Positions 1-64,000 of a stretch of 64,000 nucleotides of DNA are shown here, in pieces. The stretch's first letter is position 1; each line of letters opens with the position of its first letter. The stretch lies in NCBI RefSeq assembly GCF_013782625.1, contig NZ_CP056199.1:2436588-2500587 (forward strand). Reading direction: 5' to 3'. The notes below the pieces were generated by a model, which saw only the letters and a program-made list of their open reading frames with translations, was not told where the DNA came from and ran no database searches. This DNA is from Enterobacter sp. RHBSTW-00994. GTDB taxonomy: Bacteria; Pseudomonadota; Gammaproteobacteria; Enterobacterales; Enterobacteriaceae. A program made the position numbers and the translations under genes.

Positions 1-672
1 CATGTACAGTTCGCGAGGAGTATCGACCTGCTCAATTCGCCCGTTGTTGAACACCGCCACCCGGTCAGACATCGAGAGCGCTTCGCCCTGATCGTGGGTG
101 ACGAAAATAAAGGTAATACCCAGTTCCTGCTGAAGTTTCTTCAGTTCAAACTGCATCTGTTCCCGGAGCTTAAGATCGAGTGCCCCTAAAGGCTCATCAA
201 GCAGCAACACCCGAGGCTCATTGACCAGGGCGCGCGCAATGGCAACACGCTGACGTTGCCCGCCGGAAAGCTGCGACGGTTTACGTTTATCGGCAAAACC
301 CAGACCGACCTTTTCCAGCGCATCGCGCGCCTGCGATTGCCGTTTTTTCTTGTCGATGCCTTTCACCATCAGGCCGTAAGCCACATTCTCGAGGATCGAC
401 ATATGCGGGAACAGCGCGTAATCCTGAAACACAGTGTTCACATCGCGCTCCCAGGGCGGGAGCGCGCTGGCTTCTTTACCGAAAATCGTGATCGTACCGC
501 CACTCAACTGCTCAAAGCCCGCAATCAGACGCAGGCAGGTGGTTTTGCCGGAGCCCGAAGGCCCCAGCATGGAGAAAAACTCCCCGTCACGAATAGCAAT
601 GGTGACACCATCCACAGCCCGAACGTCACCGTACAGGCGGGAAACATCATTAAACTCTACCGCGTACGTCAT
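1..672 (-). CDS. ydcT: ABC transporter ATP-binding protein, YdcT/PotA type (3' end outside window)
   Basis: This is the ATPase of a spermidine/putrescine-type ABC importer, acting at the cytoplasmic face of the inner membrane. The minus-strand translation from the ATG at 672 shows the Walker A GPSGSGKTT, the Q-loop (VFQDYALFPH), the signature LSGGQRQRVAIARAL, the Walker B LLLDEPLGALD and the H-loop FVTHDQ, in the usual order. The coding region runs off the left edge before the C-terminal regulatory domain. It starts 18 bases after the stop of the periplasmic binding protein gene on the same strand, so the two are co-transcribed, matching the ydcS-ydcT order of E. coli. The symbol rests on this synteny with ydcS and ydcR. 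Confidence 0.9.
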   Translation of the reverse strand, partial: MTYAVEFNDVSRLYGDVRAVDGVTIAIRDGEFFSMLGPSGSGKTTCLRLIAGFEQLSGGTITIFGKEASALPPWERDVNTVFQDYALFPHMSILENVAYGLMVKGIDKKKRQSQARDALEKVGLGFADKRKPSQLSGGQRQRVAIARALVNEPRVLLLDEPLGALDLKLREQMQFELKKLQQELGITFIFVTHDQGEALSMSDRVAVFNNGRIEQVDTPRELYM

Positions 673-689
673 GCTCTGCTCCCGGGCGA

Positions 690-1835
690 TTAACGGCCGC
701 CCATGATGGCGATGTAATCCTGCGTCCAGCGGCTGTAAGGGACAAATTTCCCACCTTCCGCAATCGGCGTTTTCCAGAACATAATTTTGTCGAAGTAGTT
801 ATATCCGTTGGTTTCACACCCTTTGTCGCCCAATAGCGTGCTGGCTTTACATCCTTCAGCCACCACCGGCAACGAGCCAAACCATGCCGCCAGATCGCCC
901 TGCACTTTTGGCGTCAACGACCAGTTCATCCACTTATAGGCACACATCGGATGTTTCGCTTCGGCATGCAGCATGGTGGTATCAGCCCAGCCGGTGACCC
1001 CCTCTTTCGGGAACACGGTTGCTATAGGCTGGTTTTCACCTTTCAGGGCGTTCGCCTGATAGGGCCAGGCGCTGGATGCCACCACACCTTCATTTTTGAA
1101 GTCACTCATTTGTACCGTGGTGTCATGCCAGTAGCGGTGAATCAACGCATGCTGATCGCGAAGCACTTTCAGAACGGCGGCATACTGTTTTTCCGTGAGC
1201 TGGTACGGATCGGTGATCCCCAGCGCTGGCTGTGTGGCTTTCACAAACAACGCGGCATCGGCGATGTAAATCGGGCCATCATAGGCCTGGACGCGGCCCT
1301 GGTTGGTTTTGCCGTCCGGCAGATCCTGTTTGACGAATACCACGCTCCAGCTGTCTGGTGGTGTCGGGAAGGTTTTGGTGTTATACATCAGCAGGTTTGG
1401 CCCCCACTGATACGGCGTACCGTACACCTTGCCCCCCACGTTGAACCACTCACCTTTGACGATGCGCGGGTCGATGGTTTTCCAGTTTGGAATGAGGTCG
1501 GGATTAATCGGCTGGACGCGTTTACCCATTACAAGGCGAAGAGAGGCATCACCGGATGCCGTTACCAGGTCATATCCGCCTTTCGCCATCAGGCTGACCA
1601 TCTCATCGGAGGTCGCAGCGGTTTTAACATTCACCGCACAACCCGTCTCTTTTTCAAACGGGGTCACCCAGTCATAATTTTTATCCGTCTGACCGCGTTC
1701 GATGTATCCCGGCCAGGCAATAATATCCAGTCGTCCTTCCCCATCGCCGATAGCCTTTGGTGGCTCAGCGGCTTGCACGGTCATGATGGTCATACCGAGC
1801 GCACACAGGCTGCTGCGGGCAAATTTTTTGCTCAT
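690..1835 (-). CDS. ydcS: Polyamine-type ABC transporter periplasmic binding protein YdcS
   Basis: A 381-residue periplasmic solute-binding protein of the PotD/PotF family that would deliver putrescine or a related compound to the YdcT/U/V importer; the E. coli homologue has also been linked to polyhydroxybutyrate synthesis. The first ~22 residues form a Sec signal peptide (basic MSKKFARSS, hydrophobic core, AQA-type cleavage site). The rest shows family hallmarks such as DIIAWPGYIERG near the mature N-terminus and the C-terminal WTQDYIAIMGGR. Start ATG at 1835 is preceded by a plausible AGGAG. It is the first gene of the ydcST operon and lies downstream of ydcR on the same strand, with about 300 bases between them. 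Confidence 0.92.
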   Translation of the reverse strand: MSKKFARSSLCALGMTIMTVQAAEPPKAIGDGEGRLDIIAWPGYIERGQTDKNYDWVTPFEKETGCAVNVKTAATSDEMVSLMAKGGYDLVTASGDASLRLVMGKRVQPINPDLIPNWKTIDPRIVKGEWFNVGGKVYGTPYQWGPNLLMYNTKTFPTPPDSWSVVFVKQDLPDGKTNQGRVQAYDGPIYIADAALFVKATQPALGITDPYQLTEKQYAAVLKVLRDQHALIHRYWHDTTVQMSDFKNEGVVASSAWPYQANALKGENQPIATVFPKEGVTGWADTTMLHAEAKHPMCAYKWMNWSLTPKVQGDLAAWFGSLPVVAEGCKASTLLGDKGCETNGYNYFDKIMFWKTPIAEGGKFVPYSRWTQDYIAIMGGR

Positions 1836-1985
1836 TAGATTTACTCCTGTCGCAATGAAATTTAGCGGCAGCCGTGCCGTAAAAATATCTCCCTAACTAA
1901 ACGTAGACCGCGTAAATGCGCCGCACCCGACGCGTCGGGGAAATTTCACCAGGTTGTGACCGAGGGCGCATTCCCCGTTAACTGG

Positions 1986-1992
1986 ATTATAG
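1986..1992 (-). promoter_or_regulatory. Candidate sigma-S-like -10 element for ydcS
   Basis: Read on the minus strand this is CTATAAT, about 150 bases upstream of ydcS. The C immediately before TATAAT is the feature favoured by sigma-S, and ydcS is known to be stationary-phase induced in E. coli. No good -35 is visible, which also fits sigma-S. This is inference from motif and position only. The rest of the 1836-2137 gap holds the terminator listed next and no gene. Confidence 0.4.
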
Positions 1993-2042
1993 ACAAGGGG
2001 TTAGCGATGAGAGGCAGTATGCAGATTTCCTATGATGCAAAC

Positions 2043-2072
2043 GAAAAAGCGCCGCGAGATATTCGCAGCGCC
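2043..2072 (-). terminator. Intrinsic terminator downstream of ydcR
   Basis: A 9-bp stem (GCGCCGCGA paired with TCGCAGCGC, one mismatch or wobble) around a 5-base loop, followed on the minus strand by a run of T (the AAAAA at 2044-2048 on the + strand). It lies about 65 bases past the ydcR stop and would separate ydcR from ydcST. Confidence 0.7.
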
Positions 2073-2137
2073 TTTTAAAAATAAGGAAGGGTTATTTCCA
2101 GAGCAATATAATACGTCGATTAAAACAGGCAGTGTAT

Positions 2138-3547
2138 TTATTCCAGCATTTCACTAATTAATTGACCCAACTGGCGCACAGCGTGTTCCTCTCGCTCTCC
2201 CCATGCCCACGACGTATTGAACCGAAAGAAAGGCGTCCAGGCATCCGATGTCGAAAACATTTTCCCCGGCGCAATGCTGATATGGTGGGTTAAGGCTTTC
2301 TCGCTCAAAAGCCCGGCATCCAGCGGTGCAGGCAGCTCCAGCCATAAAAAGTATCCGCTGTCATTATGGTGGATTTTGACACCAGATGGCATATGGCGTA
2401 ACAGGGCTTGCCAGGCCTGCTGTTTGCGCTCAGCAAGGGTGCGACGCAGACGTCGAAGGTGCGCGTCATAGCGTTTTGTCGCCAGATAATCCACCAGCGC
2501 CAGCTGCATAGGCGAACTGGTTGATAAGGTGCTCATTAACTGCAGATGCTGGATCCGCCGCGCATGTTTCCCCGCAGCCACCCAGCCGATGCGAAAACCC
2601 GCCACCAGGCATTTCGAGAATGAAGAGCAGTGCAACGTCATATCCTGGCTGTCCCAGGCTTTGGCGGGCAACGGTTTTTCACGGCCAAAATAGAGTTCAC
2701 TGTAGACATCATCTTCTATCAACATGACGTTGTGCTTGGTCAATAACGCAATTAAATGCGCTTTTTTCTCCGCACTCAGCGTAAATCCCAGCGGATTTTG
2801 GCTGTTGGTCATTAGCCAGCAGGCTTTCACCGGGTAATCGTTTAGCGCCTGCTCAAGCGCGTTCAGGTCGATCCCCTCACGGACATCTGCCGCAATCGAA
2901 AGCGCTTTTAGTTTCAAACGCTCCAGCGCCTGAAGCGCACCGTAAAAACAGGGATTCTCGACAATCACCCAGTCGCCCGGCTCGGTCACGGCCTGGAGAC
3001 TGAGGTTAAGCGCTTCCAGCGCCCCGGCGGTGATCACAATTTCGTCGGGTGAAATGTTCATCCCTTGCTGCGCATAACGCCGGGCAATGGCATGACGGAG
3101 ATCGACATTGCCCGGCGGCAGATTTTCAATGACGCTCATCGCCGTGGCCGTTTTACTGACGTTAGCCAGTGAGCGATTGAGTTGCTGAAGCGGGAAAAGT
3201 CTGGGGTCAGGAAACGCGGACGCAAAAGGCACAACGGAGGGATCACGGCTGGCCTGGAGTACATCAAAGATATAGGTGTTGATGTCCACCACTTCACTCC
3301 GCATCACCTGGGCAGGCGGAGCAGGCTGCTGGGATGTCGGGCGGGAGGCAACGTAGTAGCCCGACTGCGGGCGAGCAACGATTCGCCCCTGGCTTTCCAG
3401 CATCTGATACGCATGACCCACGGTCATAAAACTCATGCCACTGCTGGCAACCTGCTCTCGCAGTGACGGCAATTTGTCGCCGGGTAACCATACCCCAAGC
3501 TCAATTTGCGAGATAAGTTGCTGCGCCAGACGCTGGTATTTTTTCAT
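2138..3547 (-). CDS. ydcR: MocR-type GntR/aminotransferase-fold regulator YdcR
   Basis: 469 residues, two domains. An N-terminal GntR winged helix (residues 1-70, with LPSLREQVASSGMSFMTVGHAYQMLE) is joined to a class-I aminotransferase-like, PLP-binding domain (about 100-465). The PLP lysine lies in SSFSKCLVAGFRIGW; NSQNPLGF and EDDVYSELYFG are other fold-type I landmarks. MocR proteins sense amines or amino acids through PLP and control neighbouring genes. E. coli YdcR has this length and sits beside ydcS, so it likely controls the ydcSTUV transporter; the effector is not visible from sequence. Confidence 0.92.
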   Translation of the reverse strand: MKKYQRLAQQLISQIELGVWLPGDKLPSLREQVASSGMSFMTVGHAYQMLESQGRIVARPQSGYYVASRPTSQQPAPPAQVMRSEVVDINTYIFDVLQASRDPSVVPFASAFPDPRLFPLQQLNRSLANVSKTATAMSVIENLPPGNVDLRHAIARRYAQQGMNISPDEIVITAGALEALNLSLQAVTEPGDWVIVENPCFYGALQALERLKLKALSIAADVREGIDLNALEQALNDYPVKACWLMTNSQNPLGFTLSAEKKAHLIALLTKHNVMLIEDDVYSELYFGREKPLPAKAWDSQDMTLHCSSFSKCLVAGFRIGWVAAGKHARRIQHLQLMSTLSTSSPMQLALVDYLATKRYDAHLRRLRRTLAERKQQAWQALLRHMPSGVKIHHNDSGYFLWLELPAPLDAGLLSEKALTHHISIAPGKMFSTSDAWTPFFRFNTSWAWGEREEHAVRQLGQLISEMLE

Positions 3548-3671
3548 CAGATTCTCCTCACTTCGCGACAGTGTATATCAGCAGGAGAAAAAGAGAAGTT
3601 TTAGCGAACTGTTATGGTTATTCGTGGCGCTTTTTACCACCAGGTACGAAGCTTAAGCGGCTAGCGTGTTG

Positions 3672-3860
3672 TTACTTACGATAATCAAGTGGCGCTTTTT
3701 CTGCATGCACGGCCGCCGCCAGATGATCGAGAGTCACCATGGACGATTTGCAGAAAATGCATTTCGCGCCATGTGGATTTTTTTCTGACACATCAAAAGC
3801 GGATGTGCGGTATTGCGAGCCATGACAGCATGGGCATCGAAAATGGATATAAGAAATCAT
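3672..3860 (-). CDS. Small Cys-rich protein, YmcF/YnfQ cold-shock family
   Basis: 62 residues with two CxxC pairs (FRCPCCHG and AKCIFCKS) that look like a zinc-binding site. The segment CPCCHGSQYRTSAFDV and the motif GAKCIFCKS are, from memory, the core of the E. coli YmcF and YnfQ proteins, which are cold-shock-induced small proteins encoded near csp genes. Here no csp gene is adjacent. The start is the ATG at 3860, preceded by AGGAGA. Function is unknown in the family. Confidence 0.75.
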   Translation of the reverse strand: MISYIHFRCPCCHGSQYRTSAFDVSEKNPHGAKCIFCKSSMVTLDHLAAAVHAEKAPLDYRK

Positions 3861-4293
3861 AAGATTCTCCTGTAAACGTTAAAACGTAAATCACTAATGG
3901 GCCTTTATGGCAACAGTGGTCTGAGACAAAACTAATCAGAGTGTAAAGAAAAGACCCAAGAGAGGCTGCGGAGAGGCACAACGTGATGAGGAATGCTTTA
4001 AGAAACGACGTCAGATATTTTTTTGGATGTCAAACCGAAGAATCATTAACGCATGTCCGAGAAAAGGATGCAAGGCTTTTAATGCATAAAAGTGATAAGA
4101 AAAAAATTTTTATATTCTGAACTTTTAGCTATGCCGATAGTCGTGTACACATCTTAGCGTAACGCTGTATATCAGATTGTAAAAAATCACCATTTCATGG
4201 AACTGTTATACATAAATTTCACTTTTCTGCCTCTGATAGTCATCTGACAGACCCTATACCATAACCGCACACCGTTTGACATTGAGGCTGTGC
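3861..4293. other. AT-rich divergent intergenic region (promoters of YmcF-like gene and cyx operon)
   Basis: About 430 bases without a convincing gene between the leftward YmcF-like gene and the rightward oxidase operon. It is AT rich and presumably carries both promoters; the stretch TATACCATA near 4255-4263 is a possible -10 for the oxidase. I see no clear FNR/ArcA box and cannot identify the classic csp cold box by eye. Confidence 0.4.
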
Positions 4294-5700
4294 ATGTTTG
4301 GTTTAGATGCTTTTCATCTTGCGAGGATACAATTCGCGTTTACCGTATCCTTTCACATTATTTTCCCGGCAATAACCATCGGCCTTGCGAGTTATCTCGC
4401 GGTGCTGGAAGGTCTGTGGCTAAAAACGAAAAACCCAACCTGGCGTTCGTTGTACCATTTTTGGTCGAAGATCTTCGCCGTTAACTTTGGTATGGGCGTC
4501 GTTTCAGGTCTGGTCATGGCGTATCAGTTTGGTACGAACTGGAGCGGTTTTTCCCAGTTTGCGGGAAGTATTACTGGCCCACTTCTCACCTATGAAGTGC
4601 TGACAGCGTTCTTCCTCGAGGCAGGATTCCTCGGGGTAATGCTGTTTGGCTGGAATAAGGTTGGACCAGGGCTGCACTTCTTCGCAACCTGCATGGTTGC
4701 GCTGGGTACAATCATCTCCACCTTCTGGATCCTGGCGTCTAACAGCTGGATGCAAACCCCACAAGGCTATGAAATCGTTAACGGTCAGGTCGTCCCCGTC
4801 GACTGGTTTGCCGTGGTGTTCAACCCCTCCTTCCCCTACCGTCTGCTGCATATGTCAATTGCCGCCTTCCTGAGCAGCGCGCTGTTTGTCGGTGCTTCTG
4901 CGGCATGGCATTTACTGCGGGGAAACAATACGCCTGCCATTCGGGCGATGTTCTCAATGGCGCTGTGGATGACCCTGATTGTGGCGCCCATTCAGGCCAT
5001 GATTGGTGATATGCACGGGCTGAATACGCTAAAACATCAGCCTGCTAAAATTGCCGCCATTGAAGGTCATTGGGAAAATCCGCCCGGAGAACCGACTCCA
5101 CTGCTGCTTTTTGGCTGGCCGGATATGGAACAAGAGCGAACACGCTATGGGCTGGAGATCCCGGCGCTTGGCAGCTTAATTCTGACCCACAGTCTGGACA
5201 AACAAGTTCCCGCTCTGAAGGATTTTCCGAAGGAAGATCGTCCTAATGCCACCATTGTCTTCTGGTCGTTCCGCATTATGGCAGGCTTAGGCATGTTGAT
5301 GCTGCTGCTGGGCGTTGTCGCCGTCTGGTTACGTTACAAGCAAAAAGTGTATACCTCCCGTCCCTTCCTTTGGTTTGCTCTGTTGATGGGACCTACCGGC
5401 CTGATCGCTATTCTGGCGGGCTGGGTTACCACAGAAGTGGGTCGACAACCGTGGGTGGTTTACGGGTTACAACGCACGAAGGATGCCGTATCTGCGCATG
5501 GCGACCTGCATATGAGCATCAGTTTGCTGGCCTTTTTTGTGGTCTACACCTCGGTGTTTGGTGTGGGATATAGCTATATGGTGCGGCTCATCAAAAAAGG
5601 ACCGCAGGAACACGAAACCTTCCCGACAGAGTCCGATGGACGTCCGGCGCGCCCACTTTCTGCCGCCAGCACTGAATTTGCAACTAAGGAGAAACCATAA
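4294..5700 (+). CDS. cyxA: Cytochrome bd-type quinol oxidase subunit I (CioA/CyxA-like)
   Basis: 468 residues, multi-pass inner-membrane protein; subunit I of a cytochrome bd terminal oxidase that oxidises quinol and reduces O2 to water. The N-terminus DAFHLARIQFAFTVSFHIIFPA carries the conserved haem-ligand His of the CydA family, and TEVGRQPWVVYG is the typical GRQPW motif. It is about 50 residues shorter than E. coli CydA, with a short Q-loop, typical of the CIO/Cyx (cyanide-insensitive) class. I chose the ATG at 4294 because GAGG lies 7 bases upstream; an in-frame TTG at 4276 is less likely. First gene of a three-gene operon. The symbol follows usage for Salmonella/Citrobacter cyxAB. Confidence 0.9.
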   Translation: MFGLDAFHLARIQFAFTVSFHIIFPAITIGLASYLAVLEGLWLKTKNPTWRSLYHFWSKIFAVNFGMGVVSGLVMAYQFGTNWSGFSQFAGSITGPLLTYEVLTAFFLEAGFLGVMLFGWNKVGPGLHFFATCMVALGTIISTFWILASNSWMQTPQGYEIVNGQVVPVDWFAVVFNPSFPYRLLHMSIAAFLSSALFVGASAAWHLLRGNNTPAIRAMFSMALWMTLIVAPIQAMIGDMHGLNTLKHQPAKIAAIEGHWENPPGEPTPLLLFGWPDMEQERTRYGLEIPALGSLILTHSLDKQVPALKDFPKEDRPNATIVFWSFRIMAGLGMLMLLLGVVAVWLRYKQKVYTSRPFLWFALLMGPTGLIAILAGWVTTEVGRQPWVVYGLQRTKDAVSAHGDLHMSISLLAFFVVYTSVFGVGYSYMVRLIKKGPQEHETFPTESDGRPARPLSAASTEFATKEKP

Positions 5701-6710
5701 TGGGCATCGATCTTTCCATTATCTGGTTCGTCATTATCGTCTTCGCCACGCTGATGTATATCGTGATGGATGGCTTTGATTTGGGGATAGGTATCCTGTT
5801 CCCGGCGACGCAAAATGCCGATGACCGCGACGTGATGGTCAACAGCGTCGCCCCTGTCTGGGACGGGAATGAAACCTGGCTGGTCCTGGGAGGCGCTGCA
5901 CTGTTCGGCGCATTTCCCCTGGCTTATGCCGTAATCATTGATGCCCTCACCATTCCATTGACCTTAATGCTGATCGGGCTGATATTTCGCGGTGTTGCCT
6001 TTGAGTTCCGTTTTAAAGCAACGCCCGCACACCGTCCTTTCTGGGATAAAGCCTTTGTGGGAGGGTCCATTCTGGCCACATTTACCCAGGGCGTTGTGGT
6101 TGGCGCGGTCATTAACGGTTTTGCCGTAACCGGTCGCACCTACAGCGGCGGGCCATTTGACTGGTTTACCCTGTTTAACCTGTTTTGCGGTGTAGGGCTG
6201 GTTGTCGCCTATGCCCTGCTCGGGGCAACCTGGCTGGTGATGAAAAGCGAAAATCCACTTCAGCACCGTATGCGCCAGGTATCGAAACGCCTGCTTCTCG
6301 CCTTACTCGCTGTTATTGCGGTAATCAGTATCTGGACACCGCTGGCGCATCCGGTCATTGCCGCGCGTTGGTTTACATTACCTAATCTCTATTTCTTATT
6401 GCCTGTGCCGGTCCTGGTTGTTCTTCTCAGCCTGATCCAGTGGCGTTGCCTGAATAATAATGACAGCCATAATCTGCCGTTTGCTCTGACGTTAGGGCTT
6501 GTTTTCCTTGGCTTCAGCGGGCTTGGGATCAGCATCTGGCCGCATATTATCCCGCCGTCCATCACGCTATGGCAGGCTGCTGCGCCAGCACAAAGCCAGG
6601 GCTTTATGCTGGTAGGTGCGCTGCTGATTATTCCCATTATTTTGGTCTACACCTTCTGGAGCTATTACGTATTTCGTGGAAAAGTTCAGCATGGGGAGGG
6701 TTACCACTGA
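5700..6710 (+). CDS. cyxB: Cytochrome bd-type quinol oxidase subunit II (CioB/CyxB-like)
   Basis: 336 residues, about 8-9 membrane segments; subunit II that packs against CyxA. The N-terminus includes the family motif LYIVMDGFDLGIG-like (YIVMDGFDLGIGILFP), and NSVAPVWDGNETWLVLGG is the hallmark segment of CydB proteins. The start ATG overlaps the cyxA stop (TAATG at 5698-5702), and the stop overlaps the next small gene, so the three are translationally coupled. Shorter than E. coli CydB (379), as usual for the CIO class. Confidence 0.93.
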   Translation: MGIDLSIIWFVIIVFATLMYIVMDGFDLGIGILFPATQNADDRDVMVNSVAPVWDGNETWLVLGGAALFGAFPLAYAVIIDALTIPLTLMLIGLIFRGVAFEFRFKATPAHRPFWDKAFVGGSILATFTQGVVVGAVINGFAVTGRTYSGGPFDWFTLFNLFCGVGLVVAYALLGATWLVMKSENPLQHRMRQVSKRLLLALLAVIAVISIWTPLAHPVIAARWFTLPNLYFLLPVPVLVVLLSLIQWRCLNNNDSHNLPFALTLGLVFLGFSGLGISIWPHIIPPSITLWQAAAPAQSQGFMLVGALLIIPIILVYTFWSYYVFRGKVQHGEGYH

Positions 6711-6838
6711 TGCAACAACCTGTCTGGAAACGTCTGATGTGGCTGGCTATCATCTGGGGCGGAAGTGTCCTGGCACTGGCATCGGTCAGTATGCTCTTTC
6801 GTGTGCTGATGGCAGCCGCAGGATTTAAAACACACTAA
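6710..6838 (+). CDS. Small membrane subunit of bd oxidase, DUF2474/CydX-like
   Basis: 42 residues with one central membrane helix (LMWLAIIWGGSVLALASVSMLF). It overlaps the cyxB stop by one base (TGATG), the same arrangement as cydX after cydB. DUF2474 proteins are the small partners found with CIO-type oxidases. I infer it stabilises the haem site of the complex. Confidence 0.8.
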   Translation: MQQPVWKRLMWLAIIWGGSVLALASVSMLFRVLMAAAGFKTH

Positions 6839-6967
6839 TCTACCTTATCGGGCAGTCCGTACGCTGCCCGCTCCCCCTCGCACTTTCAGATAAACCCCAT
6901 TAACGCGCAACGGAGTATCGTGACACTCTGAAAGTAGATTCACGGTATTTATAGTTTGAGAAGAAAT

Positions 6968-7405
6968 ATGAAAAAATTCGTTGCGTTAAGTTTATTCAGT
7001 CTGGTGCTCACGGGCTGCGTGAATCCCGGTAAAGCCTCTGTTCAGCCAGAACAACTTCAGAGTCATCGGTTTGTTCTGGAAAGTGTGAATGGCAAAGCGG
7101 TGAAAACCAGCGCGACGCAACCTGAAATCAGTTTTGGGGAGTTGCAGGATCTCAGCCTGATTAAAAATATAACGGTGTCTGGCGTGATGTGTAATCGCTT
7201 TAGCGGCCAGGGGAAATTGGCCGAGGGAGAACTCAAGGTCAAAACGCTGGCGATGACCCGAAAATTATGTACTGATCCACAGCTTAATGAACTGGATCAC
7301 ACCATCAGCGATATTTTGCGCGCAGGCGTGCAGGTCGATCTGACGGAAGATCAGCTCACACTGGCAACAGCAGAAAAAACGTTGACGTTTAAGCGCGCGG
7401 AATAA
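6968..7405 (+). CDS. hslJ: Heat-shock lipoprotein HslJ (META domain)
   Basis: 145 residues. MKKFVALSLFSLVLTGC is a lipoprotein signal with lipobox LTGC, so the protein is probably anchored in the outer membrane facing the periplasm. The rest is a META domain (NGKAV...ISFGE, NRFSGQGKL, MTRKLC), the family to which E. coli HslJ (novobiocin resistance, heat induced) belongs. The ATG at 6968 follows GAGAAG; an upstream TTG at 6956 is rejected. It is convergent with ydbJ with no bases between the stops, as in the E. coli hslJ-ydbJ-nifJ neighbourhood. Confidence 0.9.
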   Translation: MKKFVALSLFSLVLTGCVNPGKASVQPEQLQSHRFVLESVNGKAVKTSATQPEISFGELQDLSLIKNITVSGVMCNRFSGQGKLAEGELKVKTLAMTRKLCTDPQLNELDHTISDILRAGVQVDLTEDQLTLATAEKTLTFKRAE

Positions 7406-7672
7406 TCAGTAGTTACCGCATGTCCCCACGGCAAGCGACTGTTCACTGCAACGTTTGCCATTGGGTAGCGCGCACATGCCAATAGCAGAACCGTCAAGCT
7501 GACGGGCAACAGACAGTGCTCCGCCAATCATCGCGCAATTAGCTTGTCCCGAGCTGGACATCGCCGCTCTCATACCCGGCGCAACATGAGCTGCCGTCGC
7601 CTGCTGGACAGGTTCACTGCTGCATGCCGACAACAATAACGCGGCACATCCTACCCAAAACGCTGAACGCAT
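7406..7672 (-). CDS. ydbJ: Small DUF333 lipoprotein YdbJ
   Basis: 88 residues: a signal peptide with lipobox (LLLSAC) followed by a DUF333 domain containing NCAMIGGALSVARQLDGSAIGMCALPNGKRC-type features (paired Cys, the conserved G-x-C-x-LPNG-x-C). I take the ATG at 7672, with GGGGAAAAAG upstream, rather than the longer reading from 7723. Function unknown. Its stop abuts the hslJ stop on the other strand. Confidence 0.85.
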   Translation of the reverse strand: MRSAFWVGCAALLLSACSSEPVQQATAAHVAPGMRAAMSSSGQANCAMIGGALSVARQLDGSAIGMCALPNGKRCSEQSLAVGTCGNY

Positions 7673-7892
7673 TCTTTTTCCCCCATACCCATAGATGTTG
7701 CGAAACCTAAGCATAATAGGCATCGGTCGGCGCTACGTCGAGAGCACAACTGCGTATTTATGCGATACAGAAACAAATTCTCGCACTTTTTCCACCAAAA
7801 TATTGATCTACTCATTGATGGCGCGAATATCGAGGACACAAAAGCGAAAATCGTAAAACCGGACTTTTGCTAAAATAAAGAAATAATATTCA

Positions 7893-7925
7893 GGGCCTGT
7901 TGCCGTTTTACGGGCCCCTTTTTTG
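7893..7925 (+). terminator. Terminator-like hairpin in the nifJ leader
   Basis: GGGCC (7893-7897) pairs with GGCCC (7913-7917) and is followed by C and six T. It ends only about 22 bases before the nifJ start codon, with a -10-like TAAAAT some 20 bases upstream of the hairpin. No gene on the + strand ends here, so it sits in the nifJ leader and could act as an attenuator. Confidence 0.6.
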
Positions 7926-7947
7926 CGCAATGTAAGGGTGTCGTCCT

Positions 7948-10900
7948 ATGCAAACTATTGACGGTAATGGTGCAGTCGCGTCAGTCGCGTTTCGCACCAG
8001 TGAAGTTATCGCCATTTATCCCATTACGCCAAGCTCCACAATGGCGGAACAGGCTGATGCCTGGGCAGGTAATGGGTTGAAAAACGTCTGGGGTGATACA
8101 CCCAGAGTGGTTGAAATGCAGTCGGAAGCGGGCGCAATTGCCACAGTGCATGGCGCGCTCCAGACGGGAGCGCTTTCAACCTCATTTACCTCTTCTCAGG
8201 GGTTGCTGCTGATGATCCCGACGCTGTACAAACTGGCAGGCCAACTTACGCCATTCGTATTACACGTGGCCGCTCGTACCGTCGCGACCCACGCGCTGTC
8301 GATTTTTGGCGACCATTCTGATGTTATGGCCGTTCGGCAGACAGGGTGTGCCATGTTATGCGCCAGCAGCGTTCAGGAAGCTCAGGACTTCGCCCTAATT
8401 TCACATATCGCCACCCTGAAAAGCCGTGTTCCCTTCATTCACTTCTTTGATGGTTTCCGCACCTCACACGAGATCAATAAAATCGTGCCATTGGCCGATG
8501 ACACGATCCTGAATCTGCTACCGTTGGCGGAAATTGACGCCCATCGCGCCCGTGCGCTTAATCCTGAACATCCGGTGATCCGTGGCACATCGGCAAACCC
8601 GGATACCTATTTCCAGTCCCGCGAAGCGACTAACCCGTGGTACAACGCCGTTTATGACCACGTCCAGCAAGCGATGGATGACTTTGCAGCCGCAACCGGG
8701 CGCGAGTACAAACCGTTTGAGTATTACGGTCATCCACAGGCTGAGCGCGTAATCGTGCTGATGGGTTCGGCGATCGGAACCTGCGAAGAGGTCGTGGATG
8801 AACTGCTGACGCGCGGCGAAAAAGTCGGCGTGCTGAAAGTGCGCCTCTATCGCCCGTTCTCCGCAAAACATCTGCTTTCCGCGTTACCTGAAACCGCGCG
8901 TACCGTTGCAGTGCTCGATCGTACCAAAGAACCGGGTGCGCAGGCTGAACCCCTTTATCTGGATGTGATGACCGCTCTGGCGGAAGCCTTTAACAGCGGC
9001 GAGCGCGAAACCTTGCCGCGCGTGATCGGCGGACGCTACGGTCTGTCTTCGAAAGAGTTTGGCCCGGATTGTGTACTGGCTGTATTCAACGAGTTGAGTC
9101 AAACCAAACCGAAGCCGCGCTTTACGGTGGGTATTTACGACGATGTCACCAACCTCTCACTGCCCTTGCCGGAAAATACCCTGCCAGCGAGCGCCAAACT
9201 CGAAGCGCTGTTTTATGGGTTAGGCAGCGATGGCAGTGTCTCGGCGACTAAAAACAACATCAAAATTATCGGTAACTCAACACCCTGGTATGCCCAGGGG
9301 TATTTCGTTTATGACTCCAAAAAAGCAGGCGGATTGACCGTTTCTCACCTGCGCGTCAGCGAGCAGCCTATCCGCTCCGCCTATCTGATCTCCCAGGCCG
9401 ATTTCGTGGGTTGTCACCAGCTACAGTTCATCGATAAGTATCAAATGGCAGAGCGCCTGAAGCCTGGCGGGATTTTCTTGCTCAACACGCCATACCGCGC
9501 AGAGGAAGTCTGGGATCGTCTGCCACAGGAAGTACAGGCGGTCCTGAATCAGAAAAAAGCCCGCTTCTTCGTCGTCAACGCGGCAAAAATCGCCCGCGAA
9601 TGTGGCCTTGCCGCGCGTATCAACACCGTAATGCAGATGGCCTTCTTCCACCTGACGAACATTCTGCCTGGCGACAGCGCACTGATGGAGTTGCAGGGGG
9701 CGATTGCTAAAAGCTATAGCAGTAAAGGACAGGAACTGGTTGAGCGTAACTGGCAGGCCCTGGCGCTGGCTCGCGAATCCCTGTCTGAGGTTCCTTTACA
9801 GCAGGTCAATGCAGCCAGCCCGAATCGTCCTCCCGTGGTGTCCGATGCCGCACCCGATTTTGTTAAAACGGTGACTGCCGCCATGCTGGCGGGCCTGGGC
9901 GACGCCCTTCCCGTCTCGGCGCTGCCGCCTGACGGCACCTGGCCGATGGGGACAACTCGCTGGGAAAAACGCAACATTGCCGAAGAGATCCCAATCTGGA
10001 AGGAAGAACTGTGTACGCAGTGTAACCACTGCGTAGCGGCGTGCCCACACTCCGCCATTCGCGCCAAAGTGGTCTCTCCGGAAGACATGGATAATGCCCC
10101 AGCCAGCCTGCACTCACTGGACGTGAAATCCCGCGATATGCGTGGGCAGAAATACGTCCTGCAGGTCGCACCGGAAGATTGTACCGGCTGTAATCTCTGC
10201 GTAGAGGTCTGCCCGGCGAAAGATCGTCAGAACCCAGAGATTAAAGCCATCAATATGATGTCGCGCCTGGAGCATGTTGAAGAAGAGAAAGTGAACTACG
10301 ACTTCTTCCTCGACCTGCCGGAAATTGATCGCACCAAACTCGAACGCATTGATATTCGAACCTCCCAGTTGATTACGCCGCTGTTCGAGTATTCAGGCGC
10401 GTGCTCCGGTTGTGGTGAGACGCCGTACATCAAGCTGCTGACGCAGTTGTATGGCGATCGCATGTTGATTGCCAATGCAACTGGCTGCTCTTCTATTTAT
10501 GGTGGGAACTTGCCTTCCACGCCGTATACCACGGATGCAAATGGCCGGGGTCCGGCATGGGCAAACTCGCTGTTTGAGGATAACGCTGAATTTGGCCTGG
10601 GCTTCCGCCTGACGGTTGATCAGCACCGTATCCGCGTTATGCGCCTGCTGGAGCAGTTCGCCGATAAGATCCCGGCGGAACTGAATGACGCCCTGCACAG
10701 CGACGCCTCACCCGACGTTCGTCGTGAGCAAGTGGCGGAACTGCGTAAACAACTCAGCGGGGTTGAAGGTGCAGAACAACTTCTGGCCGATGCCGACGCG
10801 CTGGTGGAAAAATCTATCTGGCTGATTGGTGGGGATGGGTGGGCTTACGACATTGGTTTTGGCGGATTGGATCATGTCCTGAGCCTGACCGAAAACGTCA

Positions 10901-11472
10901 ATATTCTGGTGCTGGATACCCAGTGTTATTCCAACACCGGTGGTCAGGCGTCAAAAGCGACGCCGCTGGGCGCCGTGACCAAATTTGGCGAACACGGTAA
11001 ACGCAAAGCGCGTAAAGATCTGGGTGTCAGCATGATGATGTACGGTCATGTTTATGTCGCGCAAATTTCGCTTGGTGCGCAACTCAACCAGACGGTAAAA
11101 GCCATTCAGGAGGCCGAGGCCTATCCGGGCCCATCGCTGATTATCGCCTACAGCCCGTGTGAAGAGCATGGCTATGATCTGGCTCTCAGTCATGATCAGA
11201 TGCGCCAGCTTACCGCTACCGGGTTCTGGCCGCTGTATCGTTTTGATCCACGCCGGGCCGATGAAGGCAAATTGCCGCTGGCACTCGACTCCCGTCCACC
11301 ATCCGACGCACTTGCAGAGACATTAATGCAGGAGCAGAGATTCCGTCGGCTTAACGCGCAACAGCCTGAAGTCGCCGAGCAGTTGTGGAAGGATGCTGCG
11401 GCAGACCTGCAAAAACGCTACGATTTCCTGGCGCAAATGGCAGGAAAAGCTGAAAAATCTACCAGTGAATAA
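7948..11472 (+). CDS. nifJ: Pyruvate:flavodoxin/ferredoxin oxidoreductase
   Basis: 1174 residues, the full single-chain enzyme (E. coli YdbK/Pfo). It converts pyruvate and CoA to acetyl-CoA and CO2, reducing flavodoxin or ferredoxin. Domains in order: the N-terminal pyruvate-binding/alpha domain beginning with MQTIDGNGAVASVAFRTSE and YPITPSSTMAE; the gamma domain (about 420-630, GGLTVSHLR, PYRAEEVWD); a two-[4Fe-4S] ferredoxin domain (about 685-760, CTQCNHCVAACP and CTGCNLCVEVCP); and a TPP domain with CSGCGETPY, GGDGWAYDIGFGG and DTQCYSNTGGQASKATP. Its own transcription unit, ending at the hairpin at 11481. In E. coli it is linked to oxidative stress (SoxS) and anaerobiosis. Confidence 0.97.
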   Translation: MQTIDGNGAVASVAFRTSEVIAIYPITPSSTMAEQADAWAGNGLKNVWGDTPRVVEMQSEAGAIATVHGALQTGALSTSFTSSQGLLLMIPTLYKLAGQLTPFVLHVAARTVATHALSIFGDHSDVMAVRQTGCAMLCASSVQEAQDFALISHIATLKSRVPFIHFFDGFRTSHEINKIVPLADDTILNLLPLAEIDAHRARALNPEHPVIRGTSANPDTYFQSREATNPWYNAVYDHVQQAMDDFAAATGREYKPFEYYGHPQAERVIVLMGSAIGTCEEVVDELLTRGEKVGVLKVRLYRPFSAKHLLSALPETARTVAVLDRTKEPGAQAEPLYLDVMTALAEAFNSGERETLPRVIGGRYGLSSKEFGPDCVLAVFNELSQTKPKPRFTVGIYDDVTNLSLPLPENTLPASAKLEALFYGLGSDGSVSATKNNIKIIGNSTPWYAQGYFVYDSKKAGGLTVSHLRVSEQPIRSAYLISQADFVGCHQLQFIDKYQMAERLKPGGIFLLNTPYRAEEVWDRLPQEVQAVLNQKKARFFVVNAAKIARECGLAARINTVMQMAFFHLTNILPGDSALMELQGAIAKSYSSKGQELVERNWQALALARESLSEVPLQQVNAASPNRPPVVSDAAPDFVKTVTAAMLAGLGDALPVSALPPDGTWPMGTTRWEKRNIAEEIPIWKEELCTQCNHCVAACPHSAIRAKVVSPEDMDNAPASLHSLDVKSRDMRGQKYVLQVAPEDCTGCNLCVEVCPAKDRQNPEIKAINMMSRLEHVEEEKVNYDFFLDLPEIDRTKLERIDIRTSQLITPLFEYSGACSGCGETPYIKLLTQLYGDRMLIANATGCSSIYGGNLPSTPYTTDANGRGPAWANSLFEDNAEFGLGFRLTVDQHRIRVMRLLEQFADKIPAELNDALHSDASPDVRREQVAELRKQLSGVEGAEQLLADADALVEKSIWLIGGDGWAYDIGFGGLDHVLSLTENVNILVLDTQCYSNTGGQASKATPLGAVTKFGEHGKRKARKDLGVSMMMYGHVYVAQISLGAQLNQTVKAIQEAEAYPGPSLIIAYSPCEEHGYDLALSHDQMRQLTATGFWPLYRFDPRRADEGKLPLALDSRPPSDALAETLMQEQRFRRLNAQQPEVAEQLWKDAAADLQKRYDFLAQMAGKAEKSTSE

Positions 11473-11480
11473 TCTCACCT

Positions 11481-11505
11481 GCCCGGCTCTACCGGGCATT
11501 TTTTG
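11481..11505 (+). terminator. nifJ intrinsic terminator
   Basis: GCCCGG/CCGGGC stem with a five-base loop followed by ATTTTTTG, starting 9 bases after the nifJ stop. Confidence 0.85.
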
Positions 11506-11510
11506 CCCAT

Positions 11511-11625
11511 AAAAAAACCCGATGTATACACATCGGGCCAATCCTGATTTATCTTCGAATAACAGTTTATTTATATAAATAGCATTCACGCAGATAATGG
11601 ATAAAGAATCTTAAAGGCATATAAC
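11511..11625 (-). ncRNA. micC: MicC-like Hfq-dependent sRNA
   Basis: On the minus strand, about 115 nt. It begins GTTATATGCCTTTA, identical to the 5' end of E. coli MicC as I recall it, and ends in a perfect terminator (CCCGATGT paired with ACATCGGG, then seven T). A promoter fits this 5' end: TAATCT as -10 and TTGTTA as -35, 18 bases apart. Position and orientation match micC, which lies between nifJ and ompN and is read divergently from ompN. MicC represses outer-membrane porin mRNAs (OmpC, OmpD) by base pairing. The central region looks quite different from the E. coli RNA. Confidence 0.75.
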
Positions 11626-11863
11626 GGGGCAAAGATTACCTTTTCCAGTCTCACATTAACAATTTTTATTTAATATGATTCACCACAAATCATTCATGAA
11701 ATCTATCATCATGTCTGCAGTATTATTTCCTTTAGCTTTCACTTAAAGCGTAACAATTCTATTTTATTACTCCTGAGCAGGAGTGATTTAGCATGTGACA
11801 TCTTTCCAGATCGGAAAGTTCATTCAGTAATTAAATAAAAACGATTGCAAAGGAATAATCACA

Positions 11864-12979
11864 ATGCAAAGAAAAGTACTGGCCCTAATGATTCCCGCTC
11901 TTTTAGTCGCTGGCGCAGTAAATGCTGCTGAAATTTACAACAAAGATGGCAACAAATTAGATTTGTACGGCAAAGTCGATGGCCTGCACTATTTTTCCGA
12001 TGATAAAAGTGCCGACGGTGATCAGACCTATATGCGTCTGGGCTTCAAAGGTGAAACCCAGATTAACAGCCTGATGAGCGGTTACGCTCAATGGGAATAT
12101 AATATTCAAGCCAATAACACCGAAAATTCAGATAATCAGTCCTGGACCCGTCTGGCATTTGCGGGGGTAAAAGTGGGCGACTATGGTTCATTCGATTATG
12201 GTCGTAATTATGGCGTGATGTACGACGTGGAAGGCTGGACCGATATGTTACCCGAGTTTGGTGGTGACTCTTACACCAAAGCGGACAACTTCATGACTGG
12301 CCGTGCAAACGGTGTGGCAACCTATCGTAATACAGACTTCTACGGTCTGGTGAATGGCCTGAATTTTGCCCTGCAATATCAGGGAAAAAATGAGAACTCC
12401 GACAATAACCAGGAAGGAACCAACAACAGTAATGGTCGTGATACGCGCCATGAGAACGGCGACGGGTTCGGTATCTCCACAACCTATGATTTCGGCATGG
12501 GAATCAGTGCTGGCGCAGCATACACCTCTTCTGACCGCTCTAATAACCAGGTGAATAATACCAGCGCTGGCGGTGACAAAGCCGATGCCTGGACTGCAGG
12601 TCTGAAATATGATGCTAATAATGTTTATCTGGCAGCAATGTATTCAGAAACGCGCAATATGACGCCGTACGGTAATCAGTCTGATGCGGTTGCGAATAAA
12701 ACACAAAACGTCGAAGTGACTGCGCAATACCAGTTCGATTTCGGCCTGCGTCCAGTCGTGTCGTATCTGCAATCCAAAGGCAAAGACCTGGGTAATGGTC
12801 AGGGCGATCAGGATCTGGTTAAATATGCTGAAGTAGGCGCAAGCTATTATTTCAACAAAAACATGTCGACCTATGTTGATTACAAAATCAACCTGCTGGA
12901 TGAAAATGACCAATTCTATAAAAACAACGGCATCGGTACTGACGATATTGTTGCGTTAGGTCTGGTGTATCAATTCTGA
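11864..12979 (+). CDS. ompN: Outer-membrane porin, OmpN/OmpC family
   Basis: 371 residues, a general trimeric diffusion porin. Signal peptide [21 protein letters not shown], then the mature N-terminus [26 protein letters not shown] and the C-terminal VALGLVYQF with terminal Phe, needed for BAM recognition. Constriction-loop and strand features ([35 protein letters not shown]) are typical of OmpC/OmpF/OmpN. The name OmpN is chosen by position (nifJ-micC-ompN). A long leader (about 240 bases) separates it from micC. Terminator at 12985. Confidence 0.92.
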
Positions 12980-12984
12980 TACAT

Positions 12985-13016
12985 TCGCCCGCGAGTTATC
13001 GCGGGCGATTTATTTT
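12985..13016 (+). terminator. ompN terminator
   Basis: Nine-base perfect stem TCGCCCGCG/CGCGGGCGA with a 6-base loop followed by TTTATTTT. Confidence 0.85.
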
Positions 13017-13179
13017 AACGCGATAAACTGCTTTATTTACCACTCTTCCTGGCCATAATAAAGTCGATCTTTTACGTATGTCCTTCATGTGACTCAGATA
13101 AAAAGCAAGCTGCATATTGCGTCACAACGCGTCATAGTAGATGATGAATTCCCCGTTTCGGTCGTCAGGGAGATTCAAC

Positions 13180-13392
13180 ATGAACCATCACCCGGTAACA
13201 TCATCACGCATCACATCAATTGCCTACGATGAGCAGAGTGCAACACTCGAAATCAGGTTTCGTAACCATACGACATTTCAGTATCAGCGTGTCCCAGCTC
13301 GCATTTTTCGGGATTTTTTGATCGTAGTATCGAAAGGTCGATTTTATGATGGCGTTGTTAAGGGTAAGTTTAAAGAGGTCAAAGTACACTGA
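13180..13392 (+). CDS. KTSC-domain protein
   Basis: 70 residues, a KTSC domain from end to end: SSRITSIAYDEQSATLEIRFRNHTTFQYQRVPARIFRDFL, followed by a Lys-rich tail GRFYDGVVKGKFKEVKVH. The domain also occurs fused to lysyl-tRNA synthetases and in stand-alone proteins of unknown function, presumably nucleic-acid linked. The ATG at 13180 has GGGAG upstream; the 13141 ATG has no such site. Followed after 35 bases by a tiny hydrophobic ORF. Confidence 0.8.
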   Translation: MNHHPVTSSRITSIAYDEQSATLEIRFRNHTTFQYQRVPARIFRDFLIVVSKGRFYDGVVKGKFKEVKVH

Positions 13393-13427
13393 ATCTTATA
13401 GCCATCGCTTTCGTAAGGGTATATACA

Positions 13428-13553
13428 TTGTTTAGCCGCATCTCTTTGGTTGTACTCACTGTTTTAGCGTTTATGTGGATGGCATTAATTTTTGATGTAG
13501 GTAACATCGTTGGACACCTCGGCACTTTACTCAACCACATTGAAGGCAATTAA
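13428..13553 (+). CDS. Putative 41-residue membrane peptide (TTG start)
   Basis: An ORF of 41 codons starting at TTG with AAGGG 8 bases upstream. It encodes one strongly hydrophobic helix (SLVVLTVLAFMWMALIF), then an amphipathic tail (DVGNIVGHLGTLLNHIEGN). It ends two bases before a hairpin at 13555, which supports a real short gene, possibly co-transcribed with the KTSC gene. I do not recognise a family. Confidence 0.5.
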   Translation: MFSRISLVVLTVLAFMWMALIFDVGNIVGHLGTLLNHIEGN

Positions 13554-13554
13554 A

Positions 13555-13570
13555 TCCCTCTTCAGAGGGA
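13555..13570 (+). terminator. Short hairpin after the small membrane ORF
   Basis: TCCCTC/GAGGGA stem with loop TTCA right after the stop codon, followed by AAAATTCACATTCTATTTTT; the T run is delayed, so termination strength is uncertain. Confidence 0.5.
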
Positions 13571-13581
13571 AAATTCACATT

Positions 13582-13851
13582 CTATTTTTCAGCTGACAAG
13601 GTGAAAAGAGGAAAACCATTTAGCATCCGCCCCTGGCCCGCATCGTGCGAGATCTCCCGGTATTTGGGGAATTCAGGATTCGTAATAACGTCAACCATTT
13701 GCTCTGCAACCTCCTGTGCACTTTGCCCACTCGTGATTAAAAAATCGCTTGAAACAACTTGTTCATCTCTGGTTTGCATGTACAAATAAAATTGTTCCGC
13801 GATAATCTCCACCATATCTGGATCGTCAATTTCACTATAAAAATCACTCAT
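13582..13851 (-). CDS. Hypothetical acidic protein
   Basis: 89 residues, acidic, no signal peptide or membrane segment. The start is the ATG at 13851 with GGGGG upstream. Helical N-terminal half (DPDMVEIIAEQFYLYMQTRDEQ), then SAQEVAEQMVDVITNPEFPKYREI. I recognise no family. It lies 62 bases downstream of the next small gene on the same strand, so the two may be an operon. Confidence 0.6.
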   Translation of the reverse strand: MSDFYSEIDDPDMVEIIAEQFYLYMQTRDEQVVSSDFLITSGQSAQEVAEQMVDVITNPEFPKYREISHDAGQGRMLNGFPLFTLSAEK

Positions 13852-13913
13852 ATTTTTACCCCCAATCAACATTAAAAATAGCGATTACTGCCCTGAAAAA
13901 TGGGCTTGTACGG

Positions 13914-14159
13914 TCATAGTCTATCTTTATTCATCCCTGCTTCGGTCAGCTTGCGCGCAAGTTTCATTGAGTCAGTAAACAGCGTAACAAGCGAAGGTTT
14001 CAATCCCACCTCCTCAACAAATTCTCTGGCACTTAATCCCTTCAGCTCACTGTAATATTTTATAATTTGCAACTGGACCGTGACTGTTTGATCGCCTTTA
14101 TTGGCAACGCTAAGTGCATGCTTAATTGCTGAAAAAACGTCGTTTTTTTTCATCATCAT
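13914..14159 (-). CDS. Small putative HTH-like protein
   Basis: 81 residues, mostly alpha-helical; the stretch LQIIKYYSELKGLSAREFVEEVGLKPSLVTLF reads like a helix-turn-helix (turn around EEVGLK), so DNA binding is plausible but unproven. The start is the first of three ATG codons at 14159, after GAGAGGA. It has the same orientation as the acidic protein gene at 13582. The pair could be a small regulatory or toxin-antitoxin-like unit, but I have no motif to support that. Confidence 0.55.
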   Translation of the reverse strand: MMMKKNDVFSAIKHALSVANKGDQTVTVQLQIIKYYSELKGLSAREFVEEVGLKPSLVTLFTDSMKLARKLTEAGMNKDRL

Positions 14160-14334
14160 TTTTCCTCTCGGAAGTATACCGCATCTTCAGGCCAAAGATA
14201 GCTAGCCCCTCATCTCTCCCACCTGACGCTTCAGCCCATTTTGTGAGAACGTCAGCTAAAAATCATGCTGGTAATCATCGCAGCAATCCGTACCATACAC
14301 GACACACTTTCGCGTGATCGCCATGATTTCTTGC

Positions 14335-14340
14335 TACAAT
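14335..14340 (+). promoter_or_regulatory. Candidate -10 of ttcA
   Basis: TACAAT preceded by TTGC (extended-type context) about 75 bases upstream of the ttcA start. Motif-based only. The rest of the 14160-14413 gap shows no gene. Confidence 0.4.
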
Positions 14341-14413
14341 CCTGCCATCGAAGCCTTTTTATTGGCTGGATAGATGCGTTGCTTTAGCCACGAACGAATT
14401 GAGTTATTATTAA

Positions 14414-15349
14414 ATGTCGCAAAATCAAGAAGTTACAAAAAAAGAACAATACAACCTGAATAAACTGCAAAAGCGACTGCGCCGTAACGTCGGCGAAGCT
14501 ATCGCTGACTTCAATATGATTGAAGAAGGTGATCGCATTATGGTCTGCCTTTCAGGGGGCAAAGACAGTTATACCATGCTGGAGATCCTGCGAAATCTGC
14601 AGCAAAGCGCACCTGTGAACTTTTCGCTGGTGGCGGTAAATCTCGATCAAAAACAACCGGGTTTCCCGGCACATATTCTTCCGGAGTATCTGGAAAAACT
14701 GGGTGTTGAATACAAAATCGTTGAGGAAAATACCTACGGTATTGTTAAAGACAAGATCCCAGAGGGGAAAACAACCTGCTCCCTGTGTTCACGCCTGCGC
14801 CGCGGCATTCTTTATCGTACGGCAACGGAACTGGGCGCAACCAAAATTGCGCTGGGGCATCACCGGGACGATATTCTGCAAACACTGTTCCTGAATATGT
14901 TCTACGGCGGCAAAATGAAAGGTATGCCGCCAAAGTTGATGAGTGATGATGGCAAACATATCGTAATCCGTCCCCTGGCCTACTGCCGTGAAAAAGACAT
15001 TGAGCGTTTTTCAGAGGCAAAAGGATTCCCAATCATTCCTTGCAACCTCTGTGGCTCCCAGCCAAACCTGCAACGTCAGGTGATTGGCGATATGTTGCGT
15101 GACTGGGACAAACGCTACCCCGGCCGGATTGAAACCATGTTCAGTGCCATGCAGAACGTTGTGCCTTCCCATCTGGCAGACATCGATCTGTTCGACTTCA
15201 AAGGTATTAACCATGATTCAGACGTGGTAGATGGCGGCGATTTGGCATTTGATCGTGAAGAGATCCCGATGCAACCTGCTGGCTGGCAGCCGGAAGAAGA
15301 AGATGCGCAACTCGATGAGCTGCGTCTGAACGTCGTCGAAGTGAAGTAG
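14414..15349 (+). CDS. ttcA: tRNA 2-thiocytidine biosynthesis protein TtcA
   Basis: 311 residues, cytoplasmic. It makes 2-thiocytidine at position 32 of certain tRNAs, using ATP and an iron-sulfur cluster. The PP-loop ATP-binding motif SGGKDS lies at about residues 47-52, and the two CxxC motifs ([10 protein letters not shown] near 120 and CNLCGSQ near 212) are the cluster ligands. [10 protein letters not shown] is another family motif. Length matches E. coli TtcA. Monocistronic, ending at the strong bidirectional terminator at 15357, which it shares with dbpA. Confidence 0.97.
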
Positions 15350-15356
15350 ATAATGA

Positions 15357-15389
15357 GCGTCTCAGAAACAGGTTCTGAGACGCTTTTTT
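15357..15389. terminator. Bidirectional terminator between ttcA and dbpA
   Basis: Perfect 11-bp stem GCGTCTCAGAA/TTCTGAGACGC, 5-base loop, TTTTTT on the + strand side. It starts 8 bases after the ttcA stop and 5 bases before the dbpA stop; on the minus strand the T run is weak. Confidence 0.85.
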
Positions 15390-15393
15390 GTGA

Positions 15394-16767
15394 TTATTTC
15401 AGCAACCGAACCCGACAGGTCTTGCCTTTAATTTTACCATTCTGCAATTGTTTCCAGGCTTTCTGAGCCACAGACTGACGAACCGCAACATAAACATGTG
15501 CAGGATGTACCGCGATCTTGCCGATGTCTGCACCATCCAGCCCAACATCCCCTGTCAGCGCCCCCAGAACATCACCGGGACGCATCTTGGCCTTTTTGCC
15601 ACCATCAATACAGAGCGTTGCCATTTCGGCATCCAGCGGGACAACGCTTACGTTACCCGGCGCGCTCAGCCAGTTCAGTTTGAGTTGCAGCATTTCAGAT
15701 AAAATATTGGCACGTTGTGCTTCTTCCGGTGCGCAGAAACTGATCGCAAGGCCACTGTTCCCGGCACGTGCAGTACGCCCGATGCGGTGAACATGCACCT
15801 CAGGATCCCAGGCCAGTTCGAAATTGACCACCAGCTCAAGCGATTTGATATCCAGACCACGCGCTGCAACATCAGTTGCAACCAGTACTCGTGCACTGCC
15901 ATTCGCAAAGCGCACAAGGGTTTGGTCGCGGTCGCGTTGCTCCAGATCGCCATGCAGAGACAATGCACTCTGCCCGGCTGCGTTCAGGGCATCACAGACC
16001 GACTGGCAATCTTTCCTGGTATTACAGAACACAACGCAGGATGCAGGCTGATGCTGACTGAGCAGCTTTTGCAGCAGAGAAATCTTACCTTGCTGAGTGG
16101 TTTCGAAGAACTGTTGCTCAATGGCTGGCAGCGCATCCACACTATCAATTTCAATCGTTAATGGATTTTGCTGTACGCGCCCACTGATCGCTGCAATGGC
16201 TTCAGGCCAGGTAGCAGAGAACAACAGCGTCTGGCGATTTGCGGGAGCAAAGCGGATGACTTCGTCAATGGCGTCGCTGAATCCCATATCCAGCATACGG
16301 TCAGCCTCATCCATGACCAGTGTTTGCAATGCATCAAACGAGACCGTTCCTTTTTGCAGGTGATCAAGCAAACGTCCCGGTGTCGCCACGATGATATGCG
16401 GTGCATGCTGGAGCGAATCACGCTGTGCACCAAAAGGCTGACCTCCGCAAAGCGTCAAAATTTTCGTATTCGGCAGGAAACGTGCCAGGCGGCGCAGTTC
16501 GCCTGCAACCTGCTCGGCCAGCTCACGCGTCGGACACAACACCAGAGATTGCGTCTGAAACAGACCCGCATCAATATGCTGCAAAATTCCAAGACCAAAT
16601 GCAGCCGTTTTGCCACTGCCCGTTTTTGCCTGCACGCGTACATCACGTCCTTCAAGAATGGCAGGTAGTGCGGCAGCTTGTACCGGGGTCATAGTGAGAT
16701 AACCCAGCTCATTCAAATTGTCGAGTTGGGCAGCAGGCAGAACATTCAGTGTTGAAAAAGCGGTCAC
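15394..16767 (-). CDS. dbpA: ATP-dependent RNA helicase DbpA
   Basis: 457 residues, DEAD-box helicase activated by hairpin 92 of 23S rRNA and needed late in 50S subunit assembly. Motifs in order: the Q motif (LGYLTMTPVQAAALP), I (AKTGSGKTAAF), Ia (PTRELAEQV), II (DEAD in VMDEADRMLDMGF), III (SAT), V (ATDVAARGLD) and VI (HRIGRTARAG). A C-terminal RNA-binding domain (about 385-457, RPGDVLGALTGDVGLDGADIGKIAV) is specific to the DbpA subgroup. Neighbours ttcA, fnrS and zntB match the E. coli locus. Confidence 0.97.
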   Translation of the reverse strand: MTAFSTLNVLPAAQLDNLNELGYLTMTPVQAAALPAILEGRDVRVQAKTGSGKTAAFGLGILQHIDAGLFQTQSLVLCPTRELAEQVAGELRRLARFLPNTKILTLCGGQPFGAQRDSLQHAPHIIVATPGRLLDHLQKGTVSFDALQTLVMDEADRMLDMGFSDAIDEVIRFAPANRQTLLFSATWPEAIAAISGRVQQNPLTIEIDSVDALPAIEQQFFETTQQGKISLLQKLLSQHQPASCVVFCNTRKDCQSVCDALNAAGQSALSLHGDLEQRDRDQTLVRFANGSARVLVATDVAARGLDIKSLELVVNFELAWDPEVHVHRIGRTARAGNSGLAISFCAPEEAQRANILSEMLQLKLNWLSAPGNVSVVPLDAEMATLCIDGGKKAKMRPGDVLGALTGDVGLDGADIGKIAVHPAHVYVAVRQSVAQKAWKQLQNGKIKGKTCRVRLLK

Positions 16768-16797
16768 AATGTTGTCTCGTGGTCAAAAGGCTTACAA

Positions 16798-16980
16798 TCA
16801 GCAGGCGCGTATCCTCGCAGATCTCGGGTTCCGATGCGACATTTTAATCGGTTCTTCGTCTGGCGGCGGGTCTGGCATGGGTTGAGGACGAGGTACAGGA
16901 TCGGGAAGCGGTATGGGATCGGCAGGAACCGAAGCCAACAGACTTTTTTGCAGGGTTAGTCGAGCGAAAAGTGCATTCAT
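16798..16980 (-). CDS. Proline-rich small protein (possibly YnaL)
   Basis: 60 residues with a central run rich in Pro-Asp/Pro-Gln pairs (DPIPLPDPVPRPQPMPDPPP). The ATG at 16980 follows GGAGGG at close spacing, a strong ribosome site; the longer reading from 16992 would put that site inside the gene. It lies downstream of FnrS on the same strand and upstream of dbpA. I recall a proline-rich small protein named YnaL in E. coli and think this may be its counterpart, but I cannot verify the name. Function unknown. Confidence 0.6.
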   Translation of the reverse strand: MNALFARLTLQKSLLASVPADPIPLPDPVPRPQPMPDPPPDEEPIKMSHRNPRSARIRAC

Positions 16981-17037
16981 TTTACCCTCCATAATTGGGA
17001 ATGCCCCTTTTAGGGTAGACGCTCAAATTCTGAAGGC

Positions 17038-17157
17038 AAAAAAAAGCCGACTATTAAGTCGGCGTCGTACGAATCAATTGTGCTATGCAGTAATTCAAAA
17101 AAGGAAGTAAGACAATATGGAGCGCAACGCCCATCGCTTGACGTTGCATTCACCTGC
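17038..17157 (-). ncRNA. fnrS: FNR-induced sRNA FnrS
   Basis: About 120 nt on the minus strand, nearly identical to E. coli FnrS as I recall it. It begins GCAGGTGAATGCAACGTC, contains CTTACTTCCTTTTTTGAATT, and ends with the hairpin GCCGACTTAATAGTCGGC plus eight T. FnrS is an Hfq-dependent RNA made under anaerobiosis that represses mRNAs for aerobic metabolism and oxidative-stress enzymes. Its place between zntB and dbpA is the same as in E. coli. The terminator hairpin here is shorter in its loop than in E. coli. Confidence 0.95.
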
Positions 17158-17192
17158 GGGAGTAATAGTGCACCTTACACGGCTGTTGTTTA

Positions 17193-17206
17193 TTGACTTC
17201 GCTCAA
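17193..17206 (-). promoter_or_regulatory. FNR box of fnrS
   Basis: TTGAG-CGAA-GTCAA on the minus strand (consensus TTGAT-N4-ATCAA). Its centre is about 42.5 bases upstream of the inferred FnrS 5' end, the class II position expected for FNR activation. The box also lies about 50 bases past the zntB stop. Confidence 0.85.
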
Positions 17207-17252
17207 ACAAAATAGCGTTTTAAGGTGTTATCAGAAATGAAAAAACGTAAAT

Positions 17253-18236
17253 TTACAACCATTTACTACGATGCAACCACCATGCAACACCGCCAATCAA
17301 AACCACTAACATGATGCAAAATGCCGTAAAGCCAAACTGATATCCCCCTCCCGGAATTCCCCCCAGGTTAACGCCAAACAACCCGGTTAAAAATGTGCTG
17401 GGTAGAAACACCATCGCCATTAATGACATTGTGTATGTTCTTCTCGACAGTGATTCTTGCATCACCTGGGCAATTTCATCCGCCATCACGGCAGTTCTGG
17501 CAATACAGGAATCGATTTCATCAAGACCGCGTCCCAGCCTGTCAGCAATATCCTGCATTCTCCGACGCTGGTCATCATTCATCCAGTTGAGGCGTTCACT
17601 GGCCAGACGTGCATAGACATCTCGCTGCGGTGTCATATAACGTCGCATCACAATCAACTGTTTGCGTAACAGCGCCAGAAAGCCGCGGGGGGGAATTTGC
17701 TGGTCGAGGAGATTGTCTTCCAGGTCGATAATTTTATCGTGCAGTTCTTCAATAAATTCACTGGCGTGGTCGGTCAGTGCGTCGCAGACATCAACAAGCC
17801 ATCCACCGCAGTCGATCGGCCCCGTACCCTCTTTCAAGTCATTCACCACGTCATCCAGCGCCAGAACTTTTCTCTGGCGAGTAGAGACAATCATGCGCTC
17901 GTCCATATAGACGCGCATCGCGACCAACTGGTCGGGGCGTTCATCTGTACTACCATTAATGCAGCGTAACGTAATCAGTGTACCGTCGCCCAATCGACTG
18001 ACTCGTGGCCGCAGGCTGTCTCCTGATAACGCATCCCGAACACTGTTCGGTAACAGGGGAGTTGAAGCCAGCCACTGTGCGCTATCCGGATGTGTGTAGT
18101 TAAGATGCAGCCAACAGGGGTGTTCACTGTCGATGCTATCACTGTCTTCAAGTGGTCTGGCTCCGCCACGACCGTCAAACACCCACGCAAAAACCGCGTC
18201 AGGAACGTTAACTTCAGAGCCTTTAATGCCTTCCAC
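17253..18236 (-). CDS. zntB: Zinc transporter ZntB (CorA family)
   Basis: 327 residues. A large cytoplasmic N-terminal domain (1-265) is followed by two C-terminal membrane helices joined by a loop with GVN ([12 protein letters not shown]), the GMN-like signature of ZntB. It forms a pentameric inner-membrane Zn2+ channel/transporter. I prefer the GTG at 18236 (GGAGG a few bases upstream, giving [18 protein letters not shown] and the E. coli length of 327) over the ATG at 18254. Confidence 0.95.
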
Positions 18237-18432
18237 AGCGCCTCCACTTTTCATTACTTTCGTTGTCAGTCTAGCTTTCGGTCAACGTTAAGCAATATTT
18301 ATGTACAGCATAATACTGAATTCGCTCATAAATTGTTCGTTTCAATAAAGGTTACAGTGGACAGGCGCAGGCAAAACGTTAGAGTTAATGAAATGCTGCC
18401 AATTTGATCTAAACGTATCCCGGAGTGACCTG

Positions 18433-19569
18433 GTGACAATAAAAAAGCCCTGTGCGGCATTCGATTTTCGTCTGGCCGAAATGCGCTCAATTGCCATAAA
18501 AACAAGCATGACCTGGTTCCTGTGGGTAAACATCCTGTTCTCCTTATTTATATTAGGACGTCGCTATTTCTCTACCTTCGACGCTCTGACATCACCGCTT
18601 AGTCCTCAGGATTTGCTGGAGTCGGTGATGGTTATCGACCTGACGCTCTCAGTCGCCGTACTTTTCATCCTACGGATGGCCCCGCTGCAACATGCCAACT
18701 GGCTAAGAAAATTGGCGAAAGTGAGCGTTGTCGGCCTAAGCCTCTGCTGGGCAATCTGCTTTTATGTACTCATTGCCAGCGAAGATATCCGCATCATTTT
18801 TCCGTTTGCCGCGTTATTACTTTTTACTGCACTTATCTCGCTTTATTTCGACCCAAAGGTGTTACTGAGCTTTATTGTACCTGTATGGCTAACCATTCTC
18901 GTCACGACGCTATTTCACCCCTCCAGTCTCACCGTACTGAACGCATTATTATGGATACTGCTGGCTGGTCTGATTGAATCTGGCCGACGTATTCTCAATA
19001 GCTGGTTTCTTTTGGCGTTACGCCGCGAGCAGGAAAATGCAGATCTGATTCAGCAATTAGGGCAATTGGCCAGCAAAGATCCGTTAACCGGCCTTGCCAA
19101 CCGTCGATCCTTCGAAGCCAGGATGGATGATCAAGAGATTCTAAACCATCAGCGTGACGGTATAGGTTTTGGCCTGATCATGCTGGATGTTGATCATTTC
19201 AAGCTCTATAACGACTATTATGGCCATCAGCAGGGTGATGCGTGTCTGGTTGCCATTGCACAAACACTTGAGTTCGCCACACAAGAAAGCAAAGGAGTGG
19301 TGGGTCGTTTTGGTGGGGAAGAGTTTGTTCTGTTACTGCCCGACGCAACCCTCGACATGTTGCTCAATACAGCAGAAAACATCACTCAGGCATTGCGCAC
19401 GCAGGCACTTCCGTATGTCCTTTCGCCCGTCAATCCTTTAGTCACCGTAAGTCAGGGGCTGGCCACCTGGCAACCGGGACAAACCGCGCCATCCATCATT
19501 GCCCGTGCAGATAAGGCGCTGTATATGGCGAAACAGCAAGGCCGTAATCGTTGGGTTGCTGTGCAATAA
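18433..19569 (+). CDS. Membrane diguanylate cyclase (GGEEF)
   Basis: 378 residues. About six membrane helices occupy roughly residues 20-205, followed by a short coiled segment and a GGDEF domain (about 215-375). The active-site motif is GRFGGEEF and the metal-binding motif DVDHFKLYND. The inhibitory I-site RxxD is absent (ESKG in its place), so no product inhibition is expected. It would make cyclic di-GMP from GTP at the inner membrane. The GTG at 18433, after CGGAG, is a reasonable start; ATG at 18388 and 18481 are alternatives. It does not look like E. coli DgcM, which is the zntB neighbour there. Confidence 0.88.
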   Translation: MTIKKPCAAFDFRLAEMRSIAIKTSMTWFLWVNILFSLFILGRRYFSTFDALTSPLSPQDLLESVMVIDLTLSVAVLFILRMAPLQHANWLRKLAKVSVVGLSLCWAICFYVLIASEDIRIIFPFAALLLFTALISLYFDPKVLLSFIVPVWLTILVTTLFHPSSLTVLNALLWILLAGLIESGRRILNSWFLLALRREQENADLIQQLGQLASKDPLTGLANRRSFEARMDDQEILNHQRDGIGFGLIMLDVDHFKLYNDYYGHQQGDACLVAIAQTLEFATQESKGVVGRFGGEEFVLLLPDATLDMLLNTAENITQALRTQALPYVLSPVNPLVTVSQGLATWQPGQTAPSIIARADKALYMAKQQGRNRWVAVQ

Positions 19570-19604
19570 AAGCAAAAGCCTGGGCAAACCAGGCTTTTGC
19601 TTTT
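19568..19604. terminator. Bidirectional terminator between the GGDEF and chemoreceptor genes
   Basis: Perfect 16-bp stem AAAAGCAAAAGCCTGG/CCAGGCTTTTGCTTTT with a 5-base loop; A and T runs on the two arms make it work in both directions. It starts at the stop codon of the cyclase and ends 3 bases before the chemoreceptor stop. Confidence 0.9.
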
Positions 19605-19606
19605 AA

Positions 19607-20761
19607 TCAGAATGAATGTTCAGTTCGATGCGAAAACGCCACAGGAGATGCCTGCATCGACGGGTAAACCTCTGCCGGAACACCACTATCAAGCCGGAAG
19701 TTACGCGTCCTGGCCTGTAGCTCAATCACCTGATTGCGCAGAACGTCTGACGAACCGTTGAGTTCTTCAACCATTGCAACGTTACTCTGCGTAACGCGTT
19801 CCAGTTCTGAGAGAGCCTGCGTAATTTGCGAGATCCCTTTCTCTTGCTCTGTCGTGGTGGTGGAGATGTCGTCCATCAGTCTGCTCACCTGCCCCGAGCC
19901 CTCCACAATTTCATGCATGTTTTTCTCTGCTTCGGAGACAACCGTCACGCCCTGAGTCACGTTATTACTGGTCACATCAATCAGCGTTTTAATGTTCTTT
20001 GCCGCTTCCGCACTACGATGAGCAAGGTTTCTGACCTCACCGGCAACCACTGAGAACCCTTTCCCATGATCGCCCGCTCTCGCTGCCTCAACAGCCGCAT
20101 TCAGCGCCAGAATGTTTGTCTGGAAAGCGATGCCATCAATAAGCGTAATAATTTCCGTCATTTGCTGCGCACACTCCGTAATGGATTGCATGTTGTTAGC
20201 AACTTGCCCCATCAACTCCCCCCCTTTACGAGCCTGTAGTGTTGCCGCATTTGCCCGTTCACTGGCTAAACGCGTATTGTCCGCGTTATTTTTGGTACTG
20301 GCCGCCATCTGTTCCATGCTGGCTGCCGTTTGAATCAGCGAGGCGGATTGCTGTTCAGTCTTAACTGAAAGTTGTGCACTACGCGCAGACAGTTGTTCAG
20401 ACAATGTCATCGCCGTTTGAGACGATGCGCGGATCTCACGCACTAACGTGGCGATATTGCTTGATAAACTATTGATACCCGGAATCAATCGACCGGCACA
20501 GTTATTGCCAAATTCTGGGATAGACACCGCGAGATTGCCTGACGTCACCTCTTCGATGCTTTTTTTCACTGTATTGATAGGGGTCACAAGATATTTGGTC
20601 ATATAGGACCAAAGTAAAAATGCTGCAAGTACATTAACAACATTCACTGAAATAAAAAGCGTTGCGTTGTTCGATAAAAAAGCCACCAATACATCTAATA
20701 ACAAAAATACGCCCAAGAGAAAATAGATAATAAACGTTCGGACACTAATATTTCTTAGCAT
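19607..20761 (-). CDS. Methyl-accepting chemotaxis protein without a periplasmic sensor domain
   Basis: 384 residues. Two membrane helices (about 9-30 and 37-55) are separated by only a few residues, so there is no ligand-binding domain outside the membrane. A HAMP-like segment (about 55-110) and the cytoplasmic signalling domain follow, with the invariant tip IDGIAFQTNILALNAAVEAARAG and GFSVVAGEVRNLAHRSAEAAKNI. No CheR/CheB-binding NWETF-type pentapeptide is seen at the C-terminus (ends EHSF). It would signal to CheA/CheW from an internal or membrane cue. The ATG at 20761 has a GAGA site; an upstream GTG at 20773 is less likely. Confidence 0.9.
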   Translation of the reverse strand: MLRNISVRTFIIYFLLGVFLLLDVLVAFLSNNATLFISVNVVNVLAAFLLWSYMTKYLVTPINTVKKSIEEVTSGNLAVSIPEFGNNCAGRLIPGINSLSSNIATLVREIRASSQTAMTLSEQLSARSAQLSVKTEQQSASLIQTAASMEQMAASTKNNADNTRLASERANAATLQARKGGELMGQVANNMQSITECAQQMTEIITLIDGIAFQTNILALNAAVEAARAGDHGKGFSVVAGEVRNLAHRSAEAAKNIKTLIDVTSNNVTQGVTVVSEAEKNMHEIVEGSGQVSRLMDDISTTTTEQEKGISQITQALSELERVTQSNVAMVEELNGSSDVLRNQVIELQARTRNFRLDSGVPAEVYPSMQASPVAFSHRTEHSF

Positions 20762-21219
20762 AATGGCTCTCACTATTTAATATTTTGGTCAACATTAGGG
20801 TTATAGCACCCACCCTGGACTTTTTCACCACGATCGACGTGTGGTTTTTTGTTTCGAACATTGATTCCTAAAGTTTAACTTAAGTCGATTTAAAAGATGG
20901 TATTAGCGGAAATGTAGTGAATTTAATCCCGCCCCTCTGGTTTTTACTGCACCAAAGCGATAGCATTTACTCTTGCTGGTTAATATAATCACGCTCATAT
21001 TTAAGGAACATTGCTGTGAATCTTCATTATTGTTTAGCAATGCTTAATAGATTAATGCAAGAATATATCCTGTTCTTTTTTTTGAGCATAAAAAAAATAA
21101 TATGACTGGTCATTTTTCACGATAAATAACTAATCTTGTCTGAACGAGCGAGATCCTGTCTGATACATCACATGCCAGGCAGGCGAACTCTGTAACCTTC
21201 TTTGGCGTGGGATTGCATA
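20762..21219. other. Divergent intergenic region
   Basis: About 460 AT-rich bases between the chemoreceptor and the MHYT gene. It contains an imperfect hairpin with a T tail on the + strand (about 20827-20852) and no convincing ORF. A flagellar sigma-28 promoter for the chemoreceptor was looked for and not convincingly found. Confidence 0.35.
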
Positions 21220-23349
21220 ATGCTCAATGTATCGTGGGACCCAGTGTTAATTGCCATCTCGTTCCTGGTGGCGTTTATCGCCTCTTTTGTGGCATTAGAC
21301 TGTGCAGGAAAAATCCCCCTCACTAGCCGCAAAGCCGCTATGTTCTGGCGCATTGCCGGAGGCGTGACCCTGGGAATCGGCATCTGGTCAATGCATTTCA
21401 TTGGCATGCTGTCTATGAAAATGCCGATGATCATGAGTTATCACCTCTGGCTCACGCTAGGGTCACTCGGCATCGCCGTGCTGACATCCACTCTGGCGAT
21501 CAATATTGCGGTCCCCGGCAATTCGCTTTCTCCGTTTCGTTTAATCCTGGCCACGCTGATCCTGAGTTCAGGAGTGGTGTCGATGCACTACGTAGGAATG
21601 GCTGCACTGATGCTTCACGGGAGTATCAGTTGGGACCAGCGTATTGTGCTGCTGTCTGTGGTGATTGCGATTATTGCCTCTGGAGTCGCACTCTGGCTCG
21701 CATTTCATCTGCGTGATAAGCGCAAAGGTGTCTTTATCAATCGCATTGCTGCTGCCCTTGTGATGGGGACGGCCATTTGTGCCATGCATTATACCGGAAT
21801 GAGTGCGGCTCATTTTCACGATATGGCGCTCACGATGCCAGGTGGCATCAGTGAACTCGGGCTCTCGATTTGGGTTTCAGTCACGACCCTGTGTCTGCTT
21901 GGGCTCATGTTAATTATTTCGCTGGTGGACTCCCATTTTCGCACAGTCAGGCTGACCGATAATTTGCGTCAGCTGAATCGGCAACTGGAACTACAGGCCC
22001 GGTTTGACGCACTTACCGGCCTAGCTAACCGGCATCAGATGGATATCCGCTTACAGGATTGTCTGCACAGTTCACTGCTGAATAAGAAACAATTTGCCGT
22101 CGTTTTCATCGACATTGACCATTTTAAACGCGTGAACGATACCTGGGGACATCATGTAGGCGATGAGCTGTTAATTAGCGTTGCACAGAGAATTACCGCC
22201 AGACTGACGCGTGAAATGACGCTGGCAAGGTTAGGTGGTGATGAGTTTATTTTGCTGGTCCCGGAATGTGATGATGAGAAAATTAATACTCTGGTCACCA
22301 CGTTGCTCGATGACATGCGTCGGCCACTGTCAATTTGCGGTCATGCACAAAATACCACGCTAAGCGCAGGCGTCAGCCTGTATCCGCAGCATGGCGAAAC
22401 GCTGCATGAGCTTAAGCTGAAAGCTGATGCGGCGATGAATCATGTCAAACAAGAAGGTCGAAACGGCTGGGCGATCTATCGTCCTGAAATGTCAACAGCG
22501 GTTCCTGCTGAACCCAGTTTCTTACAGGAGCTATCTCAGGCGCTTGAGCGCGATCAATTTGAGCTTTGGTATCAGCCAACCTACCTCGCTGAGCAGAATA
22601 CTATTCACGGTTTTGAAGCACTTCTACGCTGGCGACACCCGGAGCAAGGCGTGTTGCTGCCGAGTTTGTTTTTACCGTCTCTTGAACAGACCGGTTTAAT
22701 CATACCTGTCGGAAACTGGGCGATTGAAGCCGCGTGCCGGCAATTACATTTCTGGACGGAGCAAGGCTTCAGTCAGTGGACATTGTCATTCAACTTATCG
22801 CCTATACAGTTTGAACAACAAGATATATTCACTGTTGTCTCCTCCATGCTGCAAAAATATAATCTGCTTCCGTCTCGCCTGATCCTTGAAGTCACTGAAA
22901 GCACAGCCCTCAAAAATCTTGACCGCAGTATCGAATTGCTGAATGCGTTTAACCAGGCTGGAATAACCGTTTCAATAGATGATTTTGGTACGGGTTATTC
23001 AAATCTGCTTATGCTCAACGTTCTTCCTGCAAAAGAGCTTAAAATCGACAAAAGTTTTGTGAGCTCCATGCTGGAAAATGAGAAAAGCAGAAAGCTGGTG
23101 GAAACCATTATTAATATTGCGCGCACAATGGAGATGAAAATCGTCGCTGAGGGGATCGAAACAGAAGCGCAGCAAGAAGTCCTGGCCAGCCTGGGTTGTG
23201 ATTACCTGCAAGGTTTCCTGTTCTCTCGACCTTTACCAGCAGAACAGGTTCCCTGGTTACTGTTACAAAAGAACTCCGACAAACAGATTATACCAATCGG
23301 TAAAGTTCATACGGAATCCTCATTTATTTCACAAAAAAATCATGCCTGA
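21220..23349 (+). CDS. MHYT-GGDEF-EAL cyclic di-GMP enzyme
   Basis: 709 residues. The N-terminal MHYT sensor (about 1-240, seven membrane helices) has the repeated MHFIGM, MHYVGM and MHYTGM motifs thought to bind a metal and sense a gas or redox state. A GGDEF domain (about 265-420, LARLGGDEF intact, no RxxD I-site) is followed by an EAL domain (about 435-690) with all key elements: FEALLRW, LEVTES, IDDFGTGYSN, KIDKSFV, VAEGIETE and QGFLFSRPL. Both activities could work; the EAL residues look complete for phosphodiesterase action. The ATG at 21220 gives the usual MHYT start; an upstream TTG is rejected. PAS-GGDEF follows after 92 bases. Confidence 0.93.
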   Translation: MLNVSWDPVLIAISFLVAFIASFVALDCAGKIPLTSRKAAMFWRIAGGVTLGIGIWSMHFIGMLSMKMPMIMSYHLWLTLGSLGIAVLTSTLAINIAVPGNSLSPFRLILATLILSSGVVSMHYVGMAALMLHGSISWDQRIVLLSVVIAIIASGVALWLAFHLRDKRKGVFINRIAAALVMGTAICAMHYTGMSAAHFHDMALTMPGGISELGLSIWVSVTTLCLLGLMLIISLVDSHFRTVRLTDNLRQLNRQLELQARFDALTGLANRHQMDIRLQDCLHSSLLNKKQFAVVFIDIDHFKRVNDTWGHHVGDELLISVAQRITARLTREMTLARLGGDEFILLVPECDDEKINTLVTTLLDDMRRPLSICGHAQNTTLSAGVSLYPQHGETLHELKLKADAAMNHVKQEGRNGWAIYRPEMSTAVPAEPSFLQELSQALERDQFELWYQPTYLAEQNTIHGFEALLRWRHPEQGVLLPSLFLPSLEQTGLIIPVGNWAIEAACRQLHFWTEQGFSQWTLSFNLSPIQFEQQDIFTVVSSMLQKYNLLPSRLILEVTESTALKNLDRSIELLNAFNQAGITVSIDDFGTGYSNLLMLNVLPAKELKIDKSFVSSMLENEKSRKLVETIINIARTMEMKIVAEGIETEAQQEVLASLGCDYLQGFLFSRPLPAEQVPWLLLQKNSDKQIIPIGKVHTESSFISQKNHA

Positions 23350-23441
23350 TGTGGTGAACTAGAGTATGTTTCAAAGGAGCCCACGCGAGTCAATTCCGCC
23401 GTGATCGTCAGGCACATTGTGCCGATGAATAGGAATTTCCT

Positions 23442-24674
23442 ATGTCGCAAAATAGCTTCGATGCACTGAATTTCATAAAGACGCCAGTGTGGCTAATTTC
23501 ACCTGTCTCAGAACAGATCCTATTTGCGAACACCGCAGCAACGGATGTCATGCGGAATAAAACGCTGATTGAAATGCGGGCTGGAATATATTCCGCAAAT
23601 GCGCAAACAGTGCTTTCAATGTATGTACCAGACCTTAAAGCCGATCAAGAGATCGTCGAAATCTGGACCGTCTTGCGTGATCAGCAGGAGAGCACGCTCA
23701 GTTGCCGCCTGACACTGACCTGGTTTGAACCTTATGGTGATGTCATTGTGTTTGAAGGTATTACTCTGCAAACGCCTTCAGGCCTCAAGGCAACTCGTTC
23801 AGCCACTTATCAGCGTAAGAAACAAGGTTTCTACGCCCGATTTTTCCTGACTAACAGTGCCCCGATGCTCTTAATTGACCCGTCCAGAGACGGTCAAATT
23901 GTTGATGCCAATGTGGCAGCCCTTAATTTTTATGGTTATTCCCATGATGAGATGTGTTGTAAACATACGTGGGAGATCAACACGCTTGGGCGCAATATTT
24001 TACCAATAATGACTGAAATCGCGCGTCTTCCTGGTGGGCATAAACCGCTTAATTTTATTCATCGTCTTGCTGATGGGACCACCCGCCACGTTCAAACCTA
24101 CGCCGGCCCTATCGAGATTTACGGTGACAAACTCATGCTCTGTATCATTCACGATATTACCGAGCAGAAGCGGCTTGAACAGGAACTGGAGCACGCCGCA
24201 TTGCGTGATTCGATGACAGGCCTGCTCAATCGTCGACAGTTTTACCTAATTACAGAGCAAACCAACCTCTCACACCTCCCGACCCAGCAGCAGTTCAGCT
24301 TGTTATTGGTCGACACCGATCATTTCAAAAACATCAACGATGTGTTCGGTCACCTTAAGGGAGATGAGGTTTTGATCTCCTTGTCTCGTACACTGGAGTC
24401 CTGCTGTCGTGAAGACGATGTGGTGTTTCGCTGGGGTGGTGAAGAGTTTGTCATCTTACTGCCAAAGACATCACTCGATACCGCAATGCAGGTTGCCGAA
24501 ACTATCCGTGCCGCGGTCGCTCGCATTACGATCCCCGGACTGCCCCGCTTTACTGTTAGCATAGGCGTTGCCCGGCATAACCCTGATGAGAGTATCGACG
24601 ATCTGTTTAAACGCGTTGATGATGCGCTTTATCGTGCCAAGAACAACGGCCGCAATAAAGTGCTGGCGGCATGA
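23442..24674 (+). CDS. PAS-GGDEF diguanylate cyclase
   Basis: 410 residues, soluble. A PAS-like N-terminal region (1-110) and a second PAS (about 135-240, MLLIDPSRDGQIVDANVAALNFYGYSHDEM and the PAC-like HDITEQKRLEQELEHAA) lead into a GGDEF domain (about 245-408). The motif is RWGGEEF, with DTDHFKNIND for metal/GTP and an I-site RxxD (REDD) before it, so feedback inhibition is expected. Probably in one transcription unit with the MHYT protein upstream. Confidence 0.92.
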   Translation: MSQNSFDALNFIKTPVWLISPVSEQILFANTAATDVMRNKTLIEMRAGIYSANAQTVLSMYVPDLKADQEIVEIWTVLRDQQESTLSCRLTLTWFEPYGDVIVFEGITLQTPSGLKATRSATYQRKKQGFYARFFLTNSAPMLLIDPSRDGQIVDANVAALNFYGYSHDEMCCKHTWEINTLGRNILPIMTEIARLPGGHKPLNFIHRLADGTTRHVQTYAGPIEIYGDKLMLCIIHDITEQKRLEQELEHAALRDSMTGLLNRRQFYLITEQTNLSHLPTQQQFSLLLVDTDHFKNINDVFGHLKGDEVLISLSRTLESCCREDDVVFRWGGEEFVILLPKTSLDTAMQVAETIRAAVARITIPGLPRFTVSIGVARHNPDESIDDLFKRVDDALYRAKNNGRNKVLAA

Positions 24675-24748
24675 AACTGGAGTATTGAGTAAAGCCCCGT
24701 TACAATGCCACCTCGAAGAACCAGACTTCAGGTGGGTAGTATCAGGTG

Positions 24749-24889
24749 ATGGGAAAGACAGAAATAATACTCATCTTAATCATTTTAAGCCTTATTATTT
24801 TAGGCTACTGGTTTATTTTTAGCGGTGAAATCTGGCATCTGGTCGAATACCTTGAAAACTGTATCTACCCTTCTATCGAAACCCCTTAG
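24749..24889 (+). CDS. Putative 46-residue membrane protein
   Basis: ATG at 24749 with AGG-containing sequence just upstream. The peptide has one N-terminal membrane helix (IILILIILSLIILGYWFIF) and a short acidic/aromatic tail with one Cys (GEIWHLVEYLENCIYPSIETP). It lies 75 bases past the PAS-GGDEF stop, and a terminator follows at 25017. I do not recognise a family. Coding potential is suggested only by length, start site and hydrophobic pattern. Confidence 0.45.
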   Translation: MGKTEIILILIILSLIILGYWFIFSGEIWHLVEYLENCIYPSIETP

Positions 24890-25016
24890 TGCATGTTTAA
24901 TTCATTGTTTCACCTACCGAATTTGTCAGGTATCACCACCTGCAACAGGTGCGTAGAATACACGCCGTTATCCGCCTAGCGGTGGGCAACGAATCAATGA
25001 ATCATTTGTTTATTTC

Positions 25017-25041
25017 GCCCGTGCTCTGACGGGCTTTTTTT
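25017..25041 (+). terminator. Intrinsic terminator, GCCCGT/ACGGGC plus seven T
   Basis: A strong Rho-independent signal on the + strand about 130 bases after the 46-codon ORF. It ends either the cyclic di-GMP transcription unit or an RNA made from the 24890-25041 stretch, which has a second hairpin (CACCTGCAACAGGTG) but no gene. Nothing was recognised in the remaining bases up to 25207 apart from a short open frame on the minus strand after the isomerase gene. Confidence 0.8.
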
Positions 25042-25207
25042 ATTTTCTTATTCTAGCGGGCCATAACCTTAATTTAGCTTAGGCACTGACCGAAAAATAT
25101 TAGTGCTTGGTTATGTACTCGCCCTGTAACACAATACCTGATATTTCCCTCAAGACGCCATAACTCAGGCCAGCTACCCAAGGCGTAATGGGGATCCGCC
25201 AGAATGT

Positions 25208-25852
25208 TTATGCACATATTTTGTCTCTCTGATTTTCAGGTGCTGCGACAATAAATTCCGGAAGATGGCTACAGGCCTCATACACTGCCCTGCAGCGTGG
25301 ATACTGGCGCAGATCACAGCCCATTCTCTGCGCATTTGCCCATTGAGGAATCAGGCAGCAATCCGCCAGCGTTGGGCAATTCCCCACGCAAAATGCTCCT
25401 GATTGACTCTGACTCAGCAATTCTTCTACTGCACGAAGCCCTTGTTGGATCCAGTGCGCATACCAGCGCTTTTTCTCCTCCTCACTCACCTTTAACTCAT
25501 CAGTCAAATAGCGCAATACCCGAACATTGTTCAGCGGATGGATATCGCAGGTGATTGCATAGACAATTTCCAGCACTTTACTTCGAGCCGGATCGCCCAC
25601 AGGTAACAGTGGCACTTGTGGAAAATGGCGATCCAGCCAGTCTATGATTGCGAGCGACTGACCAAGCGATTCGCCTTCATCAGTCACTAACGTGGGAACG
25701 AGTCCGGCTGGATTTATCTGACGATAGGCGCACTCATTTTGTTGCCCAACACGAATATTGACGCCCACAGTCTGATAAGCGATCCCTTTTAAGGCCAGCG
25801 CGATACGCACCCGATATGATGCCGAGCTATTAAAAAAACTGTACAGCTTCAT
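25208..25852 (-). CDS. mhbI: Maleylpyruvate isomerase (zeta-class GST fold)
   Basis: 214 residues, glutathione S-transferase fold of the MaiA/NagL group. The N-terminal thioredoxin-like domain has SSASYRVRIALALKG (the active-site Ser/Cys loop of zeta GSTs is SS[AC]SYRVRIAL), NPAGLVPTLV and ESLGQSLAIIDWL. It isomerises maleylpyruvate to fumarylpyruvate with glutathione in the gentisate pathway. Last gene of a four-gene operon (transporter, dioxygenase, hydrolase, isomerase). The symbol follows Klebsiella mhbRTDHIM by order; maleylacetoacetate isomerase would be the alternative in a homogentisate pathway, but the dioxygenase next door is gentisate-type. Confidence 0.88.
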   Translation of the reverse strand: MKLYSFFNSSASYRVRIALALKGIAYQTVGVNIRVGQQNECAYRQINPAGLVPTLVTDEGESLGQSLAIIDWLDRHFPQVPLLPVGDPARSKVLEIVYAITCDIHPLNNVRVLRYLTDELKVSEEEKKRWYAHWIQQGLRAVEELLSQSQSGAFCVGNCPTLADCCLIPQWANAQRMGCDLRQYPRCRAVYEACSHLPEFIVAAPENQRDKICA

Positions 25853-25860
25853 TTTTCACC

Positions 25861-26562
25861 TCAGACAATCTTCACACTGATAGGCGTCAAACCCTCTACA
25901 TTCCCGGTAATCACATCATCCTTCACAACCGCACCTACACCTTCCGGTGTGCCGGTAAAGATTAAATCGCCAGGCTGTAGTTCGAAAAAAGTGGACAGAT
26001 AGCTGATGGTTTCATTTACCGACCAGATAAGATGGAGAATATCGCTACGCTGACGATCTTCACCATTCACCTGCAACCAAATCGCAGTTTCATTCAGATC
26101 AACCGCATCGGCCACTTTATGCAAAGGGGCAATGGGAGCGGAATTGTCAAACGATTTACCGATTTCCCACGGACGCCCCATCTTGCGCATCTCCATCTGC
26201 CGGTCACGACGCGTCATATCCAGTCCGGTGGCATAACCCCATATATATTTATGGGCTTCATCTAACGGAATATCACTGCCTTTCTTACCTATGGCGACCA
26301 CCAGCTCAATTTCATAATGGTAATTATCCGTTTGTGACGGATAGGCTAGTTCCAGCGTTTCGCCCGTCGCCACGGGGACAACTGCGTCAGCCGGTTTACA
26401 AAAAAAGAAGGGCGGTTCGCGCTCGGGATCGAACCCCATTTCACGGGCGTGTGCCGCATAATTACGCCCAACACAATAAACTCGGCGAACAGGAAACTGC
26501 TCCTCGCTGCCAACAACCGGGATAGCAACCGGTTTCTGTGGTGCAAATGTATAGCGGACCAT
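25861..26562 (-). CDS. mhbH: Fumarylpyruvate hydrolase (FAH family)
   Basis: 233 residues, FAH-fold hydrolase. It has [17 protein letters not shown], the metal ligands in [15 protein letters not shown] (E-x-E pattern plus the later Asp in [12 protein letters not shown]), [10 protein letters not shown] and the C-terminal [15 protein letters not shown]. It splits fumarylpyruvate into fumarate and pyruvate, the last step of gentisate breakdown. It lies 8 bases upstream of the isomerase and 14 bases downstream of the dioxygenase, all on the same strand. Confidence 0.9.
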
Positions 26563-26576
26563 GCTTTTTCCCCTTT

Positions 26577-27614
26577 TTAATAACGTGCTTCACGGAACAA
26601 CCCAAGTAGTTCCTGAACAGGTCTGTCTGAAAAGCTGAATAACACCGTCTCTTCGCTGGTCTGAAACGAAATGGCATGCCAGGTCGGGACCACAAAAATA
26701 TCTTTTGCCGAAAAGGTAAACGTCTCGTTGCCGATCGTGACCTGCCCCGCGCCTTCCACAACGTGGTAGATCGTACTATCCGTCGTCCGTGCAAGACGCG
26801 AGGTGAATCCTTTTGGCAATAGCTGCAAAAACATCCCCATCGACGGCATGGGGTAGCCCCCCGTTACCGGGTTCACGTAACGCATTTTATAACCGTCCCA
26901 CTCGTCTGCCTCGCTCATCCGGGCCAGGTCAGACAGCACCTCACGGCTCCTGTCATAGCGGTAATTAAAGATAGGGGACGAGTTTCCTTTTTGATGGCGT
27001 AACGGCAGCATATTGGCCGCATAACGAGGCAAGTAATCCCCCTCTTTTCGCGTGATCGGATGCTGATCTTCTGGGTAATCTTCCGCAAAACCACACCCCA
27101 ATAAATTGACCAGCGGCAAATCCAGACCATCCAGCCAAACCACCGGGTCATCTCCCGTATTGCCATGATCGTGCCAACACCACTGAGGCGTCAGAATTAA
27201 ATCACCGACGCACATTTGCGTTCGCTCGCCGTCCACGGCGGTGAAGGCTCCTTTCCCTTCTACAATAAAACGTAGCGCCGCTTGATTGTGCCGATGGCTG
27301 GGTGCAACCTCGCCAGGTAAAATGAGTTGCAGCCCAGCGTATAATGTCGTCGTGATGGATGACATCCCGCGTAGAGCCGGGTTTTCCAGCACTAAAACTC
27401 GTCGGACCGCCTCTTTCGCCCCAATCAGATCCCCACATTCCAGCAGCAGCGGGCGGATCTCCTGATAGTTCCAGTAGGCCGGGGCACAATTCGCGTTCGG
27501 CGTTTGTGGCACCAGTTGATGCAGCAATTCCCAGAGCGGTGTCAGATTTCGGCCTGAAATATGCTGGTAAAATTGCTGACGCCGTTGTTTGACAGATGAA
27601 TTAACTTCAGACAT
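26577..27614 (-). CDS. mhbD: Gentisate 1,2-dioxygenase
   Basis: 345 residues, bicupin iron(II) ring-cleavage enzyme that opens gentisate to maleylpyruvate using O2. The N-terminal cupin shows [16 protein letters not shown] and [12 protein letters not shown] (His ligands). The C-terminal cupin (about 250-340) has [18 protein letters not shown] and [12 protein letters not shown] use the ATG at 27614, placed 7 bases after GGAG; the ATG at 27620 is too close to that site. Its 5' end is 12 bases from the transporter stop, so the genes form one operon. Confidence 0.92.
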
Positions 27615-27625
27615 ACGCATTCTCC

Positions 27626-28984
27626 TCACTCGTTGGTAATACCTTTACGAGGCAAATCATCAGATTTAGAAACCGAATGGCGGAGGACAAACATGAGTAA
27701 GGTGAGCATCACCGCACTTATTGCCGCCGGAATAGCAATAACGAAAAACAACGCATTAAAAGAAAAATGCCCCATCACCATTATGCCGCCGGAAAGCGAC
27801 CCCACAATCGCACCGCTCCGCCCCACAGCACTGGACCAGCTCACCCCTGTCGCACGGCTTTGCGTGGGATAAAGCGTAGCTGTCAGGGCATTCAGCCCGA
27901 CTTGTGAACCACTGATACCGATTCCCGTACCAAAAATCGCCAGCGCCATCAGCCATAGATCGTTCTCACTCAGGCCAATCATTACGATGCAAACGGCCCC
28001 CAGCGCATAGCTCATCGCCAGCACGCGGCAAGGATTAGATTTGTCCATCAACATCCCTAACAGCAGTGCACCAAGCGTCCCCCCAATCTGAAATGCCGCC
28101 GTGACCCATGAGGCTTGCTGTAATTCAACGTCGCGGTGGCTGAGCAAGGTGGGCATCCAACTGGAAAGTAGATAGATAATCAGCAGACTCATGAAGAAAA
28201 CAGTCCACAGCATCAACGTGATGGGAAGCTGACGTCCTGCAAAGAGCTGACGAATGGTCCCCTTCTCGACGGCGGCGACTTCATTCAGACAGAAATGAGT
28301 ATTGCTATAACGCACCCTGGTGATGGCGCTAACCGTTCTGGCGATAATCTCCTGTGACTCCTGATGACGAATCTGCCAGCGCGGCGATTCCGGCAGAGCA
28401 AACAGCAAGACGCAAAACAACACGATGGGCAGTACCCCACCAAGGATCAGAATCCCGCTCCAGCCAATAAGCGGTACTAACTGCGCGCTGACAATTCCCC
28501 CCATCGCCGATCCGAGCGTAAAACCACAAAACATCAACGTCACCAGCGTGCTGCGGCGACGAGCAGGAAGGTATTCGGACGTCATGGTGATGGTATTGGG
28601 CATCGCGCCCCCCAACCCCAGCCCGGTTAAAAATCGTAAAATGACAAGGCTTTGCAGGTCTGGCGAGAAGGCTGACAACAGACTAAACACGCCAAACAAC
28701 ACTACGCACAACTCAATCACCCGTTTACGACCAAACCGGTCGGCCAGCGGACCACCGAGCAACGCCCCTGCAGTCAACCCCACCAGACCTGCACCAAACA
28801 GCGGTGCAAGATCGCTAACGTTCAGTTGCCAGCGAGAAAGAATGTCCGGTGCAATAAATCCAATTGCGGCAGTATCAAAACCATCCAGCATCACCACCAG
28901 AAAGCAGCAGATAATGACTTGCCACTGCATTCTTCCAACGGGGGCTTTATCAATCAGAGCTTGTAGATCACATTCTTGAGTCAT
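27626..28984 (-). CDS. mhbT: Aromatic-acid MFS transporter (PcaK/BenK/MhbT type)
   Basis: 452 residues with 12 predicted membrane helices, of the aromatic acid:H+ symporter family. Landmarks are the cytoplasmic N-terminus, [13 protein letters not shown] in helix 1, [13 protein letters not shown] between helices 2 and 3, and [17 protein letters not shown] in helix 4. It would import gentisate or 3-hydroxybenzoate. I start at the ATG at 28984 (GAGG upstream). First gene of the operon, divergent from the LysR gene at 29102. Confidence 0.9.
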
Positions 28985-29101
28985 AGTGAATGCCTCAGCA
29001 CAGGTAAGATGCGTCATGTTTTTATGTTGCGATTTTGTAATCGTGTCGATGAAATGTACAATGACATTTATTACCATGACATAACCAGGAGGTTATCTCT
29101 G

Positions 29102-30010
29102 ATGGCGAGCTGGACCCAAAAAATAAAGCTACAGCACTTGCAGATCCTGGTTGCCCTGGCAGAACAGGGTAATCTGACGCAGGTTGCCCGGATGATGAAT
29201 ATCACCCAACCTGCGCTGTCAAAATGGTTAACACAGTTTGAAAATGACGTCGGTGTCACGCTTTTTGAACGTCACAGCAAAGGATTACGCCCCTCCGAAG
29301 GGGGCAATCTATTGTTGCAGCATGCCCAGCGACTCCTGAACGACCTTGAACGTTCACAGTATGAAATGGCGCGTTTTAAGCAGGGTGGACTGGTAGGAAG
29401 TCTGAAAATTGGCTGTTCCCCGGTGGCTACAGACTGTGTTTCTCAGGCTATCCTCAGCTTGCTCAGCGAAATGCCTGGCCTGCATCTGGATGTCGAAGAG
29501 AAAGTGATGACCCCACTTCTGCAGGATCTTCTTGCTGGCGTGGTCGATGTGGTGGTGGGACGGGTCGGCGGACGAGCGTTAACCCTTCCACTGAATTACC
29601 AGGTGTTATACACCGAGCCCGTCTGTTTCGTTGCCCGCCCGGATCATCCCCTGGCAGGACATCACACGATCTCGTGGGAAGACCTTATGTCATGGCGCTG
29701 GATTATCTGGCCAACCGGAACACCCATTCGTCTCAGCATTGATAATGCGCTGGCCGATAACGGCATTATGCTACCGGACAATATCATCGAATCCGCCTCA
29801 ATGAACGTCAGCATAAACTTACTGCAAAGCAGCGATATGATATCAATTCTTTCTCTGCGACTGGCTAAGCGCTATGCCGGCCAGGGACAACTGGTCATTC
29901 TGAACTTACCGGAAATTGAACAGAAAGGCAGTGTGGGCATGTTCTGGCGTAAAAACGAAATCCCCTCCGTTGCACTGGAGCGTTTTTTACATTTTCTTAT
30001 TCAGGTGTAA
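29102..30010 (+). CDS. mhbR: LysR-type regulator of the gentisate operon
   Basis: 302 residues. An N-terminal HTH (LQHLQILVALAEQGNLTQVARMMNITQPALSKWLTQFE) is followed by a periplasmic-binding-protein-like effector domain. The ATG at 29102 follows AGGAGG at 9 bases; the longer open frame from 28976 overlaps the divergent gene and is rejected. Divergent from mhbT with about 117 bases between them, the standard layout for a LysR protein controlling the neighbouring catabolic operon; by analogy with Klebsiella MhbR the inducer would be 3-hydroxybenzoate or gentisate. Confidence 0.87.
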   Translation: MASWTQKIKLQHLQILVALAEQGNLTQVARMMNITQPALSKWLTQFENDVGVTLFERHSKGLRPSEGGNLLLQHAQRLLNDLERSQYEMARFKQGGLVGSLKIGCSPVATDCVSQAILSLLSEMPGLHLDVEEKVMTPLLQDLLAGVVDVVVGRVGGRALTLPLNYQVLYTEPVCFVARPDHPLAGHHTISWEDLMSWRWIIWPTGTPIRLSIDNALADNGIMLPDNIIESASMNVSINLLQSSDMISILSLRLAKRYAGQGQLVILNLPEIEQKGSVGMFWRKNEIPSVALERFLHFLIQV

Positions 30011-30026
30011 TGGCTCGATAAATAAG

Positions 30027-30062
30027 GCACAACCCTGTACCCAGATGAATACAGGATTGTGC
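30027..30062. terminator. Hairpin between convergent genes
   Basis: GCACAACCCTGTA pairs with TACAGGATTGTGC (one bulge) over a 10-base loop, in the 66-base gap between mhbR and the NTF2-like gene. No long T run on the + side; probably a weak shared terminator. Confidence 0.5.
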
Positions 30063-30076
30063 TGCAAAAACAGGTG

Positions 30077-30667
30077 CTATTCCCCCACACGGTAAGATGC
30101 ACCGTCAGGGTCCGTCTTCACTTCCCAGTCCCCACTCACCCGGAATGAACTGGCCGAAGCATAAGTATCTTCCATAAACTGAAAATAGGTAATTTTTCCC
30201 GCTTTCACTTTGGCATGGATGGAAAATGGTGAGTTAAATTGCTTACCAATGCCTGTCGAGCGATAAGTAAAGTTCCCAAACACGGCCACATTGTCTCCAC
30301 TGGCGAATATATCCTCGACAGTGAAGTCCACTATTTTCCAGTATTTCGCCACACGGCTAAACGTACTGACAAAGGCTTCCGGACCTTTTGACGTTCCCGC
30401 CCAGGGTTCAATTTTCTTCAACTCTGGGTTGTTAAAATTCAGCGAGATATAAGTCGCATCGGGTGCAACCAGTTGCTGTGCTGCTGATGAGACTTTATCC
30501 GGTGCGGTGTTCATTAAAAACGCATTGACGACATCCAGCGGTTGACGGGTCTTCAGCGCGGTCGATATAGCCTGTTCTGATGTTTGCGTCTGTGCACCAA
30601 CAGGTAAGACGACCATTGCCAGCAACCCCACCAGAATCATCTTCACTGAACGGCTATTGATGCTCAT
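30077..30667 (-). CDS. Secreted NTF2/SnoaL-like protein
   Basis: 196 residues. A Sec signal peptide (MILVGLLAMVVLPVGAQTQ) is followed by a SnoaL/NTF2-like alpha+beta cone domain (AISTALKTRQPLDVVNAFL..., VAVFGNFTYRS, YFQFMEDTYASASSF). Such periplasmic proteins are small-molecule binders or enzymes of unknown substrate. The start overlaps the end of the aldehyde dehydrogenase gene by 14 bases, so they are co-transcribed and translationally coupled. Confidence 0.75.
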   Translation of the reverse strand: MSINSRSVKMILVGLLAMVVLPVGAQTQTSEQAISTALKTRQPLDVVNAFLMNTAPDKVSSAAQQLVAPDATYISLNFNNPELKKIEPWAGTSKGPEAFVSTFSRVAKYWKIVDFTVEDIFASGDNVAVFGNFTYRSTGIGKQFNSPFSIHAKVKAGKITYFQFMEDTYASASSFRVSGDWEVKTDPDGASYRVGE

Positions 30668-32153
30668 TTTCCACCTCTGTCTCTTTCTGGCTCATTGCGC
30701 CAGGTTGTAAAACGATATGTTTGTACTCCACAAAATCATCCAGTTGCGCTAAACCACGTAACCGCCCTTGACCACTTTGTTTATATCCCCCCTCCTCAAA
30801 CTCATCCCGTATCGTTGCCCAGTCATTAATCCAGACCGTTCCTGCATCGATATGCGCGGCAACTCGCAATGGACAATTAAGGTCAGATGACCAGATGCTG
30901 GCAGCCAGGCCGTACTCGCTTTGGTTTGCAAGCGCCACCGCCTCTTCTTCTGTATCGAACACCTGAAGAGTCAACACCGGGCCAAAGACCTCCTCCTGCA
31001 CAATGGCTAATGCCGAAGAGTCGACCTCCAGAAAAGTAGGAAGGTAAAACGCCCCCGAAGCTAATGGCCCCTCCCTGACAGGACCGCCGCGTACCAGTGC
31101 CACAGCACCGTCTTGCAATGCACGCTCAACCATGACGTCCACCCGCTCAACGTTGTCTTTATCAATCAACGGTCCCATTTCACTGAAAGCCTCGCTGGCA
31201 GGCCCTACTTTCAGTGTGGACAAGCGTGCAATCAGTCGTTCACGGACCCGGTTGGCGACGCCACGTTGCACAAGTAAACGGCTGCCTGTCATGCAAAATT
31301 GACCGGCAAAGGTCGTGAGTGCTTTCTCGGTTTTGAGCAGTGCCGCATCCAGATCGGCATCATCAAAAATGATGATCGGGGTTTTTCCGCCCAACTCCAG
31401 ACCAAAGCGTTTCAGGCATGCCGCACCTGCCGCCTGAATTGCCCTGCCAGTCCGTGTACTGCCGGTAAAACTGATCACCGGGACATCCGGTGATTCCACC
31501 AGAAAACTGAGCACGTCCTTTTCACCGGTCACCATGTTGACCACCCCCTTCGGGAGTAAAGGTGAGCTGCTGATGATGCGCGCAATCAGTGCGTTGACTT
31601 GCGCCGTCTGCCCTGGCATTTTTATGACGACGGTACATCCAGCCGCCAGTGCAGGTGCAAGTGAGCGACTCAGCAGTGCCACTGGCGAATTCCACGGAAC
31701 ACTGATACCCGCCACACCGACAGGTTCGCGGATCACCAGCGAAAAACGACCGTTACCCCACTGTGCCGCGCGCCCTCCATCCTGAAAAACAAGCCCCGCG
31801 CAGTAACGCAGGCCGGGGGCCACCAGTGATATTTCAAAGCGGGCCTCTGGTAAAATTTTCCCATTTTCCAGGCTTAATAACTGCGCCAGTTTTTCGGCAT
31901 TCGCCTCAAAACGGTCTGCCAGATCGTGCAAAACCAGGGCCCGACGTTCGCGGTCATGTTTCCAGTTGGTATGGTTGAAGGCGTAGGATGCCGCCGTCAC
32001 CGCCGCCCTGGCAGTATTCATATCACCAATGGCATAATCGCCGATCTTTTTCCCTGTTGCAGGGTTGATACTTTCACCATGCTGTTCGCTGTCCAGCCAG
32101 TTGCCGTTGACCCAGTGCAATGCGCAAGAAGCCTCTGTCTGTTGCATATTCAT
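30654..32153 (-). CDS. NAD(P)-dependent aldehyde dehydrogenase
   Basis: 499 residues, ALDH superfamily. The cofactor-binding region includes GVAGISVPWNSPVALLSRSLAPALAAGCTVVIKMPGQT, the general base Glu is in FGLELGGKTPIIIFDDADLD, and the nucleophile Cys is in TFAGQFCMTGSRLLV. It also has EEVFGPVLTLQVFDTEEEA and the C-terminal EEGGYKQSGQGRLRG. It would oxidise an aldehyde to an acid in the cytoplasm; the substrate is not visible. Divergent from a LysR regulator, with an NTF2-like secreted partner downstream. An internal ATG at 32147 is a possible start. Confidence 0.9.
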   Translation of the reverse strand: MNMQQTEASCALHWVNGNWLDSEQHGESINPATGKKIGDYAIGDMNTARAAVTAASYAFNHTNWKHDRERRALVLHDLADRFEANAEKLAQLLSLENGKILPEARFEISLVAPGLRYCAGLVFQDGGRAAQWGNGRFSLVIREPVGVAGISVPWNSPVALLSRSLAPALAAGCTVVIKMPGQTAQVNALIARIISSSPLLPKGVVNMVTGEKDVLSFLVESPDVPVISFTGSTRTGRAIQAAGAACLKRFGLELGGKTPIIIFDDADLDAALLKTEKALTTFAGQFCMTGSRLLVQRGVANRVRERLIARLSTLKVGPASEAFSEMGPLIDKDNVERVDVMVERALQDGAVALVRGGPVREGPLASGAFYLPTFLEVDSSALAIVQEEVFGPVLTLQVFDTEEEAVALANQSEYGLAASIWSSDLNCPLRVAAHIDAGTVWINDWATIRDEFEEGGYKQSGQGRLRGLAQLDDFVEYKHIVLQPGAMSQKETEVENEHQ

Positions 32154-32253
32154 TACCTATCTATCAATGTAAACACAATGTGACATTACGCCCTTTACCC
32201 CGACGGATTAAGCTACTAATGTGGAGAATACTGTTCCCCTGATGGAATAATTC

Positions 32254-33150
32254 ATGTCTCTCAATCCCGGTGATTTATTGCTGTTTGTGCGCGTTGTTGA
32301 AGAAGGCACTTTTACCCATGCTGCAGAAAAAATGGGGCTACCAAAGTCGACGCTTTCCCGACGCATATCGCATCTGGAAAATGCTCTGGGTGAACTGTTG
32401 TTACGGCGTTCAACACGTAAACTTTCGATCACCGATTTTGGTCATGAATTTTATTTGCAGGCTAAACGCGTCGCTCAGGAGCTGGATATCGCCTCTGCCA
32501 TGGGCGATCAACGCCAGTTACACCCCACAGGCTCATTGCGTGTTTCGATACCGGGAGATTTTACCGGCGATATGCTAGGGCATTTTCTGACAGAGTTCGT
32601 GGCACGCTATCCTGCAATTAGACTGGATATTGACGTGTCTCAAAGGCGTGTTGATTTACTGGGTGAGAATGTCGATGTGGCAATAAGACTGGGGGCACTC
32701 ATTGAAGATTCAACGCTGATTGCACGGCGCATTGCGACTTTCCAGCCGGGTTTATTCGCCTCACCCGCGTGGCTGGCGATAAATGGCGAACCGCAGACAC
32801 CAGCCGCACTGCTCAACCACCCGGTCCTTGCACTTTATATGCATACCAGCAGTTCTCCACCGTGGGAATTAACGCACAATAACGAACGCTGGCAAGGTTC
32901 TCCTCCGCTACGAATTACAGCTAATGCGCCCGGTATTCTCAGGTCTATGGCCGTTGCCGGAGCCGGAATCACCTGTCTTGCACGACATTTTGTCCGCCAG
33001 CAGGTTGGCGAGGAAAAACTGAAACCGCTACTGGAAGACTGGAAAATGGCGGGAATACCCGTTTGGGCCGTCTTCCCCGATCGGCGATTGCTGCCTGCCC
33101 GCACCCGCATATTTATAGATGAACTGGAACATCATCTACGTCACATCTAA
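32254..33150 (+). CDS. LysR-type regulator divergent from the aldehyde dehydrogenase
   Basis: 298 residues. HTH at the N-terminus (DLLLFVRVVEEGTFTHAAEKMGLPKSTLSRRISHLE) and a substrate-binding-type C-terminal domain typical of the CrgA/DsdC-like LysR branch (GSLRVSIPGDFTGDMLG, VDLLGENVDVAIRLG). It lies about 100 bases from the aldehyde dehydrogenase start in the opposite direction and is therefore its likely regulator. Confidence 0.88.
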   Translation: MSLNPGDLLLFVRVVEEGTFTHAAEKMGLPKSTLSRRISHLENALGELLLRRSTRKLSITDFGHEFYLQAKRVAQELDIASAMGDQRQLHPTGSLRVSIPGDFTGDMLGHFLTEFVARYPAIRLDIDVSQRRVDLLGENVDVAIRLGALIEDSTLIARRIATFQPGLFASPAWLAINGEPQTPAALLNHPVLALYMHTSSSPPWELTHNNERWQGSPPLRITANAPGILRSMAVAGAGITCLARHFVRQQVGEEKLKPLLEDWKMAGIPVWAVFPDRRLLPARTRIFIDELEHHLRHI

Positions 33151-33291
33151 TATAAAACGCTGTTCAGACTGAGCGCTTCCGCCACAAAAGGCGGAACGGT
33201 GGCAGCCTGCATACTGTATTACATGAGTTGCAAGGTAATATCCTCTGTATTTCTAAAATTCATTTCACTCGTTGAAAATTAATCGGGCTTT

Positions 33292-33327
33292 CTGACAAAT
33301 TTGTTAGTGAACAGTCAAATTATTGAC
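33292..33327 (+). promoter_or_regulatory. Two candidate copper-box-like operators before the two-component system
   Basis: CTGACAAATTTGTTAG (33292-33307) and GTCAAATTATTGAC (33314-33327) are inverted repeats 60-90 bases before the response-regulator start. The first resembles the CusR/PcoR box (TGACAA-n-TTGTCA). Autoregulation is inferred. Confidence 0.5.
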
Positions 33328-33384
33328 AGCTGTTTTTGTTTACAGTAAGGGAAAATATACGGTATGTAATAGGAAGGATAACCG

Positions 33385-34071
33385 ATGAAACTTCTGTTAG
33401 TAGAAGATGAGGAAAAAACCTCTTCATATATCAATCTGGCGCTTAAAGAACAGGGATACGTGGTAGATATAGCGTCAGATGGACGCGAAGGATTATATCT
33501 TGCCACCGAATTTGATTATGACGTCATTATTCTGGATATCATGCTCCCTTACCTGGATGGTTACCAGTTACTTGATAATCTTAGAAAATCGAAACAAACG
33601 CCCGTACTCATGCTTTCAGCGAGAGGAAGTCTGGATGAGAGGGTCAAAGGCCTTAACCTCGGTGCTGACGATTATCTTGCCAAACCCTTCTCGTTAATTG
33701 AACTGAGTGCACGGATCCAGGCTCTTCTTCGCCGCCGGGCGATTGACAACCAGGGGATCTCCCTCTTCCAGTTGCACGATCTACAGATAGATCTTTTATC
33801 CCGTAAAGTTACTCGTAGTGGCGCACGACTCGATTTAACGCAGAAGGAATTCGCATTGTTGAGTTTGCTTGTCCGGTATCAGGGGCAGATACTCTCAAAA
33901 ATGATGATCGCCGAACGAGTCTGGGACATGAACTTCGAGAGTGATGCCAACGTTGTCGAAGTAGCGATCAAACGACTCAGGACTAAAATTGATACTCCCT
34001 TTCCCGTCAAACTCCTGCATACCGTCAGAGGTATGGGATACGTGCTGGAGCTGCGCCCTGAACATGATTAG
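33385..34071 (+). CDS. OmpR-family heavy-metal response regulator (CusR/PcoR-like)
   Basis: 228 residues. The receiver domain (1-120) has acidic pair EDE, phospho-acceptor D51 (ILDIMLP), Thr/Ser in MLSARGS and Lys in LAKPFS. The winged-helix OmpR domain (about 130-225) has LTQKEFALLSLLVRYQGQILSK and VAIKRLRTKID. The close partner is the kinase starting 8 bases before its stop. Overall pattern matches the CusR/PcoR/CopR group that responds to copper or silver. Preceded by two inverted repeats. Confidence 0.9.
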   Translation: MKLLLVEDEEKTSSYINLALKEQGYVVDIASDGREGLYLATEFDYDVIILDIMLPYLDGYQLLDNLRKSKQTPVLMLSARGSLDERVKGLNLGADDYLAKPFSLIELSARIQALLRRRAIDNQGISLFQLHDLQIDLLSRKVTRSGARLDLTQKEFALLSLLVRYQGQILSKMMIAERVWDMNFESDANVVEVAIKRLRTKIDTPFPVKLLHTVRGMGYVLELRPEHD

Positions 34072-35461
34072 GAAAGCAATAGCCTTGTTGAGAGGTTCAA
34101 TTTCGCGAAAACTGGTCATCATGTTTGGTCTTACGACACTGAGTATAGCGCTGACCTACGCTGTTTGTTTACGTGAATCACTGCGGGAATCCCTGAACAA
34201 ACAAATGCATAACGAACTTCAGTTCCGTTTTACACTGATGGAGCCGTTAATTACATCCAGAACAGCGCCAACAGAATGGTCTCAGTTGGGTACGCGTATG
34301 GCCAGCCTGTCTACCACAGAAGGTGGGCGCGTTCAGTACTGGATCACCAGTTCGGATCCTGCCTATCACATCGGTGGCCCGCCACCGCAAGGAATTACAT
34401 TATCGCAACTCAAAGATGGGTTTAGCAAAATCGCCAAAGACAATCCCGCAGAGTGTCCACTTTATCTTTTAACAAAAACCATTCCTGCCCATGGCATCAT
34501 ACCCTCATTGCACTTTATTGTTGCTATAGATTCAACACCTTATATAAATACTCTTAATGAATTTACGCGGGTTTTAATTTTTATCACTACCTCAGGTGTA
34601 CTACTGGTGACAGTATCAGGTTACATTATTTCGCGAAGAGGCTTGCGGCCTGTCGAATTACTCAGTAAGCAGGCCAACCAATTGGTACCTGGTGTCGATG
34701 GGCAGCGATTAAACACGCAAACCCTTCCCTGTGAACTTCGCCCACTGGCAGTGGCATTTAACGGGCTATTGGCTCGTCAGGATAAAGCCTGGTCTCAGCT
34801 TGAATGCTTTAACGCAAATGTCGCACATGAGCTAAAAACCCCCCTGACCAACCTTATTGGACAAACGCAATTTTCACTCTCACGAAGAAGAACAATAGAA
34901 CAACTTGAAGATGCGCTTGAGTCCAATCTGGAAGAAATGTCCAGAATGGCTTCTATTGTCAATGATATGCTTTTCCTATCCCATGCGCAGACAGGGAAAT
35001 TTACCACGCAATGTGAAAAAATATCCCTCAAAACGGAAGCAGTCAAAACAGTAGAATACATTGAACCTATTTTTTCAGACAAAAATCTCCACCTGAGCAT
35101 TGAAGGTGAAGCAACCGTATTTGCCGATCGTCGTTTGTTCAATCGGGCGCTGGCAAATTTACTTGAAAATAGTGCCAGGCATGCTTTTGTTGATTCCATG
35201 ATCACCATCAGATTAAGCGAAAAAAAAGATACGGTCTATATTTCAGTAGAAAATGCAGGGGAGCAAATAGAATCCCATCATCTTGAAAGGCTCTTTGAAC
35301 GTTTTTACAGAGTCGACAGTTCAAGAACTCAAAGTGATACCAATCATGGATTAGGCCTTTCGATAATAAAAGCCATTGCGTATATCCATGGAGGCGATGT
35401 TTTCGCGACCAGTTCTCATGGCATTAATACCTTCGGGTTTACCATAAGCAAAAAATCGTAA
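34064..35461 (+). CDS. Heavy-metal sensor histidine kinase (CusS/PcoS-like)
   Basis: 465 residues. TM1 near 15-37 (LVIMFGLTTLSIALTYAVC), a periplasmic sensor of about 130 residues, TM2 near 165-188, HAMP, a HisKA with H255 in NVAHELKTPLTNLIGQ, and an ATPase domain with the N-box NLLENSARHA, and HGLGLSIIKAIAYIHGG near the C-terminus. The size and arrangement match the CusS/PcoS/IrlS heavy-metal sensor family. The start overlaps the regulator gene by 8 bases; a longer frame from 33989 has no role. The metal is inferred to be copper from family and from the neighbouring copper receptor and copper oxidase genes. Confidence 0.9.
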   Translation: MIRKAIALLRGSISRKLVIMFGLTTLSIALTYAVCLRESLRESLNKQMHNELQFRFTLMEPLITSRTAPTEWSQLGTRMASLSTTEGGRVQYWITSSDPAYHIGGPPPQGITLSQLKDGFSKIAKDNPAECPLYLLTKTIPAHGIIPSLHFIVAIDSTPYINTLNEFTRVLIFITTSGVLLVTVSGYIISRRGLRPVELLSKQANQLVPGVDGQRLNTQTLPCELRPLAVAFNGLLARQDKAWSQLECFNANVAHELKTPLTNLIGQTQFSLSRRRTIEQLEDALESNLEEMSRMASIVNDMLFLSHAQTGKFTTQCEKISLKTEAVKTVEYIEPIFSDKNLHLSIEGEATVFADRRLFNRALANLLENSARHAFVDSMITIRLSEKKDTVYISVENAGEQIESHHLERLFERFYRVDSSRTQSDTNHGLGLSIIKAIAYIHGGDVFATSSHGINTFGFTISKKS

Positions 35462-35618
35462 AATCACCGTCAGCTATAATGATTAATTTATCGTTATCAG
35501 CAGAAAACTGACGTAAATAACGGAATAATGTCAGCTTCCTGCCAGTTTGTATTGATATAGTCACATCGTAATTACACCAATTACCTGTTTTCTATTCCTA
35601 TAATCAGGAGAATAACTC

Positions 35619-36020
35619 ATGCAAGAACGTACAGTTATGCTTATTGCAAGAATAATAATGACACCACTCTTTATCTACAGCGGATTTAGCAAGATATTTA
35701 ACCTCACAGATAATGCACTGAAAACACCGTTTGGTGACACGTTGCCAGGCGAAATGATGATCGTTGTAGCCATCATTATTGAAATTGGAGGGAGCCTGGC
35801 GCTGATCATGGGATATAAGATGAAGGCAGTATCATTACTGCTTATTTTTTATGTATTACTGACGAGTATTATGTTTCATCCGTTCTGGTTTTATACAGGT
35901 ACACAACGAACCGGACAAATTATCCAATTCACAAAAAACCTGAGCATTTGTGCGGGATTAATCTATTTCTGGGTCTTTCAATCAGGGGCGGAAAAGAGTC
36001 CGCCGTCTGCCGAGAGTTAA
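35619..36020 (+). CDS. DoxX-family membrane protein
   Basis: 133 residues with four membrane helices and the family N-terminus RIIMTPLFIYSGFSKIFN. DoxX-like proteins sit in the inner membrane and are often found with redox or metal-stress genes; the biochemical role is not firm. It lies 160 bases past the sensor kinase and is read in the same direction, so it may be a target of that system. Confidence 0.8.
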   Translation: MQERTVMLIARIIMTPLFIYSGFSKIFNLTDNALKTPFGDTLPGEMMIVVAIIIEIGGSLALIMGYKMKAVSLLLIFYVLLTSIMFHPFWFYTGTQRTGQIIQFTKNLSICAGLIYFWVFQSGAEKSPPSAES

Positions 36021-36029
36021 TCGACCGCA

Positions 36030-36050
36030 AGGTGCCTTAAAAAGGCACCT
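36030..36050. terminator. Hairpin between DoxX and YhcN-like genes
   Basis: AGGTGCCTT/AAGGCACCT stem with a 3-base loop just after the DoxX stop; no strong T run. Confidence 0.5.
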
Positions 36051-36069
36051 GATTAGCAGACGATGGTGT

Positions 36070-36327
36070 TTATCGATATATTACTGCAGTTCCATATAAT
36101 CGGTTATCACCGCTGGCAGACACTATTTTAAAGTATCTGGCATTGCGTTGTTCTGCTTTTGCTTTCAGCAAAGATTCAAGATCGCTTAGCGTACTTGCAT
36201 TAGCAACAGAAATCATCCCTAATCGTTCAAGCCCAGTGACATCCCGAACCGGTTCGGCGGCTGATGCACTCGCGACTCCCCCCAATAGCAGGGGAAAAAT
36301 GAATACAGCATTCAGTATGACTTTCAT
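36070..36327 (-). CDS. YhcN/BhsA-family periplasmic protein (DUF1471)
   Basis: 85 residues. Sec signal peptide (MKVILNAVFIFPLLLGGVASASA), then a DUF1471 domain (LERLGMISVANASTLSDLESLLKAKAEQRNARYFKIVSASGDNRLYGTAVIYR). E. coli members (YhcN, BhsA, McbA, ComC/BhsA) are small periplasmic stress proteins, some copper-induced and linked to outer-membrane permeability. The ATG at 36327 follows GAGGAGG; a longer reading from 36366 is rejected. It is divergent from the secretion operon, with candidate operator repeats upstream. Confidence 0.85.
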   Translation of the reverse strand: MKVILNAVFIFPLLLGGVASASAAEPVRDVTGLERLGMISVANASTLSDLESLLKAKAEQRNARYFKIVSASGDNRLYGTAVIYR

Positions 36328-36406
36328 AAAACCTCCTCGTGTATGTTCCATCTGTACAAATAACAACCTCGAGGAAGTATTATATTAACGGTCCCTGTCC
36401 ACTTAC

Positions 36407-36433
36407 TGTCAAAATAATGACAAGACCGTCATT
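36407..36433 (-). promoter_or_regulatory. Candidate operator upstream of the YhcN-like gene
   Basis: Overlapping dyads TGTCAAAATAATGACA (36407-36422) and AATGAC-N6-GTCATT (36416-36433), about 80-105 bases before the YhcN-like start. The half-site TGAC/GTCA is shared with the repeats before the two-component system, suggesting control by that regulator. Confidence 0.45.
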
Positions 36434-36553
36434 AACATGGCATTTACATTACTTTAGCTTACCCTACGCTAACTGAATAAAATAAGGCAAGCCAGGTTAA
36501 CTTATTTTTTATTCGTTATAATTGCATCTTTCCCACTCACTGTTCCATTTTCG

Positions 36554-36949
36554 TTAATGTTGCAATGGCAACACCTGAGCCGGAAGAGGATGCTTATCCT
36601 CAGCCAGAGGCGTAATAAGAACCTCTTTTTGCGCAGGCAAATGTTCAGGACATGCACCATAAACCTCTAGCGTTTCTCCCGGCAAAATCGTTGTTTTCCG
36701 TAACGACACCACCATTTCATCAGGCAACAGGATGAGATCTGTTGCTATCTGCACGGCAACCGTTCCCGTATTAGTCACCGTCAGTTGGTCTTTGGTCGCC
36801 TTCCAGAGCAGTGAGTGCCAGGGACGATGAGTCTCATGCGTTAACCCCGACGCGCGGGGCTGCACATTTACGATTTCAGCCCTTACCGGGTAAGTTGATA
36901 CCACCAATAACGCTAATATCCCGGACAATAATTTACCAGAAACGCTCAT
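36554..36949 (-). CDS. Exported protein of unknown function with a beta-sandwich-like middle
   Basis: 131 residues with a Sec signal peptide (KLLSGILALLVVSTYPVRA). The middle (LTVTNTGTVAVQIATDLILLPDEMVVSLRKTTILPGETLEVYG) reads like the first domain of a PapD-type pilus chaperone, but the second domain and the usual Arg/Lys motif are absent. A periplasmic helper of the adjacent secretion system is possible; this is a guess from location. Opposite strand to the secretion operon. Confidence 0.6.
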   Translation of the reverse strand: MSVSGKLLSGILALLVVSTYPVRAEIVNVQPRASGLTHETHRPWHSLLWKATKDQLTVTNTGTVAVQIATDLILLPDEMVVSLRKTTILPGETLEVYGACPEHLPAQKEVLITPLAEDKHPLPAQVLPLQH

Positions 36950-37256
36950 TTACTCCCTCCTTTCTCAGACTCTTGCCATGTGCATATCCGTCTGGTTGTG
37001 CGTATGACATTGTTGTCGATGCGCAAAACCCTCAGTTTTTAAATATTGAAAGACACTATATATCTTGTGATTTATTTCAGAAGCCAGCAGAACACCCGAG
37101 CAAACACACCAGACCAACACACGCATGAACAAGAACTTTCTTAATCTGAATGCCGTATTTCTCATCTACAGCAAGATTATCAAACCTGTTCACCGCTCTG
37201 ATTTTATGGACAATATCGTCAGGCAAATTACCCGAATTTAAAAAGGAATTTAAACT
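36950..37256. other. Upstream region of the secretion operon
   Basis: About 307 AT-rich bases between the leftward exported-protein gene and the first pseudopilin. It must hold the operon promoter; a -10-like TATATA lies near 37060 but has no matching -35. A 66-codon minus-strand frame (36965-37165) has no ribosome site and no recognisable product. Confidence 0.35.
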
Positions 37257-37682
37257 GTGGGAAAACACAATCACCTGTCTTCACCAAATTATCAGCAAGG
37301 ATTCACATTGCTGGAACTGCTGGTGGTTCTTATGATTATTGCCCTGCTGGCTGGGTTCGTTGGCCCAAGAATTTTTTCAAACGTCGATTCCGCAAAAGAG
37401 AAAACCGCATTGCGGCAAATGCATTCTCTTGCCGATGCGTTGGGGCAATATCGACTGGATACAGGCAGTTATCCCACTGAATCCCAGGGACTTAACGCAC
37501 TCACGGAGCAACCGTCAGACAGCACGTCCTGGCACGGGCCTTATTTAACGCAGCAAGTGCCGCTGGATCCATGGGGAAACCCTTATCAATGGCATAATCC
37601 GACAAGAGAAAAAAACTCAGTCAATGAAGTGGACATTACCTCTGGTGGTAAAGACGGTAATAGCATTGTTTATGGTTTTTAA
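37257..37682 (+). CDS. Major pseudopilin GspG-like
   Basis: 141 residues. A 15-residue leader ending in Gly is followed by FTLLELLVVLMIIALLAGFVGPRIF, the type IV prepilin cleavage site (G|F, Glu at +5). The C-terminal half has GspG hallmarks: ALGQYRLDTGSYPTESQGLNAL, GPYL, VPLDPWGNPYQW and DITSGGKDGNS. It would be the main subunit of the pseudopilus piston after cleavage by the prepilin peptidase encoded at 50636. Start GTG at 37257 with AAGGA 8 bases upstream. First gene of the operon. Confidence 0.92.
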   Translation: MGKHNHLSSPNYQQGFTLLELLVVLMIIALLAGFVGPRIFSNVDSAKEKTALRQMHSLADALGQYRLDTGSYPTESQGLNALTEQPSDSTSWHGPYLTQQVPLDPWGNPYQWHNPTREKNSVNEVDITSGGKDGNSIVYGF

Positions 37683-37684
37683 TA

Positions 37685-38131
37685 ATGTACCGCTTATTCT
37701 TATTGCTATTGATACCATCATTCCTGACACATGCACACTGTTGGAAGGTAGCGGGCGATCGCTATGGTATTGAGCCAGAACTTTTGCACGCCATTGCTAT
37801 GGTAGAATCAAATGTTAATGCACAAGCAACGAATAAAAACAATGACGGGACAGTTGATGTTGGCTTGATGCAAATAAATAGTCGCCATTTCGCATCCTTG
37901 CGTAAATTTAACATCCGCAAAAGTGACTTACTGAATAACACGTGTCAGAGTGTCATTGTCGGCGCATGGATCCTGGCAGGTCATATCCAGCGATTCGGGT
38001 ATACATGGGATGCAGTTGGTGCTTACCACTCTGGTTCGTCAAATAACCCCATGCAACTAAGACTACGTAAAAAATATATTCACAAAGTTGCTCCCATCTA
38101 TTCCAGGTTGAAATCATCACAGCCACAATAA
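37685..38131 (+). CDS. Lytic transglycosylase, IagB/VirB1 type
   Basis: 148 residues with a Sec signal peptide (MYRLFLLLLIPSFLTHAHC) and an SLT domain. The catalytic Glu is in LLHAIAMVESNVNAQATN; VGLMQINSRHF and VGAYHSGSSN complete the family pattern. It cuts peptidoglycan in the periplasm to make room for a trans-envelope machine. The gene begins 2 bases after the pseudopilin stop, so it is part of the operon. A dedicated transglycosylase is typical of type III/IV secretion and pilus loci, not of classical gsp operons. Confidence 0.9.
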   Translation: MYRLFLLLLIPSFLTHAHCWKVAGDRYGIEPELLHAIAMVESNVNAQATNKNNDGTVDVGLMQINSRHFASLRKFNIRKSDLLNNTCQSVIVGAWILAGHIQRFGYTWDAVGAYHSGSSNNPMQLRLRKKYIHKVAPIYSRLKSSQPQ

Positions 38132-38142
38132 TATTAAAACCT

Positions 38143-39312
38143 ATGAAACAATTCATTATTACATCTCTTGAAAATGGAAAGCGCGTAACAAAATCTTATA
38201 TGGCGACCTCTGCGCAGGAAGCCATGTTTCGTGTAACAGGAAAAGGCGTTGTTATTCTGAAGATTATAGAGACGCCGACACAACGCGAAAAATGCTTTCC
38301 CCTTTCTCTTTTTTTGCAAGAACTGATTGCATTACTTGAAGCCGGACTGGTGGTCATTGAAGCCATAGAAGCACTCCGGGACAGCCAAAGAGATAAAATG
38401 TCGCACCTTGTTTTGACCACGCTAACCCAGAAACTTTATGAAGGTGCGCAATTGTCGCAGGCAATGAGCGCCCTGCCGACAATTTTTCCACCGCTACTCA
38501 TTAATACGGTCGCCTCATCAGAACAAACCGGACACCTGTCCACCGCGTTGTCACGCTTTCAGTTCTATGAGTCCCGGATGGAGGAATTACGAAAACGGGT
38601 GAAGTCGACACTGCTTTATCCAATGATCGTCCTCTCGGCTGGCGGTGTCATAATGTTCTTTTTACTCGGCTTCATCATTCCCCGCTTCTCCGTGGTATTC
38701 GAAGGTATGAAGCATCCTTCCGACAGCGCCCGTTTAATTATGTGGTGGGGAAAACTCACGCAAACGCACGGAACGCTATTGCTCACCGGCTGCGGCATAA
38801 CCATTTTTGCCATCGCAATGGCGGTGCGTTCTGCGCACTTTCGTCAGGGCGTGATGAACATCGTGTTGGCTATCCCACAACTTCGCCAACAGCATCATCT
38901 TTCTGTGCTGGTTCGTTTCTATCGCACTCTCGGCCTGCTGCTACAAGGCGGGCTTGCCGTCCCTGTGGCGCTGGCGTTAGGCCGCGAAATTTTACCTCAC
39001 AGCTACCAGCAGCACCTCGAAGCGGTGATCCGTGATGTCAGTGCGGGTGAATCATTCTGCCAAACGCTTGTACAGCACAACATGACCACGCCAGTCGCGG
39101 CCCGCCTGTTACACGTTGGCGAACGTGGCGGCGAGCTTGCGACCATGTGCGAACGCATCGCCGCGTTTTATGACGACGCCCTCGACAGAGCGATCGAGAA
39201 ATTCAGCAAAATCTTTGAACCCGTACTGATGATGATCGTCGGTGGCCTCGTAGGCCTGGTGGTTTTTCTGCTGTATATGCCTATTTTTGAACTTGCTGAA
39301 GGGGTGCAGTAA
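38143..39312 (+). CDS. Inner-membrane platform protein GspF/PilC-like
   Basis: 389 residues. Two T2SSF cytoplasmic domains (about 55-175 and 255-375), each ending at membrane segments, as in GspF/PilC. Landmarks are LFLQELIALLEAGLVVIEAIEALR, LYPMIVLSAGGVIMFFLLGFIIPRF, and the repeat SVLVRFYRTLGLLLQGGLAVPVALALGRE with VGERGGELATMCERIAAFYDDALDRAI. It recruits the assembly ATPase and anchors the pseudopilus base. The stop codon overlaps the start of the ATPase gene (TAATG). Confidence 0.92.
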   Translation: MKQFIITSLENGKRVTKSYMATSAQEAMFRVTGKGVVILKIIETPTQREKCFPLSLFLQELIALLEAGLVVIEAIEALRDSQRDKMSHLVLTTLTQKLYEGAQLSQAMSALPTIFPPLLINTVASSEQTGHLSTALSRFQFYESRMEELRKRVKSTLLYPMIVLSAGGVIMFFLLGFIIPRFSVVFEGMKHPSDSARLIMWWGKLTQTHGTLLLTGCGITIFAIAMAVRSAHFRQGVMNIVLAIPQLRQQHHLSVLVRFYRTLGLLLQGGLAVPVALALGREILPHSYQQHLEAVIRDVSAGESFCQTLVQHNMTTPVAARLLHVGERGGELATMCERIAAFYDDALDRAIEKFSKIFEPVLMMIVGGLVGLVVFLLYMPIFELAEGVQ

Positions 39313-40937
39313 TGACCGATTCACTCGCTGAGTTTATGTATCAGTTAGAAACGTACCTGCCCGAAGCACGCTGCGAAAAACTGACCGAATGGCTGGAACA
39401 TGCACCGCTCACTCTTGAGTGTGTTGCGCAGAGACTGGGGCTCACGCCGCTGTCTGCTTCTGACTGCACTGAGGAAAATGAATACTTTAAGCAAATTCCA
39501 CTGACAGTTGCACTGAATCAGCGCGTTCTGCCTTTTCTGCTCGCGGGCAAATGCTATATCGCGCTGGCCGACCCCTTCTCTCTGGCAATCCGTCAGTGGG
39601 CCTGGAGTGTCAATGCCTTGCCCGCATTAATGCCATTAGCAGCCCTCAACGCCCGTTTGCAGGTATTGGCAAAACAGCAACGAACCCTCGATCAATTAGA
39701 ACAACTGCAAAGTGACGACAGCGCAGAGATAAAATGGCTTGAAATTACGCCCGCCTCCATTAACAGCGAGCCTCACGCCGTCGTTAAGCTGGTCAACGCC
39801 ACACTCTTCGACGCCTTACAAAGCCGCGCCAGCGATATCCACCTCTCTGCAGTCTCTGATGGATTAGTGGTGAAATACCGGATCGACGGCGTGCTGCAAA
39901 GTATTCGCTTTTGCCCAGGCATTCAACATGCAGAACAGGTCATCTCGCGAATCAAAGTTCTGAGTTGCCTGGATATTTCTGAGCGAAGGATCCCACAAGA
40001 TGGACGCTTCAAAGCCATTATTTTACAACGACCTGTGGATTTTCGTGTCTCCATCATGCCCAGTGTGCATGGCGAAGATGCGGTACTGCGCGTCCTGGAT
40101 AAATCCCACGATCAAAATTTGCGCCTTGAAATGCTGGGCTTTGATGACCATACACAACGCGCTATTCGCCAGCTGACTCAGTTGCCTCACGGTATGGTTC
40201 TGGTTACCGGGCCTACGGGGAGCGGAAAATCCACCACCCTCTATTCAGCGCTCAGTGAGCTCAATAAGGGTGAAAGTAAAATCATCACCATTGAAGACCC
40301 GGTGGAGTACCAGCTCAATGGCGTTCTGCAAATCCCGGTCAACGACAAGAAGGGACTGACATTCGCTCGTGGGCTACGTGCGATTCTTCGCCACGATCCT
40401 GACATCATTCTGGTTGGAGAAATTCGTGACAGCGAGACGGCAGGTATTGCCGTTCAGGCCGCACTGACCGGGCACGCCGTTCTCTCATCCGTTCATGCCA
40501 ACGATGCGTTTAGCGTACTTGAACGTTTTCTGTATATGCAGGTGGAATCCGCCAGCCTGATTACCGCATTAAACGGCGTCGTCGCGCAGCGTCTGGTGCG
40601 ACGAGTATGTCCTGACTGCGCTATTCCGGTTGCCCCTGAGAACACGGTCACAGAAGCCTGGAAGGCGAGCCCTCTCCATCATCTCCCCATACGCTGCCAC
40701 AAAGGAATGGGCTGCGAGGCCTGTCGCCAAAGTGGCTATCGCGGAAGGCTGGCGCTTGCTGAAGTCCTTCATTTCAACGATGCAATCAAAGAAGCGATGC
40801 TGGCCCGGGTATCTTTGCGCCAGTTGCGGGAGGTTGCACTCAATAGTGGCTTTGTGCCGCTGACGGTTGTTGCTTTGCGAGCAGTACTGGAAGGACAAAC
40901 CACCTGGGAGGAGATTACCCGTGTTATTGCACATTAA
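39312..40937 (+). CDS. Secretion/pilus assembly ATPase GspE/PilB-like
   Basis: 541 residues, hexameric cytoplasmic ATPase. An N-terminal MshEN/T2SSE-N region (1-150) is followed by the core ATPase: Walker A GPTGSGKST (residues 300-308), Asp box IITIEDPVEYQL, Walker B ILVGEIRDSETAGIAVQAALTGH with the His box, then a zinc-binding tetracysteine element (CPDC near 436 and CEAC near 464). The cysteine element is typical of GspE. It powers pseudopilus growth. Translationally coupled to GspF-like gene upstream. Confidence 0.95.
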   Translation: MTDSLAEFMYQLETYLPEARCEKLTEWLEHAPLTLECVAQRLGLTPLSASDCTEENEYFKQIPLTVALNQRVLPFLLAGKCYIALADPFSLAIRQWAWSVNALPALMPLAALNARLQVLAKQQRTLDQLEQLQSDDSAEIKWLEITPASINSEPHAVVKLVNATLFDALQSRASDIHLSAVSDGLVVKYRIDGVLQSIRFCPGIQHAEQVISRIKVLSCLDISERRIPQDGRFKAIILQRPVDFRVSIMPSVHGEDAVLRVLDKSHDQNLRLEMLGFDDHTQRAIRQLTQLPHGMVLVTGPTGSGKSTTLYSALSELNKGESKIITIEDPVEYQLNGVLQIPVNDKKGLTFARGLRAILRHDPDIILVGEIRDSETAGIAVQAALTGHAVLSSVHANDAFSVLERFLYMQVESASLITALNGVVAQRLVRRVCPDCAIPVAPENTVTEAWKASPLHHLPIRCHKGMGCEACRQSGYRGRLALAEVLHFNDAIKEAMLARVSLRQLREVALNSGFVPLTVVALRAVLEGQTTWEEITRVIAH

Positions 40938-41631
40938 CATCTGGCAATGCGATATCTGGCCACACATGATTCGGATCCGCAGAAACAGCCAGACTCTTAC
41001 CACACATACCCGACTTGTTGGCGAAACGCTGGAAATGTCTCTCTCCACAGTACTGGAACAATATGCACCGGCCATTCCCTGGCGCGATGCGGTCGCGTTT
41101 TATCTGGATACTCAGGAGATTACCTTTCTGGTTCAACCCTGGCAGGACGGAATCGCCTCACCGACTGAGTTACGTCGCCTTGCTCACTATCGGGTTGCAG
41201 AACGCTTCTCGCAGAATGCGCATCCCGATGTCGATCAAATATTGCAATTAGAAGCCTATGCCTGGCAGCGTACGGCACTGGTCGCGAGCCTGCAACAACG
41301 CTGCTGGCAGACGCTCATCGCTGTCGCACGTCGTTTGCGTTTGCGTTTTTCCGGTGTGATTACGCCCTTTCAGTTACTTTTGCAGCCGTACAAGAAAGCG
41401 TTACCCGAAATGGCTCTGTTCGTTTGCCTGAGTCAACAGCACACACGGATTGCCATTCGGCGAGAAAACAACTGGCTGGATGCCTGTACGCTTAATCTGC
41501 CCAACCCGACGCGCACGGCGAAGCTCGAGATTATCTCTCAACTTAGTGGAATGAAAAATTGCCCCTGCTATCTCCTTGATATGCCAGAAGATAAACCCAT
41601 CATCACTCATTTATCAGGCCTGCACGAATGA
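40921..41631 (+). CDS. Inner-membrane platform protein, GspL/PilM-like position
   Basis: 236 residues, no signal peptide or clear membrane helix. I place the start at the GTG at 40921, where GGAGGAG sits 7 bases upstream; the coding region overlaps the end of the ATPase gene by 17 bases. Its place (after E, before a PilN-like gene) and size suggest the cytoplasmic PilM/GspL-N component that binds the ATPase, but I cannot see clear actin-like motifs, so the assignment rests mainly on gene order. The C-terminal half has paired Cys (NCPCYLLDMP). Confidence 0.65.
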   Translation: MLLHINIWQCDIWPHMIRIRRNSQTLTTHTRLVGETLEMSLSTVLEQYAPAIPWRDAVAFYLDTQEITFLVQPWQDGIASPTELRRLAHYRVAERFSQNAHPDVDQILQLEAYAWQRTALVASLQQRCWQTLIAVARRLRLRFSGVITPFQLLLQPYKKALPEMALFVCLSQQHTRIAIRRENNWLDACTLNLPNPTRTAKLEIISQLSGMKNCPCYLLDMPEDKPIITHLSGLHE

Positions 41632-42131
41632 CACCACTCTTTTCTGTACAAGCTCGGTGGGCGAACAGGACGCTTCTCGGTATCCTGCTGTTATCCCTTC
41701 CACTTATAGGGTTTATCATCAATGAAAAGCTGACTCAGCGAGATATCAGCATGCAACTTGATCTTGCTCAGCGGCAACTCACAACTCAGCAACGCCTTCA
41801 TCAACAATGGCTACATGCCCGGCCACAAAAATCGCCGTTTCAACACAATAGACCCTGGGCGCTGATTATGCTCGATCGTCTTGGCTCGGTTTTGACGTCA
41901 GAGATTTCCCTGTCAGCCATCGATGTGGATGCGAAAAAAAAAGAGATGAGACTCAGTGTAAAAGCGACATCGCTCACATCGCTTCTGACGTTCACCGCGC
42001 ATTTACAGTCACTGGCAACGGTCACGCTGGAAAATCATCAACAATCCGCTGACGACAATCCTCTCTGGCCACTCACAGCCGCGGTCACATTACATTTTGA
42101 CGCGGAGAAAGCAGATGTCCGTGCGCATTAA
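41628..42131 (+). CDS. PilN-like platform protein
   Basis: 167 residues: a short cytoplasmic N-terminus, one membrane helix (LLGILLLSLPLIGFIINEKL), a coiled-coil-like segment (DISMQLDLAQRQLTTQQRLHQQWL), then a ferredoxin-like periplasmic part with LDRLGSVLTSEISLSAIDVDAKKKEMRLSVKATSLTSLLTFTAHLQSL, the PilN/GspL C-terminal pattern. Overlaps the upstream stop by 4 bases (ATGA) and the next gene by 17. With the preceding gene it would replace the single GspL of classical systems. Confidence 0.8.
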   Translation: MTPLFSVQARWANRTLLGILLLSLPLIGFIINEKLTQRDISMQLDLAQRQLTTQQRLHQQWLHARPQKSPFQHNRPWALIMLDRLGSVLTSEISLSAIDVDAKKKEMRLSVKATSLTSLLTFTAHLQSLATVTLENHQQSADDNPLWPLTAAVTLHFDAEKADVRAH

Positions 42132-42633
42132 TATTCCATTGATCCGTTGGCGCGTCGCCGAATTAACAGAACGTTGCGGCCGGATACCCTTATTCCTGTG
42201 TCTGCTACCCTGCGTACTGGTCATTTTTTGGCTTTCCGTCATGGTTCCATCTACTGCTGCGCAGTATAAAACCCTGTCCGACATCCATGCACAATTGAAA
42301 AAGATGCTGCCAGTCGAGCGTCTGCACCCCGATCTCAAAACACATGTCACTACCAGCGAGTATCAACAAGTCAATATTCTGTTTGACCAACTCCAGGAGC
42401 ATCATCTACGGATTCGGGCCAGCCAATATCAACGGGATGAAAAAGCCGGTGCGGAATCTCTGGTGCTGGATATTCCCGCTGAAGGCGAATACCTCCCGCT
42501 CGTGGACACACTTTGGCAACTGCAGGAATCGTTGCCAATTGATATCGAAAATATCACGCTGCAACGCACTGCTCCTCAGGGAACCTCCCTCGCGATAACC
42601 CTGCGCATCCGGCTTCGTAAGGAGGGGCAATGA
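42115..42633 (+). CDS. PilO/GspM-like platform protein
   Basis: 172 residues with one membrane helix near 30-50 (IPLFLCLLPCVLVIFWLSVMVP), a coiled segment and a small periplasmic domain (LDIPAEGEYLPLVDTLWQLQESLPIDIENITLQRT...LAITLRIRLR), the ferredoxin-like fold typical of PilO/GspM. The ATG at 42115 has GGAG 8 bases upstream; the longer reading is rejected. It overlaps the genes on both sides. Confidence 0.78.
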   Translation: MSVRINIPLIRWRVAELTERCGRIPLFLCLLPCVLVIFWLSVMVPSTAAQYKTLSDIHAQLKKMLPVERLHPDLKTHVTTSEYQQVNILFDQLQEHHLRIRASQYQRDEKAGAESLVLDIPAEGEYLPLVDTLWQLQESLPIDIENITLQRTAPQGTSLAITLRIRLRKEGQ

Positions 42634-43145
42634 TCGTCCCACGTTATCTCCAGGTGACTTTGGCACTGACTCTCGCATCCGTTATCTGGAGCGTGGTTTC
42701 CGGTGATGAGCGTGATGATGCCCCAGTTCGTCCCGTTGCTCCGGCCCACAACCAGCCTACTGCACATCGAAAATCAGCAGATTCGGTAATGGCTGTACAC
42801 AAAGATCTCTTCGCGTTATCTCATGCAGACAAAGAAAATCCCGCGACAACTCAGGCAAAGGCTGAACCGCCCCCTCCACAACACATAACACCCGCACTTC
42901 CCCTTTCACTGCTGGGCATCTGGTGGGAAGGACACCAGCGGATCATTTTATTGACTGATGGTCGAGATACCTGGCCTGTCTGTCATCACTGCCGCGCGGA
43001 AAACGCCATCTGGATTGGCAATGAGCCTGTCGAAGGCTGGAAGCTGAAAGCGGTAAATAAAGATGACCTGTTGTTTGAATGGCAACTCACTCATACGTCA
43101 CAGCATCTGGAAATTAGTGATTTACAATCGGAACCGACACAGTAG
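42630..43145 (+). CDS. PilP/GspC-like periplasmic connector
   Basis: 171 residues: one N-terminal membrane segment, a Pro-rich linker (AKAEPPPPQHITPALPLS) and a small HR-type domain (LLGIWWEGHQRIILLTDGRDTWPVCHHC...IGNEPVEGWKLKAVNKDDLLFEW). This is the layout of PilP or GspC, which tie the inner-membrane platform to the N-domains of the secretin. A CxxC (CHHC) is unusual for the family. It overlaps the PilO-like gene by 4 bases and touches the secretin gene with no gap. Confidence 0.75.
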   Translation: MIVPRYLQVTLALTLASVIWSVVSGDERDDAPVRPVAPAHNQPTAHRKSADSVMAVHKDLFALSHADKENPATTQAKAEPPPPQHITPALPLSLLGIWWEGHQRIILLTDGRDTWPVCHHCRAENAIWIGNEPVEGWKLKAVNKDDLLFEWQLTHTSQHLEISDLQSEPTQ

Positions 43146-45020
43146 ATGAACCTGAAAAATACTCTCGCCTTCACATTATCATGTACGCTCCTGGGGGGAT
43201 GTGCACAAAAGAATATTGCCCCACCCGAACCGGTTCGGTCAGATACGCCCCAGGCGATAATCAAACGCTTAAATGAGATTGATCAAGCTCGTACCACCCG
43301 TCCGCAGAGTATTGAACTGCGCGCTGAACAGGCGCTTTTGATAAAGAATCTGGTTAACGACTATCTGCGAAAGGCCGAACAGGCCAGTAAGCAGAATAAT
43401 TACACCCGTGCCGCAGACATGTGGCGTAGCGTATTGCGCTGGGAACCCGGTAACCTGCGGGCACAGCAAGGGCTCCGCAAACTTGATGCCCGCTACGCAC
43501 TGGAAACCCTGTATCGTGAAGCGGTTTCTGAAAGTCATCATGATCCCGAGCAGGCGTTAGACACTATTCAGAAAGTTATTGAAGAAGATCCTAACTGGCC
43601 ACAGGCACGTGCCTTACGCGACCATTTACTGCGCGAAGCTGCAGTATTTAATCAACCGGAAACCCATCTTAAACGCGAATTGCAAAAAGCGGTCTCCGTC
43701 AATTTTCGACAGCACAGTATCTTCGCTATTTTCAATACCATCAGCCAGTTAACGGGCGTTAATTTCATTTTTGATAAAGATGTTCCGGACAGTAGCGCCA
43801 GTCTGATCGCCAAACATACCACTGCAGAAGATGCGATAAATCTCCTGTTAATTTCCAACAATCTGCGCAGAAAAGTACTCAACAAAAATACGTTATTAAT
43901 TTATCCCGCCACACAGCAAAAAGAGAAACTCTATCGTGACATTGTCGTAAAAACGATTTTTCTGGGTTATGCCAGAGCCAAAGAGACCAATGTTGCTCTG
44001 CGCAACATGATCAAGGTTAAGGACATCCACGTTGATGAGCGCACTAATTCCATCACGCTACGTGGACCGAAAGAAAATGTCGAGCGCGCAGAACGACTGC
44101 TAATGACCCTTGATCGCCCCGAAGCTGAAGTGACGCTGGCTGTCGAAGTTCTCGAGGTTAATTCAAGCGACATTGAGGCACTGGGGATCAATATGCCGCA
44201 AAAAATCAGCATGGGCTTTGGCAAAATTGACGGTGAAAAAAGTGAAGCTGGCAGTATTCCTTTGAATAACATTAATTCCAGCCATATCCTTGTGAATACT
44301 GATAACCTTTCTCTTGATCTAAAAAAAGTATTGGCGAATGCCAAAGTGCTCGCCAACCCACGGATCCGGGTCAAAAATAATAAAAAAGCGATCATCGAAA
44401 TCGGGGAAACTATTCCGGTATTAACCAGTAATGTGTCCGATGGAATCTCCCAGCAAAAAGTTGAATATCAGGATGTCGGACTGAAGCTGGAGGTCATACC
44501 GGAAGTCAGTATGGATGACAATATTTCCATGGATGTTAAGTTCAAACTTAGCAGCCTTGGTGCGCCAGAAAAAGGTGAAAAAGGAACGGTTTATTACCGC
44601 ACAAATAAGCGTGAAGCCAACACCACGCTCAGCAGTATGAATGGAGAAACACAAATGCTGGCTGGCCTGATAAAACAGGATGAAACCCGTTCACACAGCG
44701 GTGTTCCATTACTCAGCGATATTCCCGGTCTGGGGCGACTTTTTAGCAGTAAATCAGACAATAACCAGCGTACAGAAGTCATTCTTCTGATTACACCCAC
44801 AATTGAACGCAACCTCGACCTTCCGGGAAGCCATATCAGCACCATTGACATCGGCAGCGATGAGGTTACCGGGGACAACATTCAGTTACATGACGCTGAC
44901 CATGATGATACGAAGCAAAACTTCAGTGCCCCACCGCTTGCGCCCCCCGCTCAACTTCCCGCAAGAACCGCGGTATTACCGCCGCCAACGCTGGATCCTC
45001 TCCCTCAAATAACGGAGTGA
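43146..45020 (+). CDS. Outer-membrane secretin (lipoprotein) GspD/PilQ/MshL-like
   Basis: 624 residues. The signal MNLKNTLAFTLSCTLLGGC has a lipobox (LGGC), so the protein carries its own lipid anchor. Next comes an alpha-helical TPR-like region (about 50-170: NYTRAADMWRSVLRWEPGNLRAQQGL and PEQALDTIQKVIEEDPNW), then STN/N-type domains (about 175-320, FAIFNTISQLTGVNFIFDKDV). The secretin core is at about 325-560, with VLANPRIRVKNNKKAIIEIGETIPV, VEYQDVGLKLEVIPEV and the C-terminal VPLLSDIPGLGRLF and EVILLITPTIE. A Pro-rich tail ends the protein. It would form the gated outer-membrane channel. No pilotin gene is nearby. Confidence 0.94.
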   Translation: MNLKNTLAFTLSCTLLGGCAQKNIAPPEPVRSDTPQAIIKRLNEIDQARTTRPQSIELRAEQALLIKNLVNDYLRKAEQASKQNNYTRAADMWRSVLRWEPGNLRAQQGLRKLDARYALETLYREAVSESHHDPEQALDTIQKVIEEDPNWPQARALRDHLLREAAVFNQPETHLKRELQKAVSVNFRQHSIFAIFNTISQLTGVNFIFDKDVPDSSASLIAKHTTAEDAINLLLISNNLRRKVLNKNTLLIYPATQQKEKLYRDIVVKTIFLGYARAKETNVALRNMIKVKDIHVDERTNSITLRGPKENVERAERLLMTLDRPEAEVTLAVEVLEVNSSDIEALGINMPQKISMGFGKIDGEKSEAGSIPLNNINSSHILVNTDNLSLDLKKVLANAKVLANPRIRVKNNKKAIIEIGETIPVLTSNVSDGISQQKVEYQDVGLKLEVIPEVSMDDNISMDVKFKLSSLGAPEKGEKGTVYYRTNKREANTTLSSMNGETQMLAGLIKQDETRSHSGVPLLSDIPGLGRLFSSKSDNNQRTEVILLITPTIERNLDLPGSHISTIDIGSDEVTGDNIQLHDADHDDTKQNFSAPPLAPPAQLPARTAVLPPPTLDPLPQITE

Positions 45021-45024
45021 GCCG

Positions 45025-45495
45025 ATGAAGAAGAATGGGTTTACGCTAATCGAAATGATGGTGACATTAGTGCTGCTCAGTACGCTGGCCGCCGCCGTTG
45101 CGCCACTGGTGCAACGCTACCAACAGCGTCAAAAAGAAGAGCAGCTTCGGGAAGCGTTGCGCGATATTCGCAGCGCTATTGACCGCTATAAACAAGCGAG
45201 TAGCGAAGGACGCATTGAGAAGAAAACTACAGAATCGGGTTATCCCCCCTCCCTTAAGAGTCTGGTTGAAGGCGTTCCTGATGAAACATCACCGAACCAT
45301 AGCCAACTCTATTTTCTGCGTCGGATCCCACGTGATCCGATGTGCGATTGTGCTTCCCGGCCTGCTGACCAGACCTGGCGTGTCCGTTCGTCCACACAGG
45401 CATCGGGGGAATTCGACGGTGGGAAAGATCTCTTTGATGTCAGCAGTAGTAATAATGACAGCGGCTTAAACGGGATCCCTTATGCGCAGTGGTGA
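45025..45495 (+). CDS. Pseudopilin (GspG/H-like)
   Basis: 156 residues. Short leader MKKNG followed by FTLIEMMVTLVLLSTLAAAVAPLV (cleavage G|F, Glu at +5), a long amphipathic helix (QRYQQRQKEEQLREALRDIRSAIDRYKQ) and a small domain with two Cys (MCDC). The segment YFLRRIPRDPM matches a variant pseudopilin group often called GspG-like. Starts 4 bases after the secretin stop and overlaps the next pseudopilin by 14 bases. Confidence 0.88.
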   Translation: MKKNGFTLIEMMVTLVLLSTLAAAVAPLVQRYQQRQKEEQLREALRDIRSAIDRYKQASSEGRIEKKTTESGYPPSLKSLVEGVPDETSPNHSQLYFLRRIPRDPMCDCASRPADQTWRVRSSTQASGEFDGGKDLFDVSSSNNDSGLNGIPYAQW

Positions 45496-45847
45496 AAAGG
45501 GTTTTACCCTGATTGAATTGCTGGTCGTCATGGCGATCATTGCAACATTATTGACCCTGGTCGCCCCGCGTTTTTTCCCACAAGTGGACAAGGCGAAGAA
45601 AGTGGTGCTTGAACACAACCTGCAGACCCTTCGTCAGGCTCTCGATTACTTCCGACGCGATCGCGCAGAGGGCCCCAATCACCTCGATGAATTAGTTGAT
45701 GCTGGCTACCTCAGGCAATTACCGCTGGATCCAGTCAGCAATAAGCGCGATGACTGGCAAGTCATAACAGACGACACAGGGCAAATTATTGATGTCAAAG
45801 CTCCCTCACCGCGCACACAGGCAGAAAATGATGAGTCTGAATACTGA
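45482..45847 (+). CDS. Pseudopilin (GspG-like, second copy)
   Basis: 121 residues: leader MRSGEKG, then FTLIELLVVMAIIATLLTLVAPRFF with Glu at +5, then the helical spine QVDKAKKVVLEHNLQTLRQALDYFRRDR and a short C-terminal domain (LPLDPVSNKRDDWQV). Shorter than the pseudopilin at 37257, with no visible calcium-site residues. It overlaps genes on both sides. Confidence 0.88.
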   Translation: MRSGEKGFTLIELLVVMAIIATLLTLVAPRFFPQVDKAKKVVLEHNLQTLRQALDYFRRDRAEGPNHLDELVDAGYLRQLPLDPVSNKRDDWQVITDDTGQIIDVKAPSPRTQAENDESEY

Positions 45848-46325
45848 ACATCAGCAGGGTTTTACCTATCTGTTGTTACTCATTGTACTTACCGTAATGT
45901 CTGTATTTCTGCTGAAATCCAGGGAAGGACAAGAGATGTCTTTCCGCGCACAGCAAGAGAGCGAATTACTGTTCCGGGGGGAACAAATCCGTTCAGCAAT
46001 CGCGTCGTACCGGGAAAAAAGTGGCGTCTCCGGCTGTTTTCCCGTCAGCTTCGAACAACTACTGATCGACAAACGCGGTCTGACCCCCTCTTACCACTTA
46101 CGCCAGTTTTACCCTGATCCACTCACCGGAAAAAAAACGTGGGGCATGATCTACGATGCAAAGGGGCGCTGGATTGGCGTATACAGTCTGGGTACAGGTA
46201 TCCCACGGCGGAAAAGTGGATTCCTGAGCGATAGCGAAAAATTTAAAAAAGCGACCCGTTATCGCGACTGGGCATTTCAGGTTGAGGGGGATCCCCTTGC
46301 CCCGCTACCTACCGTTTGTCGGTAA
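45831..46325 (+). CDS. Minor pseudopilin without Glu5 (GspK-like tip candidate)
   Basis: 164 residues. A leader ending QQG is followed by FTYLLLLIVLTVMSVFLL: a prepilin-type site, but the usual Glu at +5 is Leu. Only the tip-most pseudopilin (GspK) normally lacks Glu5, so this is probably the tip. It is about half the length of classical GspK and has just two Cys. The ATG at 45828/45831 lies inside the end of the previous gene. Last gene of the machine; the candidate cargo genes follow after about 230 bases, a stretch (46326-46551) with no gene seen. Confidence 0.8.
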   Translation: MSLNTEHQQGFTYLLLLIVLTVMSVFLLKSREGQEMSFRAQQESELLFRGEQIRSAIASYREKSGVSGCFPVSFEQLLIDKRGLTPSYHLRQFYPDPLTGKKTWGMIYDAKGRWIGVYSLGTGIPRRKSGFLSDSEKFKKATRYRDWAFQVEGDPLAPLPTVCR

Positions 46326-46557
46326 TAATTGTCTGAATAATATTACTTGTCTTGTGTGCTTCACCCTAAGACTGCTCTCGGCCAGCAGGGAAAACCTGCC
46401 AACTATTCACAAACATTATTTATAGATATTTCTGATAAGCCTGTAGAATATTCCTCCCTCTACGTATAGCTTGTCTCATTTATTCTTTTATTCATTAGAA
46501 TATTATTGATTCTGTAACATTTTGGAATATTAATTATATTTTAGGGACTTTGTGATC

Positions 46558-48498
46558 ATGAAAAAAACGTTACTGGCACTCTTTGTCTGTACTGCAGTTT
46601 CTTTTTCTGCGCATGCCACTGTCAACGACTATGCCAGAGAAGGAAACACTTACCTTTCCGTTATTATAAAATTCAAAGCTATCCCATCATTATTAAAATC
46701 AAATTCACAACAACTCCTTAATGATTCTACCTTAACGAACAAGCCGTTGTTCCACCCTAATCGTTTACGTAGTACCGAATTAACGGAACTTACTGAGCTA
46801 AACCAAAAATACGGATTTGATCGTTATCAGCGTATTACGTTACCGTCAAGTAAAAGTCACGACATTAGATATATTAACAACATCATCAATGAACTTAACA
46901 AAAATCCAGATATCGAAATTATTTATCCTGAAATACAACCAGCGTCCTTAGAGTTTTTCAACAATGAAAAACACAATGCCAATAACAATTTAAGTTATTC
47001 ATTCTCTCATGATGAAAATGGCATTATTCCAGACTTCCGCCAACTACAGGATTATATGAAATCTCCGGATGATAAACGTCCAGGCTATTATATGGGAGGG
47101 GTAAACCGTGATGCTGCTTACCAGTACAATGGTAATGAGGGGGACGGAATATCTATTGTTTCCATGGAGAATGAACCCTGGAATGAGCAACATGTCAATT
47201 TACCTGAAATCAGTTTTCATGAAGGCAACAAATACCACCGAACCGATGATCATGACACCAGTTCAGTCGGTATCATGGCAGCAAAAGACATTGGAACAGG
47301 CGTCAGAGGTCTTACGACAAGAAGTCGCATTGGTTTTACCAGTTGGCAAGCTAATAACCTCTATAACATGATCCCCCGTCTAAAAGCAGGCGATGTTGTA
47401 CAAATGGGTATGCAGACGGGTGGCGGTGAGATTACAGGGTGTAAAACAAGTTGCTTTGTTCCACAGGAAAATGCTCCAGATTATTACGATCTCATTAAGG
47501 CGCTGACAGACAAAGGTGTATACGTTATTGAAGCTGCAGGAAATGGTAACGTTAATCTAGACCATCCGGCGTTTAAAGGTAAGTTTGACGTTAATAAACG
47601 CGACTCCGGCGCAATTATTGCTGGCGCCTTCTGCGCAAAAGAGGGAAAAAAAGCGTACTTCAGTACTTACGGTTCACGTGTAACCAGTTCTGCGTGGGGG
47701 TGCTGGGACGTCGTGACAACGGGTACGGGCGATTTATATAACGCGAAAAACATGGAATATACCGCCTCTTTTGCCGGAACATCTTCAGCGAATCCGATTA
47801 TTGCGGGAGTTGTCGCCAGTTTATCGTCTATTGCTAAAGCGCATAATATCCATGTGACACCGGCAAAAATGCGTGAAATTTTGCAACAGACAGGTACTCC
47901 GCTGGCGATGGGGGATTCATCACGTGTTGGTACGCAACCTGATATGGAAAAAGCTGTCGCCAAAATTCTTGCGCTTAGCGACGAGGATGATCGCCCAGCA
48001 GCCCCCGTCGCGGATGCGGGTGCTGACTTTACCGTCGAGGGAACCACCGATATTGCCCACGCCTGGCCACTTGATGCCAGCGCAAGTCAAAATGCTTTGT
48101 CATATACATGGACGATCGCTGAAGGAAGCGGCATCTTCTGGTTACAAGAGAAACAAGGAGGCCATGCTGTTAAGAAAGTAAACGGTCCAAAAGCCTTTGC
48201 CTTTATTCCCGCGAATACTGAAGGAAAGGTAACTTATCTCCTTACCGTAAAAGGTAAAGATGGTCAGGTTTCGCATGATGAAATAACCGTCACCATTACA
48301 AAAACAGAAAAGCCGCTTGATAATATTGAACCTTATGACGGTATGAATTCTTACCCTATAAAATGTACTGCAGTATCCCATAATGGGAATATTTGGTTTA
48401 ACCAGTGGTACGTAGATGTCATGCAAGAAGAACCAGGAACAGGAGGTAAATGGGGCGCATGGCGTGAAAAAAATGCGTCCAATAATAACTGTCGCTAG
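46558..48498 (+). CDS. Secreted subtilase-like (S8) protein with altered Asp site
   Basis: 646 residues. Signal peptide MKKTLLALFVCTAVSFSAHA, a propeptide-like region (about 22-130), an S8 domain (about 170-470), a PKD/beta-sandwich-like domain (about 482-582, ADAGADFTVEGTTDIAHAWPLDASAS) and a short Trp-rich C-terminal piece resembling a carbohydrate-binding module (AVSHNGNIWFNQWYVDV...GGKWGAW). The catalytic His (H232 in DDHDTSSVGIMAA), oxyanion Asn (N329 in AAGNGN) and nucleophile Ser (S409 in GTSSANP) are present. The catalytic Asp is not: the strand reads ISIVSMENEPW. It may use Glu204 or be inactive. Position after the secretin and pseudopilins suggests it is cargo. Confidence 0.85.
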   Translation: MKKTLLALFVCTAVSFSAHATVNDYAREGNTYLSVIIKFKAIPSLLKSNSQQLLNDSTLTNKPLFHPNRLRSTELTELTELNQKYGFDRYQRITLPSSKSHDIRYINNIINELNKNPDIEIIYPEIQPASLEFFNNEKHNANNNLSYSFSHDENGIIPDFRQLQDYMKSPDDKRPGYYMGGVNRDAAYQYNGNEGDGISIVSMENEPWNEQHVNLPEISFHEGNKYHRTDDHDTSSVGIMAAKDIGTGVRGLTTRSRIGFTSWQANNLYNMIPRLKAGDVVQMGMQTGGGEITGCKTSCFVPQENAPDYYDLIKALTDKGVYVIEAAGNGNVNLDHPAFKGKFDVNKRDSGAIIAGAFCAKEGKKAYFSTYGSRVTSSAWGCWDVVTTGTGDLYNAKNMEYTASFAGTSSANPIIAGVVASLSSIAKAHNIHVTPAKMREILQQTGTPLAMGDSSRVGTQPDMEKAVAKILALSDEDDRPAAPVADAGADFTVEGTTDIAHAWPLDASASQNALSYTWTIAEGSGIFWLQEKQGGHAVKKVNGPKAFAFIPANTEGKVTYLLTVKGKDGQVSHDEITVTITKTEKPLDNIEPYDGMNSYPIKCTAVSHNGNIWFNQWYVDVMQEEPGTGGKWGAWREKNASNNNCR

Positions 48499-48624
48499 TT
48501 AATTAATAACGAGCCAAGTTTAACAACACCAATGTTATTCTTGCTTAATATTTTAATGACAGATAGATATATTTCAGTCAAGCAATTCTGAGAATTACTA
48601 CATTTAGAACAAGGAGACATGTTC

Positions 48625-50526
48625 ATGTTATTTCCACAAAAAAGAATACTCGCTATTTTAATTGGGAGTTCCCTTTTCTCTTCATTACCAGGAACAGTGT
48701 TTGGACATGGCGCAATGGATTTCCCCAAAGCACGCCAGTATGAATGTAAATCACAAGGTAATCACTGGACTCCGGCTACCATGAAGAGTGCGGCTTGTCG
48801 GGCTGCGCTGGAAAATAGTTCCGCAAAACAGGCTGCTTTTGATAACTGGAATGGTTATACCGGTTTTGCCATGGCGCCACACAGTCAACAGGATGCCCGA
48901 AAAGCAGTACCTGACGGCATGCTTTGCACCGGAAATCACCCAGAATATTCAGGCTTCAACCAGCCACGATCTGACTGGACCACGACGACATTGCAACCAG
49001 ACAGCAGTGGTAAGGTCGGCATGAAATATTACTACACAGCACGGCATGCCCCCTCATTTATTGAATTTTATATTAATAAAAAAAATGTCGATCCCACTAA
49101 AAAAGCACTCGGATGGGATGATGTTGAACTACTAAAACGCTTCGAGATCGAGCCAGGTGATGCCAGCTCAACCCATACCGTCAATGTCTCTATCCCCTCA
49201 GATCGAACAGGAAAAGCGATTATTTTCACCCGCTGGCAACGTTATGACGCCGCCGGTGAGGGTTTCTACAACTGTAGTGATGTGAATATCAAAACCCGTG
49301 ATGGTTCGGAAATCCCGGATGAAAACGGTACAGGAGATGACGATCAGGTCTCCGGATGGGTTGATAAAGGTGCTTTCATCACCACGGCTGATAATCCGGC
49401 TGTCGGCGAACAAGTTCGCTTTCGTTTGATGGGGGGCACACGCGGCGACAATATTGTCGATGTGAGTCTCGCTATCTCCGCTGCGAATGTTGCTAACAAT
49501 AAATGGATTGTCGAACTCGGGCAGTTGCTGAATCGCGAGCACAGTAATTTACTGCAAATTGGGCAGCAGACCGCAGATGAAACGATCACTTTCAACGAAC
49601 AGCAACCGCGACTGAATCACGTTTTCCTCAGTGACCAAAGTTATGGTTACGCCGTTGAAATTGTGAAAAATGCAGAAACGCCGGTGATCGTCCTTGATAG
49701 TTATACGCTTGAACCCATTGCGACTCTCAGCACGACTTCTGGCTATCCAGTGACCGGTAGCAGCAAATCGGAAGTAAACTGGCAATGGAAACGTATCGCA
49801 GGCGATAGTCGTATCGTTGCAGCCCCAGCCAATCAGGCGAAAACCGAGATACGCATACCTGGCGGGGTTCGGGGTGGAACCGTGGCGACATTTGAACTAT
49901 CAGGAACCAGTCCTAAAGGTTCTGTCGGTAAAGCAATACTGAAGGTGAACGTACTTGCAGCAGAAGTTATTGCGACTGGACCAGTCAGTATTGCGGCGGA
50001 TAAAGGCGGTCAATATCGTGCCAGGGCTAATTTTGACAACAACAAAGGGGAAGTCACATACCTTTGGTCTCTGCTGAAGAATAGCACTGAAGTTTCCGGA
50101 GGTATTGATAACAGAGGCAGTATAAAAACGGGCTTGCCTGCCGGAGACTACCTGGTAAAAGTCGTTGCAGAATCTTCTGATGGGGAACGTAAAGCAACCC
50201 GCACCTCAGCGCTAAAAATAACGGCGAGCGATGACAGTGACAAAACGGGTGACTACGAGGGATGGAAAGCCAGTAAAACCTACACAGCCGGAAATACGGT
50301 GACCTGGAACGGGGTGAACTATATCGCCCGAAACTGGACCAGAAGTGAACCCGGGAAAGGTGGCGACTGGAAATTGCATCATAACCGGGTTGCCGTAGAG
50401 TGGCAGTCAACGATGGTTTACGTTATGGGTAATGTCGTCAACTATCAGGGGCAGGAATATAAAGCCAGCCAATGGATCTCACAGAATAATGTACCCGGTG
50501 TGAGTGTACTCTGGAAATTGCAGTAA
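48625..50526 (+). CDS. GbpA-like lytic polysaccharide monooxygenase (AA10) with two CBM5/12 modules
   Basis: 633 residues. The signal peptide ends VFG|H, leaving His28 as the N-terminal residue that forms the copper histidine brace with His141 (TARHAPSFIEFYI). The AA10 domain covers about 28-210. A GbpA domain-2-like region follows (about 230-340), then a PKD-like stretch, and two C-terminal chitin-binding modules (about 545-585 YEGWKASKTYTAGNTVTWNG and 590-633 VEWQSTMVYVMGNVVNYQG). It would cleave chitin oxidatively or act as a chitin/mucin-binding colonisation factor. GbpA of Vibrio is exported by type II secretion, which fits the neighbouring machine. The ATG at 48625 is 8 bases after AAGGAG. 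Confidence 0.93.
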   Translation: MLFPQKRILAILIGSSLFSSLPGTVFGHGAMDFPKARQYECKSQGNHWTPATMKSAACRAALENSSAKQAAFDNWNGYTGFAMAPHSQQDARKAVPDGMLCTGNHPEYSGFNQPRSDWTTTTLQPDSSGKVGMKYYYTARHAPSFIEFYINKKNVDPTKKALGWDDVELLKRFEIEPGDASSTHTVNVSIPSDRTGKAIIFTRWQRYDAAGEGFYNCSDVNIKTRDGSEIPDENGTGDDDQVSGWVDKGAFITTADNPAVGEQVRFRLMGGTRGDNIVDVSLAISAANVANNKWIVELGQLLNREHSNLLQIGQQTADETITFNEQQPRLNHVFLSDQSYGYAVEIVKNAETPVIVLDSYTLEPIATLSTTSGYPVTGSSKSEVNWQWKRIAGDSRIVAAPANQAKTEIRIPGGVRGGTVATFELSGTSPKGSVGKAILKVNVLAAEVIATGPVSIAADKGGQYRARANFDNNKGEVTYLWSLLKNSTEVSGGIDNRGSIKTGLPAGDYLVKVVAESSDGERKATRTSALKITASDDSDKTGDYEGWKASKTYTAGNTVTWNGVNYIARNWTRSEPGKGGDWKLHHNRVAVEWQSTMVYVMGNVVNYQGQEYKASQWISQNNVPGVSVLWKLQ

Positions 50527-50604
50527 ATGATCTGCTCCACCCGTTGTGGTGGAGCGTTCAGAATGCTTAATAATAACAATACGATTCGCCCTCTATTTTT
50601 TATG

Positions 50605-50637
50605 CCGGACAGGGAGGAGGTCTGTCCGGTTTTTTTT
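50605..50637 (+). terminator. Intrinsic terminator at the end of the secretion/cargo block
   Basis: Perfect stem CCGGACAG/CTGTCCGG with a 9-base loop followed by eight T, abutting the prepilin peptidase stop codon on the other strand. A second hairpin without T tail (GCTCCACC/GGTGGAGC) lies near 50532-50553. Confidence 0.88.
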
Positions 50638-51382
50638 ACATGATTGAGGAATGAATTAGCATCCAGCTAATTGCTGCGATCACAGGATAAGGGCCGAAAG
50701 GAAATGGCTGGCTGGGCCTGGTTTTCAGCAAAACTAAAGCTACCAGCAGTGCTGAGACTGAAGACCATAATATAATATCCAACAACGCCTGAGGTCCCAA
50801 CCAGGCCCCCAGGCCTGCAAAAAGTTTCATATCCCCTATTCCCATACCTTCCTTCCTGCATAAACCACTATAAATACGAGCAACAAACCAGGGGATGCCA
50901 AAACCAGAAATCGCGGCAATAAATGCCTGATGGAATTCCACTACAGATCGCCCACTGGCCGAAAAGGCAAGTGCAAGGAGCAAAAAAGGTAATGTCAAGC
51001 GATCAGGGAGTAACATTGTATCAATGTCGATAAAGAGAAGCGGTATTAACATTGCCACAGCAAACAAGTCAAAAGTGCTTTGCCATGTTATTCCCTGTTG
51101 CCAGATAATAATAGTAAACAATAGTGCCATGGTTATTTCAACCGTCAGATAACGCCAGGAAATTGCCCGACCGCAGCACGCACTACGTCCCATTAGCATG
51201 AGCCAGCCCAGAATGGGGATATTGTGACAAATTCTGATCCGCTGCCTGCAACCAGGACAGTGGGAAGGCGGCCACGAGAGAGTGAACTCTTCACCGTTAA
51301 GCATTAGGGGTAAACGATAAATCACCACATTACAGAAACTGCCAATAATAGCCCCCGTGAGGGTGAAAAAGAGAATAACCAT
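50636..51382 (-). CDS. Prepilin peptidase / methyltransferase (GspO/PilD type)
   Basis: 248 residues, inner-membrane aspartyl protease A24A with about seven helices. The N-terminal methylase part has GAIIGSFCNVVIYRLPLML and the zinc-binding pairs CPGCRQRIRICHNIPILGW and CC. The protease aspartates lie in LLFIDIDTMLLPDRLTLP and GMGIGDMKLFAGLGAWLG. It would cut and N-methylate the four pseudopilins encoded nearby. It is the only component on the opposite strand, convergent with the LPMO gene. Confidence 0.93.
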   Translation of the reverse strand: MVILFFTLTGAIIGSFCNVVIYRLPLMLNGEEFTLSWPPSHCPGCRQRIRICHNIPILGWLMLMGRSACCGRAISWRYLTVEITMALLFTIIIWQQGITWQSTFDLFAVAMLIPLLFIDIDTMLLPDRLTLPFLLLALAFSASGRSVVEFHQAFIAAISGFGIPWFVARIYSGLCRKEGMGIGDMKLFAGLGAWLGPQALLDIILWSSVSALLVALVLLKTRPSQPFPFGPYPVIAAISWMLIHSSIM

Positions 51383-51575
51383 ATGATATGTTAGCCTTTG
51401 ATTTAAGCGTATGAACGATCGTCAGCAGGAAAAAACTGTCTGGCAAAATGAGGATAACGTGACGAAGCGTTTTCTCTGAAGAGAGGAATAACTTCATGCG
51501 ACTTACTTCTGATTCAATATATTCATGGCGAACGTATCTGATTAACGGAGCCCACCATGAATATTTTATCAGGCA

Positions 51576-52097
51576 TTAAATCATACGATGAAGAATATCA
51601 CGAGAACCACCTTTCACATGATGAATTACAGCAGTGACATGTATCAACAAAATAGCCCCTAGCACAATACAACTAATACGGTGCAACTTAAAAAAGAATT
51701 CGTTAACTTCTACTGTTTTCACGGGATGCGTAATATGAACCAAGCCGAATAAATTATAATCACTTTGCAACATCAAAAAACCACTGATTAATACAATGAA
51801 AATCGCAAGATAAAAAATCTCATGAACAAATACGACAATTTGTTTTTTACGCACGCCCAACCATGCAGGATAGGGAACAGATTTACGAAAAAATCGCCAG
51901 ACAAAACGCACAATCATGACAGGTGTTGCAATCGTTCCTAACGACATATTTAAGACGGAGAAAAAGTTGAACCATCGCGTTCCTTCTATGGCGTGTAAAA
52001 TATAACCCATCGCCATTGCATAAATAATCACGATGGCGACTAACCAGTGTAATACTCGAGTAAAGATATCGTAACGCGTATTTCCCTTACAATTCAT
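51576..52097 (-). CDS. Cytochrome b561-type membrane protein
   Basis: 173 residues, four membrane helices. His residues suitable for haem b are in the first helix (FTRVLHWLVAIVIIY), second/third region (VHEIFYLAIF) and fourth (KLHRISCIVLGAILLIHVTAVIHH). It belongs to the bacterial b561/CybB family that oxidises quinol in the inner membrane, in some cases passing electrons to oxygen or periplasmic acceptors. I start at the ATG at 52097, with GGAGGAA upstream. Its link to the neighbouring oxidase is only positional. Confidence 0.88.
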   Translation of the reverse strand: MNCKGNTRYDIFTRVLHWLVAIVIIYAMAMGYILHAIEGTRWFNFFSVLNMSLGTIATPVMIVRFVWRFFRKSVPYPAWLGVRKKQIVVFVHEIFYLAIFIVLISGFLMLQSDYNLFGLVHITHPVKTVEVNEFFFKLHRISCIVLGAILLIHVTAVIHHVKGGSRDILHRMI

Positions 52098-52166
52098 ATG
52101 TTCCTCCGCTCTCATTTTATACATTCCATTGCTTCCCTGAATTAGACAACATGATCTATTATCCAT

Positions 52167-52638
52167 GGAGCCCCAGGCATTGCTATAAGATTACAATACA
52201 GCGGATCAGAGAACTGTCTTATGATATATTATCGTAATAGTTTATGAAGAATCATTCATCAAAATTATGATTGGCGATATTAAAAACAACCGAGCAGTAA
52301 AGATTTTTCTTATGACCTGCAGAAGGTTCCTGGAGAATCACGCAATTTCGATATAAAACGCCAGAACATTGCGCAAGTAATTTCACGTTATTTATCCTTA
52401 TCATCCCTATCCCAGTTGCGCAGGCATGCGTTTGCGCAATCAGGTATTACCCACAAAATTTTCACATCGCTGTCTTTGTTAATAAACAGAAAAACAATTC
52501 ATGATCCCCTCATTTGTTACACCTGTACAGGCGGCTATTTTTGCCATATCATTATTAATTCATACGAATATCCGATGAGTAAATCCTTTCAATAGGGTCT
52601 TCTCATTAAAAAATAAGCGACTCGCCTGATCGAATACC
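52167..52638. other. Divergent regulatory region before the phosphorelay
   Basis: About 470 AT-rich bases between the leftward cytochrome gene and the rightward regulator gene. No ORF with a ribosome site, no hairpin with a T run and no EvgA-type palindrome (TTCCTACA-like) were recognised. Confidence 0.35.
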
Positions 52639-53235
52639 ATGCAAAAAACCATTCTTATTGCTGATGATCATCCCGTTTATCTTTTGGGATTACGTACGTT
52701 ATTGCAAACACGTAGCGATCGTTATCGCATCATTCATGAAGCGCTCAACGCCGATGACATGATGGACAAACTGGCGCAGACGCCTGTAGACATTATCATT
52801 ACCGACCTGAGCATGCCCAGTCATCGTTACCCTGATGGCTTAACAATGATTCAATTACTCACCCGCCGTTATCCTGAAAGCACCATTGTCGTAATCACCA
52901 TGATCACCAATCCAGATTTGCTGGCATGTTTGCGCCGCTGTGGTGTTAAGGCCGTACTGAGTAAAAATAGCCTATCATCCACATTATTAAACAAACTACA
53001 TGGCACAACGCAGGGGGCAATACCTGCAGAAATACCGCAACTCCGGCTTACATTGCGTGAAATTGAAGTGACACGTCTATTGCTGCGTGGCATGACCGTC
53101 AATCAAATTGGTGAACATCTCAATCGCACCAAACAAACAATCAGCGCGCAGAAAAATAGCGTGATGCGTAAACTGGGTGCGTCCAGTGATTTTCAGCTAT
53201 TTCAATATGCACAACGGCTGGGACTGGACAACTGA
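52639..53235 (+). CDS. NarL/FixJ-family response regulator (EvgA/BvgA-like)
   Basis: 198 residues. The receiver domain (1-118) has ADD near the start, phospho-acceptor D56 (IITDLSMP), Thr in ITMIT and Lys in LSKNS. The LuxR-type HTH (about 135-195) reads LTLREIEVTRLLLRGMTVNQIGEHLNRTKQTISAQKNSVMRKLG. Size and layout match EvgA/BvgA. Its stop is 17 bases before the hybrid kinase, so the pair is an operon, as with evgA-evgS. Confidence 0.9.
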   Translation: MQKTILIADDHPVYLLGLRTLLQTRSDRYRIIHEALNADDMMDKLAQTPVDIIITDLSMPSHRYPDGLTMIQLLTRRYPESTIVVITMITNPDLLACLRRCGVKAVLSKNSLSSTLLNKLHGTTQGAIPAEIPQLRLTLREIEVTRLLLRGMTVNQIGEHLNRTKQTISAQKNSVMRKLGASSDFQLFQYAQRLGLDN

Positions 53236-53251
53236 CAGGCGAAATTAAAAA

Positions 53252-56200
53252 ATGAAATATCCATTTCCGCTGTTGCGATATCAGTTCATAATATTATTAA
53301 TTATTGCCCTCAGTCCCATAATCAGTACCGCCACGACATTACGTATAGGTTTAATCCAACCAGAATCGTCTGTTTTTAAACAAGGTACTATCCCTGCTAT
53401 TCTCAGCGATCAAATACAACTTATGTTCACTACCCCTCAGCAAAGTGAGTCATATCAGTTTGGTTCGACAGAACTGGCACTAAAGGCGTTAAATGATCGA
53501 AAAATAGACCTCATTATTACACCTAAATTACCCGTAAATACTCTTCATGCAAGCATCCCATTACTCCGTTTATCTCTGGCAGAGGTACAAACGCGAGGGA
53601 ATACCGGTGGGACTCTCTGTTCGCCGGAAATATCAAAAGACATGATGGTTGCATGTAATAAATACGGATCAACCTCTCTGACAGGAAATATTCAGCGACT
53701 TATTCGTGGTGAATATCATAGATTTATTGCTCCCGAGTACCTTCTTAAAACCTGGTTTATTCATGCACCCGTTACGACATTTACGTTCACACCGCTGCAG
53801 AACATTGCACCTGTGCATTATTACGCGTGGGCGCTGCCCGATCGCCAGGATATTATAGCCGATATTAATACACATATTCTCTCGTTATCGTCCAAAGATG
53901 CCCGTTGGCTGGAACAGAAATGGTTTCTACCTGCAGGCAGCGTCTATAGCGCAGACGACCTACCGGCAAGTAGGTCAGGATCAAAAACACAAATACAGGT
54001 ACTTTTACCATTATCCCCACCACCATTTGTCCAGATTACTAAAAGTGGACAGATCCACGGTGTCTGGCATGATTTACTGATGCATCTTTTTCCAGCTAAC
54101 CGTTTTGATTTATCTTTCACACAATCACCAGACATTAACGCACCTCCCCCGCAGGGCCATCAAATACAACTGCGTATTATTGCAAGCAATATCTCTCCCT
54201 CGACAGAGGCGTTAGCTTTTGACTCGCTGAGTTGGGGGCTTGTCAGCCCGACCTATCACCCCTTAACGGGTGATCTACAAAAACTACAAAATACACGCAT
54301 TGCGGTAAAACGCACTTCAGCAATAAATTCACTTCTTCACAAATGTATTCCCGCAAAAAATTTGCTGCCTGTAAGCAATCTTGAAGAGGGTATTGAATTA
54401 GTCAAAACCGGAGGGGCTGATGGACTGGCAGGTGACGCGTTTTCATTGCACACATTACTCAAACAAACGAATAGTCCGTCACTGCAACTTACACCGCTGA
54501 GTATTCCCGATACTACGTTATGGTTTAGCGTTAACAGTAAAAACAAAGAGGAATTAGCACGAGTCAGATCCATATTAAAGTCTGTTACGCCGGGAGATAT
54601 TTATACCCATCGAGTCCAGTTGAAATCTGGTGTTCCTGTGTCGCCCCCCCCATCAGAAGGATCATCGTGGCCTCTTTTACTTAGCCCTCTATTGATATGT
54701 GTCATTCTCACCGTTGCTTTCGCTTATTTCTATGCTTGTGCACAGCGACGTCAACGAGAACAGGATACATCGGCACTTACTAATACGCTTTCACTATGGC
54801 AAACATTACTGAATAGTGCGCCTGTCCCGCTTTTTATATGCGATGTCGCAGGAAGGCTAATCCGCTTTAATGAGGCATTCGAACAATCGCAACAATGGGA
54901 TCGAATACTAAAGGAAGGCGCCTTTATCGGTCGATTGCCGCTCAACGAGTTGGCATTGCAGTTTCGCCTCCCGCAGCGGTTGGCACTCCTCAATACGGAG
55001 AGCCCCATTACCGGTGAAGCCATCCTCCGCCACAATGTGACTATTTACTGGTGGTTATGCAGTTACACGGATAAGTATCAGAAACCCTGTGGCATTGTTG
55101 GCGGATGGGTGGATATCAGTGAAAAAGCGGCACTGACCCTGGCGCTGCATAAAGAGCTCAGCAAGGCCGAACACGCCAGTATGGAAAAATCAAATTTTCT
55201 TGCACGCATGAGCCATGATATTCGCACACCATTAAACGCCGTATTAGGGCTGCTGGAAATGGAACAGAGTAAAAGTAAATCGCTCAATATTGCCTGGCAA
55301 GCTGCAGTGACACTACAGGATTTAATTGGCGAAACACTCGATTTATCGCGTATTGAAGCAGGCCAGTTACAACTGGATCTCAGATGGCATAATCTTTATG
55401 ACGTGCTGAATACTAACGCGAATATTTTCTGTAGCTATGCGGCTACAAAAAATCTGGACTGGCGCTGTACGCTGGAAATACTGCCAGAAAGCCAGTTTTT
55501 TTTGGATAAAATACGTCTGAACCAAATCATTGCAAATTTACTTGGTAATGCAATTAAGTACACTGCTCATGGTGAGATTGGTTTCACTGTCTACTACCAA
55601 CACAATCACCTTTTTATTTCGATTACCGATACAGGTATTGGCATTCCTCCAGATGCACGCGCACATCTGGGAAAACCGTGGTTTCAAATTAACCCTGCAG
55701 CCCAGCAGGGTAGCGGTCTGGGTTTAGCCATTTGTTACCAGTTAGTCGGACTGATGAAAGGTACTATCAGCATTGATAGCCAACCCGGCACAGGCACTCA
55801 GGTACTTGTCAAACTGCCACTGGAGCAGCAAACTTCAGACAAGGATTTTTCAAATAATGGTGATGTGCAGCACCCTGTACTGCTACCCAATCTGCGAGTG
55901 CTGGTTGTCGATGACTTGCACGTTAATCTCTCCGTTATGACGCTACAACTTGAAAAAATGGGGCTAAACACCGTTTGTTGCAGTGGTGCTCAAATGGCTC
56001 TGGAAATAATGAAGAAAGAGCAATTTGACATCTTAATCGCCGATTGCCAAATGCCTGAAATTAATGGGTTTGAATTCGTGCGAAAACTGTTATTTCTGGA
56101 TCTATACGGGCAAGTTTGTGCTCCCCCACTTATTGTCGGCAGCACAGCCTGCGCGTTACCAGAAGAAGAACAACGAGCCATTCACGCCGGAATGGATTGC

Positions 56201-56644
56201 TTGCTGAGAAAACCGATAACTACGCAACGACTGAATGACATCGTATCCCAATTTTGCAAGTCAATCTCACAAGAAGGGCCTGATTTCAGTGAGATTAAAC
56301 GTCTGTCCGATTCCCGCCCAGAAATTATGATATCAATGCTTCAGCAGATCTACGAGGTCATCGCTCAGGATATCCACCAGGTGAGGGGGACTAAACCGTC
56401 ACTTGCCGCAATTGGCACAATCGCGCACCGACTCAAATCGTCCTGGAGTCTGGTCGGTATGCAAAGCGCCGTCAGAGGATGCTTAGTGCTGGAAACACTG
56501 GCGGAACCCTCTCCCCCTGAGTTGCTGAATGAGGACGAGATCGCCACCCTGCTCGCACGCTTTGTCATAAGCATGCAAAGTCACCTGGAGACTCTTGAAC
56601 GTTATCGGCAGAATTATCTGACAAGTACTAAAGAAAGTACTTAG
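53252..56644 (+). CDS. Hybrid unorthodox sensor kinase (EvgS/BvgS-like)
   Basis: 1130 residues. N-terminal membrane segment or signal (LLRYQFIILLIIALSPIIST), two periplasmic solute-binding-type (Venus flytrap) domains (about 28-230 and 245-460), a membrane helix (about 476-497) and a PAS domain (about 510-625). HisKA follows with H655 (FLARMSHDIRTPLNAV), then the ATPase with NLLGNAIKYT, DTGIGI and GSGLGLAI, a receiver with D931 (ILIADCQMP) and a C-terminal Hpt domain with H1059 (IAHRLKSSW). This is the complete His-Asp-His relay of EvgS/BvgS. The first Venus flytrap domain looks divergent. It presumably phosphorylates the regulator at 52639. Confidence 0.94.
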   Translation: MKYPFPLLRYQFIILLIIALSPIISTATTLRIGLIQPESSVFKQGTIPAILSDQIQLMFTTPQQSESYQFGSTELALKALNDRKIDLIITPKLPVNTLHASIPLLRLSLAEVQTRGNTGGTLCSPEISKDMMVACNKYGSTSLTGNIQRLIRGEYHRFIAPEYLLKTWFIHAPVTTFTFTPLQNIAPVHYYAWALPDRQDIIADINTHILSLSSKDARWLEQKWFLPAGSVYSADDLPASRSGSKTQIQVLLPLSPPPFVQITKSGQIHGVWHDLLMHLFPANRFDLSFTQSPDINAPPPQGHQIQLRIIASNISPSTEALAFDSLSWGLVSPTYHPLTGDLQKLQNTRIAVKRTSAINSLLHKCIPAKNLLPVSNLEEGIELVKTGGADGLAGDAFSLHTLLKQTNSPSLQLTPLSIPDTTLWFSVNSKNKEELARVRSILKSVTPGDIYTHRVQLKSGVPVSPPPSEGSSWPLLLSPLLICVILTVAFAYFYACAQRRQREQDTSALTNTLSLWQTLLNSAPVPLFICDVAGRLIRFNEAFEQSQQWDRILKEGAFIGRLPLNELALQFRLPQRLALLNTESPITGEAILRHNVTIYWWLCSYTDKYQKPCGIVGGWVDISEKAALTLALHKELSKAEHASMEKSNFLARMSHDIRTPLNAVLGLLEMEQSKSKSLNIAWQAAVTLQDLIGETLDLSRIEAGQLQLDLRWHNLYDVLNTNANIFCSYAATKNLDWRCTLEILPESQFFLDKIRLNQIIANLLGNAIKYTAHGEIGFTVYYQHNHLFISITDTGIGIPPDARAHLGKPWFQINPAAQQGSGLGLAICYQLVGLMKGTISIDSQPGTGTQVLVKLPLEQQTSDKDFSNNGDVQHPVLLPNLRVLVVDDLHVNLSVMTLQLEKMGLNTVCCSGAQMALEIMKKEQFDILIADCQMPEINGFEFVRKLLFLDLYGQVCAPPLIVGSTACALPEEEQRAIHAGMDCLLRKPITTQRLNDIVSQFCKSISQEGPDFSEIKRLSDSRPEIMISMLQQIYEVIAQDIHQVRGTKPSLAAIGTIAHRLKSSWSLVGMQSAVRGCLVLETLAEPSPPELLNEDEIATLLARFVISMQSHLETLERYRQNYLTSTKEST

Positions 56645-56699
56645 TTAGGTAGGTATGATTCTCTACAGCAGACAATGCAAACATATGGAGAAGGTCATA

Positions 56700-57386
56700 A
56701 TGGAAGTAAGAATTGCTATTGCGGATGAATATACCTTGATTCGCCGTGGCGTGTTATCAATGATTATGAATATACCTGCAACGACAAAATCCACATATAC
56801 TGATACAAAATTTACCGTTACCGGCGACGCCTCTACCCCCACGGAGTTGCTGGTATTGCTGTCAAAAAATGCAATTGATATTTTGTTTCTCGGGTTTTCA
56901 TTGGCCACGTATCAAAGTCCAAATCCACTGAGTGGCATGGATGGTGTATTACTTATAAAATGGCTCAATCATAAATATCCCAAACTTAAAATTGTGGTGC
57001 TGTCACCTTATAAAAATAAATTATTGGTTCGTATGGCAATGGAGGCCGGAGCAAAAGCTTATATCAGTCGTGATATTTGTGAAAAAACACTTTGGCGGAC
57101 CCTTATTTCAGTTACCAATGATGAAGTTTATATAGAACGTGAATTGATGAATTCACTTTTTCGTAACACAAAGCAAGATAATCAGGAACTTACTCCCCGA
57201 GAAATCGATGTCCTAAGAATGTTATGCAAGGGTCTGAACCTGACTGATATCGCTCAGCAGATGCATTTAAGTAATAAAACAGTGAGTGCTCATAAGTTAC
57301 GAGCAATGGAAAAACTGGGGGTTCAGAGTGATTGTCAACTCTATTGTCTGATGGCCAAAATGCAAATGTTCGATATTGCCATTTAA
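56700..57386 (+). CDS. LuxR/NarL-type regulator with a degenerate receiver domain
   Basis: 228 residues. The receiver fold is recognisable (VRIAIADEYTLIRRGVLSMI, KIVVLSPY, MAMEAGAKAYISRDI), but the phospho-acceptor position is Gly65 (ILFLGFSL) and the conserved Lys is Arg (ISRD), so it cannot take phosphate in the normal way. The C-terminal HTH is intact (LTPREIDVLRMLCKGLNLTDIAQQMHLSNKTVSAHKLRAMEKLGV). It follows the hybrid kinase by about 55 bases on the same strand. Like RcsA or other atypical regulators it may act as a partner of the first regulator or respond to another signal. The ATG at 56685 is an alternative start. Confidence 0.9.
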   Translation: MEVRIAIADEYTLIRRGVLSMIMNIPATTKSTYTDTKFTVTGDASTPTELLVLLSKNAIDILFLGFSLATYQSPNPLSGMDGVLLIKWLNHKYPKLKIVVLSPYKNKLLVRMAMEAGAKAYISRDICEKTLWRTLISVTNDEVYIERELMNSLFRNTKQDNQELTPREIDVLRMLCKGLNLTDIAQQMHLSNKTVSAHKLRAMEKLGVQSDCQLYCLMAKMQMFDIAI

Positions 57387-57393
57387 CGGAAGT

Positions 57394-57430
57394 TGCACCC
57401 ATACTCCAGATATTCAGGCGCATGGGTGCA
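57394..57430. terminator. Hairpin between convergent regulator and copper receptor genes
   Basis: TGCACCCAT pairs with ATGGGTGCA over a 19-base loop between the two stop codons. No T run; probably a weak or Rho-assisted boundary. Confidence 0.5.
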
Positions 57431-57433
57431 GAA

Positions 57434-59380
57434 TTAAAATGCGTAGCTCGCTTCCAGCCACCAGGTTCTTCCTGGCTCCGCTATTTTTTCATGCGTAGAG
57501 TAGCCAAATTGTTTAGCACCTGCCAGGTTCAGATGCTCGCTATAATATTTATCAAACAAGTTATCAATACCAGCACTCACGGTTAACTCTGGCGTAATAA
57601 TATATTTCGCATTCCATGATAACACGCCAAAACCTGCCGCTGGCCCCAAATCTTTCCCAGTGACATTTCCCTGATCGAGCGCAACGCGATACTGACTGGC
57701 TACCATCCGCCAAATCAGTCCAGTGTTCCATAAGGCATGAGAATAGTTGATACCAAGACGGCCTTCCAGAGGAGGCATCTGCGGTAATGCCTGATCGGCG
57801 GTTGTATTCTCTCCCCAGCTATAATTAAGGCTGCCTTCCAGCATCCAGTGCGCTGAGACATGCCAGTTACCGCCCAATTCTCCACCCCACGTGGCAGCAT
57901 TGACATTGTATGCGCTTGACTGATCATTAGTATAATCAAACAGAATATAGTTGATTATCCTCGCCGCATAGACGGAAGCCCAAAAACTGGCGTTTGGGCC
58001 ATTCATTTGCAGACCGCTATCCCACTGGAGCGTTTTTTCTGGATTAATGCGATTAAAGCTATTTTTACCCGCTTTTCCGGAAAAGAGTTCCCAGTAATCA
58101 GGAAAACGTTCGGTATGCCCAATACCGCTATACAGCATCAGGGGCATATCAGGGAAAGTATATTCATAACGCGCAAATACGCCGGGTAAATTACTTTTGC
58201 GGGCCATGCCAGACTCGGCATTTTTATTATCAACATCGTAATGATCTATACGAACACCGGTGATAACCGTACTTGCCCTGCTTATCCCTTGCCGTAATTC
58301 ACTGAAAATGCCAATTTGCCTGAATACGGCGTCATCCTGCCAGCTTCCCGCTTTTTTTTTCCGGTGCGTCTTGTGCATAAAGTCCGAACCTGACGTTAAT
58401 ACTGTGGCATCTTTTTCCCATTCCAGACTTAAACGACTTCCCCATGTTACTCCACCGACTTCGCTTTTTCGGTCCGGGCCTGAGACATCACGTAATGTGT
58501 AATTGTCCATCACATGATCGGTATCGTTATAATAGCCTTGCCAATTTAGTTGTGAAATATGTTCGCTGAGGTGATATTTTTCCAGTTTGAATGTTGTACT
58601 TTGCCGGGCAAATCGACTGCCATCCATCATTCTCCCGGCATAGCGGGCCTTACCATTACCGTCCCCCGCCCCCATTTCTATCAGGGTATCGTCATCCGGT
58701 GTTAAGCCAAGGACGGCGTTACTGCTCCATTTTCGCCACAACCCTGGCACTCGTTGACCATGGCCATCCTTGTAATCATCAGCAATGGAATTGTTGCCAT
58801 CAAGACGGATATAACCGTTCTCATTGCCAAACGCGGTATTCAGGTTCTGGTCAGAACGGCCATTAGCCCCTTGCAATAAGTCAGCATTGCCCTTTATTCC
58901 GGGCGTAGAAAACGTCTCAGGCTGGCGTTCAAAGCGCAGCGTTCCCGCAGAGCCCATCGGCCCCCACAGAACCGTTTCCGGACCTTTTACAACAGTCAGA
59001 GTATCAAAGCTTTTGGGGACGATATATGACGTTGGCGTATCCATGCGTGAACCACATCCCCCCTGAATGGAAGCACCATCCGCAAGGATATTAAGCCGGG
59101 AACCAAACATGCCACGCAATACTGGATCGCCATTACTCCCGCCACTGCGCAGCACGGAAAAACCCGGAATGGTCTTCAGCAGGTCGGCTCCATCGCTTGC
59201 CGGAACGGGCTGACGAGGCGACCAGGTTGAGGTCACGATCTTACCGGAATTATTCTCAGGTGCTGTTACGGTCATTACTTCATCAGCCTCTACAGAGCCA
59301 ACAAAAATACAGCATGTAATGAACAGCAAGGGGGGGAATACCACACGGGAACAAACGCCATACCCTGGACTCACAGACAT
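57434..59380 (-). CDS. TonB-dependent copper receptor (OprC/NosA-like)
   Basis: 648 residues, outer-membrane beta-barrel importer. A signal peptide (about 1-26), a plug domain (about 50-160, with ADLLKTIPGFSVLRSGGSNGDPVLRGMFGSRLNIL and the Cys/Met segment GGCGSRMDTPTSYI, typical of the OprC group where such residues bind copper), and a barrel ending in WWLEASYAF with terminal Phe. It would take up Cu(II) using TonB energy. I use the ATG at 59380; the open frame extends upstream to a TTG at 59404. The copper link fits the nearby heavy-metal two-component system and the copper enzyme at 48625. Confidence 0.92.
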   Translation of the reverse strand: MSVSPGYGVCSRVVFPPLLFITCCIFVGSVEADEVMTVTAPENNSGKIVTSTWSPRQPVPASDGADLLKTIPGFSVLRSGGSNGDPVLRGMFGSRLNILADGASIQGGCGSRMDTPTSYIVPKSFDTLTVVKGPETVLWGPMGSAGTLRFERQPETFSTPGIKGNADLLQGANGRSDQNLNTAFGNENGYIRLDGNNSIADDYKDGHGQRVPGLWRKWSSNAVLGLTPDDDTLIEMGAGDGNGKARYAGRMMDGSRFARQSTTFKLEKYHLSEHISQLNWQGYYNDTDHVMDNYTLRDVSGPDRKSEVGGVTWGSRLSLEWEKDATVLTSGSDFMHKTHRKKKAGSWQDDAVFRQIGIFSELRQGISRASTVITGVRIDHYDVDNKNAESGMARKSNLPGVFARYEYTFPDMPLMLYSGIGHTERFPDYWELFSGKAGKNSFNRINPEKTLQWDSGLQMNGPNASFWASVYAARIINYILFDYTNDQSSAYNVNAATWGGELGGNWHVSAHWMLEGSLNYSWGENTTADQALPQMPPLEGRLGINYSHALWNTGLIWRMVASQYRVALDQGNVTGKDLGPAAGFGVLSWNAKYIITPELTVSAGIDNLFDKYYSEHLNLAGAKQFGYSTHEKIAEPGRTWWLEASYAF

Positions 59381-59404
59381 TCTTAAATTCCATTTAATGT
59401 ACAA

Positions 59405-59600
59405 AAGAAATCGAGATGTCTATTTTTATAAAGGTTTTATCAGGAATACATTCCTTACTCATGAGAACGCCACAGCGAGCATTAAGATTTATCTGCTTGT
59501 AGTGCTTTTGCTGCTCATCCAAGCGATCATGGAATCTAAGCGCATCACTGAGTCTACTGCTGAAACCTGCTGCCTCACGCTCCCGTCGTCATCATTCCGG
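59405..59600. other. Promoter region of the copper receptor and unassigned sequence up to the IS
   Basis: About 200 bases. The first part must carry the receptor promoter (minus strand). From about 59470 to the IS border, both strands have open frames without start sites; these could be remains of a gene cut by the IS, but I cannot name it. Confidence 0.3.
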
Positions 59601-59682
59601 GAATGTAAGCATCCCGGTAAACCGGACCATTCACATTTAGAGATCTTCCGGCATACTGAATATGTCCCCGGAGGAGATCGCC

Positions 59683-59949
59683 ATGCGCAAAGTCCGATTC
59701 ACCGAACACCAGATCATCGCCGTTCTGAAGTCTGTCGAAGCCGGACGTACCGTCAAGGATGTCTGCCGCGAAGCCGGTATTTCCGAAGCCAGCTATTACA
59801 ACTGGAAAGCGAAGTTCGGCGGTATGGAAGCCTCTGATATCAAAAAGATGAAGGACCTTGAGGATGAAAACCGCCGGCTGAAACAGATGTTTGCGGACCT
59901 GAGTCTCGAATGCCGCGCCCTGAAAGACGTTATTGAAAAAAAGCTTTAA
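59683..59949 (+). CDS. IS3-family transposase OrfA
   Basis: 88 residues: an HTH (MRKVRFTEHQIIAVLKSVEAGRTVKDVCREAGISEASYYNWKAKFGG) that binds the IS ends, then a leucine-zipper-like coiled coil (KMKDLEDENRRLKQMFADLSLECRALKDVIEKK). The ATG at 59683 follows GGAGGAG. It ends in the slippery A7G run that allows a fused OrfAB transposase. Confidence 0.93.
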   Translation: MRKVRFTEHQIIAVLKSVEAGRTVKDVCREAGISEASYYNWKAKFGGMEASDIKKMKDLEDENRRLKQMFADLSLECRALKDVIEKKL

Positions 59950-60794
59950 AACCAGCGATAAAGCGTGAGCTGGTCAGCTATCTGACCGCACAGTTTGCCA
60001 TGAGCTTACGTCAGGCCTGCAGGACGTTATCGCTGAGCAGGACGGTATTTCGTTATCAGCCGGATACGCGACGTGATGAGCCGGTGATTATGGCGCTGAC
60101 CGTGGCGGCTGAACGCTATCCGCGATACGGATTTAAAAAGCTTTTTCAGGTACTGCGCAGGCAGGGCAACGCCTGGAACCATAAAAGAGTTCACCGTATT
60201 TACTGCCTGCTGAAACTGAATTTTCGCCGTAAGGGAAAACAGCGCCTGCCGGTGCGCAATCCGGCTCCGCTGGCTACACCAGAGGCGATGAACCAGAGCG
60301 GGTCCATCGATTTTATGCACGATGCGCTGGTGTGTGGCAGACGTTTCAGGACCTTCAACGTGGTGGATGATTATAACCGGGAAGCGCTGGCGATCGAAAT
60401 TGACCTGAATATCCCGGCGCAGCGGGTTGTCAGAGTGCTGGACAGGATCGTGGCAAACCGCGGATATCCGCTGAAGATGCGGATGGATAACGGTCCGGAG
60501 CGGGTCTCGCTGACGCTGGCACAATGGGCAGAAGAGCATGGTGTGATGCTGGAATTTATCAGGCCCGGCAAGCCAACACAGAATGCCTTTATCGAACGAT
60601 TCAAGCGGACGTACCGGACAGAAATACTGGATTTTTATCTGTTCAGAACCCTGAACGAAGCACGTGAAATTACAGAGCGCTGGCTGGCTGAATATAACAG
60701 CGAGCGCCCCCATGAATCCCTGAATAACCTGACGCCGGAAGAATACCGGCTGATGGCTGAAACCCCGGAAATCTCAAAAAGTGCGTGGAACTAA
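59937..60794 (+). CDS. IS3-family transposase OrfB (DDE integrase domain)
   Basis: About 285 residues when read as the -1 frame continuation of OrfA; an internal ATG at 60000 gives 264. Includes an HTH_21-type region (SLRQACRTLSLSRTVFRYQP, YPRYGFKKLFQVLRRQG) and the rve core with the DDE triad: Asp in SIDFMHDAL, Asp in RMDNGPE and Glu in NAFIERFKRTYRTE. It ends with LAEYNSERPHESLNNLTPEEY, standard for IS3. Looks intact, so the element may still be active. Confidence 0.92.
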   Translation, partial: KKALKPAIKRELVSYLTAQFAMSLRQACRTLSLSRTVFRYQPDTRRDEPVIMALTVAAERYPRYGFKKLFQVLRRQGNAWNHKRVHRIYCLLKLNFRRKGKQRLPVRNPAPLATPEAMNQSGSIDFMHDALVCGRRFRTFNVVDDYNREALAIEIDLNIPAQRVVRVLDRIVANRGYPLKMRMDNGPERVSLTLAQWAEEHGVMLEFIRPGKPTQNAFIERFKRTYRTEILDFYLFRTLNEAREITERWLAEYNSERPHESLNNLTPEEYRLMAETPEISKSAWN

Positions 60795-60815
60795 AACGGG
60801 TGCGCTTACAATTCC

Positions 60816-61418
60816 ACTGGCTGGACGCCAGGCACACCGCTGACGCTACTGAAGCTGTCTCCCGCCACCCTCTGGCCGGACGTTTTGCTGCGGCCTCACG
60901 TCTTTCAGGGGGAAGTCATTCCGGAAATGGTGTCCGGCAATACGAATGGAAATACTGACAATGATTGCGAGCCTCTCCCGCAGGAAGCGCCAGCAATACC
61001 AGAACAGGGGGAAAATGTGACAACGGAGAATCCCTTTTTCGCCAGGCTCAAAGCCGGGATCGCCACCGGCTCGCTCACACTGAATGCCGCTCGTTCACTG
61101 GCGCATCTTGTGGACGGTAAACTGTTTCTGGTGTCGCCAGGTATTTTTAAGCAGTACCATAAAGAAACCTGCGGCGATGCGGGCGATAAATGGACACAGA
61201 CGCAAAAAGACTTTCAGAAACTCAAACTTCACCTGCGCGGCGAGGACGGTATCAATATCTGGAACTGTACTGTCAAAGGTCCGAGAAGCACGAGAACTCT
61301 CCGGGGATACCTGCTGGGCGACACCGCGACAAAAGAACTTACGGAGTCCGCACTGATCGCAGATAATCCGTTTCTTCGTCTGGAAATTACTCTCTTTCAG
61401 AAGACGTCTGGAATTTGA
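60816..61418 (+). pseudogene. 3' fragment of a MobH/TraI_2-type relaxase, cut by the IS
   Basis: An open frame running straight out of the IS end with no start of its own until codons such as TTG at 60885. The translation LTLLKLSPATLWPDVLLRPH then NPFFARLKAGIATGSLTLNAARSLAHLVDGKLFLVSPGIFKQY and LHLRGEDGINIWNCTVKGPR, GYLLGD matches the C-terminal domain (TraI_2_C) of relaxases from SXT/R391- or PFGI-like integrative elements. About 200 residues remain; the N-terminal catalytic part is missing. It marks a decayed integrative conjugative element. Confidence 0.8.
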
Positions 61419-61482
61419 TCATGTAAAACCATCACATCTGTCACCCCGGGTAATTTCTCACAGGCATTCACATGCAACATCT

Positions 61483-61962
61483 TCAGGCCAGCTTGTCGAT
61501 AGCCCGAAAAAAAATGGCTTCCGTCATGACGGCCCTTTCTTTTGCGCTCTGGTGCTCCCCGCGGATAAACCAGCAGGTTTCCGGCGCCATGCTCAGGTCA
61601 AACACCTGGCGGATTCCGGGCGCCTCAACGCGCATTGCCACACATCCGGTTTCCGTTCCCCGGCACAGTTGCTCAGGCGTGATAGTGACGCGGCGATCAC
61701 CATTCTGCAGACGAATGACAGTGATGTCATACCGGCATATGCCGCTGCTGAGGCTGTAACCCACGGTACTCAGATCATGAATGTGTTTTGTTGATAACGC
61801 CACCTCGATGCCGGAGCCCGCAAACCACTCACAAACCTGCTGCGCCAGCTCATCCATTCGCGAGCAGAACGCGCGGATTCCATCTTCTGCCGTTTTCTGG
61901 CCGGACGGTATACCAGCAGTGTTTTGCTGCACTTTCCTGAAAAACCGTTCTCTGGCTGTCAT
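61483..61962 (-). CDS. Hypothetical protein
   Basis: 159 residues, soluble, mixed alpha/beta. N-terminal helical part (FCSRMDELAQQVCEWFAGSGIEVALSTK) and a beta-rich middle (YDITVIRLQNGDRRVTITPEQLCRGTETGCVAMRVEAP). No family recognised. The end (AKERAVMTEAIFFRAIDKLA) reaches to about 65 bases from the relaxase fragment in tail-to-tail orientation. It follows the SANT-like gene on the same strand and may belong to the same mobile region. Confidence 0.65.
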   Translation of the reverse strand: MTARERFFRKVQQNTAGIPSGQKTAEDGIRAFCSRMDELAQQVCEWFAGSGIEVALSTKHIHDLSTVGYSLSSGICRYDITVIRLQNGDRRVTITPEQLCRGTETGCVAMRVEAPGIRQVFDLSMAPETCWFIRGEHQSAKERAVMTEAIFFRAIDKLA

Positions 61963-62001
61963 ATTCTCATCCCTGCCATCCTTTCATCGGTTGAACCGCC
62001 C

Positions 62002-62606
62002 TCATCCCGCCCTGCGTAGGGCAGCCATTTTATTCTTTCTTCTCAGCCGCTCCCTCGCCTTCTTCACCGACAGCCTGCTCCGGTGCGGGAAGAGTTTCAG
62101 CAGCTCCGCAAAGATCAGATGGTCATTCCGGGCAAGGCACATCTGCTCCTCCCGGCTCCACATCTGCTGGCCTGTGTATTCGCCGCCCTGGTATTTTACA
62201 CCCATATCGCAGGCCTTAATCTTCACGGCTTCTGGCGTACGTCCGTATAACTGCCCTGCCACCGCTGTGCCCAGTGCCGGATACCCGGCTACCAGAATCA
62301 GCTCCTCTTCCGGCGTCCAGCTTCTGGCGCAGATCACCCCGAGTTTTCCCGCCATCCACTGGATGGTACCCCGCGTGCGGTCTGGCAGCAGCGCCATTAC
62401 GTGCGCATAACCTTTTTCATAGTGTGTGCGGACAATCTCTTTTTCTGCCTCACTCCAGGTTTCTGAGGGCTTATTGCCGGACGAGCAGCCCATCGCATGC
62501 GCTGCGCTCCTGACAGAGGTGGGGTGCGCCCGATTCGCTCTGCTATCACCACGGACGCCATGCTGCCGTAGTGCTTTTCAACAAAATTCAGCTCGCGAGG
62601 GGCCAT
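62002..62606 (-). pseudogene. SANT/Myb-like DNA-binding protein gene with a frameshift
   Basis: Two frames make one protein. Minus-strand ATG at 62606 begins MAPRELNFVEKHYGSMASVVIAERIGRTP, the first SANT-like repeat; the sequence then needs one extra C in the run near 62520-62526 to continue as TSVRSAAHAMGCSS and the second and third repeats (TWSEAEKEIVRTHYEKG..., SWTPEEELILVAGYPALG..., MWSREEQMCLARND). The downstream frame is open to the stop at 62002 and could be started at ATG 62493 (163 residues). Either a recent single-base deletion or a sequencing error in a C run. The family is common on enterobacterial integrative and type VI islands; function unknown, presumably DNA binding. Confidence 0.7.
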
Positions 62607-62700
62607 CGTGCACGGTGGTTCCGGTAACGGGAAGAATGACTCATCTGAAGCGGGTTCGTATTGTGGCCTGTGAAAATACTGGCTCAGAAATATAGCAGAG

Positions 62701-64000
62701 CTACTCCGGTGTTTTTTGACGCAGCAGGGTGTAACGGGCAATAAGCTGCTGTAGGTGCTGCTCCGTCTGGCTCTGCCACGCTTCGGGTCGGGGTTGCCCT
62801 TCCGGTATGGCGGCTAACTGCCGAAGCTGCTCCTCCACCGGAATGGCACGGTTAAACGACTGCGTCACGGCAAACACCTGCGATTTCAGTTCACTGACCG
62901 TCATATACTTACCGCGCTTTTCATCCAGCGCGTTCAGCTGGTTCGCCAGTTGTTGCAGTTGCGCCATTCCCTGGTGCCAGCCGGTGAGATTTTCCACCGG
63001 TAGCGCGGCGCCTGCCACTTGCTGCTGCCACTGTTGCGCCAGCAGTTTTGCCTGCTCCGGCCACAGCGCGAGGGCCTGCCGCACCAGGCCGTCGCCGTAG
63101 CGGAATGGCTGGTCGGGCGCTGACTGTGAGAGTCGTTCCAACTGCTGCTGCGTCTGGCGGATACCTGGCTCCGATGGCAGCGGCTGTTGCCGGAGCGAGC
63201 GGAGCTGTTCAGCAGACAGGGCGGCGGGTAACGGTGCGAGGGTTGCCGCAAACTGCGCCTGCGCCGGGTCTTTCTGGCGCATCATCTGCCATCCCCATCC
63301 CGCAGTGCCTGCCAGCACCAACATGGTCAGCATCCCGGCGGCAAACGGCTTCCAGGGTTTTGCGGGCGGGGCCTGTTCCGTCACCACCGTCACCTTCGGC
63401 TGGGGTTCAGGCAACGCCACGTACACCCATTTCACCGGCTCAGGTGGCTCAATGGTGCTGACCTCCCCCGGTATTGTCACCCCGGTCTGCGGCGTGTTAT
63501 CGCTGTTTTCCAGGCGTACTGCCGCGTTATGCATCAGGGTGCACAGGGCATCGAGCTGGCTGGCGTGCTTCAGTTCCAGCCGCTGTAACAGCTCGCCCAG
63601 AGTGTTCAGATGCGCTTCCGCCTGGTAAAGCTGGCTCAAACCGGCATACGTCAGGGTCAGCGTGCGCATCGTCTGCTGCAGCCGTTTACTGAGCGCGCTG
63701 AGGATTTCCATCCGCGCATGAACCGGTTGCGGCCACAGTGCGCCCCACTGCCGGGATACCAGCGCTTCCAGTATCGCCAGCCCTTCGTTCAGGCCGTACA
63801 GCCCGGCGAGCTGTGTGCGGGCAAGCGTATACCAGGCCGCGGTCTGCAGCTCCACGCCGTTGTGCTCAAACAGCGACAGGCAGAGTTTTTCCGCATACTC
63901 CCAGTTAACATCCGGGCGCGCCGGATGGGTCAGTTTGTTCATTTCATCGCGAAGGCGGGCGTAATCCGTAAGCAAACGCGGGTCACCGCCGGTTTTCAGG
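62701..64000 (-). CDS. Type VI secretion VasL-like protein (5' end outside window)
   Basis: Open to the right edge (433 residues in the window; the first visible residues are LKTGGDPRLLTDYARLRDEMNKLTHPARPDVNW). The N-terminal part is an ImpA_N domain (to about 120). A linker with a membrane segment (PFAAGMLTMLVLAGTAGWGWQMM) follows, then a VasL C-terminal domain (about 290-425). VasL/TssA-like proteins organise sheath assembly and cap the type VI machine. The start codon must lie within a few dozen bases beyond the window, and more type VI genes are expected there. Confidence 0.88.
   Translation of the reverse strand, partial: LKTGGDPRLLTDYARLRDEMNKLTHPARPDVNWEYAEKLCLSLFEHNGVELQTAAWYTLARTQLAGLYGLNEGLAILEALVSRQWGALWPQPVHARMEILSALSKRLQQTMRTLTLTYAGLSQLYQAEAHLNTLGELLQRLELKHASQLDALCTLMHNAAVRLENSDNTPQTGVTIPGEVSTIEPPEPVKWVYVALPEPQPKVTVVTEQAPPAKPWKPFAAGMLTMLVLAGTAGWGWQMMRQKDPAQAQFAATLAPLPAALSAEQLRSLRQQPLPSEPGIRQTQQQLERLSQSAPDQPFRYGDGLVRQALALWPEQAKLLAQQWQQQVAGAALPVENLTGWHQGMAQLQQLANQLNALDEKRGKYMTVSELKSQVFAVTQSFNRAIPVEEQLRQLAAIPEGQPRPEAWQSQTEQHLQQLIARYTLLRQKTPE

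Follow-up and report, generated by a model that had tools for sequence, protein, structure and literature searches.

The window, a stretch of 64,000 nt from Enterobacter sp. RHBSTW-00994, carries on its forward strand a run of 12 machine genes (37257-46325), all of which overlap or touch their neighbours. They encode, in this order, the major pseudopilin, a lytic transglycosylase (LT), the proteins F, E, M, N, O and P, the secretin D and the pseudopilins 2, 3 and 4. The genes of an S8 protease and an LPMO follow downstream, starting 226 nt and 120 nt past the respective preceding gene, and then a convergent prepilin peptidase gene. Gene order and strand were as originally predicted, the 12 genes form a single unit as had been proposed, and the families were confirmed with Pfam and NCBIfam profiles, M being assigned by its predicted fold. 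The A24 prepilin peptidase (50636-51382, reverse strand; PF06750 and PF01478) had been counted as a member of the operon. It lies outside, because it is encoded on the opposite strand and behind a strong terminator-like hairpin (50604-50630). Based on homologue starts, the start codons were refined to GTG at 40921 for M, which thus overlaps E by 17 nt, ATG at 42115 for O and approximately ATG at 45828 for pseudopilin 4. Every reading frame of the locus is intact and the overlaps are conserved. All essential machine parts are encoded in the one operon. A promoter scan of the locus gave no more sites than were found in shuffles.

The major pseudopilin (37257-37682) is of the GspG type with 135 bits on TIGR01710 (cut-off 88.9) and has the same position in the relatives. 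It is followed by an exported SLT lytic transglycosylase similar to IagB and PilT (37685-38131; PF01464, 6.5e-25). The catalytic Glu (E41) and the GLMQ motif are invariant in the alignment of LT homologues, and the location between G and F is conserved throughout the LPMO-linked clade. F, the inner-membrane platform protein (38143-39312), was identified by PF00482 and its tree, and E, the assembly ATPase (39312-40937), by PF00437 (405 bits) and its tree. E stayed below the NCBIfam cut-offs for GspE (TIGR02533, 467 versus 630 bits) and PilB (TIGR02538, 442 versus 676 bits).

None of M, N, O and P had a family match above cut-off in Pfam or NCBIfam, and a PDB search with profiles built for M, N and P brought up no credible match, so that a fold search was needed for M (40921-41631). 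Its AlphaFold model (pLDDT 90.8) matched PilM (2ych, Z 12.1) and the cytoplasmic part of EpsL (1yf5, Z 10.0), which points to a cytoplasmic actin-like protein with the PilM or cytoplasmic GspL fold. N (41628-42131) is small with one N-terminal TM segment and takes the position of PilN or periplasmic GspL, while O (42115-42633), also small with one TM segment, takes that of PilO or GspM, both according to sequence, position and alignment. P (42630-43145) has one TM segment and a domain resembling the GspC/PilP-type homology region, as suggested by a weak T2SSC match (E 0.007) and the alignment; its Cys-x2-Cys pair occurred in the LT clade only. The predicted PilM/N/O/P-type split of the platform is supported, with the putative function of M resting on fold and those of N, O and P on position.

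D (43146-45020) is a lipoprotein secretin with a lipobox Cys19, TPR-like helices (residues 35-179), N0, N1 and the secretin domain. Pfam and the model gave one STN and one Secretin_N domain, without N2 and N3. The lipobox Cys is invariant and the N-terminal extension is present in all relatives. The model of D is of low confidence (pLDDT 68.5, pTM 0.35) and its PDB matches, with Vibrio competence PilQ as the best one, serve for the domain order only. The TPR-like N-terminus had been described correctly and the architecture of N0 and N1 alone is PilQ-like; a closer relationship to MshL/PilQ held only in part, as GspD scored highest among the NCBIfam models (178 bits, cut-off 351), followed by PilQ (158 bits) and MshL (114 bits, cut-off 250), all under their cut-offs. 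Pseudopilins 2 (45025-45495; N_methyl 2.1e-8), 3 (45482-45847; N_methyl 1.2e-8) and 4 (45828-46325) were not above the NCBIfam cut-offs for GspH, GspI or GspJ. Judging from its sequence (QQGFTYLLLLIVLTV) and homologues, pseudopilin 4 lacks Glu5 as does GspK and is a candidate for the tip. No gene for a PilT-like retraction ATPase was found within 37-51 kb of the window, and none for GspS or PilF at the locus.

The exported S8 protease (46552-48498, forward strand; PF00082, 4.7e-12) is a candidate cargo with a C-terminal chitin-binding-like module. His and the Ser of GTSxA are present, and the Asp position of the triad is taken by Glu206 in the window, in RIT693 and in Achromobacter; in the latter two the gene adjoins the LPMO as well. 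The AA10 LPMO (48619-50526, forward strand; PF03067, 4.4e-40, 138.7 bits) is the main candidate cargo. It combines LPMO_10, GbpA_2, a PKD-like domain and CBM5/12, and the LPMO_10 domain begins at the His of HGAMD directly after the signal peptide. The island is wider than 37257-51382 and covers about 36.5-59.4 kb. It includes cytochrome b561 as a recurrent neighbour (51576-52166, reverse strand; PF01292, 1.3e-21), a LuxR-type response regulator (52639-53235, forward strand) that is conserved in L043, L044 and L046, a hybrid histidine kinase (53252-56644, forward strand) identified by profile matches and comparison of loci, a second LuxR-type response regulator (56655-57386, forward strand) and a TonB-dependent copper receptor (57434-59404, reverse strand; TIGR01778, 675 bits, cut-off 472), the sole copy in the genome. 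Such a receptor was present in 12 of 33 neighbourhoods and is usually the sole copy in its genome. Many loci add a GH18 chitinase, cytochrome b561 and a two-component system, the chitinase being found in the same island in RIT693, Lelliottia, Pantoea, Enterobacter and Winslowiella.

In trees of E, F and D, the machine was placed outside the classical Gsp and MSHA references, and the E tree also set it apart from PilB, HofB and TfpB. An AU test on E rejected a single clade with classical GspE (p 0.0038). Profile search and E/D phylogeny both bear out the placement outside classical gsp and MSHA, and on scores and trees the machine was found not to belong to E. coli gsp, HofB/HofQ or MSHA. The concordance of the three trees speaks against recent chimerism. 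Together with a gene order that is conserved from beta- to gammaproteobacteria, it also led to the rejection of a hybrid put together locally from T2SS and pilus components. Nor is the machine an enterobacterial oddity, since its lineage is also common in Pseudomonas and Burkholderiales, which likewise speaks against a local hybrid.

The LT-bearing machine was found in Pseudomonas, Burkholderia, Pandoraea, Achromobacter, Chromobacterium and about ten enterobacterial genera. Its distribution is patchy, with 4 of 60 genomes in its own genus, and no E. coli genome carried the operon at megablast level. A phage or plasmid origin was dismissed: phages gave weak secretin matches only and no viral contigs were obtained, and the 26 matching plasmid records, mostly Burkholderiales replicons, were all below 60% identity. 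The genome of the window also encodes a classical gsp T2SS (L038), which could export the LPMO.

All 38 genomes tested with the LT machine had an LPMO_10 gene, compared to a class-wide background of 10 out of 369 genomes, and it was absent from all ten genomes carrying LT-less relatives of the machine. In 35 of the 38 it lay no more than about 15 kb away from the machine (expected 0.53; median gap 1.6 kb); the three genomes with no adjacent LPMO were Winslowiella iniecta and two Rouxiella. In the Pseudomonas and Burkholderia relatives, the LPMO gene is immediately upstream of G. The LPMOs beside the machine come from two deep clades, the LPMO tree requires at least six label changes, and the upstream slot in Pseudomonas is filled by an LPMO of either clade. 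The linkage therefore arose repeatedly and is not one old accident. This gives strong comparative support to the suggestion that the LPMO, and with it the S8 protease, may be the cargo.

As the machine almost always travels with LPMO genes, it is probably a dedicated LPMO exporter. We consider it quite likely, judging from the genes, that it is a type-II-like secretion machine dedicated to the copper-dependent, chitin-active LPMO and to accessory CBM-bearing proteins such as S8, and it probably forms the core of a chitin/copper island, a T2SS-like LPMO/chitin secretion island. The gene content, the separate phylogenetic lineage and the LPMO linkage are direct observations, and secretion by the machine is a step that we infer. 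The two-component system would turn the island on and the TonB receptor would supply copper. Sec would export the LPMO to the periplasm, where it would fold and acquire copper. The LT would open the peptidoglycan for assembly and the lipoprotein secretin would pilot itself to the outer membrane via its built-in TPR domain. M together with N, O and P would link E with both F and the secretin, so that a GspG-type pseudopilus from the set of four pseudopilins could push the folded LPMO out. Cytochrome b561 possibly supplies electrons. We put forward more tentatively, at slightly less than even chances, that this is a separate type IV filament lineage for the export of copper-loaded LPMO on a horizontally spread island whose cargo gene was repeatedly exchanged; equally tentative is the notion that the island unites copper uptake, enzyme, electron supply by cytochrome b561, peptidoglycan opening and secretion.

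Of the other explanations, an adhesive or chitin-binding surface pilus similar to MSHA or competence pili, with the LPMO exported by the classical gsp or merely a co-regulated chitin gene nearby, is unlikely, though a pilus of short length at the surface is conceivable. The split platform and the short secretin N-terminus (N0 and N1) are shared with the MSHA pilus and T4aP (MshL, PilQ, PilMNOP), the low-confidence D model points to competence PilQ and the genome has a classical gsp. However, the major subunit scores above the equivalog cut-off for GspG and is of the GspG type, unlike in MSHA and T4aP, there is no PilT-like retraction ATPase gene at the locus, E and D fall outside the MSHA reference clade, and the LPMO directly precedes G in the Pseudomonas and Burkholderia relatives. 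Even less probable is a classical T2SS that has diverged and handles the usual broad range of cargo, in which the LPMO linkage would reflect a general chitin-degrading island. The part list fits the classical T2SS (Gsp/Out/Pul/Xcp) with a GspG-type major pseudopilin, F, E, secretin, A24 peptidase, actin-like M (L/M-like), GspC/PilP-like P and further pseudopilins, and GH18 and S8 also occur in some islands. But E is below the GspE cut-off and a common clade with GspE is rejected by the AU test; two genes, M and N, stand in place of a single GspL, there are four pseudopilins only instead of five, the secretin has a TPR lipoprotein domain and lacks N2 and N3, an LT is added to the operon, and the machine has its own branch in the E, F and D trees. 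A decayed or silent locus, which the patchy distribution within the genus might suggest, is highly improbable with intact frames, conserved overlaps and invariant catalytic residues of the LT.

T2SS export GbpA and CbpD in other bacteria. Cargo recognition by T2SS-like machines has long been an unsettled matter, and the pairing of a compact machine with essentially one enzyme family, the members of which were exchanged on several occasions, amounts to a natural experiment on it: LPMOs of both deep clades would be served by close relatives of the machine, and a shared export feature could be sought. The island also suggests how LPMOs may obtain copper before secretion, with a possible built-in electron source, and points to the use of fungal or arthropod chitin by plant- and insect-associated bacteria.

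Similar arrangements are known from other lineages. In Pseudomonas paraeruginosa (PA7), the Txc T2SS secretes CbpE, a chitin-binding protein encoded next to it, under control of the two-component system TtsS/TtsR (PMC12369383). It resembles the present machine in the adjacent chitin-binding LPMO-type cargo and the two-component system, but belongs to another lineage, as Txc groups with the Xcp cluster among the classical T2SS (PMC3570484). In Yersinia enterocolitica, Yts1 lies next to the genes for its GlcNAc-binding substrate ChiY and for a cytochrome b (PMC3521999), but unlike this machine it is a classical gsp gene set (yts1C-S). Yersinia Yts2 was discarded as a counterpart, being a gsp-type cluster (PMC3521999). 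A "novel" fourth T2SS was noted in P. fluorescens sub-clade 3, for which the main text names no LPMO substrate (Loper et al. 2012, PMC3390384). The machine matches include P. marginalis, P. grimontii and P. lurida of this group, and the two are probably the same system. The LT belongs to the same family as IagB and R64 PilT, which in contrast serve T3SS and T4b pili, and is 39% identical to the LT of the T4b pilus locus in its own genome.

The genes of the machine were found in the order claimed by the original prediction, with all ORFs from the major pseudopilin G to the LPMO on the forward strand. G (37257-37682) is followed by the lytic transglycosylase LT (37685-38131), the platform protein F (38143-39312), the ATPase E (39312-40937) and the split platform genes M (40921-41631), N (41628-42131), O (42115-42633) and P (42630-43145). 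The secretin D (43146-45020) comes next, then the further pseudopilins pp2 (45025-45495), pp3 (45482-45847) and pp4 (ending at 46325), the subtilase-type protease S8 (46552-48498) and the AA10 copper enzyme LPMO (48619-50526). Homologues served to correct the start positions of M, O and pp4. Downstream of the LPMO gene, at 50604-50630, is a hairpin followed by a T-tract; the prepilin peptidase gene (50636-51382) comes next, in convergent orientation.

The phylogeny agrees with the predicted placement outside classical gsp. Among 69 E proteins, those from loci with LT between G and F formed a single clade (support 100/99). A larger clade (97/100) united this LT clade with LT-less relatives and excluded classical GspE, MshE, PilB, HofB and TfpB. 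One clade with classical GspE was rejected for E (AU p 0.0038). Quick trees of F and D concurred, with 99 for the LT clade and Gsp and MSHA apart; the deeper branching order was weakly supported. One reference row from Pandoraea labelled GspE (L104) grouped with PilB, and the row L114 was uncertain. In 2012, a 'novel' fourth T2SS confined to sub-clade 3 of P. fluorescens was reported in a paper whose main text gives no LPMO cargo (PMC3390384); it is probably the LT-bearing machine, which may also be among the many 'generic' systems reassigned to T2SS by Denise et al. 2019 (PMC6668835). A literature search with limited coverage of subscription journals found no account of the lineage with LT, of its association with LPMOs or of a connection to the copper receptor; an earlier description is possible.

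M, N, O and P gave no family match over the cut-off. For M, an actin-like fold of 236 residues was predicted (21 homologues, pLDDT 90.8, pTM 0.87). In VIA-align, the predicted M matched PilM-PilN (2ych) with Z 12.1, rmsd 4.3 and 213 aligned residues, and cytoplasmic EpsL (1yf5) with Z 10.0, rmsd 3.9 and 189 aligned residues. The predicted fold supports a PilM/GspL type, but since FtsA and an uncharacterised Bacteroides protein scored equally high, the operon position is decisive. No membrane segment is evident in M, and N is a separate gene directly after it; thus, GspL is split in type IV pilus fashion, as was proposed. P combines a single membrane segment with a domain of weak similarity to GspC. 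Its periplasmic domain contains a Cys-x2-Cys motif kept in the LT clade only and absent from the LT-less relatives.

The TPR-like N-terminus proposed for the lipoprotein secretin was likewise recovered. The lipobox Cys of D is invariant in 20 of 20 aligned relatives, and a helical TPR-like region (residues 35-179) precedes N0, N1 and the secretin barrel; N2/N3 were found neither by domain search nor in the model. By analogy with HxcQ-type liposecretins and PilF/Tgl pilotins, D, a lipoprotein secretin fused to a TPR domain, looks like a secretin carrying its own pilotin.

BLAST of the loci showed an LPMO adjoining nearly every LT-type operon. In Pseudomonas and Burkholderia its gene directly precedes G, and in Achromobacter, Chromobacterium and most enterobacteria it lies downstream of the machine. 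LPMO_10 was confirmed by Pfam in all 21 LPMOs checked. All 38 genomes searched contained an LPMO (78 genes in total). It was near the machine in 35 of them (median gap 1.6 kb, maximum 15.1 kb) against 0.53 expected by chance with a 15-kb limit, the effective number being smaller than 38 as many genomes are related. In the extended cases, the identity of the contig was checked from its length. At least nine genera show the linkage, with differing gene arrangements. Across the class, only 10 of 369 genomes had an LPMO; none was found in the ten genomes with an LT-less relative, the sister group of the machine (L026-L036). Machine-adjacent LPMOs occur in both deep clades of the LPMO tree, whose starred branches force at least six changes between adjacent and non-adjacent, and in two Pseudomonas loci (L087, L090) the LPMO in the upstream slot belongs to the other deep clade. 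Thus, the LPMO is exchanged while the slot is retained.

From what is known of T2SS, the LPMO would be exported by Sec, folded in the periplasm and driven out by the pseudopilus. Txc/CbpE (PMC12369383) and Yts1/ChiY (PMC3521999) are precedents in which a T2SS exports a chitin-binding protein encoded next to it. As the substrates of T2SSs are already folded when exported, the enzyme would acquire its copper in the periplasm, and this would give the copper receptor a role. A TonB-dependent copper receptor (TIGR01778, over cut-off) is encoded at 57434-59404 on the reverse strand (also in L046, L050-L052, L143 and L145). By position, it was near the machine on the same contig in 12 of 33 genomes (the window, RIT693, Lelliottia, Pantoea, Enterobacter, Serratia, Izhakiella, three Rouxiella, Glaciimonas and, as a partial gene, Herbaspirillum), nearly always as the genome's only copy. 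In the Pseudomonas and Burkholderia genomes it is sited elsewhere. Beside an LPMO machine, the receptor would link copper supply to a copper enzyme. Just left of the island, a CopRS/CusRS-like heavy-metal two-component system (33385-35461) and a BhsA-like protein (36070-36366) are further copper-related genes, perhaps there by coincidence.

Cytochrome b561 (51576-52166, reverse strand; also L043, L050-L052, L055, L057, L088, L140, L141, L143, L145) is a repeated neighbour in the islands of enterobacteria, Burkholderia, Pandoraea and Glaciimonas, just as a cytochrome b gene lies next to Yersinia Yts1/ChiY, and may pass electrons to the LPMO. S8 lies beside the LPMO again in RIT693 and Achromobacter. 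It has Glu206 at the subtilase catalytic Asp position, conserved down to 34% identity (also L140, L066), and a CBM5/12-like C-terminus. A GH18 chitinase gene is found upstream in RIT693, Lelliottia, Pantoea and Enterobacter islands and adjoins the prepilin peptidase in Winslowiella. The window has none; the genome's sole GH18 gene adjoins its classical gsp locus (G000:C1, ~1525-1538 kb). The same genome encodes HofQ (4.439 Mb) and, at 3.98 Mb, a type IVb pilus locus that is R64-like. A small exported pilus-chaperone-like protein (36554-36949, reverse strand; relatives in L041, L042, L094 and L145) is encoded beside GH18 in relatives and persists in the window, where the chitinase is gone. In three enterobacterial islands (L041:13258-19470, L042, L094), a large inverse autotransporter of the intimin/invasin type with Big_1 repeats (domains scanned in L041) lies between machine and LPMO.

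At high similarity, D was present in 4 of 198 Enterobacteriaceae genomes and 4 of 60 of its own genus, and in 11 of 369 of the class with LT-less relatives included. The named scan yielded 57 loci, in Lelliottia, Pantoea, Mixta, Serratia (one genome with two copies), Izhakiella, Winslowiella, Rouxiella, Kosakonia and Enterobacter as well as in Burkholderia, Paraburkholderia, Pandoraea, Trinickia, Achromobacter, Chromobacterium, Glaciimonas, Herbaspirillum, Rudaea and many Pseudomonas. This patchy occurrence, a left flank not conserved within the genus and an IS3-type transposase (60000-60794) are consistent with horizontal spread of the island. The transposase and a VasL-like T6SS gene (62701-63975) at the right edge of the window suggest a variable genome region.
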